A DNA stretch of 64,000 nucleotides. It comes from Xanthocytophaga agilis (GTDB lineage: Bacteria; Bacteroidota; Bacteroidia; Cytophagales; 172606-1). The DNA is taken from the NCBI RefSeq assembly GCF_030068605.1, contig NZ_JASJOU010000003.1, forward strand, positions 310,001-374,000. Direction: 5' to 3'. The notes beneath the pieces were generated by a model, which searched no databases, had not been told where the DNA came from, and saw only the letters and a list, made by a program, of their open reading frames with translations. The position numbers were made by a program, and so were the translations under genes. This document shows positions 1 through 64,000 of this stretch, piece after piece (the stretch's first letter is position 1; each line of letters opens with the position of its first letter).

Positions 1-579
1 GATCAAACCACCCATTTTTCCATTGTAGATGCTCAGGGCAATGCTGTTTCCATTACTACTACACTTAATGGAGGATTCGGCTCCAAAGTAGTAGTAAAAG
101 AAGCCGGCTTTCTACTGAATAATGAAATGGATGACTTCAGTGCTAAACCGGGTGTACCTAACCTATATGGAGTAGTGGGTGGTGTTGCAAATGCCGTGCA
201 ACCGGGCAAACGGATGCTGTCTTCTATGACACCTACCATCATTGAGAAAAAAGGAAAGTTATATATGGTAGTAGGTACACCAGGAGGGTCTACTATTATC
301 ACCTCTGTATTCCAGAATATTATGAATGTGCTCGAACACAAAATGGGGATGCAGGAATCCGTGAGTGCGAAACGTTTTCACCATCAATGGTTACCCGATG
401 CAATCATGGCCGAAAAAGGAGCGTTTAGTGAAGAGACCCGTAAAGTACTGGAAGCGAAAGGACATAAAATCACTGAAGTAAATGGTATTGGTCGTGTAGA
501 TGCGATATTAATACGAAAAAAACGCAAAATGGAAGGAGGCGCAGACCCACGCGGGGATGATACAGCTATAGGATACTAG
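1..579 (+). CDS. ggt: gamma-glutamyltransferase, C-terminal part (5' truncated by window)
   Basis: The reading frame is open from base 1 to the stop at 577-579 and encodes 192 residues of the small subunit of a periplasmic gamma-glutamyltranspeptidase. This enzyme cleaves the gamma-glutamyl bond of glutathione. The visible protein opens with DQTTHFSIVD. In the family the first Thr of TTH is both the autoprocessing site and the catalytic nucleophile, so the window begins two codons before the maturation cut. Further family landmarks are the MDDFSAKPG segment (residues 43-51), the SS oxyanion pair (74-75), the GG of GTPGGS (95-96) and the C-terminal ADPRGDDTAIGY. All expected small-subunit elements are present. 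The large subunit lies upstream, outside the window. A hairpin terminator follows at 620-648. Confidence 0.95.
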   Translation, partial: DQTTHFSIVDAQGNAVSITTTLNGGFGSKVVVKEAGFLLNNEMDDFSAKPGVPNLYGVVGGVANAVQPGKRMLSSMTPTIIEKKGKLYMVVGTPGGSTIITSVFQNIMNVLEHKMGMQESVSAKRFHHQWLPDAIMAEKGAFSEETRKVLEAKGHKITEVNGIGRVDAILIRKKRKMEGGADPRGDDTAIGY

Positions 580-873
580 CTTTCCAAACAATTTTCTAAT
601 AAAACATTTACCAAAAGAGAAAGGCGTCATCGATACGTTGACGCCTTTACTGTTATTTCTGAGCAGAAGTTATTGAAATTGATTCAATAATATTTTTATA
701 TAACTATCTATATATCAATACCTAAATGAAATAAAAAACATTTTGTTTTATCACTACTGAAAATATTTTATTTGTTAGTGTATGGAATCTGAGAAAGGAA
801 AACATCTTTTTAAGAAAAAAAGATAATTATTTTTTCGCACTATTTTCTTTACTCACTATAGTTACTTACCACT
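580..873. other. intergenic region, AT-rich
   Basis: After the ggt terminator this gap is very AT-rich. It holds a weak 8-bp hairpin (ATCTTTTT 804-811 with AAAAAGAT 817-824) about 50 bp before the next start codon. No gene or clear promoter was recognised. Confidence 0.4.
620..648 (+). terminator. intrinsic terminator after ggt
   Basis: A perfect 10-bp stem (AAAGGCGTCA at 620-629 with TGACGCCTTT at 639-648) has a 9-nt loop and is followed by a T-rich stretch. It sits 40 bp after the ggt stop codon. Confidence 0.8.
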
Positions 874-1749
874 ATGAAAAAATACGTATTTTTGGCATTC
901 CCAATTCTCCTTCTTTCGTGTAGTAATGGAGAAGGCAGTCACTTTGAAGGTGGGCTTTCAAAAACTGAAGAACAGACTGCGGATCTTATGATGTTACCTG
1001 CTCCTCCAGAAGGTAATGTTAGTACTGTTAACTTCAAGGAGATGGAAGTCGTATCTGATAATACAGAGCTAGCTGTCATCCAAAAGCAAATTATTAAGAC
1101 TGCACAGGTCCGTATACAGGTAGAAAAGGTAAAAGAGAGCAAAACAATTGTCAGCCAGTTAGTACAAAAAGCAGGCGGCTATCTGGCTACCTCAAACGAA
1201 TCACGAGACAATGCGTCCTATACTGCTACATTTGTCATCCGGGTACCGGCGGCTAAATTTGAAGGACTGCTGGAAGAATTACTTAAGCAGGGCATTTTTG
1301 TAGAGCAGAACAATGTAACGGCTCAGGATGTAACAGAAGAGTTCATAGATATACAAACCCGGCTGAAAACCAAACGGGCACTGGAAACACGTTATCTGGA
1401 GTTATTGAAACAAGCCAAGACTATGAAAGATATTCTTGAACTAGAAAAAGCCCTGCAAACAGTACGTGAAGAAATTGAATCCAAGGAAGGCCGGCTTAAG
1501 TATCTCACCAATCAAGTAGGCTACAGCACAATTAATCTGGATATTTACGAGCAGGTACCTTATGCAGCGGCACCTGAGATTGGCTTCTGGAGTAAACTCT
1601 TTGCGGGTGCAGGCAATGGCTGGGGTATTCTGCTGCAACTGATCATTGGTATAGTTACATTATGGCCTCTGTGGATTATATTGGCTCTTGGAGTGTGGAT
1701 CTCACGTCGCTTGTATATAAAACGTAAACTTCGCAAAGAAGCGCTATAG
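874..1749 (+). CDS. DUF4349 domain lipoprotein
   Basis: This 291-residue protein has a lipoprotein signal with lipobox LLSC (Cys16), so it should be anchored to a membrane outside the cytoplasm. Residues about 75-230 match the DUF4349 pattern: an IIKTAQVRIQVEKV strand, then GGYLATSNES, a coiled segment around KAKTMKDILELEKALQTVREEIE, and the SRDNASYTATFVIRVPA beta segment. A hydrophobic segment near residues 248-278 followed by RRLYIKRKLRK is a C-terminal membrane anchor with a positively charged tail. The family has no established biochemical role. The gene appears monocistronic, with the next gene starting 200 bp downstream behind an unusual repeat array. Confidence 0.85.
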   Translation: MKKYVFLAFPILLLSCSNGEGSHFEGGLSKTEEQTADLMMLPAPPEGNVSTVNFKEMEVVSDNTELAVIQKQIIKTAQVRIQVEKVKESKTIVSQLVQKAGGYLATSNESRDNASYTATFVIRVPAAKFEGLLEELLKQGIFVEQNNVTAQDVTEEFIDIQTRLKTKRALETRYLELLKQAKTMKDILELEKALQTVREEIESKEGRLKYLTNQVGYSTINLDIYEQVPYAAAPEIGFWSKLFAGAGNGWGILLQLIIGIVTLWPLWIILALGVWISRRLYIKRKLRKEAL

Positions 1750-1805
1750 TACAATCCTATTTAAGAAAACCAGAAATAATCTATTTATTAATAGTGTTAT
1801 AAAAT

Positions 1806-1877
1806 TATCAAAGTTCTGATAGTACTGAGAAAATATCAGAATTTTGATATTGTTAAAAAAGTATCAAAGCCCTGATA
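1806..1877. promoter_or_regulatory. three 16-bp dyads at exact 28-bp spacing (putative operator array)
   Basis: Three elements of the form TATCA-N6-TGATA lie at 1806-1821, 1834-1849 and 1862-1877, so their starts are exactly 28 bp apart. The first and third are in the same orientation (TATCAAAGTTCTGATA, TATCAAAGCCCTGATA). The middle one (TATCAGAATTTTGATA) is the reverse complement of the first with one mismatch. The half-site geometry resembles Crp/Fnr-type operators. The array ends 71 bp before the Crp/Fnr-family gene at 1949, so autoregulation is a natural guess, but this is inference. Confidence 0.55.
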
Positions 1878-1948
1878 GCCTTCTATGGCCATTTTTCTTA
1901 TTTTAGAAAACAAACCATTGTACCAGAACCAGACTTATACCAAATGGC

Positions 1949-2548
1949 ATGTGGGATTTACTGATTGTACACTTTACCCAAAGAAATATTCAACTCAATG
2001 AAGAGCAAATAGCACTGATACGATCTGCCTTCCATTACAGAAAATTTCGGAAACATCAATATATTCTTCAACAAGGTGATATTGCAAGATATGACACATT
2101 TGTAATCAAAGGCATACTCAAAACGTATCTGGTAGATGAGAAAGGACAGGAACATATTATAAAATTCAGTCCCGAAGACTGGTGGGCCAATGATCTATAT
2201 AGCTTTCATACCGAGCAGCCTACCAGCTATACTATAGATTGTCTGGAAGACAGTGAAGTATTACAGATTACCCGAAAAGAGCTGGAAGAACTGATTGAAA
2301 GAATTCCTCAATTGCATCAATATTACCACATTACATACAGAAACTCTATCATCGCCTACAATCGTCGGATAGCCTCTGCATTGTGCAATACTGCACTGGA
2401 GCGTTATCAGGAGTTTATTGCTCGATATCCGCAGATTGAGCAGCGGGTTTCCAATCATCTTATTGCTTCCTATCTGGGTATTACGCCACAAAGCCTGAGT
2501 CGCCTGCGAAAACAAATTTCACAACTTCAGAAGATTAACATAGGGTAA
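1949..2548 (+). CDS. Crp/Fnr family transcriptional regulator
   Basis: This 199-residue regulator has a cyclic-nucleotide-binding-type beta roll at residues about 20-120 (HQYILQQGDIARYDTFVIKG, then IIKFSPEDWWANDLYSF) and a C-terminal winged helix-turn-helix at about 160-192 (NHLIASYLGITPQSLSRLRK). Many Bacteroidota members of this family lack the arginine needed to bind cAMP, and no clear phosphate-binding RXS motif is seen here, so the ligand is unknown. The ATG at 1949 is preferred. An ATG five bases upstream is out of frame and stops after six codons. Three regularly spaced dyads lie upstream at 1806-1877. A PhzF-family gene follows 84 bp after the stop. Confidence 0.88.
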   Translation: MWDLLIVHFTQRNIQLNEEQIALIRSAFHYRKFRKHQYILQQGDIARYDTFVIKGILKTYLVDEKGQEHIIKFSPEDWWANDLYSFHTEQPTSYTIDCLEDSEVLQITRKELEELIERIPQLHQYYHITYRNSIIAYNRRIASALCNTALERYQEFIARYPQIEQRVSNHLIASYLGITPQSLSRLRKQISQLQKINIG

Positions 2549-2632
2549 CAAAATTACTTATCCTATGTGATCGTTTCTATATCTCACCTTCGCCAACTTT
2601 GCAAGTATATTATACACTACAAAACTATACTT

Positions 2633-3493
2633 ATGCAAGTTGAAGTACATATTGTCAATGCGTTTACCCAGCAAGGTAAAGGTGGAAATCCTGCAGCCAT
2701 TGTATTAGATGCAGATAATCTTTCCATTAGCCAGAAACAGGAAATTGCTGCCAAAGCAGGACTTTCTGAGACTGCATTTGTCAGTTCATCCAGCATAGCC
2801 GATATCAAGCTGGAGTTCTTTACTCCTACCCGGCAAATAGCCCATTGTGGACATGCCACAATTGCAACCTTTGCTTATCTTAAACAACGGGGGACCATCA
2901 CACAGGTTACGCAAGCCACTAAGGAAACCATAGATGGTATCCGTCAAATACGATTTCTTCAGGATGCTGTATATATGGAACAAAAAGCGCCGCACTATAC
3001 TTTTCCGGAAGCAAATGATCTGCCTATTATTTATCAATCGCTGGGGTTATCTCAATACTATACTTTGAAACCTGCGTTAGTGAATACAGGTAATACTTTT
3101 CTTATACTGGAAGCGCCTGAGATTTCTGTATTGCAACATATTGTACCCAATTTTGAGAAAATTGCAGCTATTTCTGAAAAATATAACTTAGTTGGATATT
3201 ATGTATTTGCTAAAAGTCAACAAGCAGGTATAGATGCGACTACACGAATGTTTGCTCCACTGTATGGAATAGAAGAAGAGTCAGCTACAGGTATGGCAGC
3301 GGGTCCACTTGCAGCATTTCTATATCACTCAGGCAGGCGCAGAAAAGAATATATGATTGAACAGGGACGATACATGAAACAACCTTCTCCCAGTCTGATT
3401 CATATCAACCTTGATATAAAGGATGATCAGATACAATTATTGTATGCGGGTGGTCAGGCGACGTTGGTCGAAAAATATACAATAGAGATCTGA
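2633..3493 (+). CDS. PhzF family phenazine biosynthesis-like isomerase
   Basis: This is a 286-residue PhzF/diaminopimelate-epimerase-fold protein from the ATG at 2633 (MQVEVHIVNAF). The frame is open further upstream to 2567, but those 22 residues are not family-like. Diagnostic segments are FTQQGKGGNPAAIVL near the N-terminus, GLSETAFVSS carrying the conserved catalytic Glu, FFTPTRQIAHCGHATIA (the Asp of the usual F-T-P-x-x-E-V/D region is not retained), and EESATGMAAGPLAAFL in the second half. Family members are cytosolic isomerases or racemases of mostly unknown substrates. No other phenazine gene is nearby, so phenazine production is not implied. It may be co-regulated with the upstream Crp/Fnr regulator. 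Confidence 0.88.
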   Translation: MQVEVHIVNAFTQQGKGGNPAAIVLDADNLSISQKQEIAAKAGLSETAFVSSSSIADIKLEFFTPTRQIAHCGHATIATFAYLKQRGTITQVTQATKETIDGIRQIRFLQDAVYMEQKAPHYTFPEANDLPIIYQSLGLSQYYTLKPALVNTGNTFLILEAPEISVLQHIVPNFEKIAAISEKYNLVGYYVFAKSQQAGIDATTRMFAPLYGIEEESATGMAAGPLAAFLYHSGRRRKEYMIEQGRYMKQPSPSLIHINLDIKDDQIQLLYAGGQATLVEKYTIEI

Positions 3494-3558
3494 GAGGCCT
3501 ATAGATAGCTCATCTTACCTGATGATGTAATAGAAGTTTAGTATATCAGATCTGCGTA

Positions 3559-3909
3559 CTATCGTGTCAGGGTAATTTTAGACTGACGACATACACCGCC
3601 TACAGGAGGATTTTGTTTGGCAATACTTACAGTAACAGATTCTATATGAGGATACTTATGATAGATTTTGTCTAATACCCGCCCTGCCATATTCTCCAAT
3701 AAATGAGATTGTATTTCCATCTCCTCTTTTACAATGTTATAAAGCACTTCGTAGTTTACAGTCTGGCTCAGTTTATCTGTTTGTGCAGGTTGGGTCAGAT
3801 CCAGTGTTACAGCCAGGTCTACAATAAAACGATTGCCTACTTTACGTTCTTCTTCATAGAAGCCGTGGTAGGCAAAAAATTCCATTCCTTCTAAAGCAAT
3901 AATGCCCAA
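3559..3909 (-). CDS. folB: dihydroneopterin aldolase
   Basis: This 116-residue protein has the length and fold signature of FolB, which converts 7,8-dihydroneopterin to 6-hydroxymethyl-dihydropterin in folate biosynthesis. Visible marks are the N-terminal GMEFFAYHGFYEEERKVGNRF segment with the pterin-pocket region, the conserved Tyr in NYEVLY, the Glu in LLENMAGRVLD, and the catalytic Lys in IAKQNPPVGG. It acts as a cytosolic homo-octamer in characterised relatives. It is convergent with the PhzF gene and lies 56 bp downstream of the DivIVA-domain gene... read on the minus strand, so the two may share a transcript. Confidence 0.93.
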   Translation of the reverse strand: MGIIALEGMEFFAYHGFYEEERKVGNRFIVDLAVTLDLTQPAQTDKLSQTVNYEVLYNIVKEEMEIQSHLLENMAGRVLDKIYHKYPHIESVTVSIAKQNPPVGGVCRQSKITLTR

Positions 3910-3964
3910 AATGTAGTATAAATTAAAATGTATATTTGATATTCTTCAAGCAATTGCAATTCTT

Positions 3965-4774
3965 TTATTTGATCTCATCAAAGAACGAAGCAGGTCCTTT
4001 TGAAGGTGAAGAATCTTCTTTCTTCTCAGTTGCTGGCTTTGACTGATTCTTAACCACTACACTACCTTGCAGAATTGATATAGGTGTTGACGAGGCTTTG
4101 GTTTCTGCAGGCATTCCTGTTGCTATAGATTCAGGCTCTCCGTTTTTAGTGGTAGTATCCCATGTATTCTGAGACAGTGAATTAGTGCTTTCCTTGGGTT
4201 TATTCTCAAGAGCTTCCCGAACTTCCCGTATTTTGTCTTCAAAGACATTCTTATTCCCTTTTTCAGCAACCCGGTTGATTCGGTCCAAAGTATCACTGGC
4301 AATGTTTTGAATCTCTTTGATCAGACTTTCTTTCAGCCTTTCCAACTGACGAAAATCATTCTCACGGCTTTTGAGTTCAGTTAGCGTTTCTTCCAGCTTG
4401 TTTCTCGACTGGTTTTCTGCATCCTGAATCATTTTCTGTGCTTTGGCACGAGCTTCATTTAATAACAAGTCAGCCTGGTTGCGAGCTTCCCGCATCTGCA
4501 AATCTGCAGAACGGTTAGCCTGCTCAATAAGTTGGGAACTAGTATCTTCAGCAGTTTTTAGTGTTTTATATAATGAGGTCTCTACATCGCGCATCTTCTG
4601 TACCTCTTTTTGAGTCACCTCCAGCTTTATTCGATATTCCCTATTCTCTTCCAATACGCGTTCCCACTCTTGTGATAAGGATTGTAAAAATGCAATTACT
4701 TCATCTTTATCGTACCCACGCAGCATTTTTTCTGAAAAAACTTTCTGACGTATTTCGATGGGTGTTATTTTCAT
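3965..4774 (-). CDS. DivIVA domain-containing protein
   Basis: This is a 269-residue cytosolic protein. Residues 1-40 (MKITPIEIRQKVFSEKMLRGYDKDEV) are the DivIVA N-terminal membrane-targeting domain. A long heptad-rich coiled coil runs through about 30-180 (RVLEENREYRIKLEVTQKEVQKMRDVETSLYK, then EQANRSADLQMREARNQADLLLNEARAKAQK). The C-terminal 80 residues are low-complexity and probably disordered. DivIVA-type proteins mark curved membranes, poles or septa and recruit partners. The role in Bacteroidota is not established. It lies 55 bp upstream of folB on the same strand. Confidence 0.88.
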   Translation of the reverse strand: MKITPIEIRQKVFSEKMLRGYDKDEVIAFLQSLSQEWERVLEENREYRIKLEVTQKEVQKMRDVETSLYKTLKTAEDTSSQLIEQANRSADLQMREARNQADLLLNEARAKAQKMIQDAENQSRNKLEETLTELKSRENDFRQLERLKESLIKEIQNIASDTLDRINRVAEKGNKNVFEDKIREVREALENKPKESTNSLSQNTWDTTTKNGEPESIATGMPAETKASSTPISILQGSVVVKNQSKPATEKKEDSSPSKGPASFFDEIK

Positions 4775-4907
4775 AGGTTGCTGTGCCTGATTCAGGCAGT
4801 TTATATAAAATTTCGTCGTTTAAACGCGTTCTTTATGTGGTAAAGCTACACTTTTATATATAAATATCCTATTATTTTGGCTTTCCAAAGGGTTTTATCT
4901 CTATAAA

Positions 4908-5840
4908 TCAGGGCAAATTATCGATTGCCCATATAGATAACGTACGATCATCGCTAGCTGATACTAAACGACTATGATAATCTGTCCAAAGTAATTTATT
5001 AACAGATGTTCCATGTCCCGCATGACGTGCTTTATCAATAACTTTCAGTAGACGAAATGAAAGGGCATCCCACACTTTAATGGATTTATCCATACTACCT
5101 GTCGCAAAATAGTGTCCATCAGGATGGAAGGTAATATGGTTAATAGCATACATATGTGCTACTATGGAATTGTACAATGAATACGAAGCCCCAACATCCC
5201 ATATTTTCAGCTGAGCATCACGGCCAGCACTTACTAAAAGCTGTGAATCAGGTGAGTAGGCTACTGTAAAAACAGAGTTTGTATGTCCTTCCAATGTATG
5301 CTTCAAAGTTAACGTTTTCAGATCCAGAATCCTGATCTGGTGATCGCTGTATCCAACGGCCAAATCGTTACTTTGTATATTTATAGCCAAACATCTGGCA
5401 CTTTTGTCGGAGAGTTTTAGTTGTTTTCGGATTGTTAATGTTTCCTTGTCCAGCATGATCACTGTACCGTCTCCTGTTGCCACATAGACAGATTCTTCCC
5501 ATATCTGAATATCAAAAATAGCAGATTCGGTAATTTTGACGGAACCTATCTCCTTCTGTGAGACAAGATCTATTACATGCAAGCCATCAAAGTTCTGTCC
5601 AATCCAAAGCAGTTGTCTTTCTTCTTCAAAATGCAATGCATAGACAGAAGCACCAATCTGCGCCAACAGCTTTCCCTGATCAGGATTTTGTAAATCCCAT
5701 TGAACAACCAACCCATCACCAGCCGCTGAAAAAAACTGATACGGATTTGAAGCCTTCTCTATGGCATATACACAATCTCTATGACCTGTAAAAGTTCCTA
5801 CCTTATTTACTTGTATTCTGTGACTCAAATTTTCCGACAT
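4908..5840 (-). CDS. WD40 repeat protein
   Basis: This 310-residue protein consists almost entirely of WD40 blades, about seven. Recognisable repeats include GHRDCVYAIE...AAGDGLVVQWDL, GHTNSVFTVAYSPDSQLLVSAGRDAQLKIWDV, HMYAINHITFHPDGHYFATGSMDKSIKVWD and VNKLLWTDYHSRLVSASDDRTLSIWAI. No signal peptide, transmembrane segment or enzymatic domain is seen, so it is a cytosolic beta-propeller scaffold. The start at the ATG at 5840 gives a complete first blade. It diverges from the phosphopantetheinyl transferase gene. Binding partners cannot be deduced. Confidence 0.88.
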   Translation of the reverse strand: MSENLSHRIQVNKVGTFTGHRDCVYAIEKASNPYQFFSAAGDGLVVQWDLQNPDQGKLLAQIGASVYALHFEEERQLLWIGQNFDGLHVIDLVSQKEIGSVKITESAIFDIQIWEESVYVATGDGTVIMLDKETLTIRKQLKLSDKSARCLAINIQSNDLAVGYSDHQIRILDLKTLTLKHTLEGHTNSVFTVAYSPDSQLLVSAGRDAQLKIWDVGASYSLYNSIVAHMYAINHITFHPDGHYFATGSMDKSIKVWDALSFRLLKVIDKARHAGHGTSVNKLLWTDYHSRLVSASDDRTLSIWAIDNLP

Positions 5841-6083
5841 TTGTGTTTACAATACCTCACAGGTAAAATTAATCGTAATTGTGGCTTTCTTCAAAACTGT
5901 ATCAAGTAGTTATCTCCGATAAATAAAATATCCGCTCGATTATGCCACAAATCGTAAGTATAAGTATTTTTACCCCGAAAATGTTCCTTTATTCATATTT
6001 GGCTATCAAGTTATTGTATACACTGTTCTTTTCTGAGAAAAAAGTAGCACATTCGTGTTTTTAGCCCTCTTCTTACCATCTAT

Positions 6084-6737
6084 ATGCCTTTGTCCAAAAA
6101 TGAATGTATAAATGATAGCTGTATCTGGGGGATATGGGAGATCAACGAAACACTGGAAGAATTATATCATCTCTGGCAGCCCAACGAACATGATACAGCT
6201 TATCTGTTAAGCATTAGTCATGAAGGAAGACGTAAACAAACCCTTGCCTCCCGAATACTTGTACAATATTTATTACATCATTGGGAAAAACCCTATCAGG
6301 GTATACTCAAAAACTGGCAGGGCCGTCCACTGTTGGCAGAACATGAATACTATGTATCGGTAAGCCATACTGAAAAATATGCGGCAGCTATTCTGCACAA
6401 AAGTTCTCCAGTCGGAATTGACATTGAGCCGGTTAAAGAAAAAATGCGTAAGATAATTCCCAGAGTTTTGTCACCACAGGAATATGTGCATGCACAAGAC
6501 GATATTGAGAAATATTGTGTCTACTGGTGCGCTAAAGAAGCTCTCTATAAATTGTATAGCCAACGTCAATTAAGTTTCAGAGATCAAATTTATGTAGAAA
6601 ATTTTGATATATACGAAAATGGTACATTATTTGGTACTGTTAAGGCAGATACACACAACACTTCATATACAATCTTTTATCAGAAAATTACTAGTTTTAT
6701 AGTGGCTTATACTTTTAAAGGTGAAATCTCTACGTAG
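6084..6737 (+). CDS. 4'-phosphopantetheinyl transferase superfamily protein
   Basis: This 217-residue protein has the Sfp/HetI-type pattern. It transfers 4'-phosphopantetheine from CoA to a carrier-protein serine. The magnesium-binding motif VGIDIEPV lies at residues 110-117 and the second motif WCAKEALYKLY at 148-158. An upstream substrate-contact segment YYVSVSHTEKYAAA (89-102) is also typical. Length agrees with the larger Sfp-type class rather than AcpS. No polyketide or peptide synthetase lies in the window, so its carrier protein is unknown and may be the fatty-acid ACP. The last 17 bases overlap the start of the next gene, suggesting translational coupling. Confidence 0.9.
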   Translation: MPLSKNECINDSCIWGIWEINETLEELYHLWQPNEHDTAYLLSISHEGRRKQTLASRILVQYLLHHWEKPYQGILKNWQGRPLLAEHEYYVSVSHTEKYAAAILHKSSPVGIDIEPVKEKMRKIIPRVLSPQEYVHAQDDIEKYCVYWCAKEALYKLYSQRQLSFRDQIYVENFDIYENGTLFGTVKADTHNTSYTIFYQKITSFIVAYTFKGEIST

Positions 6738-7326
6738 CTTTATATTAACACTGAAAGCAGCCCTGTTGCTTGCTATAATGGCTTCTGCTCAAACACCGGG
6801 CAAGATTGAGAATTTTACGTTAATCAATGCGATTAACCATAATTCTATTTCATTGTCAGACTATAAGAATGAAAAGGCAATTGTACTGATCTTTACAAGT
6901 AATTACTGTCCTTTCGCCAAACTTTATGAAGAACGTATCCAAAACCTGATTTCTCAATACCAGGGGAAAGGGGCACAGTTCCTTCTGATTAACTCCAATA
7001 CATCTCTGGACCATCTTGATGACTCAATAGAAGAAATGGAGAAATGGGCAAAAGAGAAAAATGCAGTAGTACCCTATCTTGCAGATAAAGAACAAAAGGT
7101 AGCACTGCAATTTAAAGCGACCAAAAATCCGGAAGTTTTTGTGTTACAAAACACAGGAGAAGGAAATTTTATTTTAAAATACAGAGGCGCTATTGACGAT
7201 AATCCTCAAGTAGCCCAGGAAGCTACTGCATTTTATCTAAGAGACGCCATTACAGCTGCAGTCAATCGGAAAAACCTTCCATATGCAGAAAAACGTCCTG
7301 TTGGATGTGCGATACAAAAACAATAA
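6721..7326 (+). CDS. peroxiredoxin-like/thioredoxin-fold secreted protein
   Basis: This is a 201-residue thioredoxin-fold protein with a probable signal peptide ending near ASAQ (residue 24). The active-site region is TSNYCPFAKLYEERI with a single N-terminal Cys63, as in the PRX-like-1 subgroup of the AhpC/TSA superfamily. A second Cys lies near the C-terminus in RPVGCAIQ, also typical of that subgroup. It should act in the periplasm on thiols or peroxides, but the substrate is unknown. The start is a GTG at 6721, inside the preceding gene. The next ATG (6779) would delete most of the signal peptide, so the GTG is preferred. Confidence 0.75.
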   Translation: MKSLRSFILTLKAALLLAIMASAQTPGKIENFTLINAINHNSISLSDYKNEKAIVLIFTSNYCPFAKLYEERIQNLISQYQGKGAQFLLINSNTSLDHLDDSIEEMEKWAKEKNAVVPYLADKEQKVALQFKATKNPEVFVLQNTGEGNFILKYRGAIDDNPQVAQEATAFYLRDAITAAVNRKNLPYAEKRPVGCAIQKQ

Positions 7327-7341
7327 TCTTAGTTGTAGATT

Positions 7342-7394
7342 AAAACGGTGTATTCTATTGCTGATCCATTCAACTAAACAGAATATACCGTTTT
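7342..7394. terminator. bidirectional terminator between convergent genes
   Basis: A 15-bp stem (7342-7356 with 7380-7394, one G-T pair) encloses a 23-nt loop, and a T run follows to 7396. It serves the peroxiredoxin-like gene on the plus strand and may also act on the minus-strand TPR gene. Confidence 0.7.
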
Positions 7395-7416
7395 TTATAT
7401 AAATTACTGTTCTTAT

Positions 7417-8907
7417 TTAGGAAAAGAGAGAAACTAGTCCCATTCCCAGCAATATCAGAATATACATACTCACTTTAATAATTACTAACCAGGCGAATAC
7501 ATTTCCGATAGTACGCAGAATACTTTTTTGGGGACGATTTTGCTTTCTTGTACCTTCTGCCTGTTGCCATCTGGCCTCTCTTTCCTGATTACGTTGCTTA
7601 CGTTCTTCCCGAACTTTTTCCATGTCCAGCTTAAATTCATCTTTAGCAGTCTGCCATTCCTGCTTTATCTCTGCTTTGGTTTCTTTCCATTCCGCTTTCT
7701 GCTCTTCTCGCCTTTGTTCAAATGCCTCCTTTTCCTGCTTTCGGATTGCTTCTTTCTGAGGATTGGTTTTAAACACTTTCTTTCTGAATAGTGTAAATAT
7801 ACTTAGCACACCTACTACTAAAATGCCAGAGGTTACGATAATACCCAAAGCAGGGCCACCCCATATCCAGCAGGATAAAACCACAAATGATACAATGCAT
7901 AAGAAGCCTTCAGGTATCACTATTCCATTTGGCTCTTTTCCTCCCTGAGCTAATCGTTTGCTCTCCAAGTCATCATCTGTAAGCTGGTCTGAGACCTTTG
8001 TAAGCAATAAAATCACTGGAGAGAAATATAACGATAGCTGCATCTTCACTGAGATTGCCATAATACAGGCACAAATAATTTGTATCCACAATCCATAACC
8101 CTGCAACAAATAAAAACATCCCGCCCCTACACTTAACCGGATTAGCCACCTGCCCCATTTGGGTAATATACCAAATAGATAAGGTAATTTGATTATGTGA
8201 GAAGTTACATTACGGAAAAGCCAGTTTTGATGCTTTCGGATAGTTAAAGCATATGCTCTTGCCTCCTCATTAGAAGGATCTAACTGCAAGGCATTCTGGA
8301 AATAGGAATAGGCTTCATCAAACCGCTTTTGTGTATATAGAATCTTACCTATGTAACATATTACTTCCGATTGATCAGGACCTAGTGAGAGAAGTTTTTT
8401 CATTACTTCTTCGGCTTCTTCTCTCCTATCATTATGACTTAGTGCCCAAGCACGTAATAATAGACAATGAAGATTGTCTGCATCAAATATCAGTCCGGAT
8501 GCTGTCACAAGTAATACTTGTTCCCAATTTTTTTGGAAAACAAAGATTTCCGCGAGTATTCCATAATAGATGGGTTCTTCAGGCTGTAGTGTTAACGCCT
8601 CACGAATGGATTTTTCAGCTTCAGTATTTTTCTGAAGGGTTAAATGAAGAATAGCCTGAAGATAGTGGACGTAAGCATCATTGATTACCAATCCTACTAA
8701 CTGTGAAACATACTTTTGTGCTTCGTAGTATTGTTGCTGTTCTATTTCCTTTATGGCAAGTGCTTTTAATACTTCTGCATCCTCAGGATCATCAACAAGG
8801 AGTTTCCTCAATTCGGCATCTGCTAAATCGTATCGCTTCAGATTCTTAAGAATTCTAGCTTTGCTTAATATATTGTTTCTCTGTTCAAGATTCATAGCTC
8901 CGGGCAT
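7417..8907 (-). CDS. TPR protein with transmembrane domain and charged coiled coil
   Basis: This 496-residue protein has a modular layout. Residues about 10-225 form at least five tetratricopeptide repeats, for example RYDLADAELRKLLVDDPEDAEVLKALA, NTEAEKSIREALTLQPEEPIYYGILAEI and RFDEAYSYFQNALQLDPSNEEA. Residues about 245-385 hold several hydrophobic segments. A highly charged helix rich in K, E, Q and R covers about 395-460, and a final membrane helix about 472-494. The cytosolic TPR arm probably binds protein partners at the membrane. No homolog with a known role is recognised. ATG 8907 is used. ATG 8895 (MNLEQ) is equally possible. Confidence 0.75.
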   Translation of the reverse strand: MPGAMNLEQRNNILSKARILKNLKRYDLADAELRKLLVDDPEDAEVLKALAIKEIEQQQYYEAQKYVSQLVGLVINDAYVHYLQAILHLTLQKNTEAEKSIREALTLQPEEPIYYGILAEIFVFQKNWEQVLLVTASGLIFDADNLHCLLLRAWALSHNDRREEAEEVMKKLLSLGPDQSEVICYIGKILYTQKRFDEAYSYFQNALQLDPSNEEARAYALTIRKHQNWLFRNVTSHIIKLPYLFGILPKWGRWLIRLSVGAGCFYLLQGYGLWIQIICACIMAISVKMQLSLYFSPVILLLTKVSDQLTDDDLESKRLAQGGKEPNGIVIPEGFLCIVSFVVLSCWIWGGPALGIIVTSGILVVGVLSIFTLFRKKVFKTNPQKEAIRKQEKEAFEQRREEQKAEWKETKAEIKQEWQTAKDEFKLDMEKVREERKQRNQEREARWQQAEGTRKQNRPQKSILRTIGNVFAWLVIIKVSMYILILLGMGLVSLFS

Positions 8908-9009
8908 TTTACCTTAATAGAGCTAATTACAAGAAGGTATCCTAGTATAGGAAAGCCAGGAGGGTAACAGGTGTAAGTTTTGTAGAATGTGTATAAAATA
9001 ACAAACAAG

Positions 9010-9045
9010 CTCACCTATTTTCTATAAAATGAGAAAACAGATGAG
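9010..9045 (-). terminator. intrinsic terminator of the hpf-like gene
   Basis: The arms at 9010-9023 and 9032-9045 form a 14-bp stem with an 8-nt loop. Two positions pair only as G-U on the minus-strand RNA and mismatch on the plus strand, so the structure is strand-specific. A T-rich tail follows on the minus strand. It lies 27 bp past the stop of the gene at 9072-9350. Confidence 0.65.
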
Positions 9046-9071
9046 TTCGTATGTTACAATTCTGGTATAAG

Positions 9072-9350
9072 TTATTTATTACGCTTTTTAAGTTCGTTCA
9101 AAATCTTCTCATAAGTAGATTCCAGTGCATCATCAAAACTTCCCAATTGAGTATTGGCAGAAATATCTGTAGCTCTGCCATGTAAACGAATCTCTAAATT
9201 AAATTCTTCTGAGTTCTGTTCCTTTTTCAGGAAGACCTCTGCATTTGTAAAAAGTTCCGAATAGTTATTCAGTGATTTGATGCGGTTATAAATACGATTC
9301 AGAAATTCATCATCTGCCTCAAAATTCAGCATATGAATATCAATTTTCAT
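9072..9350 (-). CDS. HPF/RaiA family ribosome-associated protein
   Basis: This 92-residue protein fits short-form hibernation promoting factor. It starts MKIDIHMLNFEADDEFLNRIYNRI, has the central VFLKKEQNSEEFNLEIRL beta strands, and carries the ALESTYEKILNELKKR C-terminal helix. Such proteins bind the 30S decoding centre and inactivate ribosomes in stationary phase. It lacks the C-terminal dimerisation domain of long HPF. It is followed by a strand-specific terminator at 9010-9045 and preceded by an unrelated copper-protein gene in the same direction 45 bp away. Confidence 0.85.
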   Translation of the reverse strand: MKIDIHMLNFEADDEFLNRIYNRIKSLNNYSELFTNAEVFLKKEQNSEEFNLEIRLHGRATDISANTQLGSFDDALESTYEKILNELKKRNK

Positions 9351-9395
9351 AAAAATAGAATAAGTATCTCTTTTGTTTGCTCGGTATAAATGCTG

Positions 9396-9737
9396 TTATA
9401 AGACTACTACGGTCATATATTGCTCACAGGTCTCTGCACAATAATGACAAATTTCGGCACATTCTCTACAATATTCAAGAGAATGTTTTCCACACTCTTT
9501 TTCACAATCCTTACAAATATGCACACATAATTGCAATAAATGGTTCCAATGCTTTGATTCTCTTGAAATTAATTTCAACGTCAGTGAACAAGCATCTGCA
9601 CAATCCAGTGCAGTAGCAATACATGTACGTACCAAAGGCGTATCTGCTTCATTCAGGCAACCTGTTGCGCAACGCTCACAGCCATGAATACATCTGGCTA
9701 GTGATTCTACCAGGGTGTTTAAATTCTGTATAGCCAT
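9396..9737 (-). CDS. four-helix bundle copper-binding protein (Csp-like, DUF326)
   Basis: This 113-residue, highly cysteine-rich protein has 16 Cys spaced along predicted helices (residues 16, 20, 23, 27, 39, 46, 50, 71, 75, 78, 82, 90, 93, 97, 100, 104), mostly in CxxC and CxxxC steps such as CIHGCERCATGC and CRECAEICHYCAETC. This is the pattern of the Csp copper-storage family, in which the Cys line the core of a four-helix bundle and hold many Cu(I) ions. No Tat or Sec signal is visible, so it is the cytosolic Csp3-like type. No copper exporter or regulator is adjacent. Confidence 0.88.
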   Translation of the reverse strand: MAIQNLNTLVESLARCIHGCERCATGCLNEADTPLVRTCIATALDCADACSLTLKLISRESKHWNHLLQLCVHICKDCEKECGKHSLEYCRECAEICHYCAETCEQYMTVVVL

Positions 9738-10013
9738 AACTGATGTGGAATAAGTGAGAAACTACACCAATAAGAGCAAAAAATTATGCCTTACATCCCA
9801 AAAAACAGAGATATAATCCTAATTTATTTCGCTTTATTGATTTGTTTATATTACTATAGTCTGCTCATCTTAGTTATCATATTCAGCATTGGCATTTGTA
9901 CTTTAAACTGTCACAAAAAATTATACCTATAGATTTTTTCAGTAAATAGAGCAACTCTCCCTTTGTAAAAACAATTTCCTTTTAACTTTGTTCCGGAATT
10001 CTACTTAAGACTC
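9738..10013. promoter_or_regulatory. divergent intergenic region with tyrS promoter
   Basis: A Bacteroidota-type promoter faces tyrS. TTTG at 9962-9965 (-33 element) and TAACTTTG at 9983-9990 (-7 element, consensus TAnnTTTG) are 17 bp apart, which places the start of transcription about 15-20 bp before the tyrS ATG. Nothing else was recognised in the gap. Confidence 0.6.
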
Positions 10014-11336
10014 ATGAATAAAGACGCAAAAATTAATTTTATTGAAGAATTACAATGGCGTGGCATGCTCCATGATAAAATGCCTGGTACTGATGAGCAA
10101 CTAGCCAAAGAAATGACAGGTGGATATATTGGATTTGATCCGACAGCAGCATCTTTACATATCGGAAACCTGGCAACCATTATGCTTCTGGTTCACTTCC
10201 AGCGAGCAGGTCACAAGCCTTATGCTTTGGTAGGAGGAGCGACAGGTATGATTGGAGATCCTTCAGGTAAGTCCAAAGAACGGAATCTGCTGGATGAAGA
10301 TACATTACAAGCTAACCAGGCAGGAATCAGAAAGCAACTGGAAAAGTTTCTGAAGTTTACAGGTGACAATGCCGCTGAAATGGTAAACAACTACGACTGG
10401 TTTAAAGAAATTGGCTTTTTGGAATTTTTGCGTACAGTGGGCAAACACCTGACTGTAAACTATATGATGTCCAAAGACTCTGTTAAAAACCGTTTAGGTG
10501 AAGGCAAGGAAGGTATATCATTCACAGAGTTCTCTTACCAATTGTTACAAGGTTATGATTTCTATTGGTTATACAAGCATAAAGGAGTACGGTTACAGAT
10601 GGGTGGTTCTGATCAGTGGGGTAATATTACAACAGGTACAGAACTAATCGGACGTATTGACAATGGCAAAGCCTATGCGTTAACAGCTCCTCTGGTAACC
10701 AAAGCAGATGGACAAAAGTTTGGAAAGAGCGAAGGTGGAAACGTATGGTTAGATCCAGCCAAAACCTCTCCGTATAAGTTCTATCAGTTTTGGCTGAAAG
10801 TCAAAGATGAAGAAGTAAAACGCCTGATTCGGGTATTTACATTGCTCGATAAAGAAACTATTGAAAGTTTGGAAGCAGAGCAAGACCAGGACCCAGGTAA
10901 GCGTGTACTTCAGAAAGCACTAGCCAAAGAAGTTACGTGTATGGTCCATTCAGAAGCGGAGTATCTGAAAGCAGTAGAAGCTTCTGAGATTTTATTTGGC
11001 AAGAATACCACTGACATCCTAGCTAAAATTGACGAACAGACACTATTGGAAGCATTTGAGGGAGTAACCCAAGCTCATTTATCCAAAGAAGAACTGGCCA
11101 ATGCTCCTAATATTCTTGAACTAATCTCTGTAGTTACAGAAAAACAAAAAAGTGCGAATGAAAAAACACTATTTCAATCCAAAGGAGATGCACGCAAGCT
11201 GATTCAGGGAAATGGTGTAAGTATAAATAAAGTTAAAGTATCAGACCCTGCTCAAGCAGTAGATTTCCCATTAATTCAGAACAAATATCTTCTGATTCAA
11301 AAAGGAAAAGACTATTGCCTGGTAACTATTGATTAA
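10014..11336 (+). CDS. tyrS: tyrosine--tRNA ligase
   Basis: This 440-residue class I aminoacyl-tRNA synthetase charges tRNA-Tyr. The ATP-binding HIGH signature appears as HIGN at residues 49-52 ([13 protein letters not shown]). The tyrosine pocket is seen in [12 protein letters not shown] and [14 protein letters not shown]. The KMSKS loop appears as KFGKS in [16 protein letters not shown]. An S4-like RNA-binding domain closes the protein ([16 protein letters not shown]). Length is normal for the bacterial TyrRS-A type. It has its own promoter (9962-9990) and a terminator (11354-11388). Confidence 0.97.
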
Positions 11337-11353
11337 TTACCCAGCTTTTATAC

Positions 11354-11388
11354 GAACGTCACAGAATCTCTAAAGTTCTGTGACGTTC
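11354..11388 (+). terminator. intrinsic terminator after tyrS
   Basis: A perfect 13-bp stem (GAACGTCACAGAA 11354-11366 with TTCTGTGACGTTC 11376-11388) has a 9-nt loop. It lies 18 bp after the tyrS stop. It argues against starting the next gene at 11380, which would fall inside the stem. Confidence 0.75.
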
Positions 11389-11409
11389 ATATCCTATATT
11401 TTTACTGTC

Positions 11410-12090
11410 ATGAAATCCGTTCTACATGTTGGGTTAGACCACGCGGCTCCTGTTCCTTTACACACAGATATACGCTCAGGGCAGTTTGAAGGCTTCGAAG
11501 TGGATCTTTTGCAATACATAGCTCAAAAACTTAATTGCCATCTGGAGTATAAAATTATTTTGTGGAAAGACATTCTCGAAAAACTCGAACAGAAAGAAGT
11601 AGATATTGTCTGCTCTGCTGTCACTGTAACAGAATCCCGCAAGAAAGTATTGGGTTTCACCAACTCGTATCTTGACTTCCATCTTGGGGTGGTCAGTCGT
11701 AAAGATGGACTATTAGACAGTATAGAAAAACTATCTCAAAAGAAAGCAGGTGTACGCATTGCCACAGAAGCAGAAGACTACATTCGACAATACCTTAATC
11801 CCCTCTCCATATATACATCAGACAGTAACGACGATTTATACACTCAATTACAGACGGGAGCCTTCGATTATCTGGTAGACGACACCTCTATTGCAGGGGC
11901 TTTTGTTGAGAAACACCCTACTCTTTCGGTTAGCTTAATTCTGCCAGATACAGAGTCATCGTATGCTATTGCGTTACAGAAGGATAACCACTCACTCAGG
12001 GAGACCATCAACACGATTCTTGACGAATTAAAACAAAATGGTACATATGATATGATGTATCAACGCTGGTTTCATAATATATTATTGTAA
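11410..12090 (+). CDS. type-3 solute-binding-domain protein without signal peptide
   Basis: This 226-residue protein has the amino-acid-binding SBP_bac_3 fold. It shows LHVGLDHAAPVPLH near the start, then GQFEGFEVDLLQYIAQKL, QKEVDIVCSAVTVTESRKKVLGFTNSYLDF, LQTGAFDYLVDDTSIAG and LKQNGTYDMMYQRWF. Such domains bind amino acids or small organic ligands in ABC transporters or sensors. Starting at the ATG at 11410 there is no signal peptide, and the 10 extra residues available upstream (start at 11380) do not make one and would overlap the tyrS terminator. No ABC permease or ATPase is adjacent. A cytosolic or sensory role, or a catalytic relative of the family, is possible. Confidence 0.75.
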   Translation: MKSVLHVGLDHAAPVPLHTDIRSGQFEGFEVDLLQYIAQKLNCHLEYKIILWKDILEKLEQKEVDIVCSAVTVTESRKKVLGFTNSYLDFHLGVVSRKDGLLDSIEKLSQKKAGVRIATEAEDYIRQYLNPLSIYTSDSNDDLYTQLQTGAFDYLVDDTSIAGAFVEKHPTLSVSLILPDTESSYAIALQKDNHSLRETINTILDELKQNGTYDMMYQRWFHNILL

Positions 12091-12117
12091 CACTTACTAA
12101 CATCATCTGGATTGCTT

Positions 12118-13497
12118 ATGAATTCCTATATTGAACAACATAAAAATCGCTTTTTAACAGAATTGATTGACTGGCTGCGTATTCCGTCTGTATCTGCAGA
12201 CAGTAAATACAAGGATGATGTACGCCGTGCCGCTAATTTTGCCAAAACACAACTGGAAACAGCCGGAGCTGACTTTGTTGAACTATGCGAAACTGCCGGA
12301 AATCCCATTGTCTATGCAGAAAAGATCATAGATTTTAAACTTCCTACTGTGTTGGTTTATGGTCACTACGATGTACAGCCTGCAGATCCGATTAATCTCT
12401 GGAACTCTCCTCCTTTTGAGCCTGTCATTCAGAAAACTGCCTTGCATCCCGATGGGGCTATCTTTGCGCGTGGTGCCTGTGATGACAAAGGGCAGGTATA
12501 TATGCATATCAAGGCGCTGGAGGTGATGTTACAAACCGATTCTCTGCCTTGTAATCTCAAAATCATGATTGAAGGAGAAGAGGAAGTAGGGTCTAAAAAC
12601 CTGGAATCTTTTGTTACAGCCTATAAGGACAAACTGAAAGCGGATGTAATTCTGATCTCTGATACCAGCATTATTGGTAATGATACACCTTCACTGGAAG
12701 TAGGTTTACGGGGACTGAGTTATGTGGAGGTAGAAGTAACAGGCCCTAACCGGGATCTGCATAGCGGAGTATATGGTGGCGGGGTAGATAATCCAATCAA
12801 CGTATTGTGCCAGATGATTACCTCACTGAAAGATGCCAATGGGCACATTACCATTCCAAACTTCTATGACAATGTGATAGAACTGACAGCCGAACAACGG
12901 GCAGAACTTAATCAGGCACCATTTGATCTGGAAGCATATAAGAAAGACCTGGGTATTGACGATGTATTTGGTGAAACCGGTTATACAACTATTGAACGCA
13001 CAGGCATTCGCCCTACACTGGATGTAAACGGTATTTGGGGTGGCTACATAGGTGAAGGAGCCAAAACTGTTCTACCATCGAAAGCATTTGCGAAAATCAG
13101 TATGCGCCTGGTACCAAATCAGACTCCGGATGAGATTACAGAATTATTCCAGAAACATTTTGAAAGTATAGCACCTAAAACGGTTAAGGTACAAGTCCGT
13201 CCTCATCATGGCGGTCATCCGGCTGTAACACCTACTGACTCTACTGCATTCAAAGCAGCCAGCAAGGCATTTGAAGAGGCATGGGGTAAAAAGCCAGTTC
13301 CAACCCGTGGTGGTGGCAGTATACCTATTGTAGCCTTGTTTGAAAAAGAACTGGGACTGAAAACGGTGCTGATGGGATTTGGTCTGGACAGCGATGCTAT
13401 CCATTCTCCAAATGAGCATTATGGTGTATTTAACTACCTGAAAGGCATTGAAACCATAGGATTGTTTTATAAGCACTATGCAGAGATGAGTAAATGA
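12118..13497 (+). CDS. M20 family dipeptidase
   Basis: This is a 459-residue zinc peptidase of the M20 dipeptidase group (CNDP-like). The first metal motif is YGHYDVQPADP, the bridging Asp is in RGACDDKGQVYMH, and the catalytic Glu pair is in EGEEEVGSKN. A second His-bearing region is GGHPAVTPTDS, and a C-terminal His lies in DAIHSPNEH. The dimerisation/lid domain lies between about 190 and 310. It is cytosolic, as there is no signal peptide. The start is set to the ATG at 12118. A TTG two codons upstream is less likely. It lies 27 bp after the solute-binding-domain gene, so the two may be cotranscribed and could jointly handle peptides. Confidence 0.92.
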   Translation: MNSYIEQHKNRFLTELIDWLRIPSVSADSKYKDDVRRAANFAKTQLETAGADFVELCETAGNPIVYAEKIIDFKLPTVLVYGHYDVQPADPINLWNSPPFEPVIQKTALHPDGAIFARGACDDKGQVYMHIKALEVMLQTDSLPCNLKIMIEGEEEVGSKNLESFVTAYKDKLKADVILISDTSIIGNDTPSLEVGLRGLSYVEVEVTGPNRDLHSGVYGGGVDNPINVLCQMITSLKDANGHITIPNFYDNVIELTAEQRAELNQAPFDLEAYKKDLGIDDVFGETGYTTIERTGIRPTLDVNGIWGGYIGEGAKTVLPSKAFAKISMRLVPNQTPDEITELFQKHFESIAPKTVKVQVRPHHGGHPAVTPTDSTAFKAASKAFEEAWGKKPVPTRGGGSIPIVALFEKELGLKTVLMGFGLDSDAIHSPNEHYGVFNYLKGIETIGLFYKHYAEMSK

Positions 13498-13503
13498 GAC
13501 ACA

Positions 13504-13525
13504 GGGAGGGCAATATTGCTCTCCC
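13504..13525 (+). terminator. terminator after M20 dipeptidase
   Basis: The inverted repeat GGGAG-G-GCAAT/ATTGC-T-CTCCC at 13504-13525 is followed by TTATTTATTG. It lies 6 bp after the dipeptidase stop and faces the convergent GNAT gene. Confidence 0.55.
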
Positions 13526-13542
13526 TTATTTATTGTTCCAGT

Positions 13543-14130
13543 TTATTTTTCCCGCGATTCAGCCGGATCAAATACCATACCGGTACAAAGACAAAATTTA
13601 CAGTTTGTACGTTGCAGAATATCATAGTTGCAACAGGACTGGCATCCTTTCCAGTATTGTGTATCTGCGGTAAGATCTCCAAAAGGCATAGGTTTAAAAC
13701 CTAATTGTGAATTGATTTTCATTACTGTCTTGGTGGTTGTAATGCTAAATATCTTTGCATACGGAAACAGCTGACGGCAACGCCTGAATAGCTTTCGCTT
13801 GAGAGCTTCAGCAATACCCTTATTCCGATAGTGAGGAGCTACTATTAAACCTGAATTAGAAACAGATTTTCCGTTGTCCCATACTTCAAAATATCCGAAC
13901 CCAGCCCAATCGCCATTTCTATGGGTAGCAATAAAGGCTTTGCCTTCTTCCATCTTATGTATAATATCTTCGGGTAATCTTTTGGAAATACCTGTTCCTC
14001 TGGCTAACGCACTGGTTTCCATGGTTTGGCAGATCAACTCAGCATATCCTATATGTTTCATTGAGGCTATTTCTATCTTAAATTCAGTATTCATTTCTAT
14101 TTTAGTTAAATTCAATTGGCTTCTGCTCAT
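13543..14130 (-). CDS. GNAT N-acetyltransferase with cysteine-rich C-terminal tail
   Basis: This 195-residue protein (or 183 from the internal ATG at 14094, MNTEFKIEIAS) is a GNAT acetyltransferase that uses acetyl-CoA. Residues about 70-110 give the AGFGYFEVWDNGKSVSNSGLIVAPHYRNKGIAEALKR core, with the pyrophosphate-binding loop HYRNKGIA. Unusually, the last 45 residues carry a six-Cys cluster, GCQSCCNY followed 11 residues later by CKFCLCTGM, which looks like a small metal-binding knuckle. I recall similar GNATs beside arginine-biosynthesis genes in Bacteroidota, where an N-acetylglutamate synthase role has been suggested, but no arginine gene lies here. The start follows the previous stop by 6 bp. 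Confidence 0.75.
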   Translation of the reverse strand: MSRSQLNLTKIEMNTEFKIEIASMKHIGYAELICQTMETSALARGTGISKRLPEDIIHKMEEGKAFIATHRNGDWAGFGYFEVWDNGKSVSNSGLIVAPHYRNKGIAEALKRKLFRRCRQLFPYAKIFSITTTKTVMKINSQLGFKPMPFGDLTADTQYWKGCQSCCNYDILQRTNCKFCLCTGMVFDPAESREK

Positions 14131-14136
14131 CTTGTA

Positions 14137-14502
14137 TTATGGAAGAGAAGCCTGTAATTGTCTGTAGTATTCTTTGCGAAGCTGAGGAAGCAATAATGAC
14201 CGAAGTACAGATGAAAGCGAATTGTTCTCATCCAGTAAGGTAGACAAAGAGTACAGATACACATTGCTGACAGCACTTCGTATTTGAATATCAGAATGTT
14301 GTAACAAATCTTCCGCTACCATGAAACACCGTCTCACATCTTTAAAATGATAGGATAAAGCAAATACTTTCGTTTGATCGGCCAACTCCTGAATAAGCGT
14401 ATAGATATTTTCACGATCTGACTGACTGATTATCTCTTTTTTCTTCTCGGATTGGGAAGGAACACTCTGCCATAAGGCAAGTAGCGGAATAATAGATTTC
14501 AT
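14137..14502 (-). CDS. hypothetical small helical protein
   Basis: This 121-residue protein has no domain I can name with certainty. It is predicted mainly helical, with a central ALSYHFKDVRRCFMVAEDLLQHSDIQIRSAVSNVYLYSLSTLL segment that resembles small Bacteroidota immunity-like or DUF proteins. The N-terminal MKSIIPLLALWQSV is weakly hydrophobic but short for a signal peptide. Its stop lies 6 bp before the GNAT start on the same strand, so the two are probably translationally coupled. Confidence that it is a real gene is good because of this spacing; function is unknown. Confidence 0.6.
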   Translation of the reverse strand: MKSIIPLLALWQSVPSQSEKKKEIISQSDRENIYTLIQELADQTKVFALSYHFKDVRRCFMVAEDLLQHSDIQIRSAVSNVYLYSLSTLLDENNSLSSVLRSLLLPQLRKEYYRQLQASLP

Positions 14503-14635
14503 ATTGTATTCTGTTTTGACAATCTATGCCCAAACCTCTTGCCAAATTGACTAGTACACAGATAACTAACTGTCTATCAATACATATAAACAATAATCAT
14601 AGATATAGAAGCAAGTATATCTTTTTCAAAATGAA

Positions 14636-14666
14636 AAAACCTTTCTGTTTTGGAAAGAAAGGTTTT
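14636..14666 (-). terminator. intrinsic terminator after the AraC-family gene
   Basis: A perfect 11-bp stem (14636-14646 with 14656-14666) has a 9-nt loop. On the minus strand the distal arm ends in a run of six T. It lies 75 bp past the AraC gene stop. Confidence 0.7.
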
Positions 14667-14740
14667 GGTAAATAGTTAACAAAGACGTATGAGATAGATG
14701 TGTCATTGTACTCAAACTAATCTCATGGTTACAGACTTAC

Positions 14741-15652
14741 TCATTTTGATCTGACTTGCTGACGAAATTCGAGCGGGGATAGATCAGTCTTCTTTTTAAA
14801 GAGTTTGTGCAAGGATTGTGGATACTCAAATCCCAGCTGATAGGCAATCTCAGCCACACTTAGTTCAGAAAGAGTTAATAGTTCTTTTGCTTTCTCTATT
14901 ATCTTTTGCTGAATATGTTGTTGTGCACTTTGTCCGGTAATAACTCGTAACATATCACTCAGGTAATTACGTGAGATATTTAACCGATCAGCAAAATAAC
15001 TCACTCCTGGCAAACCATGTAGCTCGGCATCTCCATTCTCAAAATAGGAATCAAGCAGATTTTCAAAATCGATGAGCAGACTGTCATTCCCCTGCTTTCG
15101 GGTCAAAAACTGTCGATGATAAAAGCGATTACAATAACTCAATAACAGCTCTAGTTGTTTGATAATCACATCCTGAGAGAAACGGTCTACCACAGCAGAA
15201 TATTCCCGTCTGATATCTTCAAACAATCGCATAATAATACGTTCTTCATCTTCTGATAAGTGCAAGGCTTCATTCACTGCATAAGAGAAAAAGCCAAACT
15301 GATGAATTTCGCTAGCCAATGAGTAGCCTTGAATAAAGTCCGGATGAAATACCAGCCACTGACCTTCAAGCTGCCAGTCATCTCGTATTTCCGTCACTAC
15401 TACCTGCTTTGGAGCAAAAAATGTCATTACACCTCTATCAAAATCATAGTGGCGTTGACCATATCGCATCTTACCCTCAAAGTTTTTCTTGATAGCAACA
15501 CAATAGAAATTATAGGCAACAGCTTCCAATGCACTATCATCAAAACAGGTAATGTCCTCAAAATCCATAATACTAATTAACGGATGCCTGGGGTTGGGTA
15601 GCTTCAGTAGCTTATGCAACTGGACAATGGATTGGATGTTATAAGGTTTCAT
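14741..15652 (-). CDS. AraC family transcriptional regulator
   Basis: This 303-residue regulator starts from the ATG at 15652 (MKPYNIQSIVQLHKLL). A TTG five codons upstream is less likely. The N-terminal half is an effector or cupin-like sensing region (FYCVAIKKNFEGKMRYGQRHYDFDRGVMTFF). The C-terminal hundred residues form two helix-turn-helix units: GVSYFADRLNISRNYLSDMLR, and then SVAEIAYQLGFEYPQSLHKLFKKKTDLSPLEFR. It probably controls the short-chain dehydrogenase gene 45 bp upstream on the same strand. That pairing of an AraC regulator with an SDR is common in Bacteroidota. Confidence 0.9.
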   Translation of the reverse strand: MKPYNIQSIVQLHKLLKLPNPRHPLISIMDFEDITCFDDSALEAVAYNFYCVAIKKNFEGKMRYGQRHYDFDRGVMTFFAPKQVVVTEIRDDWQLEGQWLVFHPDFIQGYSLASEIHQFGFFSYAVNEALHLSEDEERIIMRLFEDIRREYSAVVDRFSQDVIIKQLELLLSYCNRFYHRQFLTRKQGNDSLLIDFENLLDSYFENGDAELHGLPGVSYFADRLNISRNYLSDMLRVITGQSAQQHIQQKIIEKAKELLTLSELSVAEIAYQLGFEYPQSLHKLFKKKTDLSPLEFRQQVRSK

Positions 15653-15697
15653 AGTATATGCAGTCAAGAAGACAACTATATTGGCTCCCAGAAAAAG

Positions 15698-16531
15698 TTA
15701 ATCGAAATTGGTAGAAAGTGTCAGATCTTTCCATTTCTCAAAATCTGCTTCCTCTACCTTACGCTGCTTTGTTACCAGTTCATACGTGTCAGGGCCTAAT
15801 AACAATCGAACAGGTGGCTGTTCCATACGGCTCAGGTTAACAAGGATCTGAACCAGCTTTTCAGGATCTCCTTGTTGCTGTCCGCTAAACTGAGACCACA
15901 TCTTCTCTGCTTCGTCCACACCATATACAGCAATCCTGTTTTTAACATACAGAATAGAATCCATAAACTCCGTTCTAAACTGGCCGGGCGCTACAACAGT
16001 TACATGAACTCCAAACCCTTTTACTTCCTGTGCCAGAGCCTCCGAAAGACCTACTACACCAAACTTGGCGGCATTGTAACTGCTGGCCTTCTCAAATCCA
16101 ACATATCCGGCATTGGAAGAAATATTGATTATATGGCCGGATTGCTGCTTTCTCAAATAAGGCATGACATTTCGTATCACATTGACAGTGCCAAATAGAT
16201 TGACATCCATTGTTTTCCGAAACTCTTCATCTGACATTTCTTCCATACTTCCTACCAAAGAATATCCAGCATTATTAACGACTACGTCTATACGACCAAA
16301 CTCCTGTACTACACGATTAATAGCTTCTTTTACATCTTTATCAGAGGTGATGTCCAACTCTACCGGAAAAAGATTCTCTGTATTTGTGCCTACTTTCTTT
16401 TTCAACGCCTCTACATCCCGTGTAGTAGCAGCCACCTTATCTCCGATGGATAGAACAAGTTTTGTTAGTTGTAATCCAAGACCTTTGGAAGTACCTGTAA
16501 TAAACCATACTTTTTGTTTTTCAGTATTCAT
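15698..16531 (-). CDS. SDR family oxidoreductase
   Basis: This is a 277-residue classical short-chain dehydrogenase from the ATG at 16531. An upstream GTG would add three residues. The NAD(P)-binding motif is TGTSKGLGLQ near residue 12, followed by the NNAG motif in VVNNAGYSLVG. The catalytic Ser lies in HIINISSNAGYVG and the YxxxK pair in SYNAAKFGV. The TGTSKGLG form resembles the 17-beta-HSD/oxidoreductase group that often acts on NADPH. The substrate is unknown. It is followed by the AraC-type regulator on the same strand. Confidence 0.92.
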   Translation of the reverse strand: MNTEKQKVWFITGTSKGLGLQLTKLVLSIGDKVAATTRDVEALKKKVGTNTENLFPVELDITSDKDVKEAINRVVQEFGRIDVVVNNAGYSLVGSMEEMSDEEFRKTMDVNLFGTVNVIRNVMPYLRKQQSGHIINISSNAGYVGFEKASSYNAAKFGVVGLSEALAQEVKGFGVHVTVVAPGQFRTEFMDSILYVKNRIAVYGVDEAEKMWSQFSGQQQGDPEKLVQILVNLSRMEQPPVRLLLGPDTYELVTKQRKVEEADFEKWKDLTLSTNFD

Positions 16532-16540
16532 ATAATCCAC

Positions 16541-16743
16541 TTTATAAGTTAGAACTCATTTTATGAATACAAAATTGAGGAAGTAATTTTTATCAGAAGT
16601 AGCCCAATTACGGAGAAGAGTGTCTGAACTACAGATATACACGTTACTATTTCTGAAAAGTTTAGCTTGGAAGTGTTCTCTTTTTAAAATGTTTTCCTAC
16701 TAAACCACAAAATTCACCTACTTTTTATTAAAATCAGAAACAC
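16541..16743. other. divergent intergenic region
   Basis: This 200-bp AT-rich gap lies between the SDR and SIMPL-domain genes. It should hold both promoters. No dyad or consensus element could be identified with confidence. Confidence 0.3.
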
Positions 16744-17709
16744 ATGAAGAAAATAGCTGTTATAATTTGTGCATTGTTCATTACACAAACTTTATCTGCA
16801 CAAAATGCAGGCAACCTCAACTACCATCAGAAAATACATTTTCCAAATGAAAACATTGCTCTTAATCACCCTACTACTGCCAACATTTTTATTCAAGTAA
16901 AGGGTCTAGCTAATATAAAAGCGGATGCATACGTAGCCATTTTTAGTGTAACGCAAACAGGCAAAACAACAGAAGAAGTCAATGAGTTACTAGACAAACG
17001 TATTACCCAGCCTCTAACAGAAATAAAACTAAAAAAAGAGGTAGAAACCTATACAGATATGGTTTCGTTTGTGCCCATTTATGAGTTTGAAATTGAGAAG
17101 AAATCATTTAGCAAACGAACCTATAACGAAATACCTACAGGATTTGAATTAAAAAAGAACATTCACATAAAGTTTTCTGAATCCTCTCAGTTAAATGATA
17201 TCATTACCATCTTAGCAAAAAATGAGATATACGACCTGGTAAGAGTTGATTACTTTTCGAGTACTCAGGACGCTATGAAAAAAGATCTTATGACAAGGGC
17301 AAAACTTTTGGTACAGGAGAAGATGAAAAACTATGAAGCTCTTGTAGGCGAGTCATTTGTAAATGTAGAAAAACAACTAACAGATGGGTATCGGGTTGCA
17401 TTACCTGTTGAGATGTACAATTCCTATGAAGCATATAGCAGTTCTGCATTGAATCTAAGAAAACCAGCGACTATAAATCAATCAGCCAAATCGACAACAT
17501 TATACTATCAACCCATTGTCGACAAGGAGTTTGACTTTGTAATTAACCCTGTCATACTGGAACCTGTTATTCAGATATTATATGAAGTAACAGTAATGAT
17601 AAAGCGGGAGAAAAAATCAACCACAAAAGATGGCAAAGAATATATACTTGTTACACCCAATGGCGAAATGAAAAATCTGGATTTGAAGAATGAAAATGAA
17701 GGATATTAA
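16744..17709 (+). CDS. SIMPL domain (DUF541) secreted protein
   Basis: This 321-residue protein has a clean signal peptide (MKKIAVIICALFITQTLSAQ, cleavage near residue 20). The body matches the SIMPL/DUF541 layout: an IFIQVKGLANIKADAYVAIFSVTQTGKTTEEVNELLDKRI opening, a central AMKKDLMTRAKLLVQEKMKNYEALVG helix, and a late beta region (TLYYQPIVDKEFDFVINPVILEPVIQILYEVTVM). SIMPL proteins are periplasmic or outer-membrane-associated and have no general biochemical function assigned. The gene is monocistronic, diverges from the SDR gene and ends at the bidirectional terminator 17720-17756. Confidence 0.78.
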   Translation: MKKIAVIICALFITQTLSAQNAGNLNYHQKIHFPNENIALNHPTTANIFIQVKGLANIKADAYVAIFSVTQTGKTTEEVNELLDKRITQPLTEIKLKKEVETYTDMVSFVPIYEFEIEKKSFSKRTYNEIPTGFELKKNIHIKFSESSQLNDIITILAKNEIYDLVRVDYFSSTQDAMKKDLMTRAKLLVQEKMKNYEALVGESFVNVEKQLTDGYRVALPVEMYNSYEAYSSSALNLRKPATINQSAKSTTLYYQPIVDKEFDFVINPVILEPVIQILYEVTVMIKREKKSTTKDGKEYILVTPNGEMKNLDLKNENEGY

Positions 17710-17719
17710 AAAATAGTAC

Positions 17720-17756
17720 CAACAACAAAGGAGAGTTTGAGACTCCTTTGTTGTTG
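17720..17756. terminator. bidirectional terminator
   Basis: A perfect 14-bp stem (CAACAACAAAGGAG 17720-17733 with CTCCTTTGTTGTTG 17743-17756) has a 9-nt loop. It lies between convergent genes and has T-rich flanks on both strands. Confidence 0.8.
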
Positions 17757-17763
17757 CATTTAT

Positions 17764-18426
17764 TCATTGTCTTATTATTTTTAGATTCTTGAACTCTCCA
17801 CCAGAGCCAGCCCCTACCCATAGTCCAATCTTCCCATCTTTGCGGTCATTAAGCTTTTTTATAGTAAGAGAGGCTGTCTTGATGTCGTTCACATAGACCT
17901 GCACTGTCTCTCCTACCACTTCTATGCGAGCATGAAACCAGCCATTGGGATCAGGAGGAGAAATGACGGCCTTTTCATAGATTCCATTTCTCTCTTCTCT
18001 CAATTTAGACCAGGTATAGACTGGATGGCTTATATACTGCACAGCATGGATTTTACGTACCGAATCCTTTGCATGAAAATTAAACGGACGGAAATAAACA
18101 GCGTCATAGGTTGAGTCATTTATACCATGAAAGGCAACGCCTAAAAAACTACGTTGCAAAATATCTTTTCCTTTCAGGTCTATTTCTATGGTTCCACTGG
18201 AAAAACTGACTCCATTTAGCCAAACCAACCCTTCAGAAGAATCTTTCTCATCCAGCATTACTGCTTTTTTGTTGTCAGACAAACGGGCAGTACGATTATA
18301 GACTGTCAGTTTCTTTTGTTCCAGAAGTAATGCCAGATCATAACTGGTAGTCTTTTGTGCTTGTACAAGAGATGGGACTAATCCCAATAAGGCATAGGTT
18401 AGCCAGAGTAGATGATGTCTTTTCAT
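17764..18426 (-). CDS. secreted concanavalin-like domain protein (DUF1080-type)
   Basis: This 220-residue protein has a signal peptide (MKRHHLLWLTYALLGLVPSLVQA). It has a lectin/LamG-like jelly-roll domain similar to the DUF1080 / 3-keto-disaccharide hydrolase family: KAVMLDEKDSSEGLVWLNGVSFSSGTIEIDLKG, DAVYFRPFNFHAKDSVRKIHAVQYI, WFHARIEVVGETVQVYVND and KIGLWVGAGSGGEFKNLKI. Proteins of this shape bind or hydrolyse glycans outside the cytoplasm. It is the last gene of the minus-strand sulfatase region but is separated from the preceding sulfatase by a 12-bp-stem terminator, so it may be transcribed separately. Confidence 0.72.
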   Translation of the reverse strand: MKRHHLLWLTYALLGLVPSLVQAQKTTSYDLALLLEQKKLTVYNRTARLSDNKKAVMLDEKDSSEGLVWLNGVSFSSGTIEIDLKGKDILQRSFLGVAFHGINDSTYDAVYFRPFNFHAKDSVRKIHAVQYISHPVYTWSKLREERNGIYEKAVISPPDPNGWFHARIEVVGETVQVYVNDIKTASLTIKKLNDRKDGKIGLWVGAGSGGEFKNLKIIRQ

Positions 18427-18484
18427 AAAGTTGCAGTGTTAAATAAGGAAATAACAATGGTATACGAAAAATGCTTAAAATGCA

Positions 18485-18522
18485 ACTACCTGTCTTCTAT
18501 ACTTACATAAAAGACAGGTAGT
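18485..18522 (-). terminator. terminator after the 18547-20187 sulfatase gene
   Basis: A 12-bp perfect stem (18485-18496 with 18511-18522) has a 14-nt loop. It is placed 25 bp after the sulfatase stop on the minus strand. Confidence 0.65.
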
Positions 18523-18546
18523 GTATAAATATTCGTGAAAGTACGT

Positions 18547-20187
18547 TTACTGAGCAGTCCTCTGTGCCTGTGCAGAGGATGAACTTTGTCCAGGAATCAC
18601 CATTGGTTGAGCAGGTTTTATTTTATCATAGTCTACTACACCTGTCTTTTCAGCCCACTTAACGTAATCAGCAGACAGTTCATTTACTATTTGTGGATTT
18701 TGAGCTGCTACATTTTTAGTTTCGCCACGGTCACTTTCCAGATCATATAGTTCCCACTGGTAAGCTGGGAAGGTGGAAACAATCTTCCATTTTCCTTTAT
18801 GTACAGCCCTGTTACCAGCACGTTCCCAGAATAATGGCTCTCCACGGTTTACTTCTGAAGCTTTTCCCGTCAATACAGGTACAAGGCTTTTTCCCGCTAG
18901 CTGATTGGCTGTTACACCATTATAAGTAGCAGGATACTTGGCTCCTGCCAATTCATAAAAGGTTGGAGCCAGATCAATTAGATGTCCTGTTCCTTTTACC
19001 AATGAACCGGCTTTAATCTGTTTAGGAAGCCAGGCAATAAAAGGAGAGCTAATACCGCCTTCATGCATATTGTTTTTGTATTGGCGTAAAGGAGTATTCG
19101 ATACATATGCCCAGTTTTGCTCCTGATAGTCATACGATCCTGGTGAACCAATAGGACCTGTATTACGCTGTGGTTTACGACCAATACCTGCAAATCCTCC
19201 CTGAGCCCCATTGTCCGAAATAAAGATAATCAACGTATTGTCATCCTTTTTCAGCTCTTTCAAGGTATTTAGTACCCGGCCTATACTCTGATCTACCCGA
19301 TCCAGCATCGCTGCATATACTTCCATTTTGGCTTTCCAAAGTTGCTTTTGATCATAGGTTAGATTATCCCAGAGAGGAACTTCCGGATCACGTTCTGCTA
19401 TCTTTTGTGTAGGTTGTAATATGCCTAGTTCTTTCTGGCGAGCCAGTCGTTGTACCCTGAGTGAATCCCAACCAATATCATATTTCCCCTTGTACTTTTC
19501 AATGTCTTCAGGCAATGCCTGTAACGGCCAGTGAGGTGCATTGAATGCCAGATACAGGAAGAATGGCTTATTCGTCTTATTTTGATCTTTTAAAAATTCA
19601 ATGGCATTATCTGTGATTGTATTGGTCAAATATTCACCTTCTTTCAGCTTCAGTTTTTTGTTATTTTTAATCAGTACAACAGGAGGAGCCTGTCCATATT
19701 TGCCAATGTCAAAATAGTTGCTGGCACCTGATACAAAGCCATAAAACTGCTCAAATCCCCGCTGATTAGGCCAGGCAAGACTATCCTGTCCCAGATGCCA
19801 TTTACCTGACATAAGAGTACTATACCCATTTTGTTTCAACACTTCGGCCAGTGTCAGCGACTCCTTGTTCAGATATCCCTGATAGGCAGGCAATCCCAGA
19901 TTCACATCAAAATATCCCACACCTGCCTTGTGCTGGTATTGCCCGGTCATCAGAGAAGCACGGGTTGGGGCACAAATGGAGTTATTGTAAAACTCCCGGA
20001 AACGAATGCCTTCATTAGCTAGCTTATCCAGGTTAGGGGTTTGGATCTCAGAACCATATGAACCAATATCTGAATACCCCATGTCATCGACCATAATCAA
20101 TATAATGTTCGGCTTAGCCGATTTCTGTGCAACTGCCAGAGACATAGCTGTCAGGACAACTGCCAGAGAAAAAAAGAATTTCTTCAT
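18547..20187 (-). CDS. sulfatase (arylsulfatase type)
   Basis: This is a 546-residue secreted sulfatase with a signal peptide ending near AVAQ (residue 21). The metal-binding motif is MVDDMGYSD (32-40). The formylglycine motif is C72-A-P-T-R followed by ASLMTGQY, so the catalytic Cys requires conversion by a maturase. GKWHLG and IFISDNG are further active-site segments. Its closest relative in the window is the sulfatase at 36404-38041, with the same N-terminal and substrate-region order (YQGYLNKESLTLAEVLK versus YQGYLNKNVITIAEGLK). It is the last gene of the TonB receptor/cytochrome group. Apart from the catalytic residue no Cys is seen. Confidence 0.93.
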   Translation of the reverse strand: MKKFFFSLAVVLTAMSLAVAQKSAKPNIILIMVDDMGYSDIGSYGSEIQTPNLDKLANEGIRFREFYNNSICAPTRASLMTGQYQHKAGVGYFDVNLGLPAYQGYLNKESLTLAEVLKQNGYSTLMSGKWHLGQDSLAWPNQRGFEQFYGFVSGASNYFDIGKYGQAPPVVLIKNNKKLKLKEGEYLTNTITDNAIEFLKDQNKTNKPFFLYLAFNAPHWPLQALPEDIEKYKGKYDIGWDSLRVQRLARQKELGILQPTQKIAERDPEVPLWDNLTYDQKQLWKAKMEVYAAMLDRVDQSIGRVLNTLKELKKDDNTLIIFISDNGAQGGFAGIGRKPQRNTGPIGSPGSYDYQEQNWAYVSNTPLRQYKNNMHEGGISSPFIAWLPKQIKAGSLVKGTGHLIDLAPTFYELAGAKYPATYNGVTANQLAGKSLVPVLTGKASEVNRGEPLFWERAGNRAVHKGKWKIVSTFPAYQWELYDLESDRGETKNVAAQNPQIVNELSADYVKWAEKTGVVDYDKIKPAQPMVIPGQSSSSAQAQRTAQ

Positions 20188-20277
20188 AATGAACTACCAT
20201 AAATTAGATTAATAAGAGGTTGTGGATGTATTGTAGAGATGTTTGCTTCTAAATAAAATTGTCGCATGTATGATACC

Positions 20278-22683
20278 TTATGGAATCATTTGTTTCCAGC
20301 GGGCAATAGCTGGGTCATTAGGATATAAACCTGCATATTGCTCACTGTATGATCGTGCTTCTGCAAAGTTTCGGGTTTCAATCAGCCATTCCACCAACAA
20401 GCTAAGCAAATCTCCATTGTTAGGTAGATGTTCCAACGCTTGTTTTAAAGCTGCAATCCCTTGTAGGGGCCCCGCTTTATCATGTAAAGCTACTGCGTAA
20501 ACATAGGCATATTGCACATTATCCGGAGAGAGACGAATCGCTTCTTTCAGTAAAGGAAGTGCCTGGTTTACATCTCCCAGACGAACATAGGCCAATGCCA
20601 GTGCATAACGCAGGTCAGCTCCTTTAGGAACAAACTCCAATCCCTTATTCAATGTCTCTACAGCCAGCACATCATTTTTCGTTAAACGATAATAGTCTGC
20701 CAGGTTTACATACCCTGCTTCAAATTTCCGATCCAGTTCGATAGCTTTGAGCAACCAGCTACGAGCTTCGTTCCACCGTTGCTGACGCAAGTACAAAACA
20801 CCAAGCTGCGAAGAATTGGATGGAAAATCAGAATGTAAACGCAAAGATTGTTCATACTCCCCCAACGCTCTCCCCCATCTCTGGCGATCAGTATCATTCA
20901 ATTGCTCTGCTGGCATATCAGCCAGTATAGCTACCGTTTCCATGCGAACCATACGATTGGCATCATCCAGCAATGCATTGGCTAATCGCCACCTTTCTCC
21001 TGGTTCTACTGTCTCAAGTAGCTTTACAGCCTCTGAACGTACTTTTGGTGCAGCATCCTGCATTAGGAGCTGTGCCAGAGCTATCACTTCTGGTCTTGCT
21101 TCTCTTCGTAACAAAGAGAGAGAACTAGCTCTAACGATAGCAGATTGTTTTGTATCCTTTGCCAGCGTCATTAAAGCCTGGTCAGCATTGGGTTTGCCGG
21201 AAGAAGCCTGATGGAAGGTATTTGCCCAATGAGGTCTTTGTCTCCACTCATTGCCATACCACTTATCCAGTGCTTTTGCAGCCCACTGATTGTTCTTTGC
21301 CGTATGACACGACACACAGGCATTCGGACTTTGTGTAGTCATGCTCAGATCCGGACGTGGCACTTGAAAGCTGTGATCACGACGTTCGTCTACACCCATA
21401 TAGGTACGGGTGGGCATATGACAACTTACACAGGAAGCGCCAGCCGTAGCTGCCTGATGAAAATGGTGCTTGGGTGTATCAAAAACTGCCGGACTATGAC
21501 AACGTCCACATAGTGAATTGTCAGAAGCCAGAAGCTTACCTGTATGTGCATTGTGACAATCTACACAGGTAACCCCATTAGCATACATCTTACTTGCATG
21601 AAATGTATTCCAGACATATACTTCATCGTGTTGCTCACCTGTAGCCCAGAATAAAGGTTCTGTCAAAACTGCAGGATTATGATGTTGGGTAAATTCATCT
21701 GCAGGAGAAGCATTCCATCCATCTGTCAGCTGACTACTACGCGCATGGCAGGCAGCACATACATTTTCAATAGCCGGATTAGGTCCTTTAACCCGATGCG
21801 CAATGGGAGCATTATCAGCAAATTGCCAGTCACTAGACCATCCGGACCGAAGACTAAAAGCAAAGCCTTTTTTGGCATCTGTTTCCTTTGAAGCTGCTTT
21901 ACTCCACTCAATATGCCCAGACGCAGGCCCATGACAAGATTCACATCCTACACTCAACTCTTTCCATTCGGTATGATATGCCTTTTGTTCAGGGTCCCAG
22001 TTTTTCTTCAGTGCTGTCGAATGGCATTCTGCACACATCATATTCCAGTTCTGGTAAGGCCCAGTCCAGTGAAGCTGATCCTTGAAATCAATTTTTTCGT
22101 CCGGATACATATGAAACCATCTCTGTCCGCCCTCCTCTTTCTTGCGCGAATCCCAGGCAATGGGAATAGCCTGCATACGCCCTCCCGGAAACTGAACCAG
22201 ATATTGTTGAAGTGGGTATACACCAAATGTGTAACTTACCTTATATTCAGTCAGTTTACCGTCTGGTCCATCGGTTTCAATAAAGTAATCATTTCCCTTT
22301 TTATAGAAACGACTCTGGATAGTATTATATCTGAAAGTAGCCTTATTGAAATTACCCAGCACAGTTTGTGCATTGGCTTCCTGAATAGCTTGGGCATGAT
22401 GTGAAGAATTCCACTGTGTTTGTTGCTCAGCATGACAGCTTTGACACTGTTTACTACCAACATAGGTTGCCAGAGATACATTATTAGTGGAAGTATCAGC
22501 TTGTTCTGCATTCTCCTTCTGTGAACAGCTTATCAAGAAAAAGGAATAGCCAACACTTAACACAATAGCTGTTATTCCTATCCACAAAGTTTTTCGGGAA
22601 GACAAGCTACTTTTATTTGTTAAGTTCTTTGTAGGTTTGCTTGTAAACTCTGTTTTCGTTTCTTTCTTACTCGTTTTGCGCAT
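20278..22683 (-). CDS. octaheme c-type cytochrome with HEAT and TPR repeats
   Basis: This 801-residue protein has an N-terminal membrane anchor (about residues 30-52, TLWIGITAIVLSVGYSFFLISC) and eight CXXCH haem-attachment motifs between residues about 75 and 460: CQSCH, CAECH, CESCH, CAACH, CVDCH, CGRCH and two CVSCH. A HEAT-like region (about 500-590) and about six TPR repeats to the C-terminus follow. Multihaem cytochromes of this layout carry electrons in the periplasm and often act on small oxyanions or organics. Here it sits between a TonB receptor and a sulfatase, separated by short gaps (about 80-90 bp), so it is probably in the same operon. Substrate and partner are unknown. Confidence 0.88.
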   Translation of the reverse strand: MRKTSKKETKTEFTSKPTKNLTNKSSLSSRKTLWIGITAIVLSVGYSFFLISCSQKENAEQADTSTNNVSLATYVGSKQCQSCHAEQQTQWNSSHHAQAIQEANAQTVLGNFNKATFRYNTIQSRFYKKGNDYFIETDGPDGKLTEYKVSYTFGVYPLQQYLVQFPGGRMQAIPIAWDSRKKEEGGQRWFHMYPDEKIDFKDQLHWTGPYQNWNMMCAECHSTALKKNWDPEQKAYHTEWKELSVGCESCHGPASGHIEWSKAASKETDAKKGFAFSLRSGWSSDWQFADNAPIAHRVKGPNPAIENVCAACHARSSQLTDGWNASPADEFTQHHNPAVLTEPLFWATGEQHDEVYVWNTFHASKMYANGVTCVDCHNAHTGKLLASDNSLCGRCHSPAVFDTPKHHFHQAATAGASCVSCHMPTRTYMGVDERRDHSFQVPRPDLSMTTQSPNACVSCHTAKNNQWAAKALDKWYGNEWRQRPHWANTFHQASSGKPNADQALMTLAKDTKQSAIVRASSLSLLRREARPEVIALAQLLMQDAAPKVRSEAVKLLETVEPGERWRLANALLDDANRMVRMETVAILADMPAEQLNDTDRQRWGRALGEYEQSLRLHSDFPSNSSQLGVLYLRQQRWNEARSWLLKAIELDRKFEAGYVNLADYYRLTKNDVLAVETLNKGLEFVPKGADLRYALALAYVRLGDVNQALPLLKEAIRLSPDNVQYAYVYAVALHDKAGPLQGIAALKQALEHLPNNGDLLSLLVEWLIETRNFAEARSYSEQYAGLYPNDPAIARWKQMIP

Positions 22684-22766
22684 TGTTTTTCCTGTATTTC
22701 ATTCACACAAGGATATAGAATTATATATCTCCATCTAATTATAGATCCTTTCAGAGAATGCTTGTC

Positions 22767-25235
22767 CTAAAATTCCTTTTCTCCAAATTCACTTTCTGTA
22801 AATTTCAGTTTTTTGCTTAGCTTATTAAACTGATAACTGAAATTAAGTCGAAACACATCTACTTCCTGAATATAATTGGTAGATGTGTAAAAATTGCTAC
22901 CATGTGTTGTCAGTCTCTGTTCATTAGAACCCAACATGCCTAAATCTATATTCTGCCATTGCAGGCTTACACTTCCCTGGCCTTTCCACAAGGTTTTCTT
23001 TAGTGTAGCACTGGGTATCAGAAAACGAGAGTCTTCTCCCTGAGCTGTCACCGTGCGGGAAGTATAGTTTACATTTACCTGAAAAGTAAGAGAAGGAAGA
23101 ACTCTGATAGTAGTATTTCCATTGACAGAATAATTAATGCTGTTTGTTTTTACAGCCGTATTAAATACTCCCCCCCGAATGGCATACTGGTATACATTTC
23201 CTCCAGCAAAAAAAGTCCACCATTCAGCAAGTTTCAAATCCAGGCCTGCTTCAATACCATATGATGTAGCATTGCCAGCATTAGTATATGTACGAATGAG
23301 AATGGTGTCATTGTAAACAGTATTGACACGGTTAATCACATGTTGTACACCCCGGTAATATACATTCGCAAATACAGAATGAAATCCTATATTTTTAACA
23401 ACTCCTACCTCTGCCAGGTCTATGTATTCAGGTAGTAGTTTAGGATCACCTACTTCCAGTACTTCAGAATGCCTTCTCGCTGGAAAAGGGTTCATCATAT
23501 TGGAAGTAGTATGTACAATCCTACGACTATACCCTGCTTTCAATTTAAAGTCCTTCGTGATTGTATAGAGCAAATTGGCAGAAGGAAACAGGTTAACCCG
23601 ATTAAAAGTATAGGGTGTAGAGGTACTCTTATCTTCTAATGTACGATCAATAAACTCCGTTCGTAATCCAGCTGTATAGCTGAGTTTACCTATCTCAGCA
23701 GAATACTGTCCGTAGAGAGAATGAATATGTCGGATCAGTTTCACCTCATTGCTCAAATCCTCTCGTACCGACCAGGTTTTGGAAGAGGGGTTGTATTCTC
23801 TGTATGTAAAATCTCCTTTATGCAATAAATACCGATATTGATATCCGCCTTCAAATTTTCCTTTTTTCCCAATTGACTTACTATAATCTGTTTTAAATCG
23901 AAATCCATCCAACGGATTGCTTTCATCCATAACCGCCTGGTTATATAATTGAGAATGCAACTCCGGATTTACATCTTTGTTGTTTGTAGGTCCACCCAGA
24001 ATGGTTTTCTCATACAGAGCAGATACTGTCAATACAGATTTATCGGAAAACAGATGAGAATAGTCCAGATTCGAAACAACAAAATCTCCTCTGCGTTCAC
24101 GCAGATTCTGATTGAAGTAATCAAATGAATTTAGCAGCTCTCCTGTTGCTTCGTTGCTTCGTTGCTGTTTATAAAGGATGTCAGCCTTCCGAAATTGACT
24201 TTTTTTGCCTGCATAGAAACCTGCTTCAAGTGTATTGGAAGGACTGATCTGATACGAAGCCACTCCTTTTACAGAATAAGAATAGGTATAATAACTTCTT
24301 TCTCCCAAAGAAGGGAATGTTGTATAGATAGTATTCAAATATGTTTTAGCTTCTCCATCCCGGTACCCGGCAATATCATCACGTTTGTAATTGGCACCCA
24401 ACGATACATTCCACTTAGCCTTTTTGTAGTTGGCAGTTACATCTCCTCCAAAACGGACAGGCCTGTTTTCATTGCCATAGTCCTGTACACTAGGCAAACC
24501 TATCTGAGCATTTGTCAGAATGTAATAACCATCTGTTGCCCCTTTTTTAGTGGTAATATTGATGATACCTGATTTTCCATCCGGATCGTATTTGGATGAA
24601 GGAGTAGTAATTACTTCCACATTTTCTATGGTATTGGCAGGAAGTTGATTCAGTATAATTCCAGGATCGGACTGAACTGGTTTTCCATCCAATAATACAA
24701 TGAAACTGGAAGAACCCCTCATCGTAATATCACCTTCACTATTAACAGATATAGAGGGAAGATTTTTCAGTACATCTGTAGCTGTTCCTCCCTGAGCAGA
24801 CTGAAATTGTGCAGCATTGTACACCTGTTTATCAATATGATGATAAGTAGCTGCTTTTTCTCCTTTAATAATGATCTCATTCAGTAAAGCAGGACTAGCT
24901 TCCAGGGCAATCTGGCCTATAGTATAGACTTTATCTCCTGATATAGTTATAGGAGGTACCTTAAAAGGTTTATAGCCCAAAAACTGTACAATCATATAAT
25001 ATCTTCCAGCTTTTATGTCTGTAAGAGTAAATGTTCCTTTTGCATCAGCAGCTGTTCCAGCGACCATTGAACTGTCTTGTAAACGATGCAATGTAACAGT
25101 TGAGAACTCCAGAGGATGTAATTTGTTTTTATCTACTACACTACCCTGAATAGACGTCTGTGCTACTGTTTCCTGTAAAAGGAGCACAAGTAAAAATCCT
25201 ATATAAAATACTTTTTTGTATATATAAGGTATCAT
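22767..25235 (-). CDS. TonB-dependent outer-membrane receptor (outer membrane beta-barrel family)
   Basis: This 822-residue outer-membrane protein has a signal peptide (about 1-25), a carboxypeptidase-regulatory-like domain (QTSIQGSVVDKNKLHPLEFSTVTLHRLQ), a plug domain (GGTATDVLKNLPSISVNSEGDITMRGSSSFIVLLDGKPVQ), and a large C-terminal beta barrel. This is the CarboxypepD_reg-like plus outer-membrane-beta-barrel type, not the SusC type. It should import a small ligand with TonB energy. It is preceded by a sulfatase gene (gap 33 bp) and followed by the octaheme cytochrome gene (gap 83 bp), so all are likely cotranscribed. No Cys is seen in the sequence. Ligand unknown. Confidence 0.9.
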   Translation of the reverse strand: MIPYIYKKVFYIGFLLVLLLQETVAQTSIQGSVVDKNKLHPLEFSTVTLHRLQDSSMVAGTAADAKGTFTLTDIKAGRYYMIVQFLGYKPFKVPPITISGDKVYTIGQIALEASPALLNEIIIKGEKAATYHHIDKQVYNAAQFQSAQGGTATDVLKNLPSISVNSEGDITMRGSSSFIVLLDGKPVQSDPGIILNQLPANTIENVEVITTPSSKYDPDGKSGIINITTKKGATDGYYILTNAQIGLPSVQDYGNENRPVRFGGDVTANYKKAKWNVSLGANYKRDDIAGYRDGEAKTYLNTIYTTFPSLGERSYYTYSYSVKGVASYQISPSNTLEAGFYAGKKSQFRKADILYKQQRSNEATGELLNSFDYFNQNLRERRGDFVVSNLDYSHLFSDKSVLTVSALYEKTILGGPTNNKDVNPELHSQLYNQAVMDESNPLDGFRFKTDYSKSIGKKGKFEGGYQYRYLLHKGDFTYREYNPSSKTWSVREDLSNEVKLIRHIHSLYGQYSAEIGKLSYTAGLRTEFIDRTLEDKSTSTPYTFNRVNLFPSANLLYTITKDFKLKAGYSRRIVHTTSNMMNPFPARRHSEVLEVGDPKLLPEYIDLAEVGVVKNIGFHSVFANVYYRGVQHVINRVNTVYNDTILIRTYTNAGNATSYGIEAGLDLKLAEWWTFFAGGNVYQYAIRGGVFNTAVKTNSINYSVNGNTTIRVLPSLTFQVNVNYTSRTVTAQGEDSRFLIPSATLKKTLWKGQGSVSLQWQNIDLGMLGSNEQRLTTHGSNFYTSTNYIQEVDVFRLNFSYQFNKLSKKLKFTESEFGEKEF

Positions 25236-25268
25236 ATTCTGACAGATTAGTTATACCAGGTATTCTAT

Positions 25269-26696
25269 TCATTGAAAGGAATAAACAGATGCTTTTTTAC
25301 GCAGCTTCTCTACAATATCCGGATAGGAGGCTGCTATATTCTTCTGTTCAGATGGATCTTTTTCCAGATCAAATAAGAGTCCCTCTCCTGCCGGATCTCC
25401 TGTTTTCACGCCAGGAAACTGATTGGCTTTCGCCTGTTCAAAAGGAGCAATGATAGTTACGCCATCAGGGCTACGAGGATCTATCCAAGTTGAATCTGAG
25501 GGTAACTGTGCTGATTCAGGAGAATGTATATGTAACTTCCATTTGCCACTACGTACAGTATACAATTTGTCTGTATAAAAGGAAAATAGCGCATCGTGCG
25601 GTGTTTTCGCATTGGATACGCACAACGGAAAAATGTCTTTTCCATCCAGTACATGATCTTTGGGTAATGGTATACCTGCCAGCTTTGTGAGAGTAGGAAA
25701 TACATCTATCACTCCAGCTGGCTCTTTGGATACATGTCCAGGCTTTATATGTCCCTTCCATTGCACAATAAAAGGTACTCGTATCCCTCCCTCCCAATTC
25801 TGAGTTTTCATACCACGTAATCCTCCTGAACTTCCTCCAAACCAGGGACCATTGTCCGATAGAAAGATCACAATTGTATTTTCTTCCAGATGGTATTCCT
25901 GTAACTTTTTCATTACCTCTCCTACAGACCAATCCAGTTCCCGTACAGCATCAGCATACAGATCACCTTTGGTATCAGGTGTATAAAACTCTTCTGATAC
26001 TGCCATTGGTTTGTGAGGCATTGCATGGGGCAGATAAAGAAAAAAAGGCTTATCCTTATTTTTGTCAATAAACTCCAGTGCTTTTTGTGTATAGCGTTTT
26101 GTAATAGTAGTTTGTAATACTGGGTATTCAATTACTTTATCGTTTTCCATTAACACAACCGGACGCATATCATTGGAGTAAGGGATACCATAATACTCAT
26201 CAAATCCATGACGGCTAGGAAAAAACTGTGGTTTATGCCCCAGATGCCACTTTCCAATGATCTTTGTGGCATATCCAGCTGATTTAAGAACTTCACTCAG
26301 AAGTAGTTCATTATCCGCAATCCCTACATCATCTCCTCCTCTGTATGTCTGAAAACTAGCTCTCACTTTTTCCGGATTAGGATTGGCAGTCATTCCATGA
26401 CGTATAGGATATCGGCCTGTTAGTAATGAAGCACGAGTAGGTGCACAATACGGTGTGGGAGTATAAAAATCGGTAAGTTTAGCACCTTGTGCAGCTAGTT
26501 TGTCAATATTGGGTGTCTGCCACTGTGTTTGACCATAGGAAGAAAGATCTCCATAACCAAGGTCATCGGCCAAGATCAGAACAATATTAGGGTGAGAAGC
26601 TTTATCAGGTCTTTTTTCTTCGTTTGTGAAAGACAACAAACCTAGCCCTAATACTATGATTGTACTACCGAAAAAGATCAGTAAAGATTGTTTCAT
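25269..26696 (-). CDS. sulfatase
   Basis: This is a 475-residue secreted sulfatase with an N-terminal hydrophobic segment (about 4-23). The metal motif is LADDLGYGD (residues 42-50) and the formylglycine motif C84-A-P-T-R precedes ASLLTGRYPIRHG. Active-site segments GKWHLGH, MPHKPM and IVIFLSDNGPW are present. It is the first gene after a 378-bp gap that holds a copy of the 22-bp motif shared with the SusCD leader (26941-26962). It is followed by the TonB receptor, and so probably heads its own operon with the receptor, cytochrome and sulfatase genes downstream. Confidence 0.93.
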   Translation of the reverse strand: MKQSLLIFFGSTIIVLGLGLLSFTNEEKRPDKASHPNIVLILADDLGYGDLSSYGQTQWQTPNIDKLAAQGAKLTDFYTPTPYCAPTRASLLTGRYPIRHGMTANPNPEKVRASFQTYRGGDDVGIADNELLLSEVLKSAGYATKIIGKWHLGHKPQFFPSRHGFDEYYGIPYSNDMRPVVLMENDKVIEYPVLQTTITKRYTQKALEFIDKNKDKPFFLYLPHAMPHKPMAVSEEFYTPDTKGDLYADAVRELDWSVGEVMKKLQEYHLEENTIVIFLSDNGPWFGGSSGGLRGMKTQNWEGGIRVPFIVQWKGHIKPGHVSKEPAGVIDVFPTLTKLAGIPLPKDHVLDGKDIFPLCVSNAKTPHDALFSFYTDKLYTVRSGKWKLHIHSPESAQLPSDSTWIDPRSPDGVTIIAPFEQAKANQFPGVKTGDPAGEGLLFDLEKDPSEQKNIAASYPDIVEKLRKKASVYSFQ

Positions 26697-27075
26697 CAGG
26701 ATGTAAGTGGTATGGATCGGTTTACTATCTCTTCTGTCAGTTTCACCTTGAATAGAGGTTTATCTGCTATTGCCAAAACTTTTCTTCTATGAGCTGAAAC
26801 AGTTTGATAAATAATACTATTAGAAAAACTATATTGTATATTTGTGATACATGAAATAGTATGGCAGAGAGAGACAGATAAACAATAATCTGCAGTATAA
26901 ATGCCTGGTTACTAAAACTTTTGTTTGATAGCAATAAAACTCTAGTAAATCTATAGACAAATGTAATAGTATGATTTTTATTTCCAATCATCTCAAAAGA
27001 ATTTCTTTTGAGATGATTGGAAATAAAAATCACAAGAAAGAACAATTACAGACAGACGCTTATCAATTCATTCTT
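26697..27075. promoter_or_regulatory. intergenic region with 22-bp shared motif and long palindrome
   Basis: A 22-bp element at 26941-26962 (plus-strand spelling TCTAGTAAATCTATAGACAA plus AT) matches the one at 48475-48496 in 21 of 22 positions. It lies 245 bp before the sulfatase start at 26696. The 26972-27032 segment is a perfect palindrome. No Cys-rich short ORF was found between the motif and the gene here. Confidence 0.55.
26972..27032 (-). terminator. 61-nt perfect palindrome, probable terminator of the upstream sulfatase gene
   Basis: Bases 26972-27001 and 27003-27032 are exact reverse complements (30-bp arms, one central base). It starts 44 bp after the stop of the sulfatase gene at 27076. 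On the minus strand a T-rich run within the arm gives terminator character. Arms this long are unusual for an intrinsic terminator. Confidence 0.6.
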
Positions 27076-28899
27076 TCAGCGAACAAACGCCTCTGTAAAA
27101 TTCCTGGCAGCACGGACATCATAAGTATCTGAAGGCTTTCCAGGAATTAGTTTTTTGGCAACAGGAATAGCAGGTGTAGCATCTTGTCCAAATGTTTGCA
27201 AAACATTCAACGCTTGTAATCGCACAAATTCATTCGAGTCCTCCAGGCTTTTAATCAGGGTATTGATAGCATTATCCTTTTCACCTATATGATACAAGGC
27301 CTCAGCAGCTGCAATCTGCACTGCAGGTTCTACATCATTTAATAATTCAGTTAACTGCACCTTTGCTGCTGTACCAGCTTCTTTTAATACAACACATCCT
27401 GTAGCAGCCCAATACCTCACAACCGGATCAGCATCTGTAAGACGCTTAATAAGTCCATCTTTGTATTTTAGATTACGTGAGGATGCCCAATCTGCAGTTT
27501 CCTGAATCTTATCCAGTGAAAAACCATTGGTGCGAGCATAGGTATACAATGGTCCCTGCGCTGCTTTTCGTGATAGAATCGCTTCAGGTATAAATCCAAC
27601 ATCCCTACTCTCCTTTATGTATTTCTGATTGACTTCCCGGAAGCGAAGCAATATTTTTTCATACTGGGGCTGAGAAGCCAGATTAGTGATATTATGAGGA
27701 TCGTCTTCTATGTCATACAGTTCCTCAGCAGGCTTTGGCTGCCAGAAGCGAGATTGTATTTCATTTAAACGGCCTGCCTTGTATTCTCTTTCCCAAGATT
27801 GTATAGAAGGGGCTTTCCATAAATAATCCAAATGCTGACCATAAATTTTATGCGGCAAATAGTTACGGATGTAGCGGTACTTTTTATCCCGAACAGATCT
27901 AACCATATCGATACATTCATCCATACGCCCCCGAAAAGTGAAAGCATATTGTCGGGGAGCTTTTTGCTGTCCTCCTAAAAAAGCTTGTCCTTGCAGATAT
28001 TCCGGTACTGGAATATCCAATAGGCTAAGAATGGTAGGTGCAAAATCCAGAAACGTAACCAAACGATCCGTTGAAGTACCAGCCTTACCAGATGCCAGAT
28101 GGGCATACTTCTTTGGAAAACGAATAATCAAAGGAATATGCAAACCAGATTCATACATAAAGCGTTTGCTGCGACCTAATACACCACCATTGTCACTGTA
28201 ATAAAACACGATAGTGTTTTCATCCAAACCTTCTTCTTTCAGCTGTTGGAGTAACTTACCAGCTTGTGCATCCATTGTCTCAATCTGGTCATAGTATTGA
28301 GCCCAGTCGTGTTTAAATTCAGTGGTAGGCGGATGGTAAGGTGGAAGAGGAACTTTATTTGGATCATGATGCAGAGAATCTTTATACCGATGAATGGAAC
28401 TTTCATGGGAGACATTCAGATTAAACACAGCAAAAAAAGGCTGTCCAGCTTTCCTGTTTTTATATGAAGCCTTATCACTGGATTCATCCCATGTCTCCAG
28501 CTGGTCTACTGTATTGTAATCCTTTTTTGCATTGTTAGTGGTATAATACCCTGCTTCACGCAGATATCTTGGAAAAAACTTCACAAAGTCAGGTACTGGA
28601 TACGTACTACGCATATGTTCTGTCCCCATAGCAGGCGGATACATACCTGTAATGAGTGTAAATCGGGAAGGGGCACATACAGGTGCGGTAGAAAAAGCAT
28701 TCGTATATCGAACACCCTCTTTGGCTAGTTTATCCAGGTTAGGAGTTGTCGCAAATTCATCTCCATAACAATGCAGTAAAGTTGTATTGTCTTCACTTAC
28801 AATCCAGAGAATGTTCGGTCGGTCGGTTTGTTTTTGTGCCTGTACAGTCAGTGTTACTACAACAAGCAACACACATAGGATATTTTTCAGGTTACTCAT
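27076..28899 (-). CDS. sulfatase with C-terminal HEAT-repeat domain
   Basis: This 607-residue secreted protein has a signal peptide (about 1-22, LTVQAQ), then a sulfatase domain with formylglycine motif C75-A-P-S-R. The N-terminal metal motif reads IVSEDNTT rather than the usual DD pair, as in heparan-N-sulfatase-like members. The C-terminal 130 residues are HEAT/EZ-type helical repeats (DGLIKRLTDADPVVRYWAATGCVVLKEAG, LTELLNDVEPAVQIAAAEALYHIGE, LIKSLEDSNEFVRLQALNVLQTFG). Such fusions are known in planctomycete and Bacteroidota sulfatases but the repeat role is unclear. It is followed by the 26972-27032 palindrome and preceded 22 bp away by another sulfatase gene. Confidence 0.9.
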   Translation of the reverse strand: MSNLKNILCVLLVVVTLTVQAQKQTDRPNILWIVSEDNTTLLHCYGDEFATTPNLDKLAKEGVRYTNAFSTAPVCAPSRFTLITGMYPPAMGTEHMRSTYPVPDFVKFFPRYLREAGYYTTNNAKKDYNTVDQLETWDESSDKASYKNRKAGQPFFAVFNLNVSHESSIHRYKDSLHHDPNKVPLPPYHPPTTEFKHDWAQYYDQIETMDAQAGKLLQQLKEEGLDENTIVFYYSDNGGVLGRSKRFMYESGLHIPLIIRFPKKYAHLASGKAGTSTDRLVTFLDFAPTILSLLDIPVPEYLQGQAFLGGQQKAPRQYAFTFRGRMDECIDMVRSVRDKKYRYIRNYLPHKIYGQHLDYLWKAPSIQSWEREYKAGRLNEIQSRFWQPKPAEELYDIEDDPHNITNLASQPQYEKILLRFREVNQKYIKESRDVGFIPEAILSRKAAQGPLYTYARTNGFSLDKIQETADWASSRNLKYKDGLIKRLTDADPVVRYWAATGCVVLKEAGTAAKVQLTELLNDVEPAVQIAAAEALYHIGEKDNAINTLIKSLEDSNEFVRLQALNVLQTFGQDATPAIPVAKKLIPGKPSDTYDVRAARNFTEAFVR

Positions 28900-28921
28900 G
28901 TCTTAACTAAATATAAAATAG

Positions 28922-30565
28922 TTATAAATTATATCGATCTTCCACTCCATCAAACTCGTTCCGATAATAACCAGTGCTGGGCCATAATGGCTTCACTAGT
29001 CCTTTCTCCCACTCATTCAATGTCCTTTGCAGGTCTTTTACTTTCTCAGGATTAGAAGCAGCCAGATTGTGTTTTTCTTCTTTGTCCTTGATCAGATTAT
29101 ACAAGGCAGTAATATTATCTTTTTCATTGATTACCAGCTTCCATTCACCTTTACGAACGGCTTTATTTGAGCCAGCACGCCAGAATAAAGTCTCATGTGG
29201 AGTTGCAGAATCTGGTTTAGCAAGAAAAGGAATCAAATTGACCCCATCATATTTTCGTCCGGATGGCAATGCAGAACCTGAAACAGCAGAAGCTGTAGCA
29301 AAAATGTCCAGTGAACTAACAAGTCTGTTATCTGTAATTCCTTCCGGAATATGTCCTTTCCATTTAACAACGTAAGGCACATTAATTCCACCTTCATACA
29401 GTGACAATTTGCCTCCTTTCAAAGGAGCATTGCTGGTAGCATCAGTATAGGTAGCCCCACCATTGTCACTCAAAAACACAATTAGGGTATTGTCTTCCAG
29501 CCCTGCATCTCTGATCTTTTGATGTATCTTTCCAATAGCCCTATCCAAGTACTCAATCATAGCATAGTACACAGCTTTATTCCGATCGACTCCTTGTGCT
29601 TCGTATTTTTCTATATCCTTTTTGTAGGCTTGAAAAGGAGTATGTGGAGCATTGAATGGGACATACAGAAAAAATGGTTTCTCACGATGTTGATCAATAA
29701 ACTGTACAGCTGCTAGCTGGTTAGTCAAATAGTCTTTGGTGTGTATAATTTCATTTCCTCTTCGGACAAGAGAATTGCCTTGTCCACCTAAATCCCAGAT
29801 ATGTGAATCCATCACACCTTTGTGATGAACATTCACCAAGCCAGGACTTGTCGTATCTGTATACCAGGCAAACGCGTCATAAAAACCATAATGGTAATCA
29901 AAACCTCGCTTTAGTGGCAGAAAATCTTCATTGCTACCCAGATGCCATTTTCCAATGATACCTGTCGCATATCCGTTTTTCCTAAGCAAGTCGGCAATTG
30001 TAATCTCACCCAGCGGTAATCCCTGCCGGGCTACGTTTTCAGGTGTAGGGATACCTGTATTATTGGCAAACTCTAATTGTTGCTTATCAATAAATAACCC
30101 TGCAAGCAGTTGCTGCATCCGATTTTTCGGGTAGCGATTCACAGGTTGTAATTCATGTCCAAAGCGTTGCTGATAACGACCTGTAAGCAATCCGGCACGT
30201 GAAGGACTACAGATAGCAGCTGTAACATATCCTTCTGTAAAGGTTACACCTTGAGCAGCCAGACTATCAATAGCCGATGTCTTCACAATTTTATTTCCAT
30301 ATAAGGAAATATCCGTCTTGCCGAGATCATCGGCTACCAATACCACAATATTAGGTTGACGTGCCACAGGTCTGGAAGCAATAGGAGCAGTCAGAAAGGT
30401 ATTCTTTTCCTGAATAGCTTTTTTATCAACAGGTAGATCATAGTCATGAGAAGCCAATGGATATAACAAATAGCCCAGTAGTATTGCTAGTCCTATACCT
30501 ATGATTCCAATTCGTCGAATGGTTTTTGATCGTTTTGAGCGAGGTTGTATTACAGGTGAGGTCAT
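28922..30565 (-). CDS. membrane-anchored sulfatase
   Basis: This 547-residue protein begins with a basic cytosolic tail and one transmembrane helix (about residues 18-38, IIGIGLAILLGYLLYPLA), so it should be anchored in the membrane rather than secreted. The metal motif VADDLGKTD lies at 77-85 and the formylglycine motif C119-S-P-S-R precedes AGLLTGRYQQRFG. It is most similar in the window to the sulfatase at 34755-36356 (both have ITEG/RQNYVTAAIC-type and QQRFG runs). The stop of the upstream M28-like gene is 1 bp from its start, so translational coupling is likely. Confidence 0.93.
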   Translation of the reverse strand: MTSPVIQPRSKRSKTIRRIGIIGIGLAILLGYLLYPLASHDYDLPVDKKAIQEKNTFLTAPIASRPVARQPNIVVLVADDLGKTDISLYGNKIVKTSAIDSLAAQGVTFTEGYVTAAICSPSRAGLLTGRYQQRFGHELQPVNRYPKNRMQQLLAGLFIDKQQLEFANNTGIPTPENVARQGLPLGEITIADLLRKNGYATGIIGKWHLGSNEDFLPLKRGFDYHYGFYDAFAWYTDTTSPGLVNVHHKGVMDSHIWDLGGQGNSLVRRGNEIIHTKDYLTNQLAAVQFIDQHREKPFFLYVPFNAPHTPFQAYKKDIEKYEAQGVDRNKAVYYAMIEYLDRAIGKIHQKIRDAGLEDNTLIVFLSDNGGATYTDATSNAPLKGGKLSLYEGGINVPYVVKWKGHIPEGITDNRLVSSLDIFATASAVSGSALPSGRKYDGVNLIPFLAKPDSATPHETLFWRAGSNKAVRKGEWKLVINEKDNITALYNLIKDKEEKHNLAASNPEKVKDLQRTLNEWEKGLVKPLWPSTGYYRNEFDGVEDRYNL

Positions 30566-30566
30566 G

Positions 30567-31853
30567 TTATTTGGAAAGCTGAAGTTCTAATTCGAGTGTT
30601 TTTTGAATGGAATGTGCAATCTCTTCCAGAAGCTGTGGTGAAGTTGTGGTTTCATCATCGGAAGGCATATGATGAAAGGTGTGCCCATAGGCAATACCAA
30701 AGAAACGTTTGTATCCATGTGCCGAAACCACACTTAATTCTCCTAAGGCCTGATCTTTGACTTTCCATCTTTTTCCTGGTTGCCCTTCAAATCCGGCCAG
30801 AATACTGGCCTCCATATTTTCACTATACATGATATTTCTCAATGAATCTACCGTATTTAGTTTGGTTCCTCCCGAGGCAGAGGATTTCCACTCACGGGTA
30901 GCGATACCAGCACCTAAGTGTAGCCATAGGTACACATCTTCTGGCTTGGGAGCGTGTTGGCCAATAAATACATGAGCTCCTGTATTATCCAGTTCATGCC
31001 CTGAATTAGCTGTAAAAAGAAAGGTATAAGGCAAATTCTGTTTACTAATCCATTCTGCCAATGCATTAAAAATAGCTACTCCTGGCCCTCGTTCACCACC
31101 ACAGGTAAACCATCCGCTAATCGGTGTAGAGATAATCACATATTTTTTGCCCGAACCAATCTTACCTATTATACTTCGCGCCTGTACAGCTTTGATTGTA
31201 CCTTTTATTGACAAGGTAACAGGTGTTTTCTGAGCAACTGCCTTTAGTATATGTACAGAATCTTTAGGAGCTATTATCACCACAGGCACTTTCCAGGGTT
31301 GCAGATCCCTGGTGGTATTATAAGCTACGATCTCTCCTACTTTATTGGTGGAGATAGCAATGATTGCCTGTGCACCTGCATTGACTACAGAGTCCAGAAA
31401 TTGAATAATGGATTTTGTGATTTGTCCACCCGGAGGCAACCGGACCAATGCAACTTTATGCCGGATGTCTGTCTTTGCATTGCCACTCAAATCGACAACC
31501 TCGCTTTTCACCTTTACCGCCGGATCTTTCACATACCAGAGAGGAAAAGCCTCTACAGAATGACCTTTGATATCCACTGTTACCTTCTCCAGAAAAAATT
31601 GCTTTACAGGAAAATAGGTAAAAGAAGTCTGAAAACCATTTACCTCAAGCTTCTTTTGTATCCAGGTAGAGGTTTCAATATCACCTTGTGCAGCCGTACG
31701 ATGAACACCAAACGAAACATATTTCTTTACATCTGCATATAGTTTCTCTCCCTGAAAAGGATCTGTAGATTGAGCATTCACAACTTGTGTATATGCTCCA
31801 ATCATACAAATCCAGAGGTACAATAAAAGTTGTCTGAGTGTAGTATTTCTCAT
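30567..31853 (-). CDS. M28-like secreted peptidase family protein, metal site degenerate
   Basis: This is a 428-residue protein with a signal peptide (about 1-27, VVNAQ), an inserted PA-like domain (about 90-200, with ADVLP-type VVDLSGNAKTDIRHKVALVRLPPGG), and a M28 zinc-peptidase fold. Where M28 enzymes carry HxD followed by a Gly-rich metal loop, this protein has ISTPISGWFTCGGERGPGVA. The usual double-Glu turn appears as ANSGHELDNTGA. The late HTFHHMPSDD region keeps His and Asp. The first metal-binding His is missing, so catalysis by the classic mechanism is doubtful. The stop of the next gene upstream is 8 bp away. Role inside a sulfatase cluster is unknown. Confidence 0.7.
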   Translation of the reverse strand: MRNTTLRQLLLYLWICMIGAYTQVVNAQSTDPFQGEKLYADVKKYVSFGVHRTAAQGDIETSTWIQKKLEVNGFQTSFTYFPVKQFFLEKVTVDIKGHSVEAFPLWYVKDPAVKVKSEVVDLSGNAKTDIRHKVALVRLPPGGQITKSIIQFLDSVVNAGAQAIIAISTNKVGEIVAYNTTRDLQPWKVPVVIIAPKDSVHILKAVAQKTPVTLSIKGTIKAVQARSIIGKIGSGKKYVIISTPISGWFTCGGERGPGVAIFNALAEWISKQNLPYTFLFTANSGHELDNTGAHVFIGQHAPKPEDVYLWLHLGAGIATREWKSSASGGTKLNTVDSLRNIMYSENMEASILAGFEGQPGKRWKVKDQALGELSVVSAHGYKRFFGIAYGHTFHHMPSDDETTTSPQLLEEIAHSIQKTLELELQLSK

Positions 31854-31860
31854 AGATAAT

Positions 31861-33303
31861 TCATCGAGTATTGGCAGAAATCAGCTTTACAGTTTTCCAT
31901 CCTTTATCCAGCGTCTGTTTAAGCTGCTGCTGAATGGTGCTATAAGCAGATTTTCCAGCCAGATTGGTAAATTCATTGGGATCTTTCTTCAAATCATATA
32001 ACTCCACTTTATCTGTACCCCACTCTGTATATCGATACTGTTCTGTACGTACACTCTTGCCCAGTACCCCTTCATGCACAACCTCTGAAAATACAGCCTG
32101 TTTCCACTTTTTTTCAGGAGCATTCAGCAAGGGCACAAAACTTTTCCCTTCCAGATCCGAAGGAGCTTTCAAACCAGCCAGTTCGGCAATGGTCGGATAA
32201 ACATCTACATATTCAATAAATCCTTTAGCTTCCTTTCCTTTCACGGCCTGTGGTGTATACAAAAGTAAGTTTCCATGTGTGGCTTCTTCAAACTGGGTTT
32301 GTTTATGCCATAGTCCTCTGTGTTCTCCATTATGATAGCCATGATCTCCCAGAAAAATCACAATAGTATTGTCCCATAGTTTGTATTCATCCAGCTTTTG
32401 CAGCAGTTTACCTACCTGTGCGTCCATAAAGGAGATACTGGCATAGTAGCCTTTAATTTTATCTATAGTTTCCTGATCCGTCAGTGAGTCAATTTTCGTC
32501 AGCGCAATAGGTGGAATATCATCCAGATCATTGGCCGGAGAAACCGGTACTTTTATTGAAGCATTTTTGTACAGATCAAAATACTTCTTTGGCACATCAT
32601 ATGGCGCATGAGGTCGGCGAAAGCCTGTTGCAATAAAAAACGGTGTATTGGATTTTACCCGTTGTTCCAGAATAGCCAGAGCTTTGGTAGCCACTAATCC
32701 ATCTCCGGTTTGCTCATCTGCTACATTCAGAATAGCCCATTCCTGATTAGCACTACGGGCAGGCGATGTCTTTGGATCATGTGCCAGACGGATTACTTCG
32801 GGATCTTTTACATCAACCAGTTCATTGTACTGAAATGACCAACTGGCAGTGTCTATATTGAAGTCACCTTGTGGTACCCCATCTTTTACAAATCGTTGAG
32901 AATGGAAAATCTTACCAATCTGTGCAGTATAGTAGCCGTTCTGTTTAAATAATTGCGGTAGAAAAACAGTAGACTGTAAATGCGTACGGGGAGGAGTATT
33001 ATTATCCCGTATTCCAGTGGTAGCAGGTCTCTTTCCACTCAACAATGACGTCCGCGACGGGCTACACAAAGGATACTGACAGTACGCATTTTTAAAGTTA
33101 ACAGACCGGGCAGCCAGTTTATCCAGATTAGGGGTCTGTACAATAGGATGTCCATTGTATCCTGACTTGGTATTATAATCATCTGCGTAAATCAGCAATA
33201 CATTAAGCTTTCCGGATTTCTTTCCCTGTTGTGCAGATACATTACAGGAGATCAGCAGAGCAACTAATACTAGTACTTTGCTAACAAAATATAACATCTT
33301 CAT
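31861..33303 (-). CDS. sulfatase (iduronate-2-sulfatase-like)
   Basis: This 480-residue sulfatase has the IDS-like pattern: YADDYNTKSGYNG at the metal site (residues 39-51), formylglycine motif C80-S-P-S-R followed by TSLLSGKRPATTG, then GKIFHSQ and FFIATGFRRPHAPY, and VIFLGDHGYHNGEH. The N-terminus carries a signal sequence and LLISC (Cys20), which could be a lipobox or a type I signal peptide (NVSAQQ). Substrate is unknown, but relatives remove 2-O-sulfate from uronates. It is adjacent to the paralog at 33312-34727 (8-bp gap). Confidence 0.92.
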   Translation of the reverse strand: MKMLYFVSKVLVLVALLISCNVSAQQGKKSGKLNVLLIYADDYNTKSGYNGHPIVQTPNLDKLAARSVNFKNAYCQYPLCSPSRTSLLSGKRPATTGIRDNNTPPRTHLQSTVFLPQLFKQNGYYTAQIGKIFHSQRFVKDGVPQGDFNIDTASWSFQYNELVDVKDPEVIRLAHDPKTSPARSANQEWAILNVADEQTGDGLVATKALAILEQRVKSNTPFFIATGFRRPHAPYDVPKKYFDLYKNASIKVPVSPANDLDDIPPIALTKIDSLTDQETIDKIKGYYASISFMDAQVGKLLQKLDEYKLWDNTIVIFLGDHGYHNGEHRGLWHKQTQFEEATHGNLLLYTPQAVKGKEAKGFIEYVDVYPTIAELAGLKAPSDLEGKSFVPLLNAPEKKWKQAVFSEVVHEGVLGKSVRTEQYRYTEWGTDKVELYDLKKDPNEFTNLAGKSAYSTIQQQLKQTLDKGWKTVKLISANTR

Positions 33304-33311
33304 AACTCTTA

Positions 33312-34727
33312 TCAGGATTTGTTTTTGAGAGCGTAACCTTTGTGAAGTAACTCAGCCAGTTCTTTTACTGTAGCTGCATGGGAACTTTGTTTTGCCAGAT
33401 TATTAAATTCATCCGGGTCAGTCTGATGGTCGTATAATTCGATTCCTTGTCTGCCTTCATCCCATTCCGTATATCTATATCGTTCCGTACGCACACTGCG
33501 CCCCATTATGTCTCCACGTCTTACCTGTGTATAGGCAGGTTTGTCCCAGGTAGCGTTGGGATTTTTCAACAAAGGCACCAAACTTTTACCCTGTAAGTCT
33601 GAGGGAGGAGTCAATTCACAGAGTTGTGCCAGCGTAGGATACAGATCTACTAATTCTACTGTGCGGAGAGAGGCTTTTCCCTTTACACCACCAGGAACAG
33701 AGATAATCAAAGGCACTCGTGCCGAATTTTCAAACAAACTCTGTTTCATCCACTGTCCATGCTGCCCCAAATTGTATCCATGATCACTCCAGAGAACTAC
33801 AATTGTATTATCTCTGAGTTTCAACCGATCCAATGCATCCAATACTTTACCTACTTGTGCATCCATAAAGGAAATAACGGCATAATAAGCCCGTTGAGCT
33901 TCACGTCTGTCTGCTTCATTCAGGCCCCAGTGTGAAGGTTTTGTAAATAGTGCTGGCTCAGGTATGTCCTCTAAATCATTTTCCTTTTCTTTAGCCAAGG
34001 TAACTTTCTCAGGAGAGTACAGATCAAAATATTTCTTAGGTGCTACATAAGGTGTATGAGGTCTGAAGAATCCTACTGCCAGAAAGAAAGGTTCGTTTTT
34101 CTTTTCTTCCAGCAGTTTAATCGCTTCTGCAGCAATCAGGCCATCTGTCTGTTCCTCATCTGAACCTTCATCTGCCCGCCACGACAAAGCACTTCCCAGG
34201 TTTCGGTCAGGTGTGAGGTTTTTGATTGTCGATTCTGCTACTTTATCCCGACCTTTCGGATTGATGCGGTGATGCCAGGATAAGGAGTCATCCAATCCAT
34301 TGGTACCTATTTGACCAGGAACGCCATAATGATATATCTTGCCTACCCGTGCACTGTAATAATGGTTATTCATGAAAAGCTGTGGCAGTGTTACTACATC
34401 CGGAAGGTTTTTACGAAAGTGCGTTTGCAGTTCATAAATTCCTGTCACGTCTGGTCTCTGCCCTGTCAGTAGAGAAGATCGGCTGGGACTACATAGGGGA
34501 AACTGTGTATAGGCACGATCAAATCGGACTCCTTGTTTTGCCAGTCGGTCGATGTTAGGTGATTTTACTTCTTTACTTCCATAGCAGCCCAGCTCATTAT
34601 TCAGATCATCAACTGCTATAAATAAAACATTGTATTTTGGTTTAGACTGAGCATATGTCAGTGATAGGTTCCCAGCAAAGACAACGAGTGCCAGGAAACA
34701 AAACTTTCGAAAAAAGGATGTTTTCAT
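33312..34727 (-). CDS. sulfatase (iduronate-2-sulfatase-like)
   Basis: This is a 471-residue sulfatase with a signal peptide ending near SLTYAQ (residue 27). The metal motif is AVDDLNNELGCYGS (38-51), and the formylglycine motif C79-S-P-S-R precedes SSLLTGQRPDVTG. GKIYHYG, FFLAVGFFRPHTPY and VVLWSDHGYNLGQHG are active-site-like segments shared with the paralog downstream. Their tandem arrangement suggests duplication. It is 27 bp downstream of the lipoprotein sulfatase gene, and probably in the same operon. Confidence 0.93.
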   Translation of the reverse strand: MKTSFFRKFCFLALVVFAGNLSLTYAQSKPKYNVLFIAVDDLNNELGCYGSKEVKSPNIDRLAKQGVRFDRAYTQFPLCSPSRSSLLTGQRPDVTGIYELQTHFRKNLPDVVTLPQLFMNNHYYSARVGKIYHYGVPGQIGTNGLDDSLSWHHRINPKGRDKVAESTIKNLTPDRNLGSALSWRADEGSDEEQTDGLIAAEAIKLLEEKKNEPFFLAVGFFRPHTPYVAPKKYFDLYSPEKVTLAKEKENDLEDIPEPALFTKPSHWGLNEADRREAQRAYYAVISFMDAQVGKVLDALDRLKLRDNTIVVLWSDHGYNLGQHGQWMKQSLFENSARVPLIISVPGGVKGKASLRTVELVDLYPTLAQLCELTPPSDLQGKSLVPLLKNPNATWDKPAYTQVRRGDIMGRSVRTERYRYTEWDEGRQGIELYDHQTDPDEFNNLAKQSSHAATVKELAELLHKGYALKNKS

Positions 34728-34754
34728 GTCAGGAATGTAAGGATATACAATAGG

Positions 34755-36356
34755 TTAAGGTTGAAAGGAAACTAACTTGCCATCTACCAGTATTTCAGTA
34801 ACCTTCGGACTTTTCCACCGAGGAGGGGAAAGTTCTTTTTCCCATTGGGCAAAATCATGACGCAATTCATTGACCACAGCAGGAAGCTGTGTAGCCAGAT
34901 CGGTTTGTTCACAAGGATCTTTTTTCAGATCATATAGAAAAACAGTTTTGTCTCTGTCATTTTCCAATAGCTTATAGTCCCCCTTACGAATGGTCTTTAC
35001 AAATCCATTGCGCCAGAATAAGACAGGATGCGGACTTTCAGGATTATCTCCTGAAATAAATGGCCATAAGTCTACTCCATCGTATTTCCGGTTAGCAGGC
35101 AACTTTGTCTTTGTTGCTGCAACAAAGGTAGGTAGCAGATCCAGGGTAGAAACCGGATGTTCGTATACACTACCCGGTTCGATCTTGCCAGGCCATTTAA
35201 TAAAAAGAGGAGTACGAATACCGCCTTCATAATGTGTGAGCTTTCCTCCTTTGAAGGGCAGATTCAGATTTTCATATGTTCCATCATACACTGTTTTTCC
35301 TTCACCCTTTTCTCCAGGTTTGAGACTGTGATACGTAGAACCATTGTCACCGGAGAATACTACAATGGTATTTTCTTCCAGACCAAGTTCTTTGAGTTTT
35401 TGTGTAATACGTCCTACAGCCTCATCCAGTCCAAGTACCATTGCCAGCAACACCTTTTGTTGCGGATCACGAATCTTATTTAACTGTTTATAATCTTTTG
35501 TTACAGCCTGTAGTGGTGTATGAATAGCCCCAAAAGGCACATACAGAAAAAAGGGTTTGTCTTTGTTCTTTTCCAGAAAAGCTTCAGCTTCACGAGCAAT
35601 GGCAAAGGTCTGGTATTCTTTTTCATCAACCAGTTTGCCATTACGGAATATTCCTGTAGCAATAGGGTCTCTTTGCCACTGATATTTTCCTGTTGAAGAA
35701 GGATAATGATGATATAGTCCGTTTTCATCCTTAAATGTCACAAAGTTCACATCTGATGAGTCAGTATAGTACAAAGAAGATCCTCCATACCAACCCCAGC
35801 TATAATCAAATCCTCTTTGATGCGGACGATAGCCATCATAAAATCCGGCATGCCATTTTCCAATAATACCTGTAGTATAGCCGTTCTGCTTCAGGATCTG
35901 GGCTATATTTAATTCACTTTCCGGGATACCCTGTGTCTTTACATCCAGCGAATCAATACCCAACTTTTTCAGATAGTCCAGTCCACCATCTCCTGCATAA
36001 GCAGAGTTATAAGGATAATGCAGGTGATTTTCGGAGCCAAAACGTTGTTGATACCGTCCTGTAAGCAATCCTGCACGGGAAGCACAACAGATTGGAGCCG
36101 TTACATAGTTTTGTCTGAAGCGAACGCCTCCTTTGGCAATGGCATCAATATGCGGAGTGCTTACCCATTTATTACCATTGACAGAAGGGACATTATTTCC
36201 AAAGTCATCTGCAAAAAGAAAGACAATGTTGGGTTGCTTTTCATCAGAATAGTTACTCCGTTTACCACTTGTACAAGCAGAGAGAACAAGACTGATGATC
36301 AGAAACAAGTATACCTCTTTCACAGAAAGAGGATAATGTATAAGAAAAGGTTTCAT
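34755..36356 (-). CDS. sulfatase, lipoprotein, variant CXAXR maturation motif
   Basis: This 533-residue sulfatase has a lipoprotein signal (VLSAC, Cys28). The metal motif is FADDFGNNVPS (48-58). The formylglycine motif is C90-C-A-S-R followed by AGLLTGRYQQRFG. Here the usual Pro is Ala (C-x-A-x-R), a variant known in some sulfatases, and the position after the catalytic Cys is a second Cys. GKWHAGF and VFSGDNGSTYHS are further active-site segments. Its closest relative in the window is the sulfatase at 28922-30565. It should sit on the outer or inner membrane facing the periplasm. Confidence 0.92.
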   Translation of the reverse strand: MKPFLIHYPLSVKEVYLFLIISLVLSACTSGKRSNYSDEKQPNIVFLFADDFGNNVPSVNGNKWVSTPHIDAIAKGGVRFRQNYVTAPICCASRAGLLTGRYQQRFGSENHLHYPYNSAYAGDGGLDYLKKLGIDSLDVKTQGIPESELNIAQILKQNGYTTGIIGKWHAGFYDGYRPHQRGFDYSWGWYGGSSLYYTDSSDVNFVTFKDENGLYHHYPSSTGKYQWQRDPIATGIFRNGKLVDEKEYQTFAIAREAEAFLEKNKDKPFFLYVPFGAIHTPLQAVTKDYKQLNKIRDPQQKVLLAMVLGLDEAVGRITQKLKELGLEENTIVVFSGDNGSTYHSLKPGEKGEGKTVYDGTYENLNLPFKGGKLTHYEGGIRTPLFIKWPGKIEPGSVYEHPVSTLDLLPTFVAATKTKLPANRKYDGVDLWPFISGDNPESPHPVLFWRNGFVKTIRKGDYKLLENDRDKTVFLYDLKKDPCEQTDLATQLPAVVNELRHDFAQWEKELSPPRWKSPKVTEILVDGKLVSFQP

Positions 36357-36403
36357 CGTGGTTTGTTTTGTATACTATGGATTGTATATAAGACAGCACT
36401 GGC

Positions 36404-38041
36404 TTATGGCGTCTTCTTCACCAGCGTATCCCATTCTACTACTCCTGCACGCCTGGCCCATGCATTGTATAAGTTTATCAGCTCCTGTAGTTTAGCGGGA
36501 TTAGAAGATGCAAGATTGTGTAATTCTGTTCTGTCTTCCTTTATATTGTATAGCTCCCACTTATTCTCAGGGTAAAACGAAACAATCTTCCAGTCCCCCT
36601 GACGCACGGCCCGATTGCCTTGATGCTCCCAGAATATGATATCATTTCCTTTCCACTCCTTGCCATCCAGGGCTAATTTGAAAGATATTCCTTCCTGACT
36701 GATCAGCGTGTTACCTTTATAAGTCTGTGGATACTTTACTCCAGCCAGATCAAAGATGGTAGGCTGAATATCTATCACATGAGCTGGTGCAGGTACCAAT
36801 CCTCCCGCCTGAATTTTTCCTGGAGCATAGGCAATAAAAGGTGTACTGATACCACCTTCATGCTCCCAGTGTTTGAAAGAACGGAAAGGTGTATTGCTTA
36901 CATTCGCCCAGTTATATTCATAGGAAACATATGATTGCGGATTATCTGCTGTCAGAGGTTTTACTAGCGAAGCCGCCTCCGGAGTCTGTGACTTTGCTGA
37001 AAAAGCATATTCATGACTGGCACCATTGTCAGAAAGAAAGAATATATAGGTATTCTTGTCTACTCCAAGTTCAGTTAACTTAGTCAGAATACGACCAATA
37101 TTATAGTCTAGCCGATCTATCATAGCGGCATATACAGCCATTTTCAGATCCCATGCTTCTTTTTCTGTCTGGCGGAGTTGGTCCCATCCGGGAATCAGGG
37201 TGTCTCTGGGAGACAATTTCCATTCCGGACGAATAACTCCCATATTCACTAAACGTTTATAACGTTCTGTGCGGACTACATCCCATCCCTGCATATATTT
37301 GCCTTTATACTTTTCAATATCTTCCTTGCGTGCCTGTATAGGAAAGTGAGGCGCATTGTAAGCTGTGAAAAGAAAAAAAGGTTTGTTGGTATTTTTTGTT
37401 TCGTCCAAAAATCCCAAAGCCTGATCTGTAAATTCATCTGTCAGGTAATAGGAGTCTGGTTTCTTATCTGTAGTATATGATTCCAGCTTCTGACCATTCT
37501 TTACAAAAAAGTTTAGTTCAGCCAGCTTGTAGGGATGAGGATAAAACTGATGGCTGGTTCCTCCTATCAGAGCAAAATACTTATCATATCCTCGGGCCCC
37601 CGGCCATTGTTCTGGAGTATTTCCTATGTGCCATTTTCCAGACATGAGAGTTGTATATCCTTGCGTCTTTAATCCCTCGGCAATGGTGATGACATTTTTA
37701 TTCAAATATCCCTGATAAGCAGGTGTACCCAGGTTACCATTCATGCTACCTACTCCTGCCTGGTGCGGATACACTCCGGATTGCAATGCAGCACGTGTTG
37801 GACAGCAACGGGATGTATTGTAAAACTGTGTAAAGCGTACTCCATTGTTGGCCAGCTTATCCAGGTTTGGTGTAGGAATTTCCGAACCATAGGCTCCAAT
37901 ATCTGAAAACCCCATATCGTCAACCAGAATCAACACAATATTGGGTTTTGCCGGCTTAGGCTTACTTACTCCTGTTCCATAGGCGGATACATACAATACA
38001 AGGAGTATACTGAATGTAATATAGGTATAGAGATGTTTCAT
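36404..38041 (-). CDS. sulfatase (arylsulfatase type)
   Basis: This 545-residue secreted sulfatase has a signal peptide ending near VSAYG (residues 18-22). The metal motif is LVDDMGFSD (39-47) and the formylglycine motif is C79-C-P-T-R followed by AALQSGVYPHQAGVG, so a second Cys follows the catalytic one. GKWHIGN and IFFLSDNGASHEY are active-site segments. It is a paralog of the sulfatase at 18547-20187. The next upstream gene on the strand (NTF2-like) ends 20 bp before its start. Confidence 0.93.
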   Translation of the reverse strand: MKHLYTYITFSILLVLYVSAYGTGVSKPKPAKPNIVLILVDDMGFSDIGAYGSEIPTPNLDKLANNGVRFTQFYNTSRCCPTRAALQSGVYPHQAGVGSMNGNLGTPAYQGYLNKNVITIAEGLKTQGYTTLMSGKWHIGNTPEQWPGARGYDKYFALIGGTSHQFYPHPYKLAELNFFVKNGQKLESYTTDKKPDSYYLTDEFTDQALGFLDETKNTNKPFFLFTAYNAPHFPIQARKEDIEKYKGKYMQGWDVVRTERYKRLVNMGVIRPEWKLSPRDTLIPGWDQLRQTEKEAWDLKMAVYAAMIDRLDYNIGRILTKLTELGVDKNTYIFFLSDNGASHEYAFSAKSQTPEAASLVKPLTADNPQSYVSYEYNWANVSNTPFRSFKHWEHEGGISTPFIAYAPGKIQAGGLVPAPAHVIDIQPTIFDLAGVKYPQTYKGNTLISQEGISFKLALDGKEWKGNDIIFWEHQGNRAVRQGDWKIVSFYPENKWELYNIKEDRTELHNLASSNPAKLQELINLYNAWARRAGVVEWDTLVKKTP

Positions 38042-38061
38042 TGTGGTTTGTTTTTACATAT

Positions 38062-38586
38062 CTATTCGGCATAACTAGATCGGAGCTTTACTCCCCAACG
38101 ACCGTTTTCTTTTGTCAGAACATAGAGTGACTCATAACTTCCTATTTTGCTCCCATCTGCCCGATAGCGGGTAAACTGTGTGTCTACATGCACTTTGTCT
38201 TCTGAGGCATGTACAATATTCCGGTGATTCCAGATACTGTGATGCCATCCCTGCTTCTGGAGTGTACCAAATACTTGTACAGAATCGCGAAGTCCCGCAT
38301 TTTCCAATACAGACATTTTTCCACTAGCCAGACGATAGTGAGGAAACTGATACGTACTCTCCCATGCTTTCAGATCCTTTGCATTAAAAGTTTCCAGGTA
38401 CTGATCCAATACTTGCAAAACCTCTGTTTTGGTTTTTGGATCGATTTGATGCGAACCTTGAGTATCCTGAAAAATAGAAAATGCCGTTATGACAAAACAT
38501 AAGCTCAGCAGAGAGCCCATTAGCAGTGAGCCGGCATACAAATCTCGTTTCATTCGACTTTTAAATCTATTGAGTGCCATTATCAT
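38062..38586 (-). CDS. NTF2/SnoaL-like protein with N-terminal membrane helix
   Basis: This 174-residue protein has an N-terminal transmembrane or signal segment (about 18-38, AGSLLMGSLLSLCFVITAFSIF) and a SnoaL/NTF2-fold domain: VLQVLDQYLETFNAKDLKAWESTYQFPHYRLASGKM, then HVDTQFTRYRADGSKIGSYESLYVLTKENGRWGVKL. Such small cone-shaped domains bind or isomerise small ligands and often have no known enzymatic role. A terminator (38647-38685) lies upstream of it, so it probably heads the next transcript. ATG 38586 is used; the one at 38580 is also possible. Confidence 0.78.
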   Translation of the reverse strand: MIMALNRFKSRMKRDLYAGSLLMGSLLSLCFVITAFSIFQDTQGSHQIDPKTKTEVLQVLDQYLETFNAKDLKAWESTYQFPHYRLASGKMSVLENAGLRDSVQVFGTLQKQGWHHSIWNHRNIVHASEDKVHVDTQFTRYRADGSKIGSYESLYVLTKENGRWGVKLRSSYAE

Positions 38587-38646
38587 CCTATTTATATATG
38601 AGATTTACCTCAATGGCGGTTTCTGAAGGTTAGGAAAACAAGAAAA

Positions 38647-38685
38647 GCTACCGACCTCATTCTGGTAAAGAATGTTGTCGGTAGC
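38647..38685 (-). terminator. intrinsic terminator after the hydroxylase-family gene
   Basis: The outer stem GCTACCGAC (38647-38655) pairs with GTCGGTAGC (38677-38685). An inner stem CATTCT pairs with AGAATG around a 5-nt loop. On the minus strand it is followed by TTTTCTTGTTTT. This separates the SusCD-proximal genes from the next sulfatase operon. Confidence 0.85.
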
Positions 38686-38696
38686 CAGCGGCTCAA

Positions 38697-39791
38697 TTAT
38701 GCGGTTGTTAACTTAGCTGTTGCTAATTCTGGCTTTAACTGAGTTTCATCTACCAGGGCAGGATCATCTCCTACTTCAGGTCCATTAGCAGAAAGTTCAC
38801 TTCCTTCTTTTTTGGATTTAAAAATCGGCCATAGGAACTGTGCATACCACTCTTCTTCCTTATAGAACTTAATCCCATAGGAAGTAGGATACTGACGGGT
38901 GATAATGCCTGTCTTAAAAATCACATCCCACAAGAAAAACATATTACCAAAATTCCCTTTGTAGTATCCAATTCCGTCATCTGCTGTATCGGCATGGTGT
39001 GCATGATGAGTTGCTGGTGTAGAGATCAGTCTTTCCAATACCCAGGCTATAGGATGCAGGATTCTGTATTTGTAGAAAGGCTTATCCCACGGGATACTGG
39101 AATGAGCGGACAAGGTAATCAATGATTTAAGGACAGTTACAAACAATGCCTGATAGCCTAGTCCCAGATATACCAGTGTTGCAGTCAAATAAATCTGTGA
39201 AAAAAACACAGTATAAATAAAATTCTGACGGCTATTCATTGCCATTCCCATATAAGGAGCTGAATGGTGTGTACGATGAAAACGCCATAAAAACGGAAGC
39301 TGATGATGCAGTCTGTGATACCAGTACTGAGTCAGGTCATCGGCTACAGCTATCACAAAAAAACCACCCCAAAACGGAACCCATGAGAATGCGTTAGCAG
39401 CACCTGGCAACACTAATGGAAGCAGTTTCAGACTAAAAAATCCGGTTATGGAAGGAAGCAAAAGTTTTGGTACCAGAAAACACACAATGTCAATTTTCCG
39501 CTCGGTTGGAGTCCATTTATTATCATATAAACCTGCAACAAACTCCAACACACCTAATCCCAAAGCAATAGCTATCAATCCCCATGATTTCAGGTTGCGA
39601 AAAACAGGTTCCAGAAACTTTAGAAAAGCAGGAGCACTTACCTGTGCATAATCTTTTACCGGATTTTCCCAGGGTCTTTCGCCTGTAAACGCATAATAAA
39701 AAATCAGTGCAAAGACAGGCAATGCATATAAGCAGAGGCTAATCAGTGCATCACGTGTAATCTTTTTAGCTAAGGAGTGATCTAGAGACAT
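38697..39791 (-). CDS. sterol desaturase/fatty acid hydroxylase family membrane protein
   Basis: This is a 364-residue integral membrane protein of the fatty-acid-hydroxylase superfamily. Hydrophobic segments lie near 10-30, 65-88, 95-140 and 200-225. The di-iron histidine motifs are HRLHH, HRTHH and THHAHH, spaced as in the family. The iron centre would hydroxylate or desaturate a lipid or sterol using oxygen. It lies in the same strand as the sulfatases and ends just before a strong terminator (38647-38685), so it is the last gene of its transcript. Any lipid substrate is unknown. Confidence 0.88.
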   Translation of the reverse strand: MSLDHSLAKKITRDALISLCLYALPVFALIFYYAFTGERPWENPVKDYAQVSAPAFLKFLEPVFRNLKSWGLIAIALGLGVLEFVAGLYDNKWTPTERKIDIVCFLVPKLLLPSITGFFSLKLLPLVLPGAANAFSWVPFWGGFFVIAVADDLTQYWYHRLHHQLPFLWRFHRTHHSAPYMGMAMNSRQNFIYTVFFSQIYLTATLVYLGLGYQALFVTVLKSLITLSAHSSIPWDKPFYKYRILHPIAWVLERLISTPATHHAHHADTADDGIGYYKGNFGNMFFLWDVIFKTGIITRQYPTSYGIKFYKEEEWYAQFLWPIFKSKKEGSELSANGPEVGDDPALVDETQLKPELATAKLTTA

Positions 39792-39801
39792 GACTATGTG
39801 T

Positions 39802-39927
39802 TTAATGGTTTAAAAATAGAGTAAGAAGAAAAATGCCTCCCCCGATTATAGTTAGAGGAACAGCAAAGACCAGGATACTAACCCCAATCTTTTTAAGAAG
39901 AATTTGAATGTCTTTTGATGTTATCAT
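39802..39927 (-). CDS. 41-aa putative membrane micropeptide
   Basis: A short frame with ATG at 39927 and TAA at 39802 encodes a 41-residue peptide. A charged N-terminus (MITSKDIQILLKK) is followed by one hydrophobic helix (residues about 14-39, IGVSILVFAVPLTIIGGGIF). No known family is recognised. It lies between the large sulfatase gene (39985) and the hydroxylase-family gene (39791), in the same direction with 10-57 bp gaps, so it fits inside the operon. No clear Shine-Dalgarno sequence is visible, which is normal for Bacteroidota. Evidence is positional and compositional only. Confidence 0.5.
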   Translation of the reverse strand: MITSKDIQILLKKIGVSILVFAVPLTIIGGGIFLLTLFLNH

Positions 39928-39984
39928 GTGTCAGGTAACTGATAATAAATGATTGATAGTAAATATTTTTTTATGAATCTCTCT

Positions 39985-42288
39985 TTAGTTTGTAGGTTCT
40001 ACTTTTTGCTCGATGACAATCTTTGATACTATTCCGGTAAAAGGATAAGGTCCCGGATACACTTTGCTGACAGGTGCATTGAGGTCTTTTCCTACACTAA
40101 TACCTTCAGAAGCTATAGAAGCGAGGTATTTCGTTTTAGAAACTATTGATTGTTCGGCAGCATGCTGATTATTCACAGACAATACAACAGCAGATGTATT
40201 TGTAAAGTCTATCCTGATTGTATTTTTGCCAGCTACCAATGGCGTTGTAGAAGTCAGTGTAACTTCTTTGATCCCATCAGTAAGTGTGTAGTGGAGCTTT
40301 CCATTCAGAATGTATAAACTTGTTCCTCCCTGCAGCCCTCCATTGGCAAAAATGACTCCTTCTGCATTTTGTTTTGGCAGTTCAATTGCAGATATGATGC
40401 TGATACTACCTTTCCCAACAGGTACCCGTGTTTTTGTGGTAGTACCCTGATAGATGACAGTTTTGGCATGAACCTCTGGGGCAACAACACCTTCCTTAAA
40501 ATTTCGGAGAGGATATACTTTATTTACTTCTGCCTCCCTGTCAAACAAAGCTTTCAGTTCTTCCAGCTTCTGTGGATTACTGGCTGCCAGATCTTTAGTT
40601 TCTGTCCAGTCTTCATTCAGATTATAGAGTTCCCAACGATCCTGACTGAAATCAGGAGGATTAAAGTTTATGTCTGTGACCTTTGCTTCGCCAAACATAT
40701 TGCGGGGATGATATACAGAAGCTTTCCAGCCATCCTTGTAGATAGATCGTCCTCCATGCAGTTCATAATACTGAATGGTATGTCTGGTGACAGCTTTGGC
40801 ATCGGCAATAGAATAAACCAGACTGATACCCTGAATAGGCCTTTGCTGGTAACCGTTAATAAAATCAGGAATTTTTATGCCTGTCAGTTCTATTGTAGTA
40901 GGAAGTATATCTACTACGTGGCTATACTGCGTACGAAGCCCTTTTTCTTTTATACGATTGGGATAATACAGAATTAACGGATTATGACTAGCCCCTTCTG
41001 CATTCACATCACTTTTCCAGTAACGAAACGGTGTATTGGTTGCCTGAGACCATCCCAAAGGATAATTAGGAGCCGTATATTCAGTTCCAATCTTATCGTA
41101 CTGACTTAGTAGAAAACTAATATCTTCACCTTGGGATTTATCGGCAAAGCCGATTGTTCCTGTATAAGTTCCTTCCTTGCTTCCACCATTGTCTCCAATC
41201 ATTAACACGATTAAGGTGTTGTTCAACAGGTCGTTTTGTCTGAGATAAGATACAATACGCCCAATCTCATAATCAGTGTAGGATAAAAATCCAGCATACA
41301 CCTCCATAAAACGAGCAAATACTTTCTTCTCATCAGCAGTCAGGGTTTCCCATGCTTTTACCCCCGTCTGACGTGGAGGAAGGACGGCATTCTTAGGTAA
41401 TAATCCCAGTGATTGCTGCCGTTTAAATACAGCTTCACGATAACTATCCCATCCCTGATCAAATTTACCTTTATACTGGTCCCTCCATTCTTTGGCAACA
41501 TGATGTGGTGCATGCCCGGCACCTGGAGCGAAGTAGAGGAAAAATGGTTTGTCGGCTTTAACAGATTTTTGTTCTGCAATATATTGAATGGCTTTGTCAG
41601 CTATACGGGTTGTAAAATGTTTGCCATCTGTTTCAGGCTCTACTTTGCGAGTATCTTCCCATAAGACAGGATGCCACTGATCAGTCGAGCCACCTAAAAA
41701 TCCGTAATAATGATCAAAGCCTCTTCCTGTTGGCCAGCGGTTAAATGGTCCTGCCACTGTTGCATCTGATATTGGTGTAAAATGCCATTTGCCCACTGCA
41801 TAGGTATTGTAGCCGTTTTCACGTAAAATCTCAGCAATAGTAGCTTTTTCAAAAGGCATATACCCATCATACCCTGGAGTCCCAATAGCAGTATTAGGGA
41901 ATAGACCCATATGTACAGAGTGGGAATTACGCCCTGTTAACAGGGCTGCACGAGTAGGGGAACAAATGGCTGTAGTGTGAAAGTTAGTATATCGAAGGCC
42001 ATTATTTGCCAGCGAATCCAGGTTTGGCGTGCGGATCAATCCACCAAATGTGCTGACAGCTCCAAAACCCACATCATCCAGAAGTATCCAAACCACATTA
42101 GGAGCACCTTCGGGTGCTTTCTTTTTGTCAGGCCACCATTGTTGTGTCTCAACAAGGTTTCTCCCTGTTTTACCTTTATAAGGCTGTACAGGATCATATT
42201 GGGCAAAGGTATTGGTACTAAAAGATGCTGTTATAATACCAAACAAGAGTACTATAACATACCTGGAAGCAGGTAGAGAAGCGATCAT
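39985..42288 (-). CDS. large sulfatase with C-terminal LamG-like domain
   Basis: This 767-residue secreted sulfatase has a signal peptide ending near STNTFAQ (residue 30). The metal motif is LLDDVGFGA (69-77). The formylglycine motif is C109-S-P-T-R followed by AALLTGRNSHSVHMG, as in AtsA-type arylsulfatases. GKWHFTP and MIGDNGGSKEGTYTG are further active-site segments. The C-terminal 150 residues form a beta-rich concanavalin/LamG-like domain. The catalytic Cys is the only Cys in the protein and Met is scarce (about five internal), which fits sulfur-sparing. It is the first gene after the SusD gene, with a small ORF and hairpin between. Confidence 0.92.
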   Translation of the reverse strand: MIASLPASRYVIVLLFGIITASFSTNTFAQYDPVQPYKGKTGRNLVETQQWWPDKKKAPEGAPNVVWILLDDVGFGAVSTFGGLIRTPNLDSLANNGLRYTNFHTTAICSPTRAALLTGRNSHSVHMGLFPNTAIGTPGYDGYMPFEKATIAEILRENGYNTYAVGKWHFTPISDATVAGPFNRWPTGRGFDHYYGFLGGSTDQWHPVLWEDTRKVEPETDGKHFTTRIADKAIQYIAEQKSVKADKPFFLYFAPGAGHAPHHVAKEWRDQYKGKFDQGWDSYREAVFKRQQSLGLLPKNAVLPPRQTGVKAWETLTADEKKVFARFMEVYAGFLSYTDYEIGRIVSYLRQNDLLNNTLIVLMIGDNGGSKEGTYTGTIGFADKSQGEDISFLLSQYDKIGTEYTAPNYPLGWSQATNTPFRYWKSDVNAEGASHNPLILYYPNRIKEKGLRTQYSHVVDILPTTIELTGIKIPDFINGYQQRPIQGISLVYSIADAKAVTRHTIQYYELHGGRSIYKDGWKASVYHPRNMFGEAKVTDINFNPPDFSQDRWELYNLNEDWTETKDLAASNPQKLEELKALFDREAEVNKVYPLRNFKEGVVAPEVHAKTVIYQGTTTKTRVPVGKGSISIISAIELPKQNAEGVIFANGGLQGGTSLYILNGKLHYTLTDGIKEVTLTSTTPLVAGKNTIRIDFTNTSAVVLSVNNQHAAEQSIVSKTKYLASIASEGISVGKDLNAPVSKVYPGPYPFTGIVSKIVIEQKVEPTN

Positions 42289-42301
42289 AGGAATTTCCGG
42301 T

Positions 42302-42415
42302 TTAAGGGTTTAAACGGAAGCTGGTGGCACCTCCTTTGATATATATGGGATTCACAACCTCTATCAACTTGTTTCGAATAAACTGAAGAGGTTTTGATAA
42401 CCGGGAAAGTAACAT
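42302..42415 (-). CDS. 37-aa small ORF between susD-like and sulfatase genes
   Basis: A frame from ATG at 42415 to TAA at 42302 encodes 37 residues, starting MLLSRLSKPLQF and ending GGATSFRLNP. It fills most of the gap and ends 13 bp before the sulfatase start. An 11-bp hairpin (TAACCGGGAAA at 42398-42408 with TTTCCCGGTTA at 42431-42441) places the start codon in its 22-nt loop. No family is recognised. Composition looks protein-like but there is no independent proof of translation. It may instead be a regulatory hairpin region with a chance frame. Confidence 0.35.
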   Translation of the reverse strand: MLLSRLSKPLQFIRNKLIEVVNPIYIKGGATSFRLNP

Positions 42416-42441
42416 TTCTTACTAGGTAGTTTTCCCGGTTA
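42398..42441 (-). promoter_or_regulatory. hairpin after the susD-like gene, possible partial terminator or processing site
   Basis: The inverted repeat has 11-bp arms (42398-42408 and 42431-42441) and a 22-nt loop. There is no T-run on the minus strand after it, so it is not a classic terminator. It may stabilise the binding protein/SusC/SusD part of the transcript or reduce downstream expression. Confidence 0.45.
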
Positions 42442-42480
42442 TGAATTATAGCTTCTTGTTATGTATATAGTTATATTATT

Positions 42481-44049
42481 CTATTTCCACAGTTCATTTT
42501 GTTCCAGCAACGCATTGTTATCAATTTCTGATTGCGGAATTGGATAAAGCCGATGTTTATCTGTTGCATTTGTCTTTCCTACTTTGTGTAAGTTGGATAC
42601 AAAAGTGCTGTTTCCAGCTCCATCTTTCTGACGAATCAGATCGAACCAGCGCTGATATTCAAACACTACTTCCAATCGGCGATCCAGATACAAGGAATCA
42701 CGAAACTGATCCTTAGTTAAGCCTTCTGTCAGATTAGCAAGACCAGCCCTGTTCCGTACTCTGTTCAGAGATTTGTAAGCTTTTGCAGTAGGACCATTAG
42801 CTTCATTCTCTGCTTCCGCATGGATCAGCAAAAGCTCTGCATAACGAATGATAGCAACATTAGCTGCAGACTCACTGGTTACAGATGTTGAATTAGGATC
42901 CCACATCTTATGATAAAATGGGGTTGAATCATTAGGAACCGCTGTATTTGCAAGAGGTAATGCATATTTTCTTCCATTGGAAGGGCTTGTAAAGTAGGTT
43001 ACAAACGTTGCATTTCTGCGTTTATCATTGGGTTTATACAACTTATAAATACTGAAATACTTATCATCGCCATTGGTATAATAACGAACCATATGGGCAT
43101 AGTTGCCCGACAGTCCTGGCACCCCGCTCAGAATAGTACGTGGATTTTCGTTGTTCCCTTGTCCCTGAGCATTAGACTTAAACTGAGCAGAAAAGATATG
43201 TTCTTTTCCATTTTTAGTAGCAGGCAAAAAGACATCTGCATAGTTTGCAAACAGATCATAGCCATAATTTCCTGTTCCTCCATCTGTAGCAGATAACACC
43301 TCTTCAGCTTTGGCTACAGCATCTGCATAATGTGCTGTTATATTAAGTGGTAGTGATGCTTTAGTGAGATATACTTTAGCCAGCAACGCTTTGGCAGCTC
43401 CTTGTGTGGCTCTTCCTACATCCGGAGCTGTATAAGACGCTGGTAGCACTTCAGCGGCTTCTTGCAAATCCCTTTCAATCTGTGCATATACTTCTGTAGA
43501 TGGTGACTTGGCAATAGCATAATCAGCAGCATTTACATACTTTTGGTATTCAGTAATCAATGGTACATCTCCATACAACCGAACCAGATTGAAGTAATAC
43601 AAAGCTCTCAAAAATTTAGCTTCACCCAACAAACGGCTCTTCAGCGCAGCATCAAAATCGATTGAAGGAATTTTATCCAGTGCAACGTTTGCTTTCTTTA
43701 TAGCAGCATAATGTTGTTGCCAGATTTCGTAAATCCTCAGGTTAGTAGATGAATGAGCCAATACCGCCAGCGAACGAACATCCGGATTGGTAGCACCCGG
43801 ACCTGGATCTTCATCATCTCCTGCCATATTCATTCCAGTGTTAAATAATGTATTATAGGGTGTCTGAATGCTACTTCCACCTGAGTTAAGAAGAAAGTAT
43901 ACAGCATTAATCCCATTAATCGCATCTGCCTGGGTTTTGTAATATTGATCCTCAGAAATCAAGGATTCAGGATCTTCTGACAAAAAATCCTTGCAGGCTC
44001 CTGTAATCAATAATAATAGTGTGAGAGTGGTATATATGATAAGTCTCAT
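42481..44049 (-). CDS. SusD/RagB family outer-membrane lipoprotein
   Basis: This 522-residue lipoprotein has lipobox TGAC (Cys19). It has the SusD pattern: DPESLISEDQYYKTQADAINGINAVYFLLN near the N-terminus, the TPR-like scaffold (LGEAKFLRALYYFNLVRLYGDVPLI), and a C-terminal RYAELLLIHAEAENEANG...RRLEVVFEYQRWFDLIRQK signature. It forms the surface lid on the SusC partner and captures ligand. Apart from the lipobox Cys there is no Cys, and internal Met is low (about four). It follows the SusC gene by 46 bp. Ligand is unknown but the neighbours point to a sulfate ester. Confidence 0.95.
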   Translation of the reverse strand: MRLIIYTTLTLLLLITGACKDFLSEDPESLISEDQYYKTQADAINGINAVYFLLNSGGSSIQTPYNTLFNTGMNMAGDDEDPGPGATNPDVRSLAVLAHSSTNLRIYEIWQQHYAAIKKANVALDKIPSIDFDAALKSRLLGEAKFLRALYYFNLVRLYGDVPLITEYQKYVNAADYAIAKSPSTEVYAQIERDLQEAAEVLPASYTAPDVGRATQGAAKALLAKVYLTKASLPLNITAHYADAVAKAEEVLSATDGGTGNYGYDLFANYADVFLPATKNGKEHIFSAQFKSNAQGQGNNENPRTILSGVPGLSGNYAHMVRYYTNGDDKYFSIYKLYKPNDKRRNATFVTYFTSPSNGRKYALPLANTAVPNDSTPFYHKMWDPNSTSVTSESAANVAIIRYAELLLIHAEAENEANGPTAKAYKSLNRVRNRAGLANLTEGLTKDQFRDSLYLDRRLEVVFEYQRWFDLIRQKDGAGNSTFVSNLHKVGKTNATDKHRLYPIPQSEIDNNALLEQNELWK

Positions 44050-44095
44050 GAGTCAATTCAATTTTATTTTACATGAATAAGATTATTCAGCCAGA

Positions 44096-47000
44096 TCAAA
44101 GTGATAAGGATAGTCCGATCTGATAGGATTTGTTATTAGGATACACTCCAGAATCTACCCCTTTGTTGATCAGGCTTTGTCCATTCAAACTAACCTCCGG
44201 ATCATAACCTGTATAATTAGTCCATGTAAAGGCATTCTGTGCAGACACATAAATTCTAAGATTCTGAATCTTTGCTTTAGACAATAGAGTCTTAGGCAAA
44301 GTGTATCCAAATGAGATATTTTTCAGACGATAATAGGTAGCATCTTCGATAAACCGATCAGAAATAGTAATTGCCGGATCTTGATAAGCAGCTTTTACAT
44401 CCGTATTGGTATTTGTTGGGGTCCAGCGATCCAGCAACACTGTTGAACCGTTTGTATAACCAGTACCCAACTCCAGATTGGCACGGTTGGCATTGTACAG
44501 CTTACCACCAATAGAAGCCTGGAAGAATACAGCCAGATCAAATCCTTTGTAAGAAAATGTATTAGTAAGGCCCGCTACAAAACCAGGCTGATTCGCAATT
44601 ACAATACGATCTCCCGCCTGTGTAATGGCTCCATCTCCATTGATATCTTTGTATTTCTGCCCACCAGGATTTTTGTTTGCCTGAGGAGTTAGAGCAACAT
44701 CTCCTTCCTGAATAATACCATCTGTCTTATATACAATGAATGAACCTAAAGGATATCCTACTTTGGCAATAGAAGGAGAAGAAATAACCGGGATAATTTG
44801 ATTAACACCATCACCCAGACTTAGAATTTTGTTGCTATTTTTAGAGTATATAAATATTGTATTCCATTTCAGATCACCGGTTAGATTCTGAGAATTGATA
44901 TACAACTCAAAGCCTTTATTAGATACAGCACCAATATTTTGGTAAATAGTTGAAGCCTGTCCGTTATAGAAATCTGATAGACCAGAAGTACCTGGAACCG
45001 TACGACTCAATAATAAATCTGTTGTCTTTTTGTAATAATAGTCAGCAGTGATATTAATCCGGTTATTGAACAAACCTAGATCAATCCCAAAGTCCACCTG
45101 AAATGTCTTTTCCCATCCTAAGTTTGGATTCGGAACGGTTGCCGGAGCATAACCGGAAACAGTAGTATTTGAGAAGCTATACCGGAAATAGCTAAGTTGA
45201 GAAAGTGACTGGTAAGGCGGAATACTTTGATTACCTGTTATCCCTGCGCTACCTCTTACTTTTAAAAGACTAACTTTTGGGAACTGACGCATAAAGCTTT
45301 CACTACTCACATTCCATCCCAAAGCAGCAGAAGGGAAATATCCCCATTTGTTTCCTTCACCAAAACGAGATGATCCATCAGCACGTAAGGTAAATGTAGC
45401 CAGATATTTTTCATCCAATACATAATTGATACGACCCAGATAAGAAGCCAGTGACCATTTATTAGCAGACGAACGAGGTGTACGGTTAGTAATTCCAGTT
45501 CCCAGGTTGTTGTACTCAAATGCATCAGTTGCAAATCCTGCAGCTTCAGCTACAGCGCCTTTGGAATCAGATTGCTGTGCGGTAAAACCTACGATAGCAC
45601 TAACTCTGTTACGGGTGCCTATTTGTTTATCATAGCTTAATGTGTTCTCGTTCAGCCAGCTTGAAGTAAACATTGTTCCCACTGTAGCCAATCCCTGTAA
45701 ACTTTGGCCTTCTGCGGTGGAGCTAGGCAAATATCTGTTTTGTTTATTATCAACTACATCAGCCCCAACCAGTACTTTCGCTTTTAGTCCTTCGAGAATA
45801 GTATACTCACCAGATAAGCTCCCTAAAAACCGGTTGGTACGTGTTTCATTCAACTGATTATATAGTGAGTTAATTGGGTTCTGTAATGCAGACTCAAATG
45901 GACTATTTATTACAAATGTTCCATCATCTTTATAAACAGGTAAGGAAGGCGGAGTTAACAGCAGATTACCCACAATAGCAGCAGGTGCCACCTGAGCCTT
46001 TGTATTAGAAGCTGTAATGCTACCAAAGATTCTAAATTTCTTGCTATATTCATGATCCAGATTGATTCTTGCTGATAATCGTGTAAAATCTGTATTCTGC
46101 AAAATTCCATCCTGCTTTAGGTAATTACCAGAAACTGCCAGACGAGTTTTCTCTGAGCCAGATAAAATAGATAAGCTATGGCTCTGAATGATAGCTTTCC
46201 GAAAAGCTGCTGCCTGCCAATCTGTTCCATCACCCGTAGTATCTAACGAATACCCAATTGTTGAAGGTAATGAAACTGTTTTTCCAGAATTAGCAGCTGC
46301 ATCCTTCCGCAATGACCACCATTGTCCTGCATTTAATAAAGGAATAGTCCGGATGACTTCTTGTACACCATAATATCCATCATAATTAATAGATGATTTA
46401 TCTTTCGAGCCTGTTTTTGTGGTAATAATCACAACTCCATTGGCACCACGCGAACCATAAATAGCTGTTGCAGAAGCATCTTTCAATACATCAATAGATT
46501 CAATATCGGTTGTATTGATAGAAGAAAGTGGGTTAATTTTTGAACCATCCGTAACGCCTGCGTCGGTAAGAGAGTAATCATTATTGATTGGAAAACCATC
46601 AATTACATACAATGGATCACTTCCTGCTGTGATAGAGTTGTTTCCCCGAATTTGCACACTTACCCCACCACCTGGTTGTCCTGATGTCTGCGTTACTATG
46701 GCCCCAGCTACAGATCCTTGTAAAAGTCGCTCTACAGAAACTACAGGCTGTGTTTTAATTTCTGTAGGCACAGACGAAATAGAACCTGTAATGTCTTTTC
46801 GTTTTTGCTCTCCATAGCCAATGACAACTACCTCATCCAGTATATTGTCTGTTTTCAAATTCACTTCGAGTGCTTCTTCGGAAAGTTCATACACCTCAAC
46901 ATCCTGCGTTTTAAAACCAACCAATGTTACTGTTAGTGTAAAAGGAAATTCTTTTTGCGCTTTTATACTGAACTGGCCATCAGCTGTTGAAACCACATAT

Positions 47001-47140
47001 TCTTTCGTTCCTTTAATTACAACACTGGCACCAGGTAATGGCTGACCACCTTCATCTTTGATGACTCCTTTTATATTTTGGGCAAAAGCGGTCCCTATCG
47101 CTAGCATAAGGAATGCTACGACTAGTAGATGTTTTTTCAT
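44096..47140 (-). CDS. SusC/RagA family TonB-linked outer-membrane protein
   Basis: This 1014-residue outer-membrane receptor has a signal peptide ending near AFAQ (residue 21), a carboxypeptidase-like N-terminal domain (NIKGVIKDEGGQPLPGASVVIKG), the SusC plug box (GVVIITTKTGSKDKS after YGSRGANG), and a 22-strand-type beta barrel closing with a SYQIGLSLSL terminus. It imports a bulky substrate with TonB energy together with the SusD-like protein. The mature chain has no Cys and only two Met (in VGTMFTSS and ESFMRQF), which is extreme for about 990 residues. It follows the binding-protein gene by 32 bp. Confidence 0.95.
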   Translation of the reverse strand: MKKHLLVVAFLMLAIGTAFAQNIKGVIKDEGGQPLPGASVVIKGTKEYVVSTADGQFSIKAQKEFPFTLTVTLVGFKTQDVEVYELSEEALEVNLKTDNILDEVVVIGYGEQKRKDITGSISSVPTEIKTQPVVSVERLLQGSVAGAIVTQTSGQPGGGVSVQIRGNNSITAGSDPLYVIDGFPINNDYSLTDAGVTDGSKINPLSSINTTDIESIDVLKDASATAIYGSRGANGVVIITTKTGSKDKSSINYDGYYGVQEVIRTIPLLNAGQWWSLRKDAAANSGKTVSLPSTIGYSLDTTGDGTDWQAAAFRKAIIQSHSLSILSGSEKTRLAVSGNYLKQDGILQNTDFTRLSARINLDHEYSKKFRIFGSITASNTKAQVAPAAIVGNLLLTPPSLPVYKDDGTFVINSPFESALQNPINSLYNQLNETRTNRFLGSLSGEYTILEGLKAKVLVGADVVDNKQNRYLPSSTAEGQSLQGLATVGTMFTSSWLNENTLSYDKQIGTRNRVSAIVGFTAQQSDSKGAVAEAAGFATDAFEYNNLGTGITNRTPRSSANKWSLASYLGRINYVLDEKYLATFTLRADGSSRFGEGNKWGYFPSAALGWNVSSESFMRQFPKVSLLKVRGSAGITGNQSIPPYQSLSQLSYFRYSFSNTTVSGYAPATVPNPNLGWEKTFQVDFGIDLGLFNNRINITADYYYKKTTDLLLSRTVPGTSGLSDFYNGQASTIYQNIGAVSNKGFELYINSQNLTGDLKWNTIFIYSKNSNKILSLGDGVNQIIPVISSPSIAKVGYPLGSFIVYKTDGIIQEGDVALTPQANKNPGGQKYKDINGDGAITQAGDRIVIANQPGFVAGLTNTFSYKGFDLAVFFQASIGGKLYNANRANLELGTGYTNGSTVLLDRWTPTNTNTDVKAAYQDPAITISDRFIEDATYYRLKNISFGYTLPKTLLSKAKIQNLRIYVSAQNAFTWTNYTGYDPEVSLNGQSLINKGVDSGVYPNNKSYQIGLSLSL

Positions 47141-47172
47141 GAAATCGTATTTAGGTATGTTAAATAGAGGGG

Positions 47173-48105
47173 TTAGTTGAGACCTAGTTGTTGAAGGTGA
47201 TCTTTTTCCTGCTGAAAACGTTTGGCATCTGGTTTCAGAAACCCAAACTCATGTAGGTTATCCTGTCCATGCTCAAACACCCATTTCAGGAATTTTACAG
47301 CTTCAGGATTTGTATTGTTTTTCAGGACAGACAGGTGGATATACTCAATCGGAACATTTTTTAATTCAGCTGCTTCCAGTTTTTGTAACACAATATCCAG
47401 ATTGTCATAGAATTTCTCATCAGCACTCACACGTTTGTTACCATCGATATCTACTGGCAATACAGTTATGCCATCAATTGGTTTGCGGGTCTGAAGATTG
47501 AAAAGTAAACCTGGCGTACTATAAGAAACTCCTGTTGAGTCTTTTAATAAAGCCTTTACCAGATGCTCATCTGCACCAGCGATAGCTTTACCTTTGATGT
47601 TTGCTTGTTCAAATCCAAAGTAGCGGGCAAACGTAACAGGAGCTCCTGCTTTTTGCAAACGAGTATAGATCGTATAAGGTATCTCTACCTTTTTCTCATT
47701 CTTTTTGTCTGCATAAATATCATTAAAATAAAACTGTTTGATTAATTCAGTGGTTAGGCCCTTGTCTGAATAGTTTTTTGCAAAAGCAGAACTTGCATTG
47801 GCAAATGGTAGTAATGCATATCGCGCAATATAAACATATTCCCGACTCTCTTTGACAGATGCTTCGGGTTCATAGGCTTCAATTAACACATCATATTGGG
47901 AAGGGTCTGTAGTTGTTCTCGCCTCTATTATAATTTGTGAACTGGGATTAGTCTGCTGATATTGCTTGATCCACTTTTCAACTAATGGATAAGCAAAACG
48001 AACTCCTGTGATCACAACTTTATTTTTAGCGGCGTCCTGCGCGATGACGATTTGTCCTAAAAAAAACAGGACAAAAATGATAGAGAAAACTTTAGAGGAT
48101 TTCAT
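47173..48105 (-). CDS. PstS-like periplasmic substrate-binding protein
   Basis: This is a 310-residue protein with a signal peptide ending near VIAQ (residue 23) and a type-2 periplasmic-binding fold resembling PstS-like/sulfate-binding proteins: VVITGVRFAYPLVEKWIKQYQQTNP, ARTTTDPSQYDVLIEAYEP, then TELIKQFYFNDIYADKK and a C-terminal LKWVFEHGQDNLHEFGFL helix. No ABC permease or ATPase is nearby, so it may deliver oxyanion or sulfated ligand to an unlinked transporter, or act with SusCD. It contains no Cys, and the initiator is its only Met. It is the first gene after the Cys-rich leader ORF and a large hairpin (48124-48197). Confidence 0.85.
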   Translation of the reverse strand: MKSSKVFSIIFVLFFLGQIVIAQDAAKNKVVITGVRFAYPLVEKWIKQYQQTNPSSQIIIEARTTTDPSQYDVLIEAYEPEASVKESREYVYIARYALLPFANASSAFAKNYSDKGLTTELIKQFYFNDIYADKKNEKKVEIPYTIYTRLQKAGAPVTFARYFGFEQANIKGKAIAGADEHLVKALLKDSTGVSYSTPGLLFNLQTRKPIDGITVLPVDIDGNKRVSADEKFYDNLDIVLQKLEAAELKNVPIEYIHLSVLKNNTNPEAVKFLKWVFEHGQDNLHEFGFLKPDAKRFQQEKDHLQQLGLN

Positions 48106-48123
48106 AATTTTGTATCAGTTGGC

Positions 48124-48197
48124 GGCTATGGAAAGCACCTATCTTCTAAAGAATTCCACCAAAACTCGATTTAGAAGACAAAGTGCTTCCTCTAGCC
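48124..48197 (-). promoter_or_regulatory. large imperfect leader hairpin before the binding-protein gene
   Basis: Left arm 48124-48150 (from GGCTATGG to TCTTCTAAA) pairs imperfectly with right arm 48170-48197 (TTTAGAAG to CTAGCC) across a 19-nt loop. On the minus strand no T-run follows, so it is not a classic intrinsic terminator. It could regulate by hiding the ribosome entry region or by Rho access. Confidence 0.5.
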
Positions 48198-48294
48198 ATA
48201 TAAGCGGTATATGGAACAGGTAATTTTTCTGACACAGGGCCAGACGAAGAAGGCTAAACGATATGTCAGGAAAAGAATAGTACTCCTGATTAGA

Positions 48295-48384
48295 TTACAA
48301 ACAGGTACAACAGCAACAAGGTATCTGGAAAAATACTGTCAAACTCCCGGATAAGAATTGCGCATGACGTGAATCCTTTTTCAT
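48295..48384 (-). CDS. putative cysteine-sensing leader peptide
   Basis: A 29-codon frame from ATG at 48384 to TAA at 48295 encodes a peptide beginning MKKDSRHAQFL and ending PCCCCTCL. Five of its last seven codons are Cys (TGT TGC TGT TGT, ACC, TGT). A second in-frame ATG (48390) would add MV. The ORF stands about 190 bp upstream of the binding-protein gene and about 90 bp downstream of the 22-bp motif at 48475-48496. A run of Cys codons in a short upstream ORF is the classic mark of attenuation by charged tRNA-Cys level. The downstream locus is devoted to sulfate esters and its head proteins are Cys/Met-poor, which supports this reading. Translation has not been shown. Confidence 0.6.
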   Translation of the reverse strand: MKKDSRHAQFLSGSLTVFFQIPCCCCTCL

Positions 48385-48474
48385 AACCATTATATTAAAA
48401 TTTTATCATCCAATTAATTATTGGCTGGTTTGGGAACCTACTCTGATAAAATCAATTTGGTGGGAATTGATTTG

Positions 48475-48496
48475 TCTAGTAATTCTATAGACAAAT
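48475..48496 (-). promoter_or_regulatory. 22-bp motif shared with sulfatase promoter region
   Basis: Plus-strand spelling TCTAGTAATTCTATAGACAA plus AT. The copy at 26941-26962 differs in one base. Here it is part of a dyad, ATTTGTCTA (48470-48478) with TAGACAAAT (48488-48496). It probably binds a regulator or is part of a promoter that controls both sulfatase operons. Confidence 0.55.
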
Positions 48497-48892
48497 ATTA
48501 CATATGAATTTTATATTTCCAAATTATAAATCCATTTTTGTTAAAAAACTTCTATAATCATATCTATTCTCCTTTTTGTTAAATAAAAACACATTGTTGA
48601 TTGTCTTTTACCTTTGGCACCCAATAAATAACACTATTTAGAAGTCAAAAAAACTAGTCTAAAAATAGAGTTGAACTTACCTACCTTTCATCAACTTTCT
48701 TTTCATTAAAGAAGAAAATTCACTTTTTTTTGTATTCAATAAGCCGAAATAACTCTCTGGAACATCTCAAAGGCATATTTTAGGAATAAGTGGTAAACTG
48801 ATAGTGTAAACATTGGTTTAATTATAAAAATACAGTTTCACTTATATATATTTGAAAACAATACTTTATCTTTTACTTAAAACCACTTTATT

Positions 48893-51856
48893 ATGAAGAA
48901 ACGCCATATTCTGGCAGGATTATTCTGCTTACTGGTAACTACACCACCTATATTCGGCCAATCAAAACTCATCGAGAAAGTCAGTAAAAAACCAGGTGAG
49001 ATTGTAATCCCATATGAAAAATATGTATTACCAAATGGTTTAACACTTGTTGTACACGAAGATCACTCAGATCCGATTGTGCATGTAGATGTTACCTACC
49101 ATGTAGGTTCGGCACGTGAGGAGATTGGGAAGTCAGGCTTTGCACACTTTTTTGAACACATGATGTTTCAGGGATCTGACCATGTGGCAGATGAAGAACA
49201 CTTTAAAGTGGTAACAGAATCAGGTGGTACCTTGAATGGAACAACCAACCGGGATCGCACCAACTACTTTGAAACCCTTCCCAGCAATAAACTCGAAACA
49301 GCCTTATGGTTGGAAGCAGATCGGATGGGTTTTCTGTTGGATGCAGTCACTCAGAAAAAATTCGAGATTCAGCGGGCTACTGTAAAAAATGAAAGGGGCC
49401 AAAATTACGATAACCGTCCTTATGGACTTACGTATGAATATACATCTAAAGCATTGTATCCTTATGGCCATCCTTATTCATGGCTTACCATCGGATATGT
49501 AGAGGACTTAGATCGTGTAAATGTAAACGACCTTAAAAACTTCTTTCTACGCTGGTATGGCCCTAACAATGCTACTGTGACAGTTGGAGGCGATGTAACT
49601 ACTAAGGATGTTGTTAAACTGGTTGAAAAGTACTTTGGTTCTATTCCTCGTGGCCCAGAAGTAAAAAACCTCAAATTACCTATTCCAGCATTGACCCAGG
49701 ACAGATATACGTCTTATGAAGACAACTATATCAAATTACCAATGTTACGAATGATTTTCCCAGTTCCCGCAAGATACAGCACAGAAGAAGCATCATTGGA
49801 TTGTCTGGCTGAAATTTTGGGACAGGGTAAAAATTCTATTTTCTATAAAAACTTTGAAAAAGCACAGAAAGCAGTTCAAAGCTCAGCTGTAAACTCAGCC
49901 AGTGAGCTATCAGGTGAGTTTACACTCACAGTTATCCCCTATCCTAATCAAACGCTGCAGGATATGGAGAAAACCATACGAGAATCATTGGCAGAATTTG
50001 AAAAGCGCGGTGTAACAGATGATGATATTGCCCGCTTTATTGCTAAAAATGAATCACAAACAATTAATGGTCTTAACAGTGTATCAGGAAAAGTTTCACA
50101 ACTGGCATCCTATCAAACATTTAAAGGAAATCCCAATTACATTGGAGTAGAATTAAAAAATTACCGGTCTGTAACAAAAGAATCTGTAATACAGGCATAT
50201 AACAAATATATTAAAGGGAAAGCAGCTGTAATATTGAGTGCTTATCCTAAAGGCAAAGCGGATATCGTAGCAGCTGTCGATAATTACACTATCTCAAAAG
50301 AAGGATACAAAGCACCTGATTATGGATACACAGGCCTTACCTATAAAAAAGCCAAAGACACATTTGATCGTGGCCAAAAGCCAGGTTCAGGAGCTAACCC
50401 TATTGTAAAGGTTCCCCCTGTATGGCAAAAACAACTAAACAATGGTTTAAAGATTATTGGAACACAGAATGACGAAATCCCAACAGTAACATTACTGTTC
50501 AATATCAAAGGAGGACATCAGCTTTCAGCTAATAATCTTTCCAAAGCCGGGGTTGCTTCTCTTACTGCTTCTATGCTCAATGAAGATACTGAGAAGTATA
50601 CATCAGAAGAAATTGCCAGTGAACTGGATAAACTGGGAAGTTTTATTTCTTTTGGAGCGGGCGAAGAAGGTACTACTATCTATGTTGAAACATTAAAGAA
50701 AAACCTTGATAAGACATTAGCCTTACTTCAGGAAAAACTCTATCATCCTAAATTCAACCAGGATGACTTTGATCGCTTAAAAAAACAACAATTGGAGAGT
50801 ATCAAAGTACAATCAACCCAACCGCAGGCAGTAGCAAATGATGTGTATAATAAAACCTTATATGGATCAAAACACATCAAAGCAATTCCTGTATATGGAA
50901 CTGCTGAAACAGTAGGTACCATCACATTAGAGGATGTAAAAGATTTCTATAAAGCTAACTTCTCACCATCAGTTACCAATCTGGTAGTAGTTGGGGATAT
51001 TAACCAGGCAGAAGTTGAGCCCAAACTGGCATTTTTGAATCAGTGGGAAGCCAAAGAGGTGAAGTTGCCGACTCTGACCAAAGCTGCGCCTATTGAAAAA
51101 ACAAAGCTTTTCCTGGTAGATATTCCGAAAGCAGCACAATCGGAAATCCGTGTTGGATATGTAACAGATCTTACTTATAATCCAACAGGTGATTTTTACA
51201 AAGCTACTTTGATGAACTATCCCTTAGGAGGTGCATTTAACAGCCGTGTCAATCTGAATCTGCGTGAAGATAAAGGATGGACATATGGTGCACGGACCTC
51301 TTTTGATTCTGATGAAAATGGAGGGAGATTTACATTTAGCTCTGGTGTTAAAGCAGCAGCTTCTGACAGTGCAGTAGCAGAAGTAATGAAAGAAATTACC
51401 AACTATTCAAATACTGGAATCACAGAAAGTGAATTAACATTCTTAAAAAGCTCTATCGGACAACGCGATGCATTACAATATGAGACAGGAATTCAGAAAG
51501 CACGTTTCCTGAATCGAATCGTACAATATAATTTAAAGCCATCGTATGTAGAAGAGCAAAGCAAAATATTGGCAGGTATCAATCAATCAGATATCAATGC
51601 GTTGGCAAAACAGTATGTCAATCCTGCTAAGATGAATATACTGGTGGTTGGCGATAAAGAACGTATTAAAACCGGACTGGAAAAACTAGGATATGAAGTA
51701 GTTGAACTTGATACTAAAGGTGAAGTAGTAAAACCTGCTGCAGAGTCTCAACTGAGTGCACCTGCAGCCTCTGAAACTTCAGGTAATCCTGAAAAAGAAT
51801 CTTCTGCCCCTAAGGGGAAGAAAGAGAAAAAAGACAAGAAGACTACCAATAAATAA
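48893..51856 (+). CDS. M16 family zinc metallopeptidase (two-domain)
   Basis: This 987-residue insulinase/pitrilysin-type protease has a signal peptide ending near IFGQ (residue 23). The inverted zinc motif HxxEH is H85-F-F-E88-H89, with the downstream zinc Glu in ERGQNYDNRPYG. Two M16 halves follow. The second half (from about 500, LNNGLKIIGTQNDEIPTVTLLFNIKGG) lacks an HxxEH, as usual for the inactive partner domain. The C-terminal 40 residues are Lys/Ser-rich and probably disordered. It is the first gene on the plus strand after the sulfatase locus and has its own terminator. It degrades peptides in the periplasm. Confidence 0.93.
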   Translation: MKKRHILAGLFCLLVTTPPIFGQSKLIEKVSKKPGEIVIPYEKYVLPNGLTLVVHEDHSDPIVHVDVTYHVGSAREEIGKSGFAHFFEHMMFQGSDHVADEEHFKVVTESGGTLNGTTNRDRTNYFETLPSNKLETALWLEADRMGFLLDAVTQKKFEIQRATVKNERGQNYDNRPYGLTYEYTSKALYPYGHPYSWLTIGYVEDLDRVNVNDLKNFFLRWYGPNNATVTVGGDVTTKDVVKLVEKYFGSIPRGPEVKNLKLPIPALTQDRYTSYEDNYIKLPMLRMIFPVPARYSTEEASLDCLAEILGQGKNSIFYKNFEKAQKAVQSSAVNSASELSGEFTLTVIPYPNQTLQDMEKTIRESLAEFEKRGVTDDDIARFIAKNESQTINGLNSVSGKVSQLASYQTFKGNPNYIGVELKNYRSVTKESVIQAYNKYIKGKAAVILSAYPKGKADIVAAVDNYTISKEGYKAPDYGYTGLTYKKAKDTFDRGQKPGSGANPIVKVPPVWQKQLNNGLKIIGTQNDEIPTVTLLFNIKGGHQLSANNLSKAGVASLTASMLNEDTEKYTSEEIASELDKLGSFISFGAGEEGTTIYVETLKKNLDKTLALLQEKLYHPKFNQDDFDRLKKQQLESIKVQSTQPQAVANDVYNKTLYGSKHIKAIPVYGTAETVGTITLEDVKDFYKANFSPSVTNLVVVGDINQAEVEPKLAFLNQWEAKEVKLPTLTKAAPIEKTKLFLVDIPKAAQSEIRVGYVTDLTYNPTGDFYKATLMNYPLGGAFNSRVNLNLREDKGWTYGARTSFDSDENGGRFTFSSGVKAAASDSAVAEVMKEITNYSNTGITESELTFLKSSIGQRDALQYETGIQKARFLNRIVQYNLKPSYVEEQSKILAGINQSDINALAKQYVNPAKMNILVVGDKERIKTGLEKLGYEVVELDTKGEVVKPAAESQLSAPAASETSGNPEKESSAPKGKKEKKDKKTTNK

Positions 51857-51870
51857 TAGGTTCTTACAAA

Positions 51871-51909
51871 CAAAAAGGCTCTCTGACATCAATATCAGAG
51901 AGCTTTTTG
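51871..51909. terminator. bidirectional terminator
   Basis: The stem of 15 bp with one bulged base (51871-51886 with 51895-51909) carries T-runs on both strands. It separates the convergent M16 and xylulokinase genes. Confidence 0.85.
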
Positions 51910-51926
51910 TTTTTCTCTCTTTAGTA

Positions 51927-53405
51927 TTAGTGCAACATACGTTCCAAAGCTTTCAACCATTGGAGATATGCCTGTTCATAGGCATCTTTTAAAGCAACAT
52001 TGGGCTCTATAATACGGGTAGTTTTCAGACTCTGACAAGCCTCTCTATAACTCTTGTAAATCCCAGCGCCTACTCCCGCAGCCCGTGCAGCCCCTTGGGC
52101 TCCATCTGTATTGTATAGTTCAACAACAGCACCAGTAATGGTAGAGAAAGCTTCTCCAAACAGAGGACTTAAGAACATATTTGCATCTCCAGCCCGAACA
52201 ATACGAGGTTCTACGCCCAGTGTTTTCATTACATCTACACCATAATTCAAAGCAAATACAATTCCTTCCTGAGCAGAACGCAACAAATGAGCCTGTGTAT
52301 GATTATTAAAGTTAAGATTCTGTACAGAAGCTCCTACCAGTTTATTCTCCAGTACACGTTCAGCTCCATTTCCAAATGGTAATGTTACTAATCCATCACT
52401 ACCTACGGGAACGGAAGCTGCCAATTGATTGATCTGATCATAGGTAAGTCCACTGGCAGTATTTTTACGCAACCAGCTATTTAAGATACCTGTTCCATTT
52501 ATACAAAGTAGTGTCCCATATCTGGGTAGTTGTAGAGTATGATTTACATGTAAGAAAGAGTTCACACGAGAGGCAGAATCATACTCCTTTAGATCTGTAA
52601 TTCCATAGACTACTCCGGACGTACCCGCTGTGGCAGCTACTTCTCCCGGTTCCAGTACGTTTAGTGAAAATGCATTGTTAGGTTGATCTCCTGCTCTATA
52701 TGAAACAGGAATTCCAACTGTAAAACCCAACTCGTCAGCTATTTTTGATGTCACATATCCCTGAGGTGCAAAAGTTGGAACAATTGTGGGGATCAGACTG
52801 GGTGAAATGCCATATAGATCAAGCAACAGATCTGCAGGTCTTTCGTTTTGGAAATCCCACAAGATTCCTTCTGATAAACCAGAAGCAGTGGTAGTTGCTT
52901 CACCTGTCAGACATAGTGCCAGATAATCTCCCGGGAGCATAAATTTGTGTATTCGCTCATATATCTGAGGCTCATTTTGCTGCACCCAACGCAACTTGGA
53001 AGCTGTAAAGTTACCAGGAGAATTGAATAAATGGGTTAATGCATTCTCTTTGCCTAATTGAGCAAAAGCAGTATCTCCAATCTCAACAGCCCGGCTGTCA
53101 CACCAGATAATGGATGGTCTCAGAACTTCATAATTTTTATCAACTGCTACCAGTCCATGCATCTGATAGGAAATCCCAATGGCTTTTACATCTTTCAGAT
53201 TAGCTTTCTGAGCCAATTGTCGGGTAGCATCTTTGGCATTTTCCCACCACATAGCAGGCTCTTGTTCTGCCCAACCCGGCTTATGGGCAATCATAGGCAT
53301 CTCTGCAGAAGGTGCAGAAGCCGCAGCAACCAGTTTTCCTGTTTCAATATCTATGATAGACGCCTTAATAAAAGAACTCCCAATATCGTAACCTAGCAGG
53401 TACAT
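51927..53405 (-). CDS. xylB: FGGY-family carbohydrate kinase, probable xylulokinase
   Basis: This 492-residue cytosolic kinase has the FGGY layout. The N-terminal phosphate-1 motif is LLGYDIGSSFIKASIID, the substrate-side signature KPGWAEQEPAMWWEN is typical of xylulokinase, and the C-terminal ATPase region holds RAGDANMFLSPLFGEAFSTITGAVVELYNTDGAQGAARAAGVGAG. Xylulokinase converts D-xylulose to D-xylulose 5-phosphate. No xylose isomerase or transporter is adjacent, so the assignment to xylulose rests on family resemblance and length. Single gene, own terminator shared with the M16 gene. Confidence 0.88.
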   Translation of the reverse strand: MYLLGYDIGSSFIKASIIDIETGKLVAAASAPSAEMPMIAHKPGWAEQEPAMWWENAKDATRQLAQKANLKDVKAIGISYQMHGLVAVDKNYEVLRPSIIWCDSRAVEIGDTAFAQLGKENALTHLFNSPGNFTASKLRWVQQNEPQIYERIHKFMLPGDYLALCLTGEATTTASGLSEGILWDFQNERPADLLLDLYGISPSLIPTIVPTFAPQGYVTSKIADELGFTVGIPVSYRAGDQPNNAFSLNVLEPGEVAATAGTSGVVYGITDLKEYDSASRVNSFLHVNHTLQLPRYGTLLCINGTGILNSWLRKNTASGLTYDQINQLAASVPVGSDGLVTLPFGNGAERVLENKLVGASVQNLNFNNHTQAHLLRSAQEGIVFALNYGVDVMKTLGVEPRIVRAGDANMFLSPLFGEAFSTITGAVVELYNTDGAQGAARAAGVGAGIYKSYREACQSLKTTRIIEPNVALKDAYEQAYLQWLKALERMLH

Positions 53406-53757
53406 GTGTGTAATGAAGTTTAAGTTTAAAATTTATCTATTGTCAATTTTTTAGTAATAATCATAGTAAAACTCCTGATAATCTTACAATAGGACTGTAA
53501 CTTGTCTGTATGACACTTTTTCAATACATCACTCTTCTCTACTGTTCATATTAAAAAGAATTATACATCCATAACTAATATTGTAAAAATAACAGCCTTA
53601 CAGGGGTATCAGAGGCTTTTCTAATCAGATTGCTGCGAGATTTTTTAAAGCTATCAGAATCAGTCAAAAAATAGGGTTTCTGACAAGAATAAAGAATCTT
53701 ACATCTGTGCCATAATCTATTTTTAACGAAATCTTATTCACATCTGCCATTCTATAT
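53406..53757. other. divergent intergenic region
   Basis: This AT-rich gap of about 350 bp lies between the xylulokinase and the first GAF/PAS sensor gene. No repeat, dyad or consensus promoter could be supported. Confidence 0.3.
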
Positions 53758-53808
53758 TTGCTTATACGAAATTTAAGAGCAACTATTCATATTTTTTCTT
53801 CCCGAGTT

Positions 53809-55917
53809 ATGCTACTGCATTTTATACGAAAACATGGCGTTATCCTATCCATCGCTTTTGTGGCGACTTTATTGCTATGTTCAGCACTATTGTTTTTCCG
53901 CAACCGCCAAATAATGTCAAAAAATATTGTTCTCCAAGAACAATCCTATAAATCATCAGAATTTTTCAATGAATTTATTTCAAGTGGCCTGTACAATCTG
54001 GATAAAGAGATACTTACGTTTGCCTTTACCAAAGAAGACTATCATTTACAACGATTAGAAACTGATATTGCCACTAGTCAATCGGCCTATACTAATCTGG
54101 TAAATGCTCTTACTACACAGCAGAAGAGTCTTCCATATTATTCATCCAGTATTGAATCTTTGCTTGCTTTGGCAGAAATAACTCGTGATTCAGTAACAGC
54201 TTATCAGGAATTCAGCAAAACGATTATTGCACAAGCCCGAATTGACAGTATACAGGAAGTCACTTCAATGCTTCAATCCAGTAGTAACATTAAATCTGAG
54301 AATATTGGCAAACGTCTGGAAGCACACTTGAAAGCATTTGAAAACACAATACTTAAAGAGACTCAACGAGAATATGACAAAGCGACACTACAGAACACAT
54401 GGATTCAGATCTTTTCTATTCTTTTGGGATTGCCTGCATTATTCTGGATAGCCAACTACTTTAAAAAGGAAGAGGTAAGACGCAAGCAGATTTTAAAGGA
54501 CTGGAGTGAAAGCAACCGAAAATATCTTTTTGATCCTGGCACAAAGACAAATGAATATACGGTTGAACTAATTGAAACAACAATCACCAATCTGAGAAAG
54601 GCAACCAGCTTTGTTAAAAATGTTACACAAGGTTCAGGAAATGTGGAGTGGGAAGGCTTAACAGAGGAAAACAAGAATCTGAATGAAGAGAATCTGGTTG
54701 GCGAATTGTTAAGAATGCAACAGCATATGAAAACTGTGAAAGAAAACGATGAAAAACGTAACTGGACTAATGAAGGATTGAATCACCTGAATACTATTCT
54801 TCGTAGAGAAAGTGATTTAATCATCTTATCTGATCGTATTCTGGCAGAACTAATCAAATACATTGGTGCCAATCAAGGTGTATTATTTATGGTTAATGAT
54901 AGTGATGAACATAATCCCTATCTGGATTTAAAGGCTGCCTATGCGTTTAATCGCAAAAAATATTTGTCCAAACAGATTCGTCAGGGAGAAGGTCTGGCAG
55001 GTCAGGCATGGCAGGAGGCAGAAACTATTTATTTAAAGGAGATTCCACAAAATTATGTTCGGATCACATCAGGTCTGGGTGATGCCAACCCAAACAATAT
55101 TCTCGTTGTACCTTTAAAACATGAACAGATAGTATATGGCATTCTGGAATTGGCCTCATTTAAACTTTTTCAATCTCATGAAATTTATTTTGTAGAGCGA
55201 ATTGCCGAAAATATTGCCGTTTCCTTCGCTGCAGCCAAAGCTACCGAAAATACAGCTAAATTACTGGATGAAAGTAAAGAGATGGCAGAACAAATGCGTG
55301 CGCAGGAGGAAGAAATGCGTCAGAGTATGGAAGAACTGGTAGCTACTCAGGAAGAACTACAACGTAACCAACAAGAAACCAATAATCTTTTGCAAGGCAT
55401 TAACTCTACGTTTGGTATGATAGAGTATGATACCAATGGAACAATCATTAATGCCAATGAAAACTTCCTGCAATTAATGGATTATTCACTGGAAGATATT
55501 AAAGGAAAACCTCATCGGATATTTATGCCAGAAAACTCGTCGGCTAAAGAGGAATATGAGTCTTTTTGGCATAAATTACGGTTAGGTCAAATCCAGTCTG
55601 GTAAATTTAAACGAATAGCCAAAAATCAATCTGAAGTGTGGCTGCATGCATCGTATGTGCCTTTAAGAAACAAATCAGAGCAGATATATAAGGTGATCAA
55701 ACTGGCAACAGACATTACTGCAGAACATAGACTTCAGTTGGAAAATACAGAACGTATGGAAATGATAGAAGTATATGAGCAGGAAATGCGCAATACCTTA
55801 GAAGAAATGTCTGCCAAACATGAAGAAATGGTTGACAAAGAAAGACGATACCTCGAACAAATTACGTTACTGGAAACCGAAAATGAAAAACTAAGAAACG
55901 GTCTGACAACCGCATAG
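53809..55917 (+). CDS. membrane GAF-PAS sensor protein without kinase domain
   Basis: This 702-residue protein has one strong N-terminal transmembrane helix (about residues 10-32 from ATG 53809), an extracytoplasmic helical region, and a second hydrophobic segment near residue 205 (IFSILLGLPALFWI). A GAF domain follows at about 330-480 (GANQGVLFMVNDSDEHN, GEGLAGQAWQEAETIY, ILVVPLKHEQIVYGILELASF), then a coiled coil (MRAQEEEMRQSMEELVATQEELQRNQQET), a PAS domain (about 545-650, FGMIEYDTNGTIINANENFLQLMDYS) and a C-terminal coiled coil. No histidine kinase, GGDEF, methyl-accepting or PP2C domain is seen. The frame is open from a TTG at 53758, but the ATG at 53809 is preferred. It is a paralog of the next gene. 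Confidence 0.8.
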   Translation: MLLHFIRKHGVILSIAFVATLLLCSALLFFRNRQIMSKNIVLQEQSYKSSEFFNEFISSGLYNLDKEILTFAFTKEDYHLQRLETDIATSQSAYTNLVNALTTQQKSLPYYSSSIESLLALAEITRDSVTAYQEFSKTIIAQARIDSIQEVTSMLQSSSNIKSENIGKRLEAHLKAFENTILKETQREYDKATLQNTWIQIFSILLGLPALFWIANYFKKEEVRRKQILKDWSESNRKYLFDPGTKTNEYTVELIETTITNLRKATSFVKNVTQGSGNVEWEGLTEENKNLNEENLVGELLRMQQHMKTVKENDEKRNWTNEGLNHLNTILRRESDLIILSDRILAELIKYIGANQGVLFMVNDSDEHNPYLDLKAAYAFNRKKYLSKQIRQGEGLAGQAWQEAETIYLKEIPQNYVRITSGLGDANPNNILVVPLKHEQIVYGILELASFKLFQSHEIYFVERIAENIAVSFAAAKATENTAKLLDESKEMAEQMRAQEEEMRQSMEELVATQEELQRNQQETNNLLQGINSTFGMIEYDTNGTIINANENFLQLMDYSLEDIKGKPHRIFMPENSSAKEEYESFWHKLRLGQIQSGKFKRIAKNQSEVWLHASYVPLRNKSEQIYKVIKLATDITAEHRLQLENTERMEMIEVYEQEMRNTLEEMSAKHEEMVDKERRYLEQITLLETENEKLRNGLTTA

Positions 55918-56164
55918 TATATTTCAATCCATTCTATGAAGAGGTTGATTCATACAAGCTTACCTATTGATTTATAAAGTACAACTTACGAGCAGCATTA
56001 AAAAGTTTGGTTTGAAACAAACCAATTGAGATACTATCTGATTGAGCAACCAACAGATTATCTTGTTTCATCTATCACATAGTTTTATGTGACACCACAA
56101 CTGTTGTTTAAATAGCCTGGGATAGCCAGGTAATAAGTCTTATTAATCAACATAGATATGTTGT
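55918..56164. other. intergenic region with small inverted repeats
   Basis: Two short hairpins are seen: TTGGTTTG (56007-56014) with CAAACCAA (56018-56025), 8-bp stem; and TCACATA (56075-56081) with TATGTGA (56086-56092), 7-bp stem with loop GTTT. They may be operator or structure sites between the two paralogous sensor genes. Confidence 0.35.
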
Positions 56165-58621
56165 ATGAATCAACGTTTATTTACACGCCTGTATCTGGGT
56201 ATGTGCACCATCATAGCCGGTATGCTCATTACTCTTTTCTATTATTTTACCCATAAAATCATTGAATCAGAAAACCAGGCAAAGAAGATTACTGCCCACA
56301 TTACATCTCAGACTGTTCTGGATAAAATAGATCAATCCCTGTATACCTGTCAGATGGATAACAAGGCTTTTGCCTACAATTCACTTGTAACAGAAGCCGT
56401 AGTACATCCGCAGGCAAATAGTAGATTAGAGGAGTTCATGAATCAGATGGTTCAGTACCAATCCATTTACGATCTATTGCTGCTTTGCAATATGGATGGT
56501 AATGTAATTGCAGTCAATACCAAAAACTCCCAAAGTACACCATTGTCTTCATCTGGCCTTATTGGTAGTAATATGTACAATACAGACTGGTTCAGAGGAG
56601 CTTTAAAATGTATAAATACCACTGACAGCTGGCATTCCAACCTTACAGTAGACCAAACAGTTGCACAATTGTATAAATCATCCGGACAAGGTATTGCCTT
56701 TGCAGTTCCTGTTAGAAATTCAGAAGGTGATATGATTGGAGTGTGGTATACATTTACCAATTGGCAAAAAACAGCTGAAAAGATTCGCAAGGATGCTGAA
56801 ACCGAACTACAGAAGAAAGACCCTCAAGCTCAGATACTCCTATATGGTGCACACAATGAAAAGTTAACAGCCATAGATAGAGACCTTTTCTTTAAAAAAC
56901 AGCCAGAACTTCTTTATCAGGCAGATGAAAACGCATTGATTCATCAGGCATCCTTTGATAAAAGAAACATGATTGCACAGCAAGCAACTAGTAAGGGAAT
57001 TCTTTCAGATGCAAAGAATCATTGGAAAGCCGTTACACTCCTATCTCCAACAAAGTTTACATTGTCCATGTGTTTGTCAGGAGAGATACTACAGGTAGTA
57101 TTGATTGTATTATTTGCCAACAGTGTGATGATTGCAATTACCTATCTTCTTATCCACAAGAATTTGTTGCAGGTACAATACATTGATACATTAAGAGATG
57201 TTCTGGAAAAAGTAGCCAGAGGAATAATCGTCTCTATTCCTGAAAATCTGAAAAGCAAAAACGAGATAGGGCAAATTAGTAGCTCAGTGAGTGAAATGGT
57301 CGACTCACTGAAAACAAAGACCTTATTTTCTGATGAAATAGCCAAAGGGAATCTAAGTGTAACACTCACTGATCTTTTTCCTGAAGATCGTCTTGGACAC
57401 TCACTTATTCATATGCGCAATCAGTTGCAGAAGGTGCAGGAAGATCATACTATCCAATTATGGAAAACAGAAGGATTGACAACTATATCTTCCATTCTAC
57501 GCAACAATCAAAATATCAAAGAATTAAGCGAGAATATCCTCAGTTTTATTATTCGATATCTCAAAGCAAATCAGGGATCACTCTTTTTAGTAAAACAGAA
57601 AGATTCACAGGCAGTACTGGAACTAATGGCCTGTCATGCATTCAATCGGAATAAACATTCAGAAGAACCAGTGTTTCTCCTCCCAGGTCAGGGATTAACG
57701 GGGCAAGCATTTCTGGAAGGCAATATTATTTATCTCACAGAAATACCGGAAAACTATGTACGTATCACTTCCGGATTGGGAGAAGCCACACCACGCATTT
57801 TACTTATTGTTCCGTTAAAAACACAGAATGAAATCAAAGGAATACTTGAAATAGCGTCCTTCTCTCCTATTCTACCATATGAGATTGAATTTGTAAAGGC
57901 TATTGCTGAAAATATTGCGGCTACTCTAAGAGATTATCAAATCACTGAACAAATGCAGTATTTATTGGAAGAAAGCCGTGTAAAAGCAGAGCAGATGAAT
58001 GCACAGGAAATCAGCACACGAGAAATGCTGGAACAACTGGTAGTGATCCAGGAAGAACTAAAACGAAAAGAGATGGAGTTAAACAATGTGTTTATGGGCA
58101 TCGATACCACATTTGCTATCATCGAATTTGACATACATGGAAATATTCTCACTGCTAACGATAACTTTCTACATCTGATGGATTATAAGTGCAATGATGT
58201 AAAAGGGAAACACCATCGTTTATTCGTAGATACAGCCTATGCAGATAGTGAAGAATATAGCAGCTTCTGGACTAAATTAAAAGCTGGAGAGCCTAATACT
58301 GCTCGATTCAAAAGATATACCAGAACTCATTCAGCAGTATGGTTGCAAGCATCTTATATTCCTCTTAAAGATGCATCAGGTATCCCCTACAAAATCATCA
58401 AACTGGCAACAGATGTTACTAAAGAATCACTTATGGAACTGGAAATGCAGGAACATACAGAAATGATAGCCTGCTACGAGGAAGAAATGAAGTCTACCTA
58501 TGATGAATTACAGCAACGTACTCAGCAGGTAGAACTCTATGAAGCTAAGATTCAGTCCGTATTTGAGGAACTTCAAAAATATACCCGGAAGGTTTCTGAA
58601 CTGGAAAACAAAAATTATTAA
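56165..58621 (+). CDS. membrane dCache/HAMP-GAF-PAS sensor protein without kinase domain
   Basis: This 818-residue protein has an N-terminal transmembrane helix (about 8-28), a large extracytoplasmic region of Cache type (about 40-300), a second transmembrane helix (about 307-330), a HAMP-like linker (about 335-400) and a GAF domain (about 440-590, with GQGLTGQAFLEGNIIY and ILLIVPLKTQNEIKGILEIASF). A coiled coil, a PAS domain (about 645-745, FAIIEFDIHGNILTANDNFLHLMDYK) and a second coiled coil follow. The GAF-coil-PAS half is closely similar to the preceding gene. No kinase, cyclase or methyl-accepting output domain is present. Output is likely to be through the terminal coiled coil to a partner protein. 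Confidence 0.82.
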   Translation: MNQRLFTRLYLGMCTIIAGMLITLFYYFTHKIIESENQAKKITAHITSQTVLDKIDQSLYTCQMDNKAFAYNSLVTEAVVHPQANSRLEEFMNQMVQYQSIYDLLLLCNMDGNVIAVNTKNSQSTPLSSSGLIGSNMYNTDWFRGALKCINTTDSWHSNLTVDQTVAQLYKSSGQGIAFAVPVRNSEGDMIGVWYTFTNWQKTAEKIRKDAETELQKKDPQAQILLYGAHNEKLTAIDRDLFFKKQPELLYQADENALIHQASFDKRNMIAQQATSKGILSDAKNHWKAVTLLSPTKFTLSMCLSGEILQVVLIVLFANSVMIAITYLLIHKNLLQVQYIDTLRDVLEKVARGIIVSIPENLKSKNEIGQISSSVSEMVDSLKTKTLFSDEIAKGNLSVTLTDLFPEDRLGHSLIHMRNQLQKVQEDHTIQLWKTEGLTTISSILRNNQNIKELSENILSFIIRYLKANQGSLFLVKQKDSQAVLELMACHAFNRNKHSEEPVFLLPGQGLTGQAFLEGNIIYLTEIPENYVRITSGLGEATPRILLIVPLKTQNEIKGILEIASFSPILPYEIEFVKAIAENIAATLRDYQITEQMQYLLEESRVKAEQMNAQEISTREMLEQLVVIQEELKRKEMELNNVFMGIDTTFAIIEFDIHGNILTANDNFLHLMDYKCNDVKGKHHRLFVDTAYADSEEYSSFWTKLKAGEPNTARFKRYTRTHSAVWLQASYIPLKDASGIPYKIIKLATDVTKESLMELEMQEHTEMIACYEEEMKSTYDELQQRTQQVELYEAKIQSVFEELQKYTRKVSELENKNY

Positions 58622-58651
58622 CTTTTCCAGCTAAGGGCAGTAATAATCCTG

Positions 58652-58691
58652 AAATAATAAAAGGTACAGATATCTGTACCTTTTATTATTT
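58652..58691. terminator. bidirectional terminator (perfect palindrome)
   Basis: Bases 58652-58671 and 58672-58691 are exact reverse complements (20-bp arms, no spacer). It starts 31 bp after the upstream sensor stop, and its right arm reaches into the stop codon of the convergent gene at 58690. T-rich on both sides. Confidence 0.8.
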
Positions 58692-59634
58692 ATTTTAATT
58701 GAGAGAGCCATTCCTGAGCAAAATCACGAGCAGATAGTGTAGCAGTCTTACCTATCCGGAAAAGCATTTTCCATTCAGAAGACTTTCGTTGATAGGCAGG
58801 ATTGACAAACTCCTGTTTATACCCTGTTGAGGTCAGCTTGGCAGTAAAGTCTACAGAGTTACATAAGACAATAAAGTCTTGCAGGCGTTTACGCAGTACA
58901 GGCTTTATGTCAGAATGGGCATCCAAAACAGCCTGTTGCTTTTTCCGCTTTTCCATATGGATACGAGCTTCTTTCATTCGTTCTTCGTCTTCAGCCAGAC
59001 TATTATTGACCTCCCCTGCCATATACTTGTTCATATAAGCGACATACTGCTTTTTAAACTCCTCCGGATTAGATTTAGATATAGCCAGCATCTTTTTCTG
59101 TGCTGCCACCTCTTTTGTCCTGCTAGTTTTTTCTTCCCCTTCCAGAGAGGCTATTTCACTCTCTGACTGCTGGATCTGAGCCTGAAGTGCCATAGCCAGT
59201 GATGAGGCAGGCATTTGTGCAAACATCTGCTGAGCTGTAGTTATTTGTTCATTCATAGCAGCTTTTGTTGCTTCTGAACTTGCACCATTCTCAAGTTCTC
59301 TTTCAGCAGCAGTAGGCGGATCGACAGGATATTTGTTTTTTAGCCAATCTACATATTGTTTCTTAAACTCTGGCGACTCCACATAGGATCGAACCACCTT
59401 CCCTAAGGTCTTTACAGCTTCTGCTCTGGCACTCTCCGGAATCTGACGTGCCACCTTGCGCATAGCTGAAGACGAAAAAAAATACCAGGCACTTTCATTT
59501 TTTACATTTTCCAGCACACCAGTTTCAACATCATACATCTTCATGCCCAGATCACTCAGTGCATCTCCCGGACGAGCAGCAGTAAGCCATCCTGCTAAGA
59601 GGATAAGCCCACAAACACCTATTATTGTTTTCAT
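58690..59634 (-). CDS. secreted helical protein of unknown function
   Basis: This 314-residue protein from ATG 59634 (MKTIIGVCGLILLAGWLTA) has a signal peptide. A GTG ten codons upstream would add KSGYKNTT and is less likely. After the signal, the protein is almost all helix: DALSDLGMKMYDVETGVLENVKN, several charged amphipathic segments, and two repeats of an EFKKQYV(D/A)xxxNKY motif (around residues 100 and 200). No family is recognised. It is convergent with the GAF-PAS sensor gene and shares the palindromic terminator. A periplasmic structural or chaperone-like role would fit, but is only a guess. Confidence 0.65.
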   Translation of the reverse strand: MKTIIGVCGLILLAGWLTAARPGDALSDLGMKMYDVETGVLENVKNESAWYFFSSSAMRKVARQIPESARAEAVKTLGKVVRSYVESPEFKKQYVDWLKNKYPVDPPTAAERELENGASSEATKAAMNEQITTAQQMFAQMPASSLAMALQAQIQQSESEIASLEGEEKTSRTKEVAAQKKMLAISKSNPEEFKKQYVAYMNKYMAGEVNNSLAEDEERMKEARIHMEKRKKQQAVLDAHSDIKPVLRKRLQDFIVLCNSVDFTAKLTSTGYKQEFVNPAYQRKSSEWKMLFRIGKTATLSARDFAQEWLSQLK

Positions 59635-59736
59635 AGTTGTATTTTTATAACCACTTTTTAGCACTTAAAAAATTCACATACCTGATACCTCTGTCATAAA
59701 ATATCAGATATATGAATCATTTTTCTTCAGTATAGA

Positions 59737-60270
59737 TTAAAACTTAGCTGTCACACCCAGACGTAAGGCAGCAACTCCATATCCAACCTCTGCAAATCCT
59801 CCTACTTTTTCAGATAACATATACCGTGCACCAGCATGCAGACCTAGGATGAGGCTACTATTATATGGACTATAATAATCATTGTAGTACCCGGAATTGT
59901 CTTTATAGGATACACTTCTGAATCCAAGAGATAATCCCCCATAGACATCTAATTTTTCATTAGAAATTCCGAACAATTCGTTAGCATGATAAGATGCTCT
60001 TCCTCCAAAGTATAAAAATGTATAATGCCATTTATATCCAGCATAATTCTCTCCGTAACGGGCATAATCAAAAAATGCACCTACACTGATATTATTTTTC
60101 AAGCCGTATTCAAATGATACTCCCAAAGGAATTCCGCCCGCATTAAAACTACCTATTCCAACGCCAGCGTTCAGATATTTGGTACCTGCGACCTCTTGGG
60201 CCTGAACTTTAGATGTAAAAATTCCTGCTACTAATAGGAAAAGAGTCAGGTAGAAGAAACGTGTTTTCAT
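59737..60270 (-). CDS. outer-membrane beta-barrel protein
   Basis: This 177-residue protein has a signal peptide ending near KVQAQ (residue 25). It alternates short aromatic-rich beta strands (LNAGVGIGSFNAGGIPLGVSFEYGL, ISVGAFFDYARYG, FLYFGGRASYHANELF, YGGLSLGFRSVSYKD, LILGLHAGARYMLSEKVGGFAEVGYG) and ends in a phenylalanine (RLGVTAKF), the usual C-terminal BAM signal. It therefore fits a small 8-strand barrel of the porin/Omp family. Substrate or binding role is unknown. Confidence 0.82.
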   Translation of the reverse strand: MKTRFFYLTLFLLVAGIFTSKVQAQEVAGTKYLNAGVGIGSFNAGGIPLGVSFEYGLKNNISVGAFFDYARYGENYAGYKWHYTFLYFGGRASYHANELFGISNEKLDVYGGLSLGFRSVSYKDNSGYYNDYYSPYNSSLILGLHAGARYMLSEKVGGFAEVGYGVAALRLGVTAKF

Positions 60271-60666
60271 AGTTGTTTTCAGATAAAAGATTAAAATGTA
60301 AATAGTTTGAATAGTGTTGTTTTCGATAAGTGATACAAAACAACACTATCATCAAGAGGTATTCAATCCTGTCTATCTTCAAATGTTTGGATAGCTTTAT
60401 GAATTGAATAAAAATGCACATCAATTGTAATACTTCTGGTGAATGATAGTATGTATGATATCTATACTACAGGAAAGTTCATCTGAGGACCTGTTTTGTT
60501 TCTTCTTGTAAATACAACTGAAAGACTATTTCAAACATTTAAGCCAGATTTCTGTTCAATCCTGACATTACAATTAGCAACTGATCCAACTTTTTCGTAT
60601 TTTTGCATTGTTCTTAGAAACTCTCCCATGTTATTTTTTGCCAGATACGTTCAGTATCGCATAAAA

Positions 60667-60684
60667 ATGTCCGCTTTCGGACAT
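60667..60684 (+). promoter_or_regulatory. 18-bp dyad, candidate enhancer-binding-protein site
   Basis: ATGTCCG (60667-60673) and CGGACAT (60678-60684) form perfect 7-bp arms around CTTT. The dyad is centred about 88 bp before the start of transcription expected from the sigma-54 element. That is the usual distance for NtrC-type activator sites. Confidence 0.55.
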
Positions 60685-60737
60685 ACAAAAAACACAAAAA
60701 ACATACACAGCACTGATTATCAATACAATGCAAATTA

Positions 60738-60753
60738 TGGCAAGGAGATTGCA
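60738..60753 (+). promoter_or_regulatory. sigma-54 (-24/-12) promoter
   Basis: TGGCAAGGAGATTGCA: GG at 60739-60740 and GC at 60751-60752 are separated by exactly 10 bp, the invariant spacing of sigma-54 promoters, with TGGCA and TTGCA flanks matching the consensus. Start of transcription would fall near 60764, about 85 bp before the ATG at 60848. Confidence 0.65.
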
Positions 60754-60847
60754 AGTATTTTTGCATAGTAGATATTTCCCTCACGTTGAAAATAGATACT
60801 AATAGAATACTAGATTTTTCTAATACTACAACTACACTTTGAAAATT

Positions 60848-61576
60848 ATGATTACTGTTGGATTTGTTGCCTTATTGATTGCCACGCTGGCATTCTGGCA
60901 ACACGGGATGGAAGCTACGTTCCGTAAAAGAAATGAAAACTCCCAGAGAGTTCGCAGATGGAAACGCAATACTATACTGGCTGTGCTTGGCTGGTTAGGT
61001 TATATCACATTGTTGTCGACAAGCAATATTTTGACAGACATGGAATCACCTTTGCGTATTCCAATATTGGTATTGTTACCTATAACAGGATTTATTACTT
61101 ACTTTTTCCTGTCTAATAAATTTAAAGTATTCGTAATGTATTTTCCCAAACCAATGACTGTATATGGACAGACATTACGAATTGCTGTGGAATTATTGAT
61201 TTATGGAAGTTATGTTCAGGGAGTAATACCTGCACATGCTACTTTTGAAGGATATAATCTGAGCATTCTTGTAGGTATAAGTGCTCCTGTTGTTGGATGT
61301 ATGGCGTATATTTCAAAGACTATGTCTACCCAAACATTGATTGGATGGAATGTATTGGGTTTGGGATTGCTGGCAGTAGAGACATTTGTCTTTATGACCA
61401 CTTTAATTTGTCCTGAGCTTTGTGGCCTTGAGCATACATTTGCACCACAGTTTGGCACAATGCCCTATTTACTTTTGCTTTCAGTATTTATTCCTTCTGC
61501 AGCATTTATGCATATGGTTTCAATTGCACAAACACTAATACCTGCCAGAAGAAAAGTACAAAGACAATATGCCTAA
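60848..61576 (+). CDS. seven-transmembrane protein of unknown function
   Basis: This 242-residue protein from ATG 60848 (a TTG at 60839 adds three residues) has seven hydrophobic segments. These begin VGFVALLIATLAFW, then TILAVLGWLGYITLL, IPILVLLPITGFITYFFL, LRIAVELLIYGSYVQGVI, ILVGISAPVVGCMAYI, NVLGLGLLAVETFVFMTTLI and PYLLLLSVFIPSAAFMHMV. No known family is recognised. It is preceded by a sigma-54 promoter and upstream dyad, so its expression should depend on an NtrC-type activator. No such activator lies in the window. A bidirectional terminator (61579-61620) follows. Confidence 0.7.
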   Translation: MITVGFVALLIATLAFWQHGMEATFRKRNENSQRVRRWKRNTILAVLGWLGYITLLSTSNILTDMESPLRIPILVLLPITGFITYFFLSNKFKVFVMYFPKPMTVYGQTLRIAVELLIYGSYVQGVIPAHATFEGYNLSILVGISAPVVGCMAYISKTMSTQTLIGWNVLGLGLLAVETFVFMTTLICPELCGLEHTFAPQFGTMPYLLLLSVFIPSAAFMHMVSIAQTLIPARRKVQRQYA

Positions 61577-61578
61577 TA

Positions 61579-61620
61579 AAACATCACTATACGCCTCTTT
61601 AAAAGCATATAGTGATGTTT
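61579..61620. terminator. bidirectional terminator
   Basis: A perfect 13-bp stem (AAACATCACTATA 61579-61591 with TATAGTGATGTTT 61608-61620) has a 16-nt loop. It lies between the 7-TM gene and the convergent histidine kinase gene. Confidence 0.75.
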
Positions 61621-64000
61621 CAAGCTGGAAGTAATACAATGAATTGTGCCCCTTTTCCAGGTTCACCTTCTGCATACATAAATCCTTTGTGATTTTCTAC
61701 AATCCTTTTGCAGATAGCCAGTCCAATGCCTGAACCTTCGTACTCACTCCGACCATGTAATCGTTGAAAGAGACCGAATATCCTCTCTTTATTTTCAGGT
61801 TCAAACCCAATACCATTATCTTCTACAACGATTTTGATATACTCTGTTTGTTCTACAAACCGTAGATTGCCTCTATCTTCCTCTATCAGTGGCATCTTTC
61901 TAATTTGAATAGTCAAAGGTTCATCCGGCTTAGAAAACTTTACGGCATTTCCTAACAGGTTAGCAAATAACTGATTTATCTGAGAAGGAATAGCATGAAT
62001 TTCTGGCAGTTCATCTATAGTAAACTCTATCAGCTTTCCAGTATTCTCTTTTTCCTCTTTCAGAGGCATCCATACTTTTGTAATCAATTCATTCAGATTC
62101 ACTTGCTGGTATCCCTCTTCCAATCTTCCAACTCTGGAATATTCAAGTAAATCATTGATCAGCGTCTGCATGCGTTCAACAGCCATTTGCATACGCTGTA
62201 TATACAGTTGGCCATTTCCTTGCAATAGTGTACTGTATTCCTTTACTAAGAGGCTACTAAACGATTTAACCTTTCGTAATGGTTCCTGTAAATCATGAGA
62301 AGCTACATAGGCAAAATTTTCCAGTTCAGTATTTGACCGTGTTAATTCCAGATTAGTTTGTTCAATTTGTTGCTGTTGCTGTGTTAAAGCTGTTATGTCC
62401 TGGTAAGTAAACAAGATCCCATCTCCCTGTTTAACAATACTACCATCAAACCATCCTTTTATGCCATGTGCATCATACAAAAAAGTCTTTCGCTCGATTT
62501 TGCCTGTCTCTACAACAGAGACAAACAGATCAAAAAAACCATTTACCTTATTCTCAGGATAATGAGTTAGCCATGACTGTCTCATTAATTCTTCCTCTGT
62601 TTTTCCAGTTATCAGGCTGTTGGCAGGATTTGATAATTCATGAACAAAGTCTATAATCTTTCCGGATTTATCTCTGAGAGCTTTATATAAAACAATACAA
62701 ACCGGCGAGTTATTAATTACACTTTCAAACAAAGCAGATTGATGCTCCAACGCTTGCTGGATCTGTTTCAAATCATTGATTATTGTAAAAGATGACAACA
62801 AATGATGATCGTCCAGATACGCAACCTGTCCTTCCAGCCAGTTTCGGTAGCCGTCAAATTCATAGAAATCTTCAAAACGTTCAGATTCCTTTGTTATAAG
62901 CACCCGCTGATAAGCCAACCAGAACTGTGAATTCTTTACCTCAGGAAATAACTGCAACATGCTTTTTCCTATCAATTCACTTTCAGCAAGTCTGGTTTGC
63001 TCCTGTAAAGTTTGACTGACATAGACATATAATAAATCAGAGATCTGTTTTTCTTCATCATACACTATCTTTAGCACACACATACTGGTGGGAGTATTCC
63101 GAAAGATGTTTTCCAGGGCCCAGGCCTGTTGCTCAATTTGTATATCTTTCTGCTTTTCCTGAGTAATGTCATGTAGCAGACATATTACTTTTCTTTCTTC
63201 AGAGCTAATGCTCCATTCTCCTGCCAGAATTTTTTCTTCTCCATCTCTGGTTATGACACGTTGCTCAAAAGGACTGAAGTCTTGAGTAGTTTTATAATGT
63301 TCTATCATCAGCTTCGTTTTCTGAACATCCTCTGCTGACAAATGAGACAGATACAAATCAGGTGTGCAAGGATTATGACCAAATGTTTCAGGTGTATAAC
63401 CCAGCAAAAACATTATCCCCTCAGACCATACTACCTCATTTGTATCCAGATCCCACTCGAGACTTCCATAGTGAAAATTATGCTCTACACGTTGAAACAA
63501 CTTTTCTTGCTGACGTAATCTCTTAACTGTATTATCTTCCTGTTGTCTGCTTGTTACCTGTGAGGTTATATCTTCTATCAGACAAACCCAGGTTGGAGTA
63601 CTATGTATATGACTAATTTCCCCTTTGATAGAAATCCATTTCTGTTTTCCGTCAAAAGTCAGAATTCTGACCTCTAAAGGTATCCAGGCAGATAATTGTT
63701 TTGCTTCCGACAAGCAACTAATGACTCTTTCCTTATCCAGTGGATGCAAATGCTCTGTAAAAAATGAGATATCTTTATAATTAGAACCAAATGTCTCTGG
63801 CCCATATCCGAATAAATGTATCAATCCATCAGACCAAACCATCTGCTCTGTTTCCACTATCCACTGCCAGCTTCCAAAACCAAATAAGGATTCTGTTTGG
63901 ATTGTTAGTGAGGTTACAACATCAGATGAAACAGTAAATAATGGATTTGTTTTCTCAATAGATTTTTTCTCTGAAGTATTTAAGGGATTTATATCTGAAG
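61620..64000 (-). CDS. multi-PAS sensor histidine kinase (5' end beyond window)
   Basis: The frame stays open on the minus strand to the window edge. The visible 793 codons hold at least four PAS domains. The first begins upstream of the GTG at 63857, where FGSWQWIVETEQMVWSDGLIHLFGYGPETFG is a normal PAS opening, so that GTG is not the start. PAC-type segments such as VWSEGIMFLLGYTPETFG repeat downstream. The C-terminus has a HisKA dimerisation domain with phospho-acceptor His in FAYVASHDLQEPLRKV and an HATPase domain (NLLGNAVKF, VEDNGIGFEPE, GSGIGLAIC). No transmembrane segment or receiver domain is seen in the visible part. No response regulator is in the window. Confidence 0.92.
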   Translation of the reverse strand, partial: SDINPLNTSEKKSIEKTNPLFTVSSDVVTSLTIQTESLFGFGSWQWIVETEQMVWSDGLIHLFGYGPETFGSNYKDISFFTEHLHPLDKERVISCLSEAKQLSAWIPLEVRILTFDGKQKWISIKGEISHIHSTPTWVCLIEDITSQVTSRQQEDNTVKRLRQQEKLFQRVEHNFHYGSLEWDLDTNEVVWSEGIMFLLGYTPETFGHNPCTPDLYLSHLSAEDVQKTKLMIEHYKTTQDFSPFEQRVITRDGEEKILAGEWSISSEERKVICLLHDITQEKQKDIQIEQQAWALENIFRNTPTSMCVLKIVYDEEKQISDLLYVYVSQTLQEQTRLAESELIGKSMLQLFPEVKNSQFWLAYQRVLITKESERFEDFYEFDGYRNWLEGQVAYLDDHHLLSSFTIINDLKQIQQALEHQSALFESVINNSPVCIVLYKALRDKSGKIIDFVHELSNPANSLITGKTEEELMRQSWLTHYPENKVNGFFDLFVSVVETGKIERKTFLYDAHGIKGWFDGSIVKQGDGILFTYQDITALTQQQQQIEQTNLELTRSNTELENFAYVASHDLQEPLRKVKSFSSLLVKEYSTLLQGNGQLYIQRMQMAVERMQTLINDLLEYSRVGRLEEGYQQVNLNELITKVWMPLKEEKENTGKLIEFTIDELPEIHAIPSQINQLFANLLGNAVKFSKPDEPLTIQIRKMPLIEEDRGNLRFVEQTEYIKIVVEDNGIGFEPENKERIFGLFQRLHGRSEYEGSGIGLAICKRIVENHKGFMYAEGEPGKGAQFIVLLPA

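Follow-up and report, generated by a model that had tools for sequence, protein, structure and literature searches.

The classical trp and his attenuators contain a leader open reading frame (ORF) with tandem codons for the end-product amino acid. SusCD/sulfatase loci of Bacteroidota are usually regarded as being induced by their glycan. Polycysteine attenuators were reportedly described in mycobacteria by Canestrari et al. in 2020. According to the passages cited here, polycysteine leaderless short ORFs of mycobacteria act as cysteine-responsive attenuators (PMC9031893, PMC13236596), in a system termed translation attenuation (PMC13236596), and candidate poly-Cys leaders without terminators stand before cys operons in Actinobacteria (PMC1262725). 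In Flavobacterium psychrophilum, operons for the synthesis of amino acids were proposed to be under leader-peptide attenuation (PMC9723704), leader peptides of Bacteroidota receive general mentions only in the passages concerned (PMC9723704, PMC7366714), and no paper on Cys leaders in Bacteroidota was found in searches of an open-access library.

Here, we describe a short ORF ending in a run of Cys codons upstream of a sulfatase operon in a stretch of 64,000 nucleotides from Xanthocytophaga agilis (contig NZ_JASJOU010000003.1, positions 310,001 to 374,000; hereafter, the window). By far the best reading of the sequence data, to which we would give a probability of about 85%, is that this ORF is a cysteine-responsive attenuator which gauges charged tRNA-Cys through its series of Cys codons. 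Like the actinobacterial candidates, the window leader has its Cys codons near the stop and no obvious terminator, whereas those candidates, as the cited passage presents them, belong to Actinobacteria and to cys and cbs operons (PMC1262725). With the mycobacterial attenuators, whose attenuation is described as cysteine-dependent, it shares the short upstream ORF and the contiguous Cys codons; the phylum differs, and the targets here include outer-membrane SusCD/sulfatase operons besides cysS and cysH (PMC9031893, PMC13236596, in the passages concerned). The F. psychrophilum candidates come from the same phylum and are likewise short peptides before operons, but neither cysteine nor sulfatases are named in the passage on them (PMC9723704).

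The leader ORF and the operon behind it

The leader ORF (MVMKKDSRHAQFLSGSLTVFFQIPCCCCTCL, minus strand, 48295..48390) has 31 codons when read from the ATG at 48390, and a second in-frame ATG at 48384 yields the 29-codon form of the original prediction, which was present as claimed, with its PCCCCTCL end and five Cys in the last seven codons. The C-terminus reads IPCCCCTCL, and the Cys tract itself (TGT TGC TGT TGT ACC TGT, minus strand, 48301..48318) is followed by TTG TAA. The window contains 572 ATG-ORFs with a length of 15-60 aa, and of these only the leader ORF has at least four Cys among its final seven residues; a set of 40 first-order Markov copies yielded 30,979 ORFs, of which 5 reached four Cys or more and none reached five. 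A chance Cys run in a spurious ORF might be suspected from the 107 places in the genome that carry TGYTGYTGYTGY tracts, many of which are not leaders, but this rarity and the conservation at orthologous loci described below leave that explanation a negligible probability. The other CCCCTC match is antisense to a gene. No Rfam covariance model reached its gathering score in the window, so no known riboswitch was found there, and eight binding-protein loci gave no Rfam match up to E 5.

The stop codon of the leader lies 189 nt before a gene for a PstS-like substrate-binding protein (47173..48105), which is followed, all on the minus strand, by a SusC/RagA outer-membrane transporter (TIGR04056; 44096..47140), SusD (42481..44049), a sulfatase (PF00884; 39985..42288), a fatty-acid-hydroxylase family gene (38697..39791), a gene with a sub-threshold NTF2-like match, and five further PF00884 sulfatases (36404-38041, 34755-36356, 33312-34727, 31861-33303 and 28922-30565), among which (28922..38041) lies one gene without a Pfam match. 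The PstS-like protein, SusC, SusD and string of sulfatases that had been proposed downstream were thus confirmed, with six sulfatases in all. The relationship to PstS was obtained by comparing a 12-member profile with solved structures, the best match being a phosphate-binding protein (E 1.1e-6); PF12849 (PBP_like_2) was matched weakly by 10 of the 12 members, the window protein itself has no Pfam match, and its predicted structure (mean pLDDT 48.3) was set aside. From the conserved motif upstream of the leader, we infer that leader ORF and operon are carried on one transcript.

Conservation of the Cys tail and the sulfur regulon

Conservation of the Cys tract at orthologous loci in related genomes had been set beforehand as a check, and the tract proved to be conserved. 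Among the named relatives found in the searches, the closest is Xanthocytophaga flavus YF14B1 (Cytophagales), with 98% across the binding protein. Its leader differs from that of the window in two Cys codons out of five, both synonymously, and five other codons have changed their residue. Within 291 genomes of the order, a Cys-tailed short ORF stands upstream of the binding-protein gene in nine of the ten closest loci, the window included, at 74-192 nt before the matching stretch; the exception is L044. A convincing leader was seen in one (L055) of 18 more distant binding-protein loci scanned, L026 being left out; L049, a locus of the same scan, has little upstream sequence. Across the phylum, the binding-protein profile matched in 11 of 395 genomes (the window's own included), and 11 remote loci were without a leader.

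A profile of six leaders, run on 48 genomes of the genus g53, which belongs to another family (f10), gave a match at E <= 0.5 in 39 of them. Of the 30 g53 loci read among the matches listed, 28 have a leader whose tail contains CC or a longer Cys run, always ahead of the binding-protein gene; the two exceptions are a false match (L109) and a fusion without the Cys tract (L101 in genome G344), in which the first half of the leader is joined in frame to the binding protein and the tract is lost. The g53 leaders comprise 27 distinct peptides, in which Cys makes up 97 of 196 of the last seven residues against 9 of 621 before them, and the Cys codons of the tail are mixed (67 TGT, 30 TGC). Most of these leaders have MNxYSS and VV in common upstream of the Cys tract; outside g53, the length of the leader and the sequence ahead of the Cys tail vary freely. 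When 61 genomes of the family of g53 were searched with the leader profile, only leaders of G247 and G073 fell below E 0.002, and the weaker matches (12 loci inspected) gave nothing convincing. The second leader that the profile search found in G073 is real (MNAYSERVTIANRMVVSTISFFPGTCCCC) and stands before a sulfatase-SusC-SusD-sulfatase run without a binding protein. At another locus (L161, genome G345), the GGUGG of the leader, discussed below, lies where the main gene begins, and no Cys tract is left; L101 and L161 are possible natural fusions.

Cys-rich tails can bind metals, and the peptide might accordingly be a functional small protein, thiol- or metal-binding, with any regulation incidental. 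We consider this very unlikely, since length and sequence before the tail are so free outside g53, the window peptide has no NCBIfam match, and such ORFs lie directly upstream of sulfur genes in the loci read.

A motif upstream of the leader (TTTGTCTATAGAATTACTAG, minus strand, 48476..48495), which lies inside an inverted repeat (48470-48496), could be a promoter element, an operator or both. Just upstream of the leader, TTTGTCTAT followed by eight variable bases and TAG is common to the window and the 28 g53 loci. With one mismatch allowed, ACTTTGTCTATNNNNNTARTAG was matched 222 times in 44 g53 genomes against 16 times for the reversed pattern; in 30 other genomes, the same pattern gave 10 matches against 8, with no excess outside g53, so that the regulon in the window's own genome rests on few sites. 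A looser pattern showed no enrichment over its control as a whole (43 against 66 matches in the window's genome), and the argument there is based on the genes behind the better sites, which include sulfatases, SusC, the binding protein, fatty-acid-hydroxylase relatives and cysteine-desulfurase-like genes, the one of the last kind at L166 falling below its NCBIfam cut-offs. A SAM-I riboswitch above its gathering score directly follows the motif in L166 and L180. When Rfam was applied to 20 other loci, SAM-I was found in L055, L166 and L180, with L181 just below the cut-off, and its placement behind the motif (L166, L180) or ahead of the leader (L055) ties such loci to sulfur. Judged from sequence, the upstream motif marks a sulfur regulon in g53.

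Within the window, a second copy of the motif (minus strand, 26942..26961) lies about 245 nt upstream of a sulfatase-like gene (start 26696), and no Cys leader was found with it; elsewhere in the same genome, a second leader, with the end CNRCCC, precedes a SusC gene (L182). Sixty further motif sites of g53 were hand-picked from the matches listed, mostly avoiding the binding-protein leaders already seen. An ORF with at least three Cys in its last eight residues was present at 17 of these 60 sites (one of them, L254, with eight residues and a GTG start, is doubtful), against 3 of 60 on the reverse complement and a mean of 1.0 with a maximum of 3 in shuffled sequences. In the g53 regulon, leaders with a Cys tail also stand ahead of SusC, sulfatase and fatty-acid-hydroxylase-like genes.

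The relatives of the fatty-acid-hydroxylase family gene form a separate unit of the g53 regulon, often with their own Cys leader, and at three loci (L160, L162, L163) a small membrane-protein ORF lies in front of the fatty-acid-hydroxylase-like gene. The context in the operon and in the g53 regulon hints that this gene may have a sulfur-linked role. Other members of the regulon depart from the common arrangement. In seven 5' UTRs of sulfatase-like genes (L179, L191, L231, L237, L262, L276, L285), the motif is present without a convincing Cys leader, and a shared core around TTTTCGGTGGTTG appears to lie in a long hairpin; this core was seen as bases in L179 and L191, neither of which matched Rfam, and as FSVVVNS in one frame in the other five. 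A rhodanese-thioredoxin gene (by Pfam on L264) belongs to the regulon at L252, L264 and L274, with CCACC and GGTGG and no Cys tail.

Poly-Cys leaders found by codon pattern

Leaders of this type were also sought by codon pattern alone, with filters that required a short ATG-ORF, not covered by a frame of at least 110 codons, with a gene following. Five Cys codons before a stop were matched in 155 of 395 genomes of the class, and 72 rows were read (30 loci as listed and 39 hand-picked, the latter chosen mainly for TAA stops or T-rich codons, besides L389, a stretch of 10 bases that was of no use). Seven of the 72 passed, a figure that is not an unbiased rate because the set was partly hand-picked; these precede cysS (two), cysH (two), a metX-like gene, a TonB receptor gene and a RimK-like gene. 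The cysteine--tRNA ligase and the phosphoadenylylsulfate reductase exceed their NCBIfam cut-offs and the MetX-like protein lies below its own. Six Cys codons before a stop occurred at 44 places in 395 genomes of the phylum, all of which were read. Here too seven passed, before cysS (two), cysH, cobA/cysG, PhyH-type genes (two, with Pfam on one) and a TonB receptor gene, the cobA/cysG product being a uroporphyrinogen-III methyltransferase above its NCBIfam cut-off. Both counts include the same four places, namely the two before cysS, one before cysH and the one before the TonB receptor gene. The other places lie for the most part within longer open frames. The pattern of four Cys codons before a stop proved too noisy for counting across the order (291 genomes); 30 loci were listed, 27 of them gave rows and 15 were inspected closely, which revealed two apparent leaders, one before an O-acetylhomoserine sulfhydrylase gene above its NCBIfam cut-off (L316) and the other before a TonB receptor gene in the window's own family (L293).

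TonB receptors, RimK-like and PhyH-type proteins are targets without an evident part in cysteine supply or use. Leaders before similar PhyH-type genes at L400 and L404 fail the filter only through an overlapping long frame, and related leaders with six or more Cys stand about 52 nt before a PhyH-type dioxygenase gene at L400, L401, L402 and L404, in four genomes of the genus g145. This arrangement suggests that the PhyH-type dioxygenase may have a role in sulfur metabolism.

Because the Cys tail is kept while the rest of the peptide changes, and because leaders of the same type precede genes of cysteine supply and use, the ORF is best regarded as a leader whose Cys codons are meaningful, as the original prediction had held; the tail recurs at orthologous loci, within the regulon, and before cysteine and sulfur genes. 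What characterizes amino-acid leader attenuators was found here as a Cys-rich short ORF in an upstream position, codon conservation at the level of the residue, and downstream genes of cysteine supply or use, the last not behind every leader. In the cysteine-responsive attenuator that we favour, a scarcity of charged Cys-tRNA would stall the ribosome in the Cys tract, and the mRNA would then take a form that permits downstream expression; when cysteine is plentiful, the ribosome would complete the leader, the mRNA would refold, and expression would fall.

RNA elements and the output step

Upstream of the leader ORF lies a hairpin (H1; minus strand, 48449..48473) with a 9-bp stem and the loop CCCACCA. 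In the 28 g53 loci, a hairpin occurs at the same place near the motif, with CCACC invariant in the loop and a covarying stem, eight of whose nine pairs are changed on both sides; 41 such cells were counted against 11.8 in shuffled sequences, and 3 to 11 when the partner was slid. The covarying hairpin ahead of the ORF in these 28 relatives argues against a leaderless ORF here. GGUGG is invariant inside the leader ORF in 28 of 28 g53 loci and could pair with the CCACC loop, and since all five CCACC-GGUGG pairs are invariant, covariation is uninformative on their pairing. In the window, a long hairpin between the leader and the first gene (minus strand, 48124..48197), identical in X. flavus, has an apical GGTGG (48156-48160). 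In the loci searched, the CCACC/GGUGG element had no Rfam match. H1 with its CCACC loop, together with GGUGG, is probably part of the switch.

CCACC was found near the motif at 41 of the 60 regulon sites (L229-L288), against 21 of 1080 background windows of 40 nt. When a leader was defined as an ATG-ORF that carries CC among its final eight residues, one followed 24 of the 41 sites that have CCACC at +22 to +62 and 2 of the 19 sites without it, one of which (L248) reads through an apparent SAM aptamer; the same rule gave 0 of 60 on the reverse complement, and the commonest other residue doublet among the 41 sites was Arg, with 6. By this rule, no leader is present at 17 of the 41 CCACC sites and at 17 of the 19 others. 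At 7 of the former 17, no more than 146 nt separate the motif from the start of the main gene, so that there is little space for a leader.

These elements bear on two further explanations. The UGUUGU-type tract might be kept as an RNA motif, for pairing or as a protein site, and not as Cys codons, in keeping with the nucleotide-level conservation of GGUGG elsewhere in the g53 leader (28 of 28) and with a possible pairing (p 0.065) between the window tract and the long hairpin, on its 3' arm. The tract, however, lies in the reading frame where the ORF ends, its third positions vary between T and C (67 and 30), the Cys-codon changes in X. flavus are both synonymous while five other codons change their residue, and Cys codons are what seemingly unrelated leaders in other families have in common ahead of cysS and cysH, so that we regard conservation as an RNA motif as quite improbable. 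Direct pairing between the Cys tract and the stretch to the main start was rejected, being overall no better than in shuffles (mean p 0.39; p<=0.1 in 7 of 34). In the second explanation, the leader would be an arrest peptide whose nascent chain, inside the exit tunnel, responds to a sulfur metabolite (cysteine, sulfide or SAM), and it would not sense tRNA charging. Residue conservation of the sort that most g53 leaders show in MNxYSS and VV is typical of arrest peptides, but these residues overlap a predicted hairpin and the invariant GGUGG, so that the peptide conservation may partly be RNA-level (variation over the predicted hairpin was too low for a test), and leaders elsewhere have little in common beyond the Cys run. 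An arrest peptide thus appears quite unlikely.

The two competing pairings that had been proposed downstream of the leader both exist in the window, but they are poorly conserved, since X. flavus loses the first (TCAGGAG to TCAAAAG) and shortens the second (CCTGACA to CCTGAGCA), and they were rejected as the switch. The second is contained in an 11-nt inverted repeat of 91% complementarity (48264-48274 with 48224-48234; minus strand, 48224..48274), which is partly conserved. A comparison of the window with X. flavus revealed no conserved alternative structure. An intrinsic terminator was discarded as the output in the window because no terminator-like site occurs in 48000-48900, in agreement with the absence noted originally; weak terminator-like hairpins (-2.2 to -8.2 kcal/mol), none of them convincing, were seen at 11 of the 28 g53 loci, and the other 17 lack even these.

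Terminators do accompany leaders of other loci. At L055 (family f20, 3712-3916), a SAM-I riboswitch is followed by the leader MEEFSVPSAIPFNRYKQLAYCCCCC and directly by the terminator AAGGCAGTCCTGCCTT-TTT; when the leader stretch was folded, GGCAG of the 5' arm paired instead with CTGCC of the leader, which is the antiterminator pairing that a classical attenuator needs. The binding-protein frame at this locus is short (223 aa). The succession of SAM-I, a CCCCC leader and a terminator at L055 may represent two-signal control of one gene. Before cobA/cysG (L405), a terminator of 14 pairs directly follows the leader. Outputs with and without a terminator therefore seem, from the loci compared, to exist side by side. 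The trp and his attenuators resemble the present system in their tandem end-product codons and, at L055 and L405, in a terminator directly after the leader; in contrast, the window has no trp-type arrangement of a terminator hairpin with a U-run and a competing antiterminator, the 28 g53 loci have no convincing one, and H1/GGUGG comes as an additional element. Since the window operon and its relatives have no good terminator, the output is more likely to be translational or Rho-dependent than intrinsic termination, and for the sulfatase operons we favour one of these two modes of control.

A wider picture, which we put forward tentatively and at distinctly less than even odds, is that cysteine attenuation is widespread in Bacteroidota and gates cysteine synthesis, cysS, and SusCD/sulfatase operons, with an output in Cytophagales that would be a new RNA switch, in which a 5' CCACC loop and a GGUGG, the latter located within the leader or else in a hairpin ahead of the first gene, pair under the control of the ribosome in the leader. 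Relative to the known poly-Cys attenuators, what is new here is the phylum, the SusCD/sulfatase scavenging targets, and the added RNA element. If the attenuator reading is true, poly-Cys attenuation would reach beyond Actinobacteria into a second phylum and take in cysS. Some SusCD/sulfatase loci would then switch on at cysteine shortage, which would mean that their sulfatases serve sulfur supply, and the Cys-codon leader would be a sequence signature for locating such loci.
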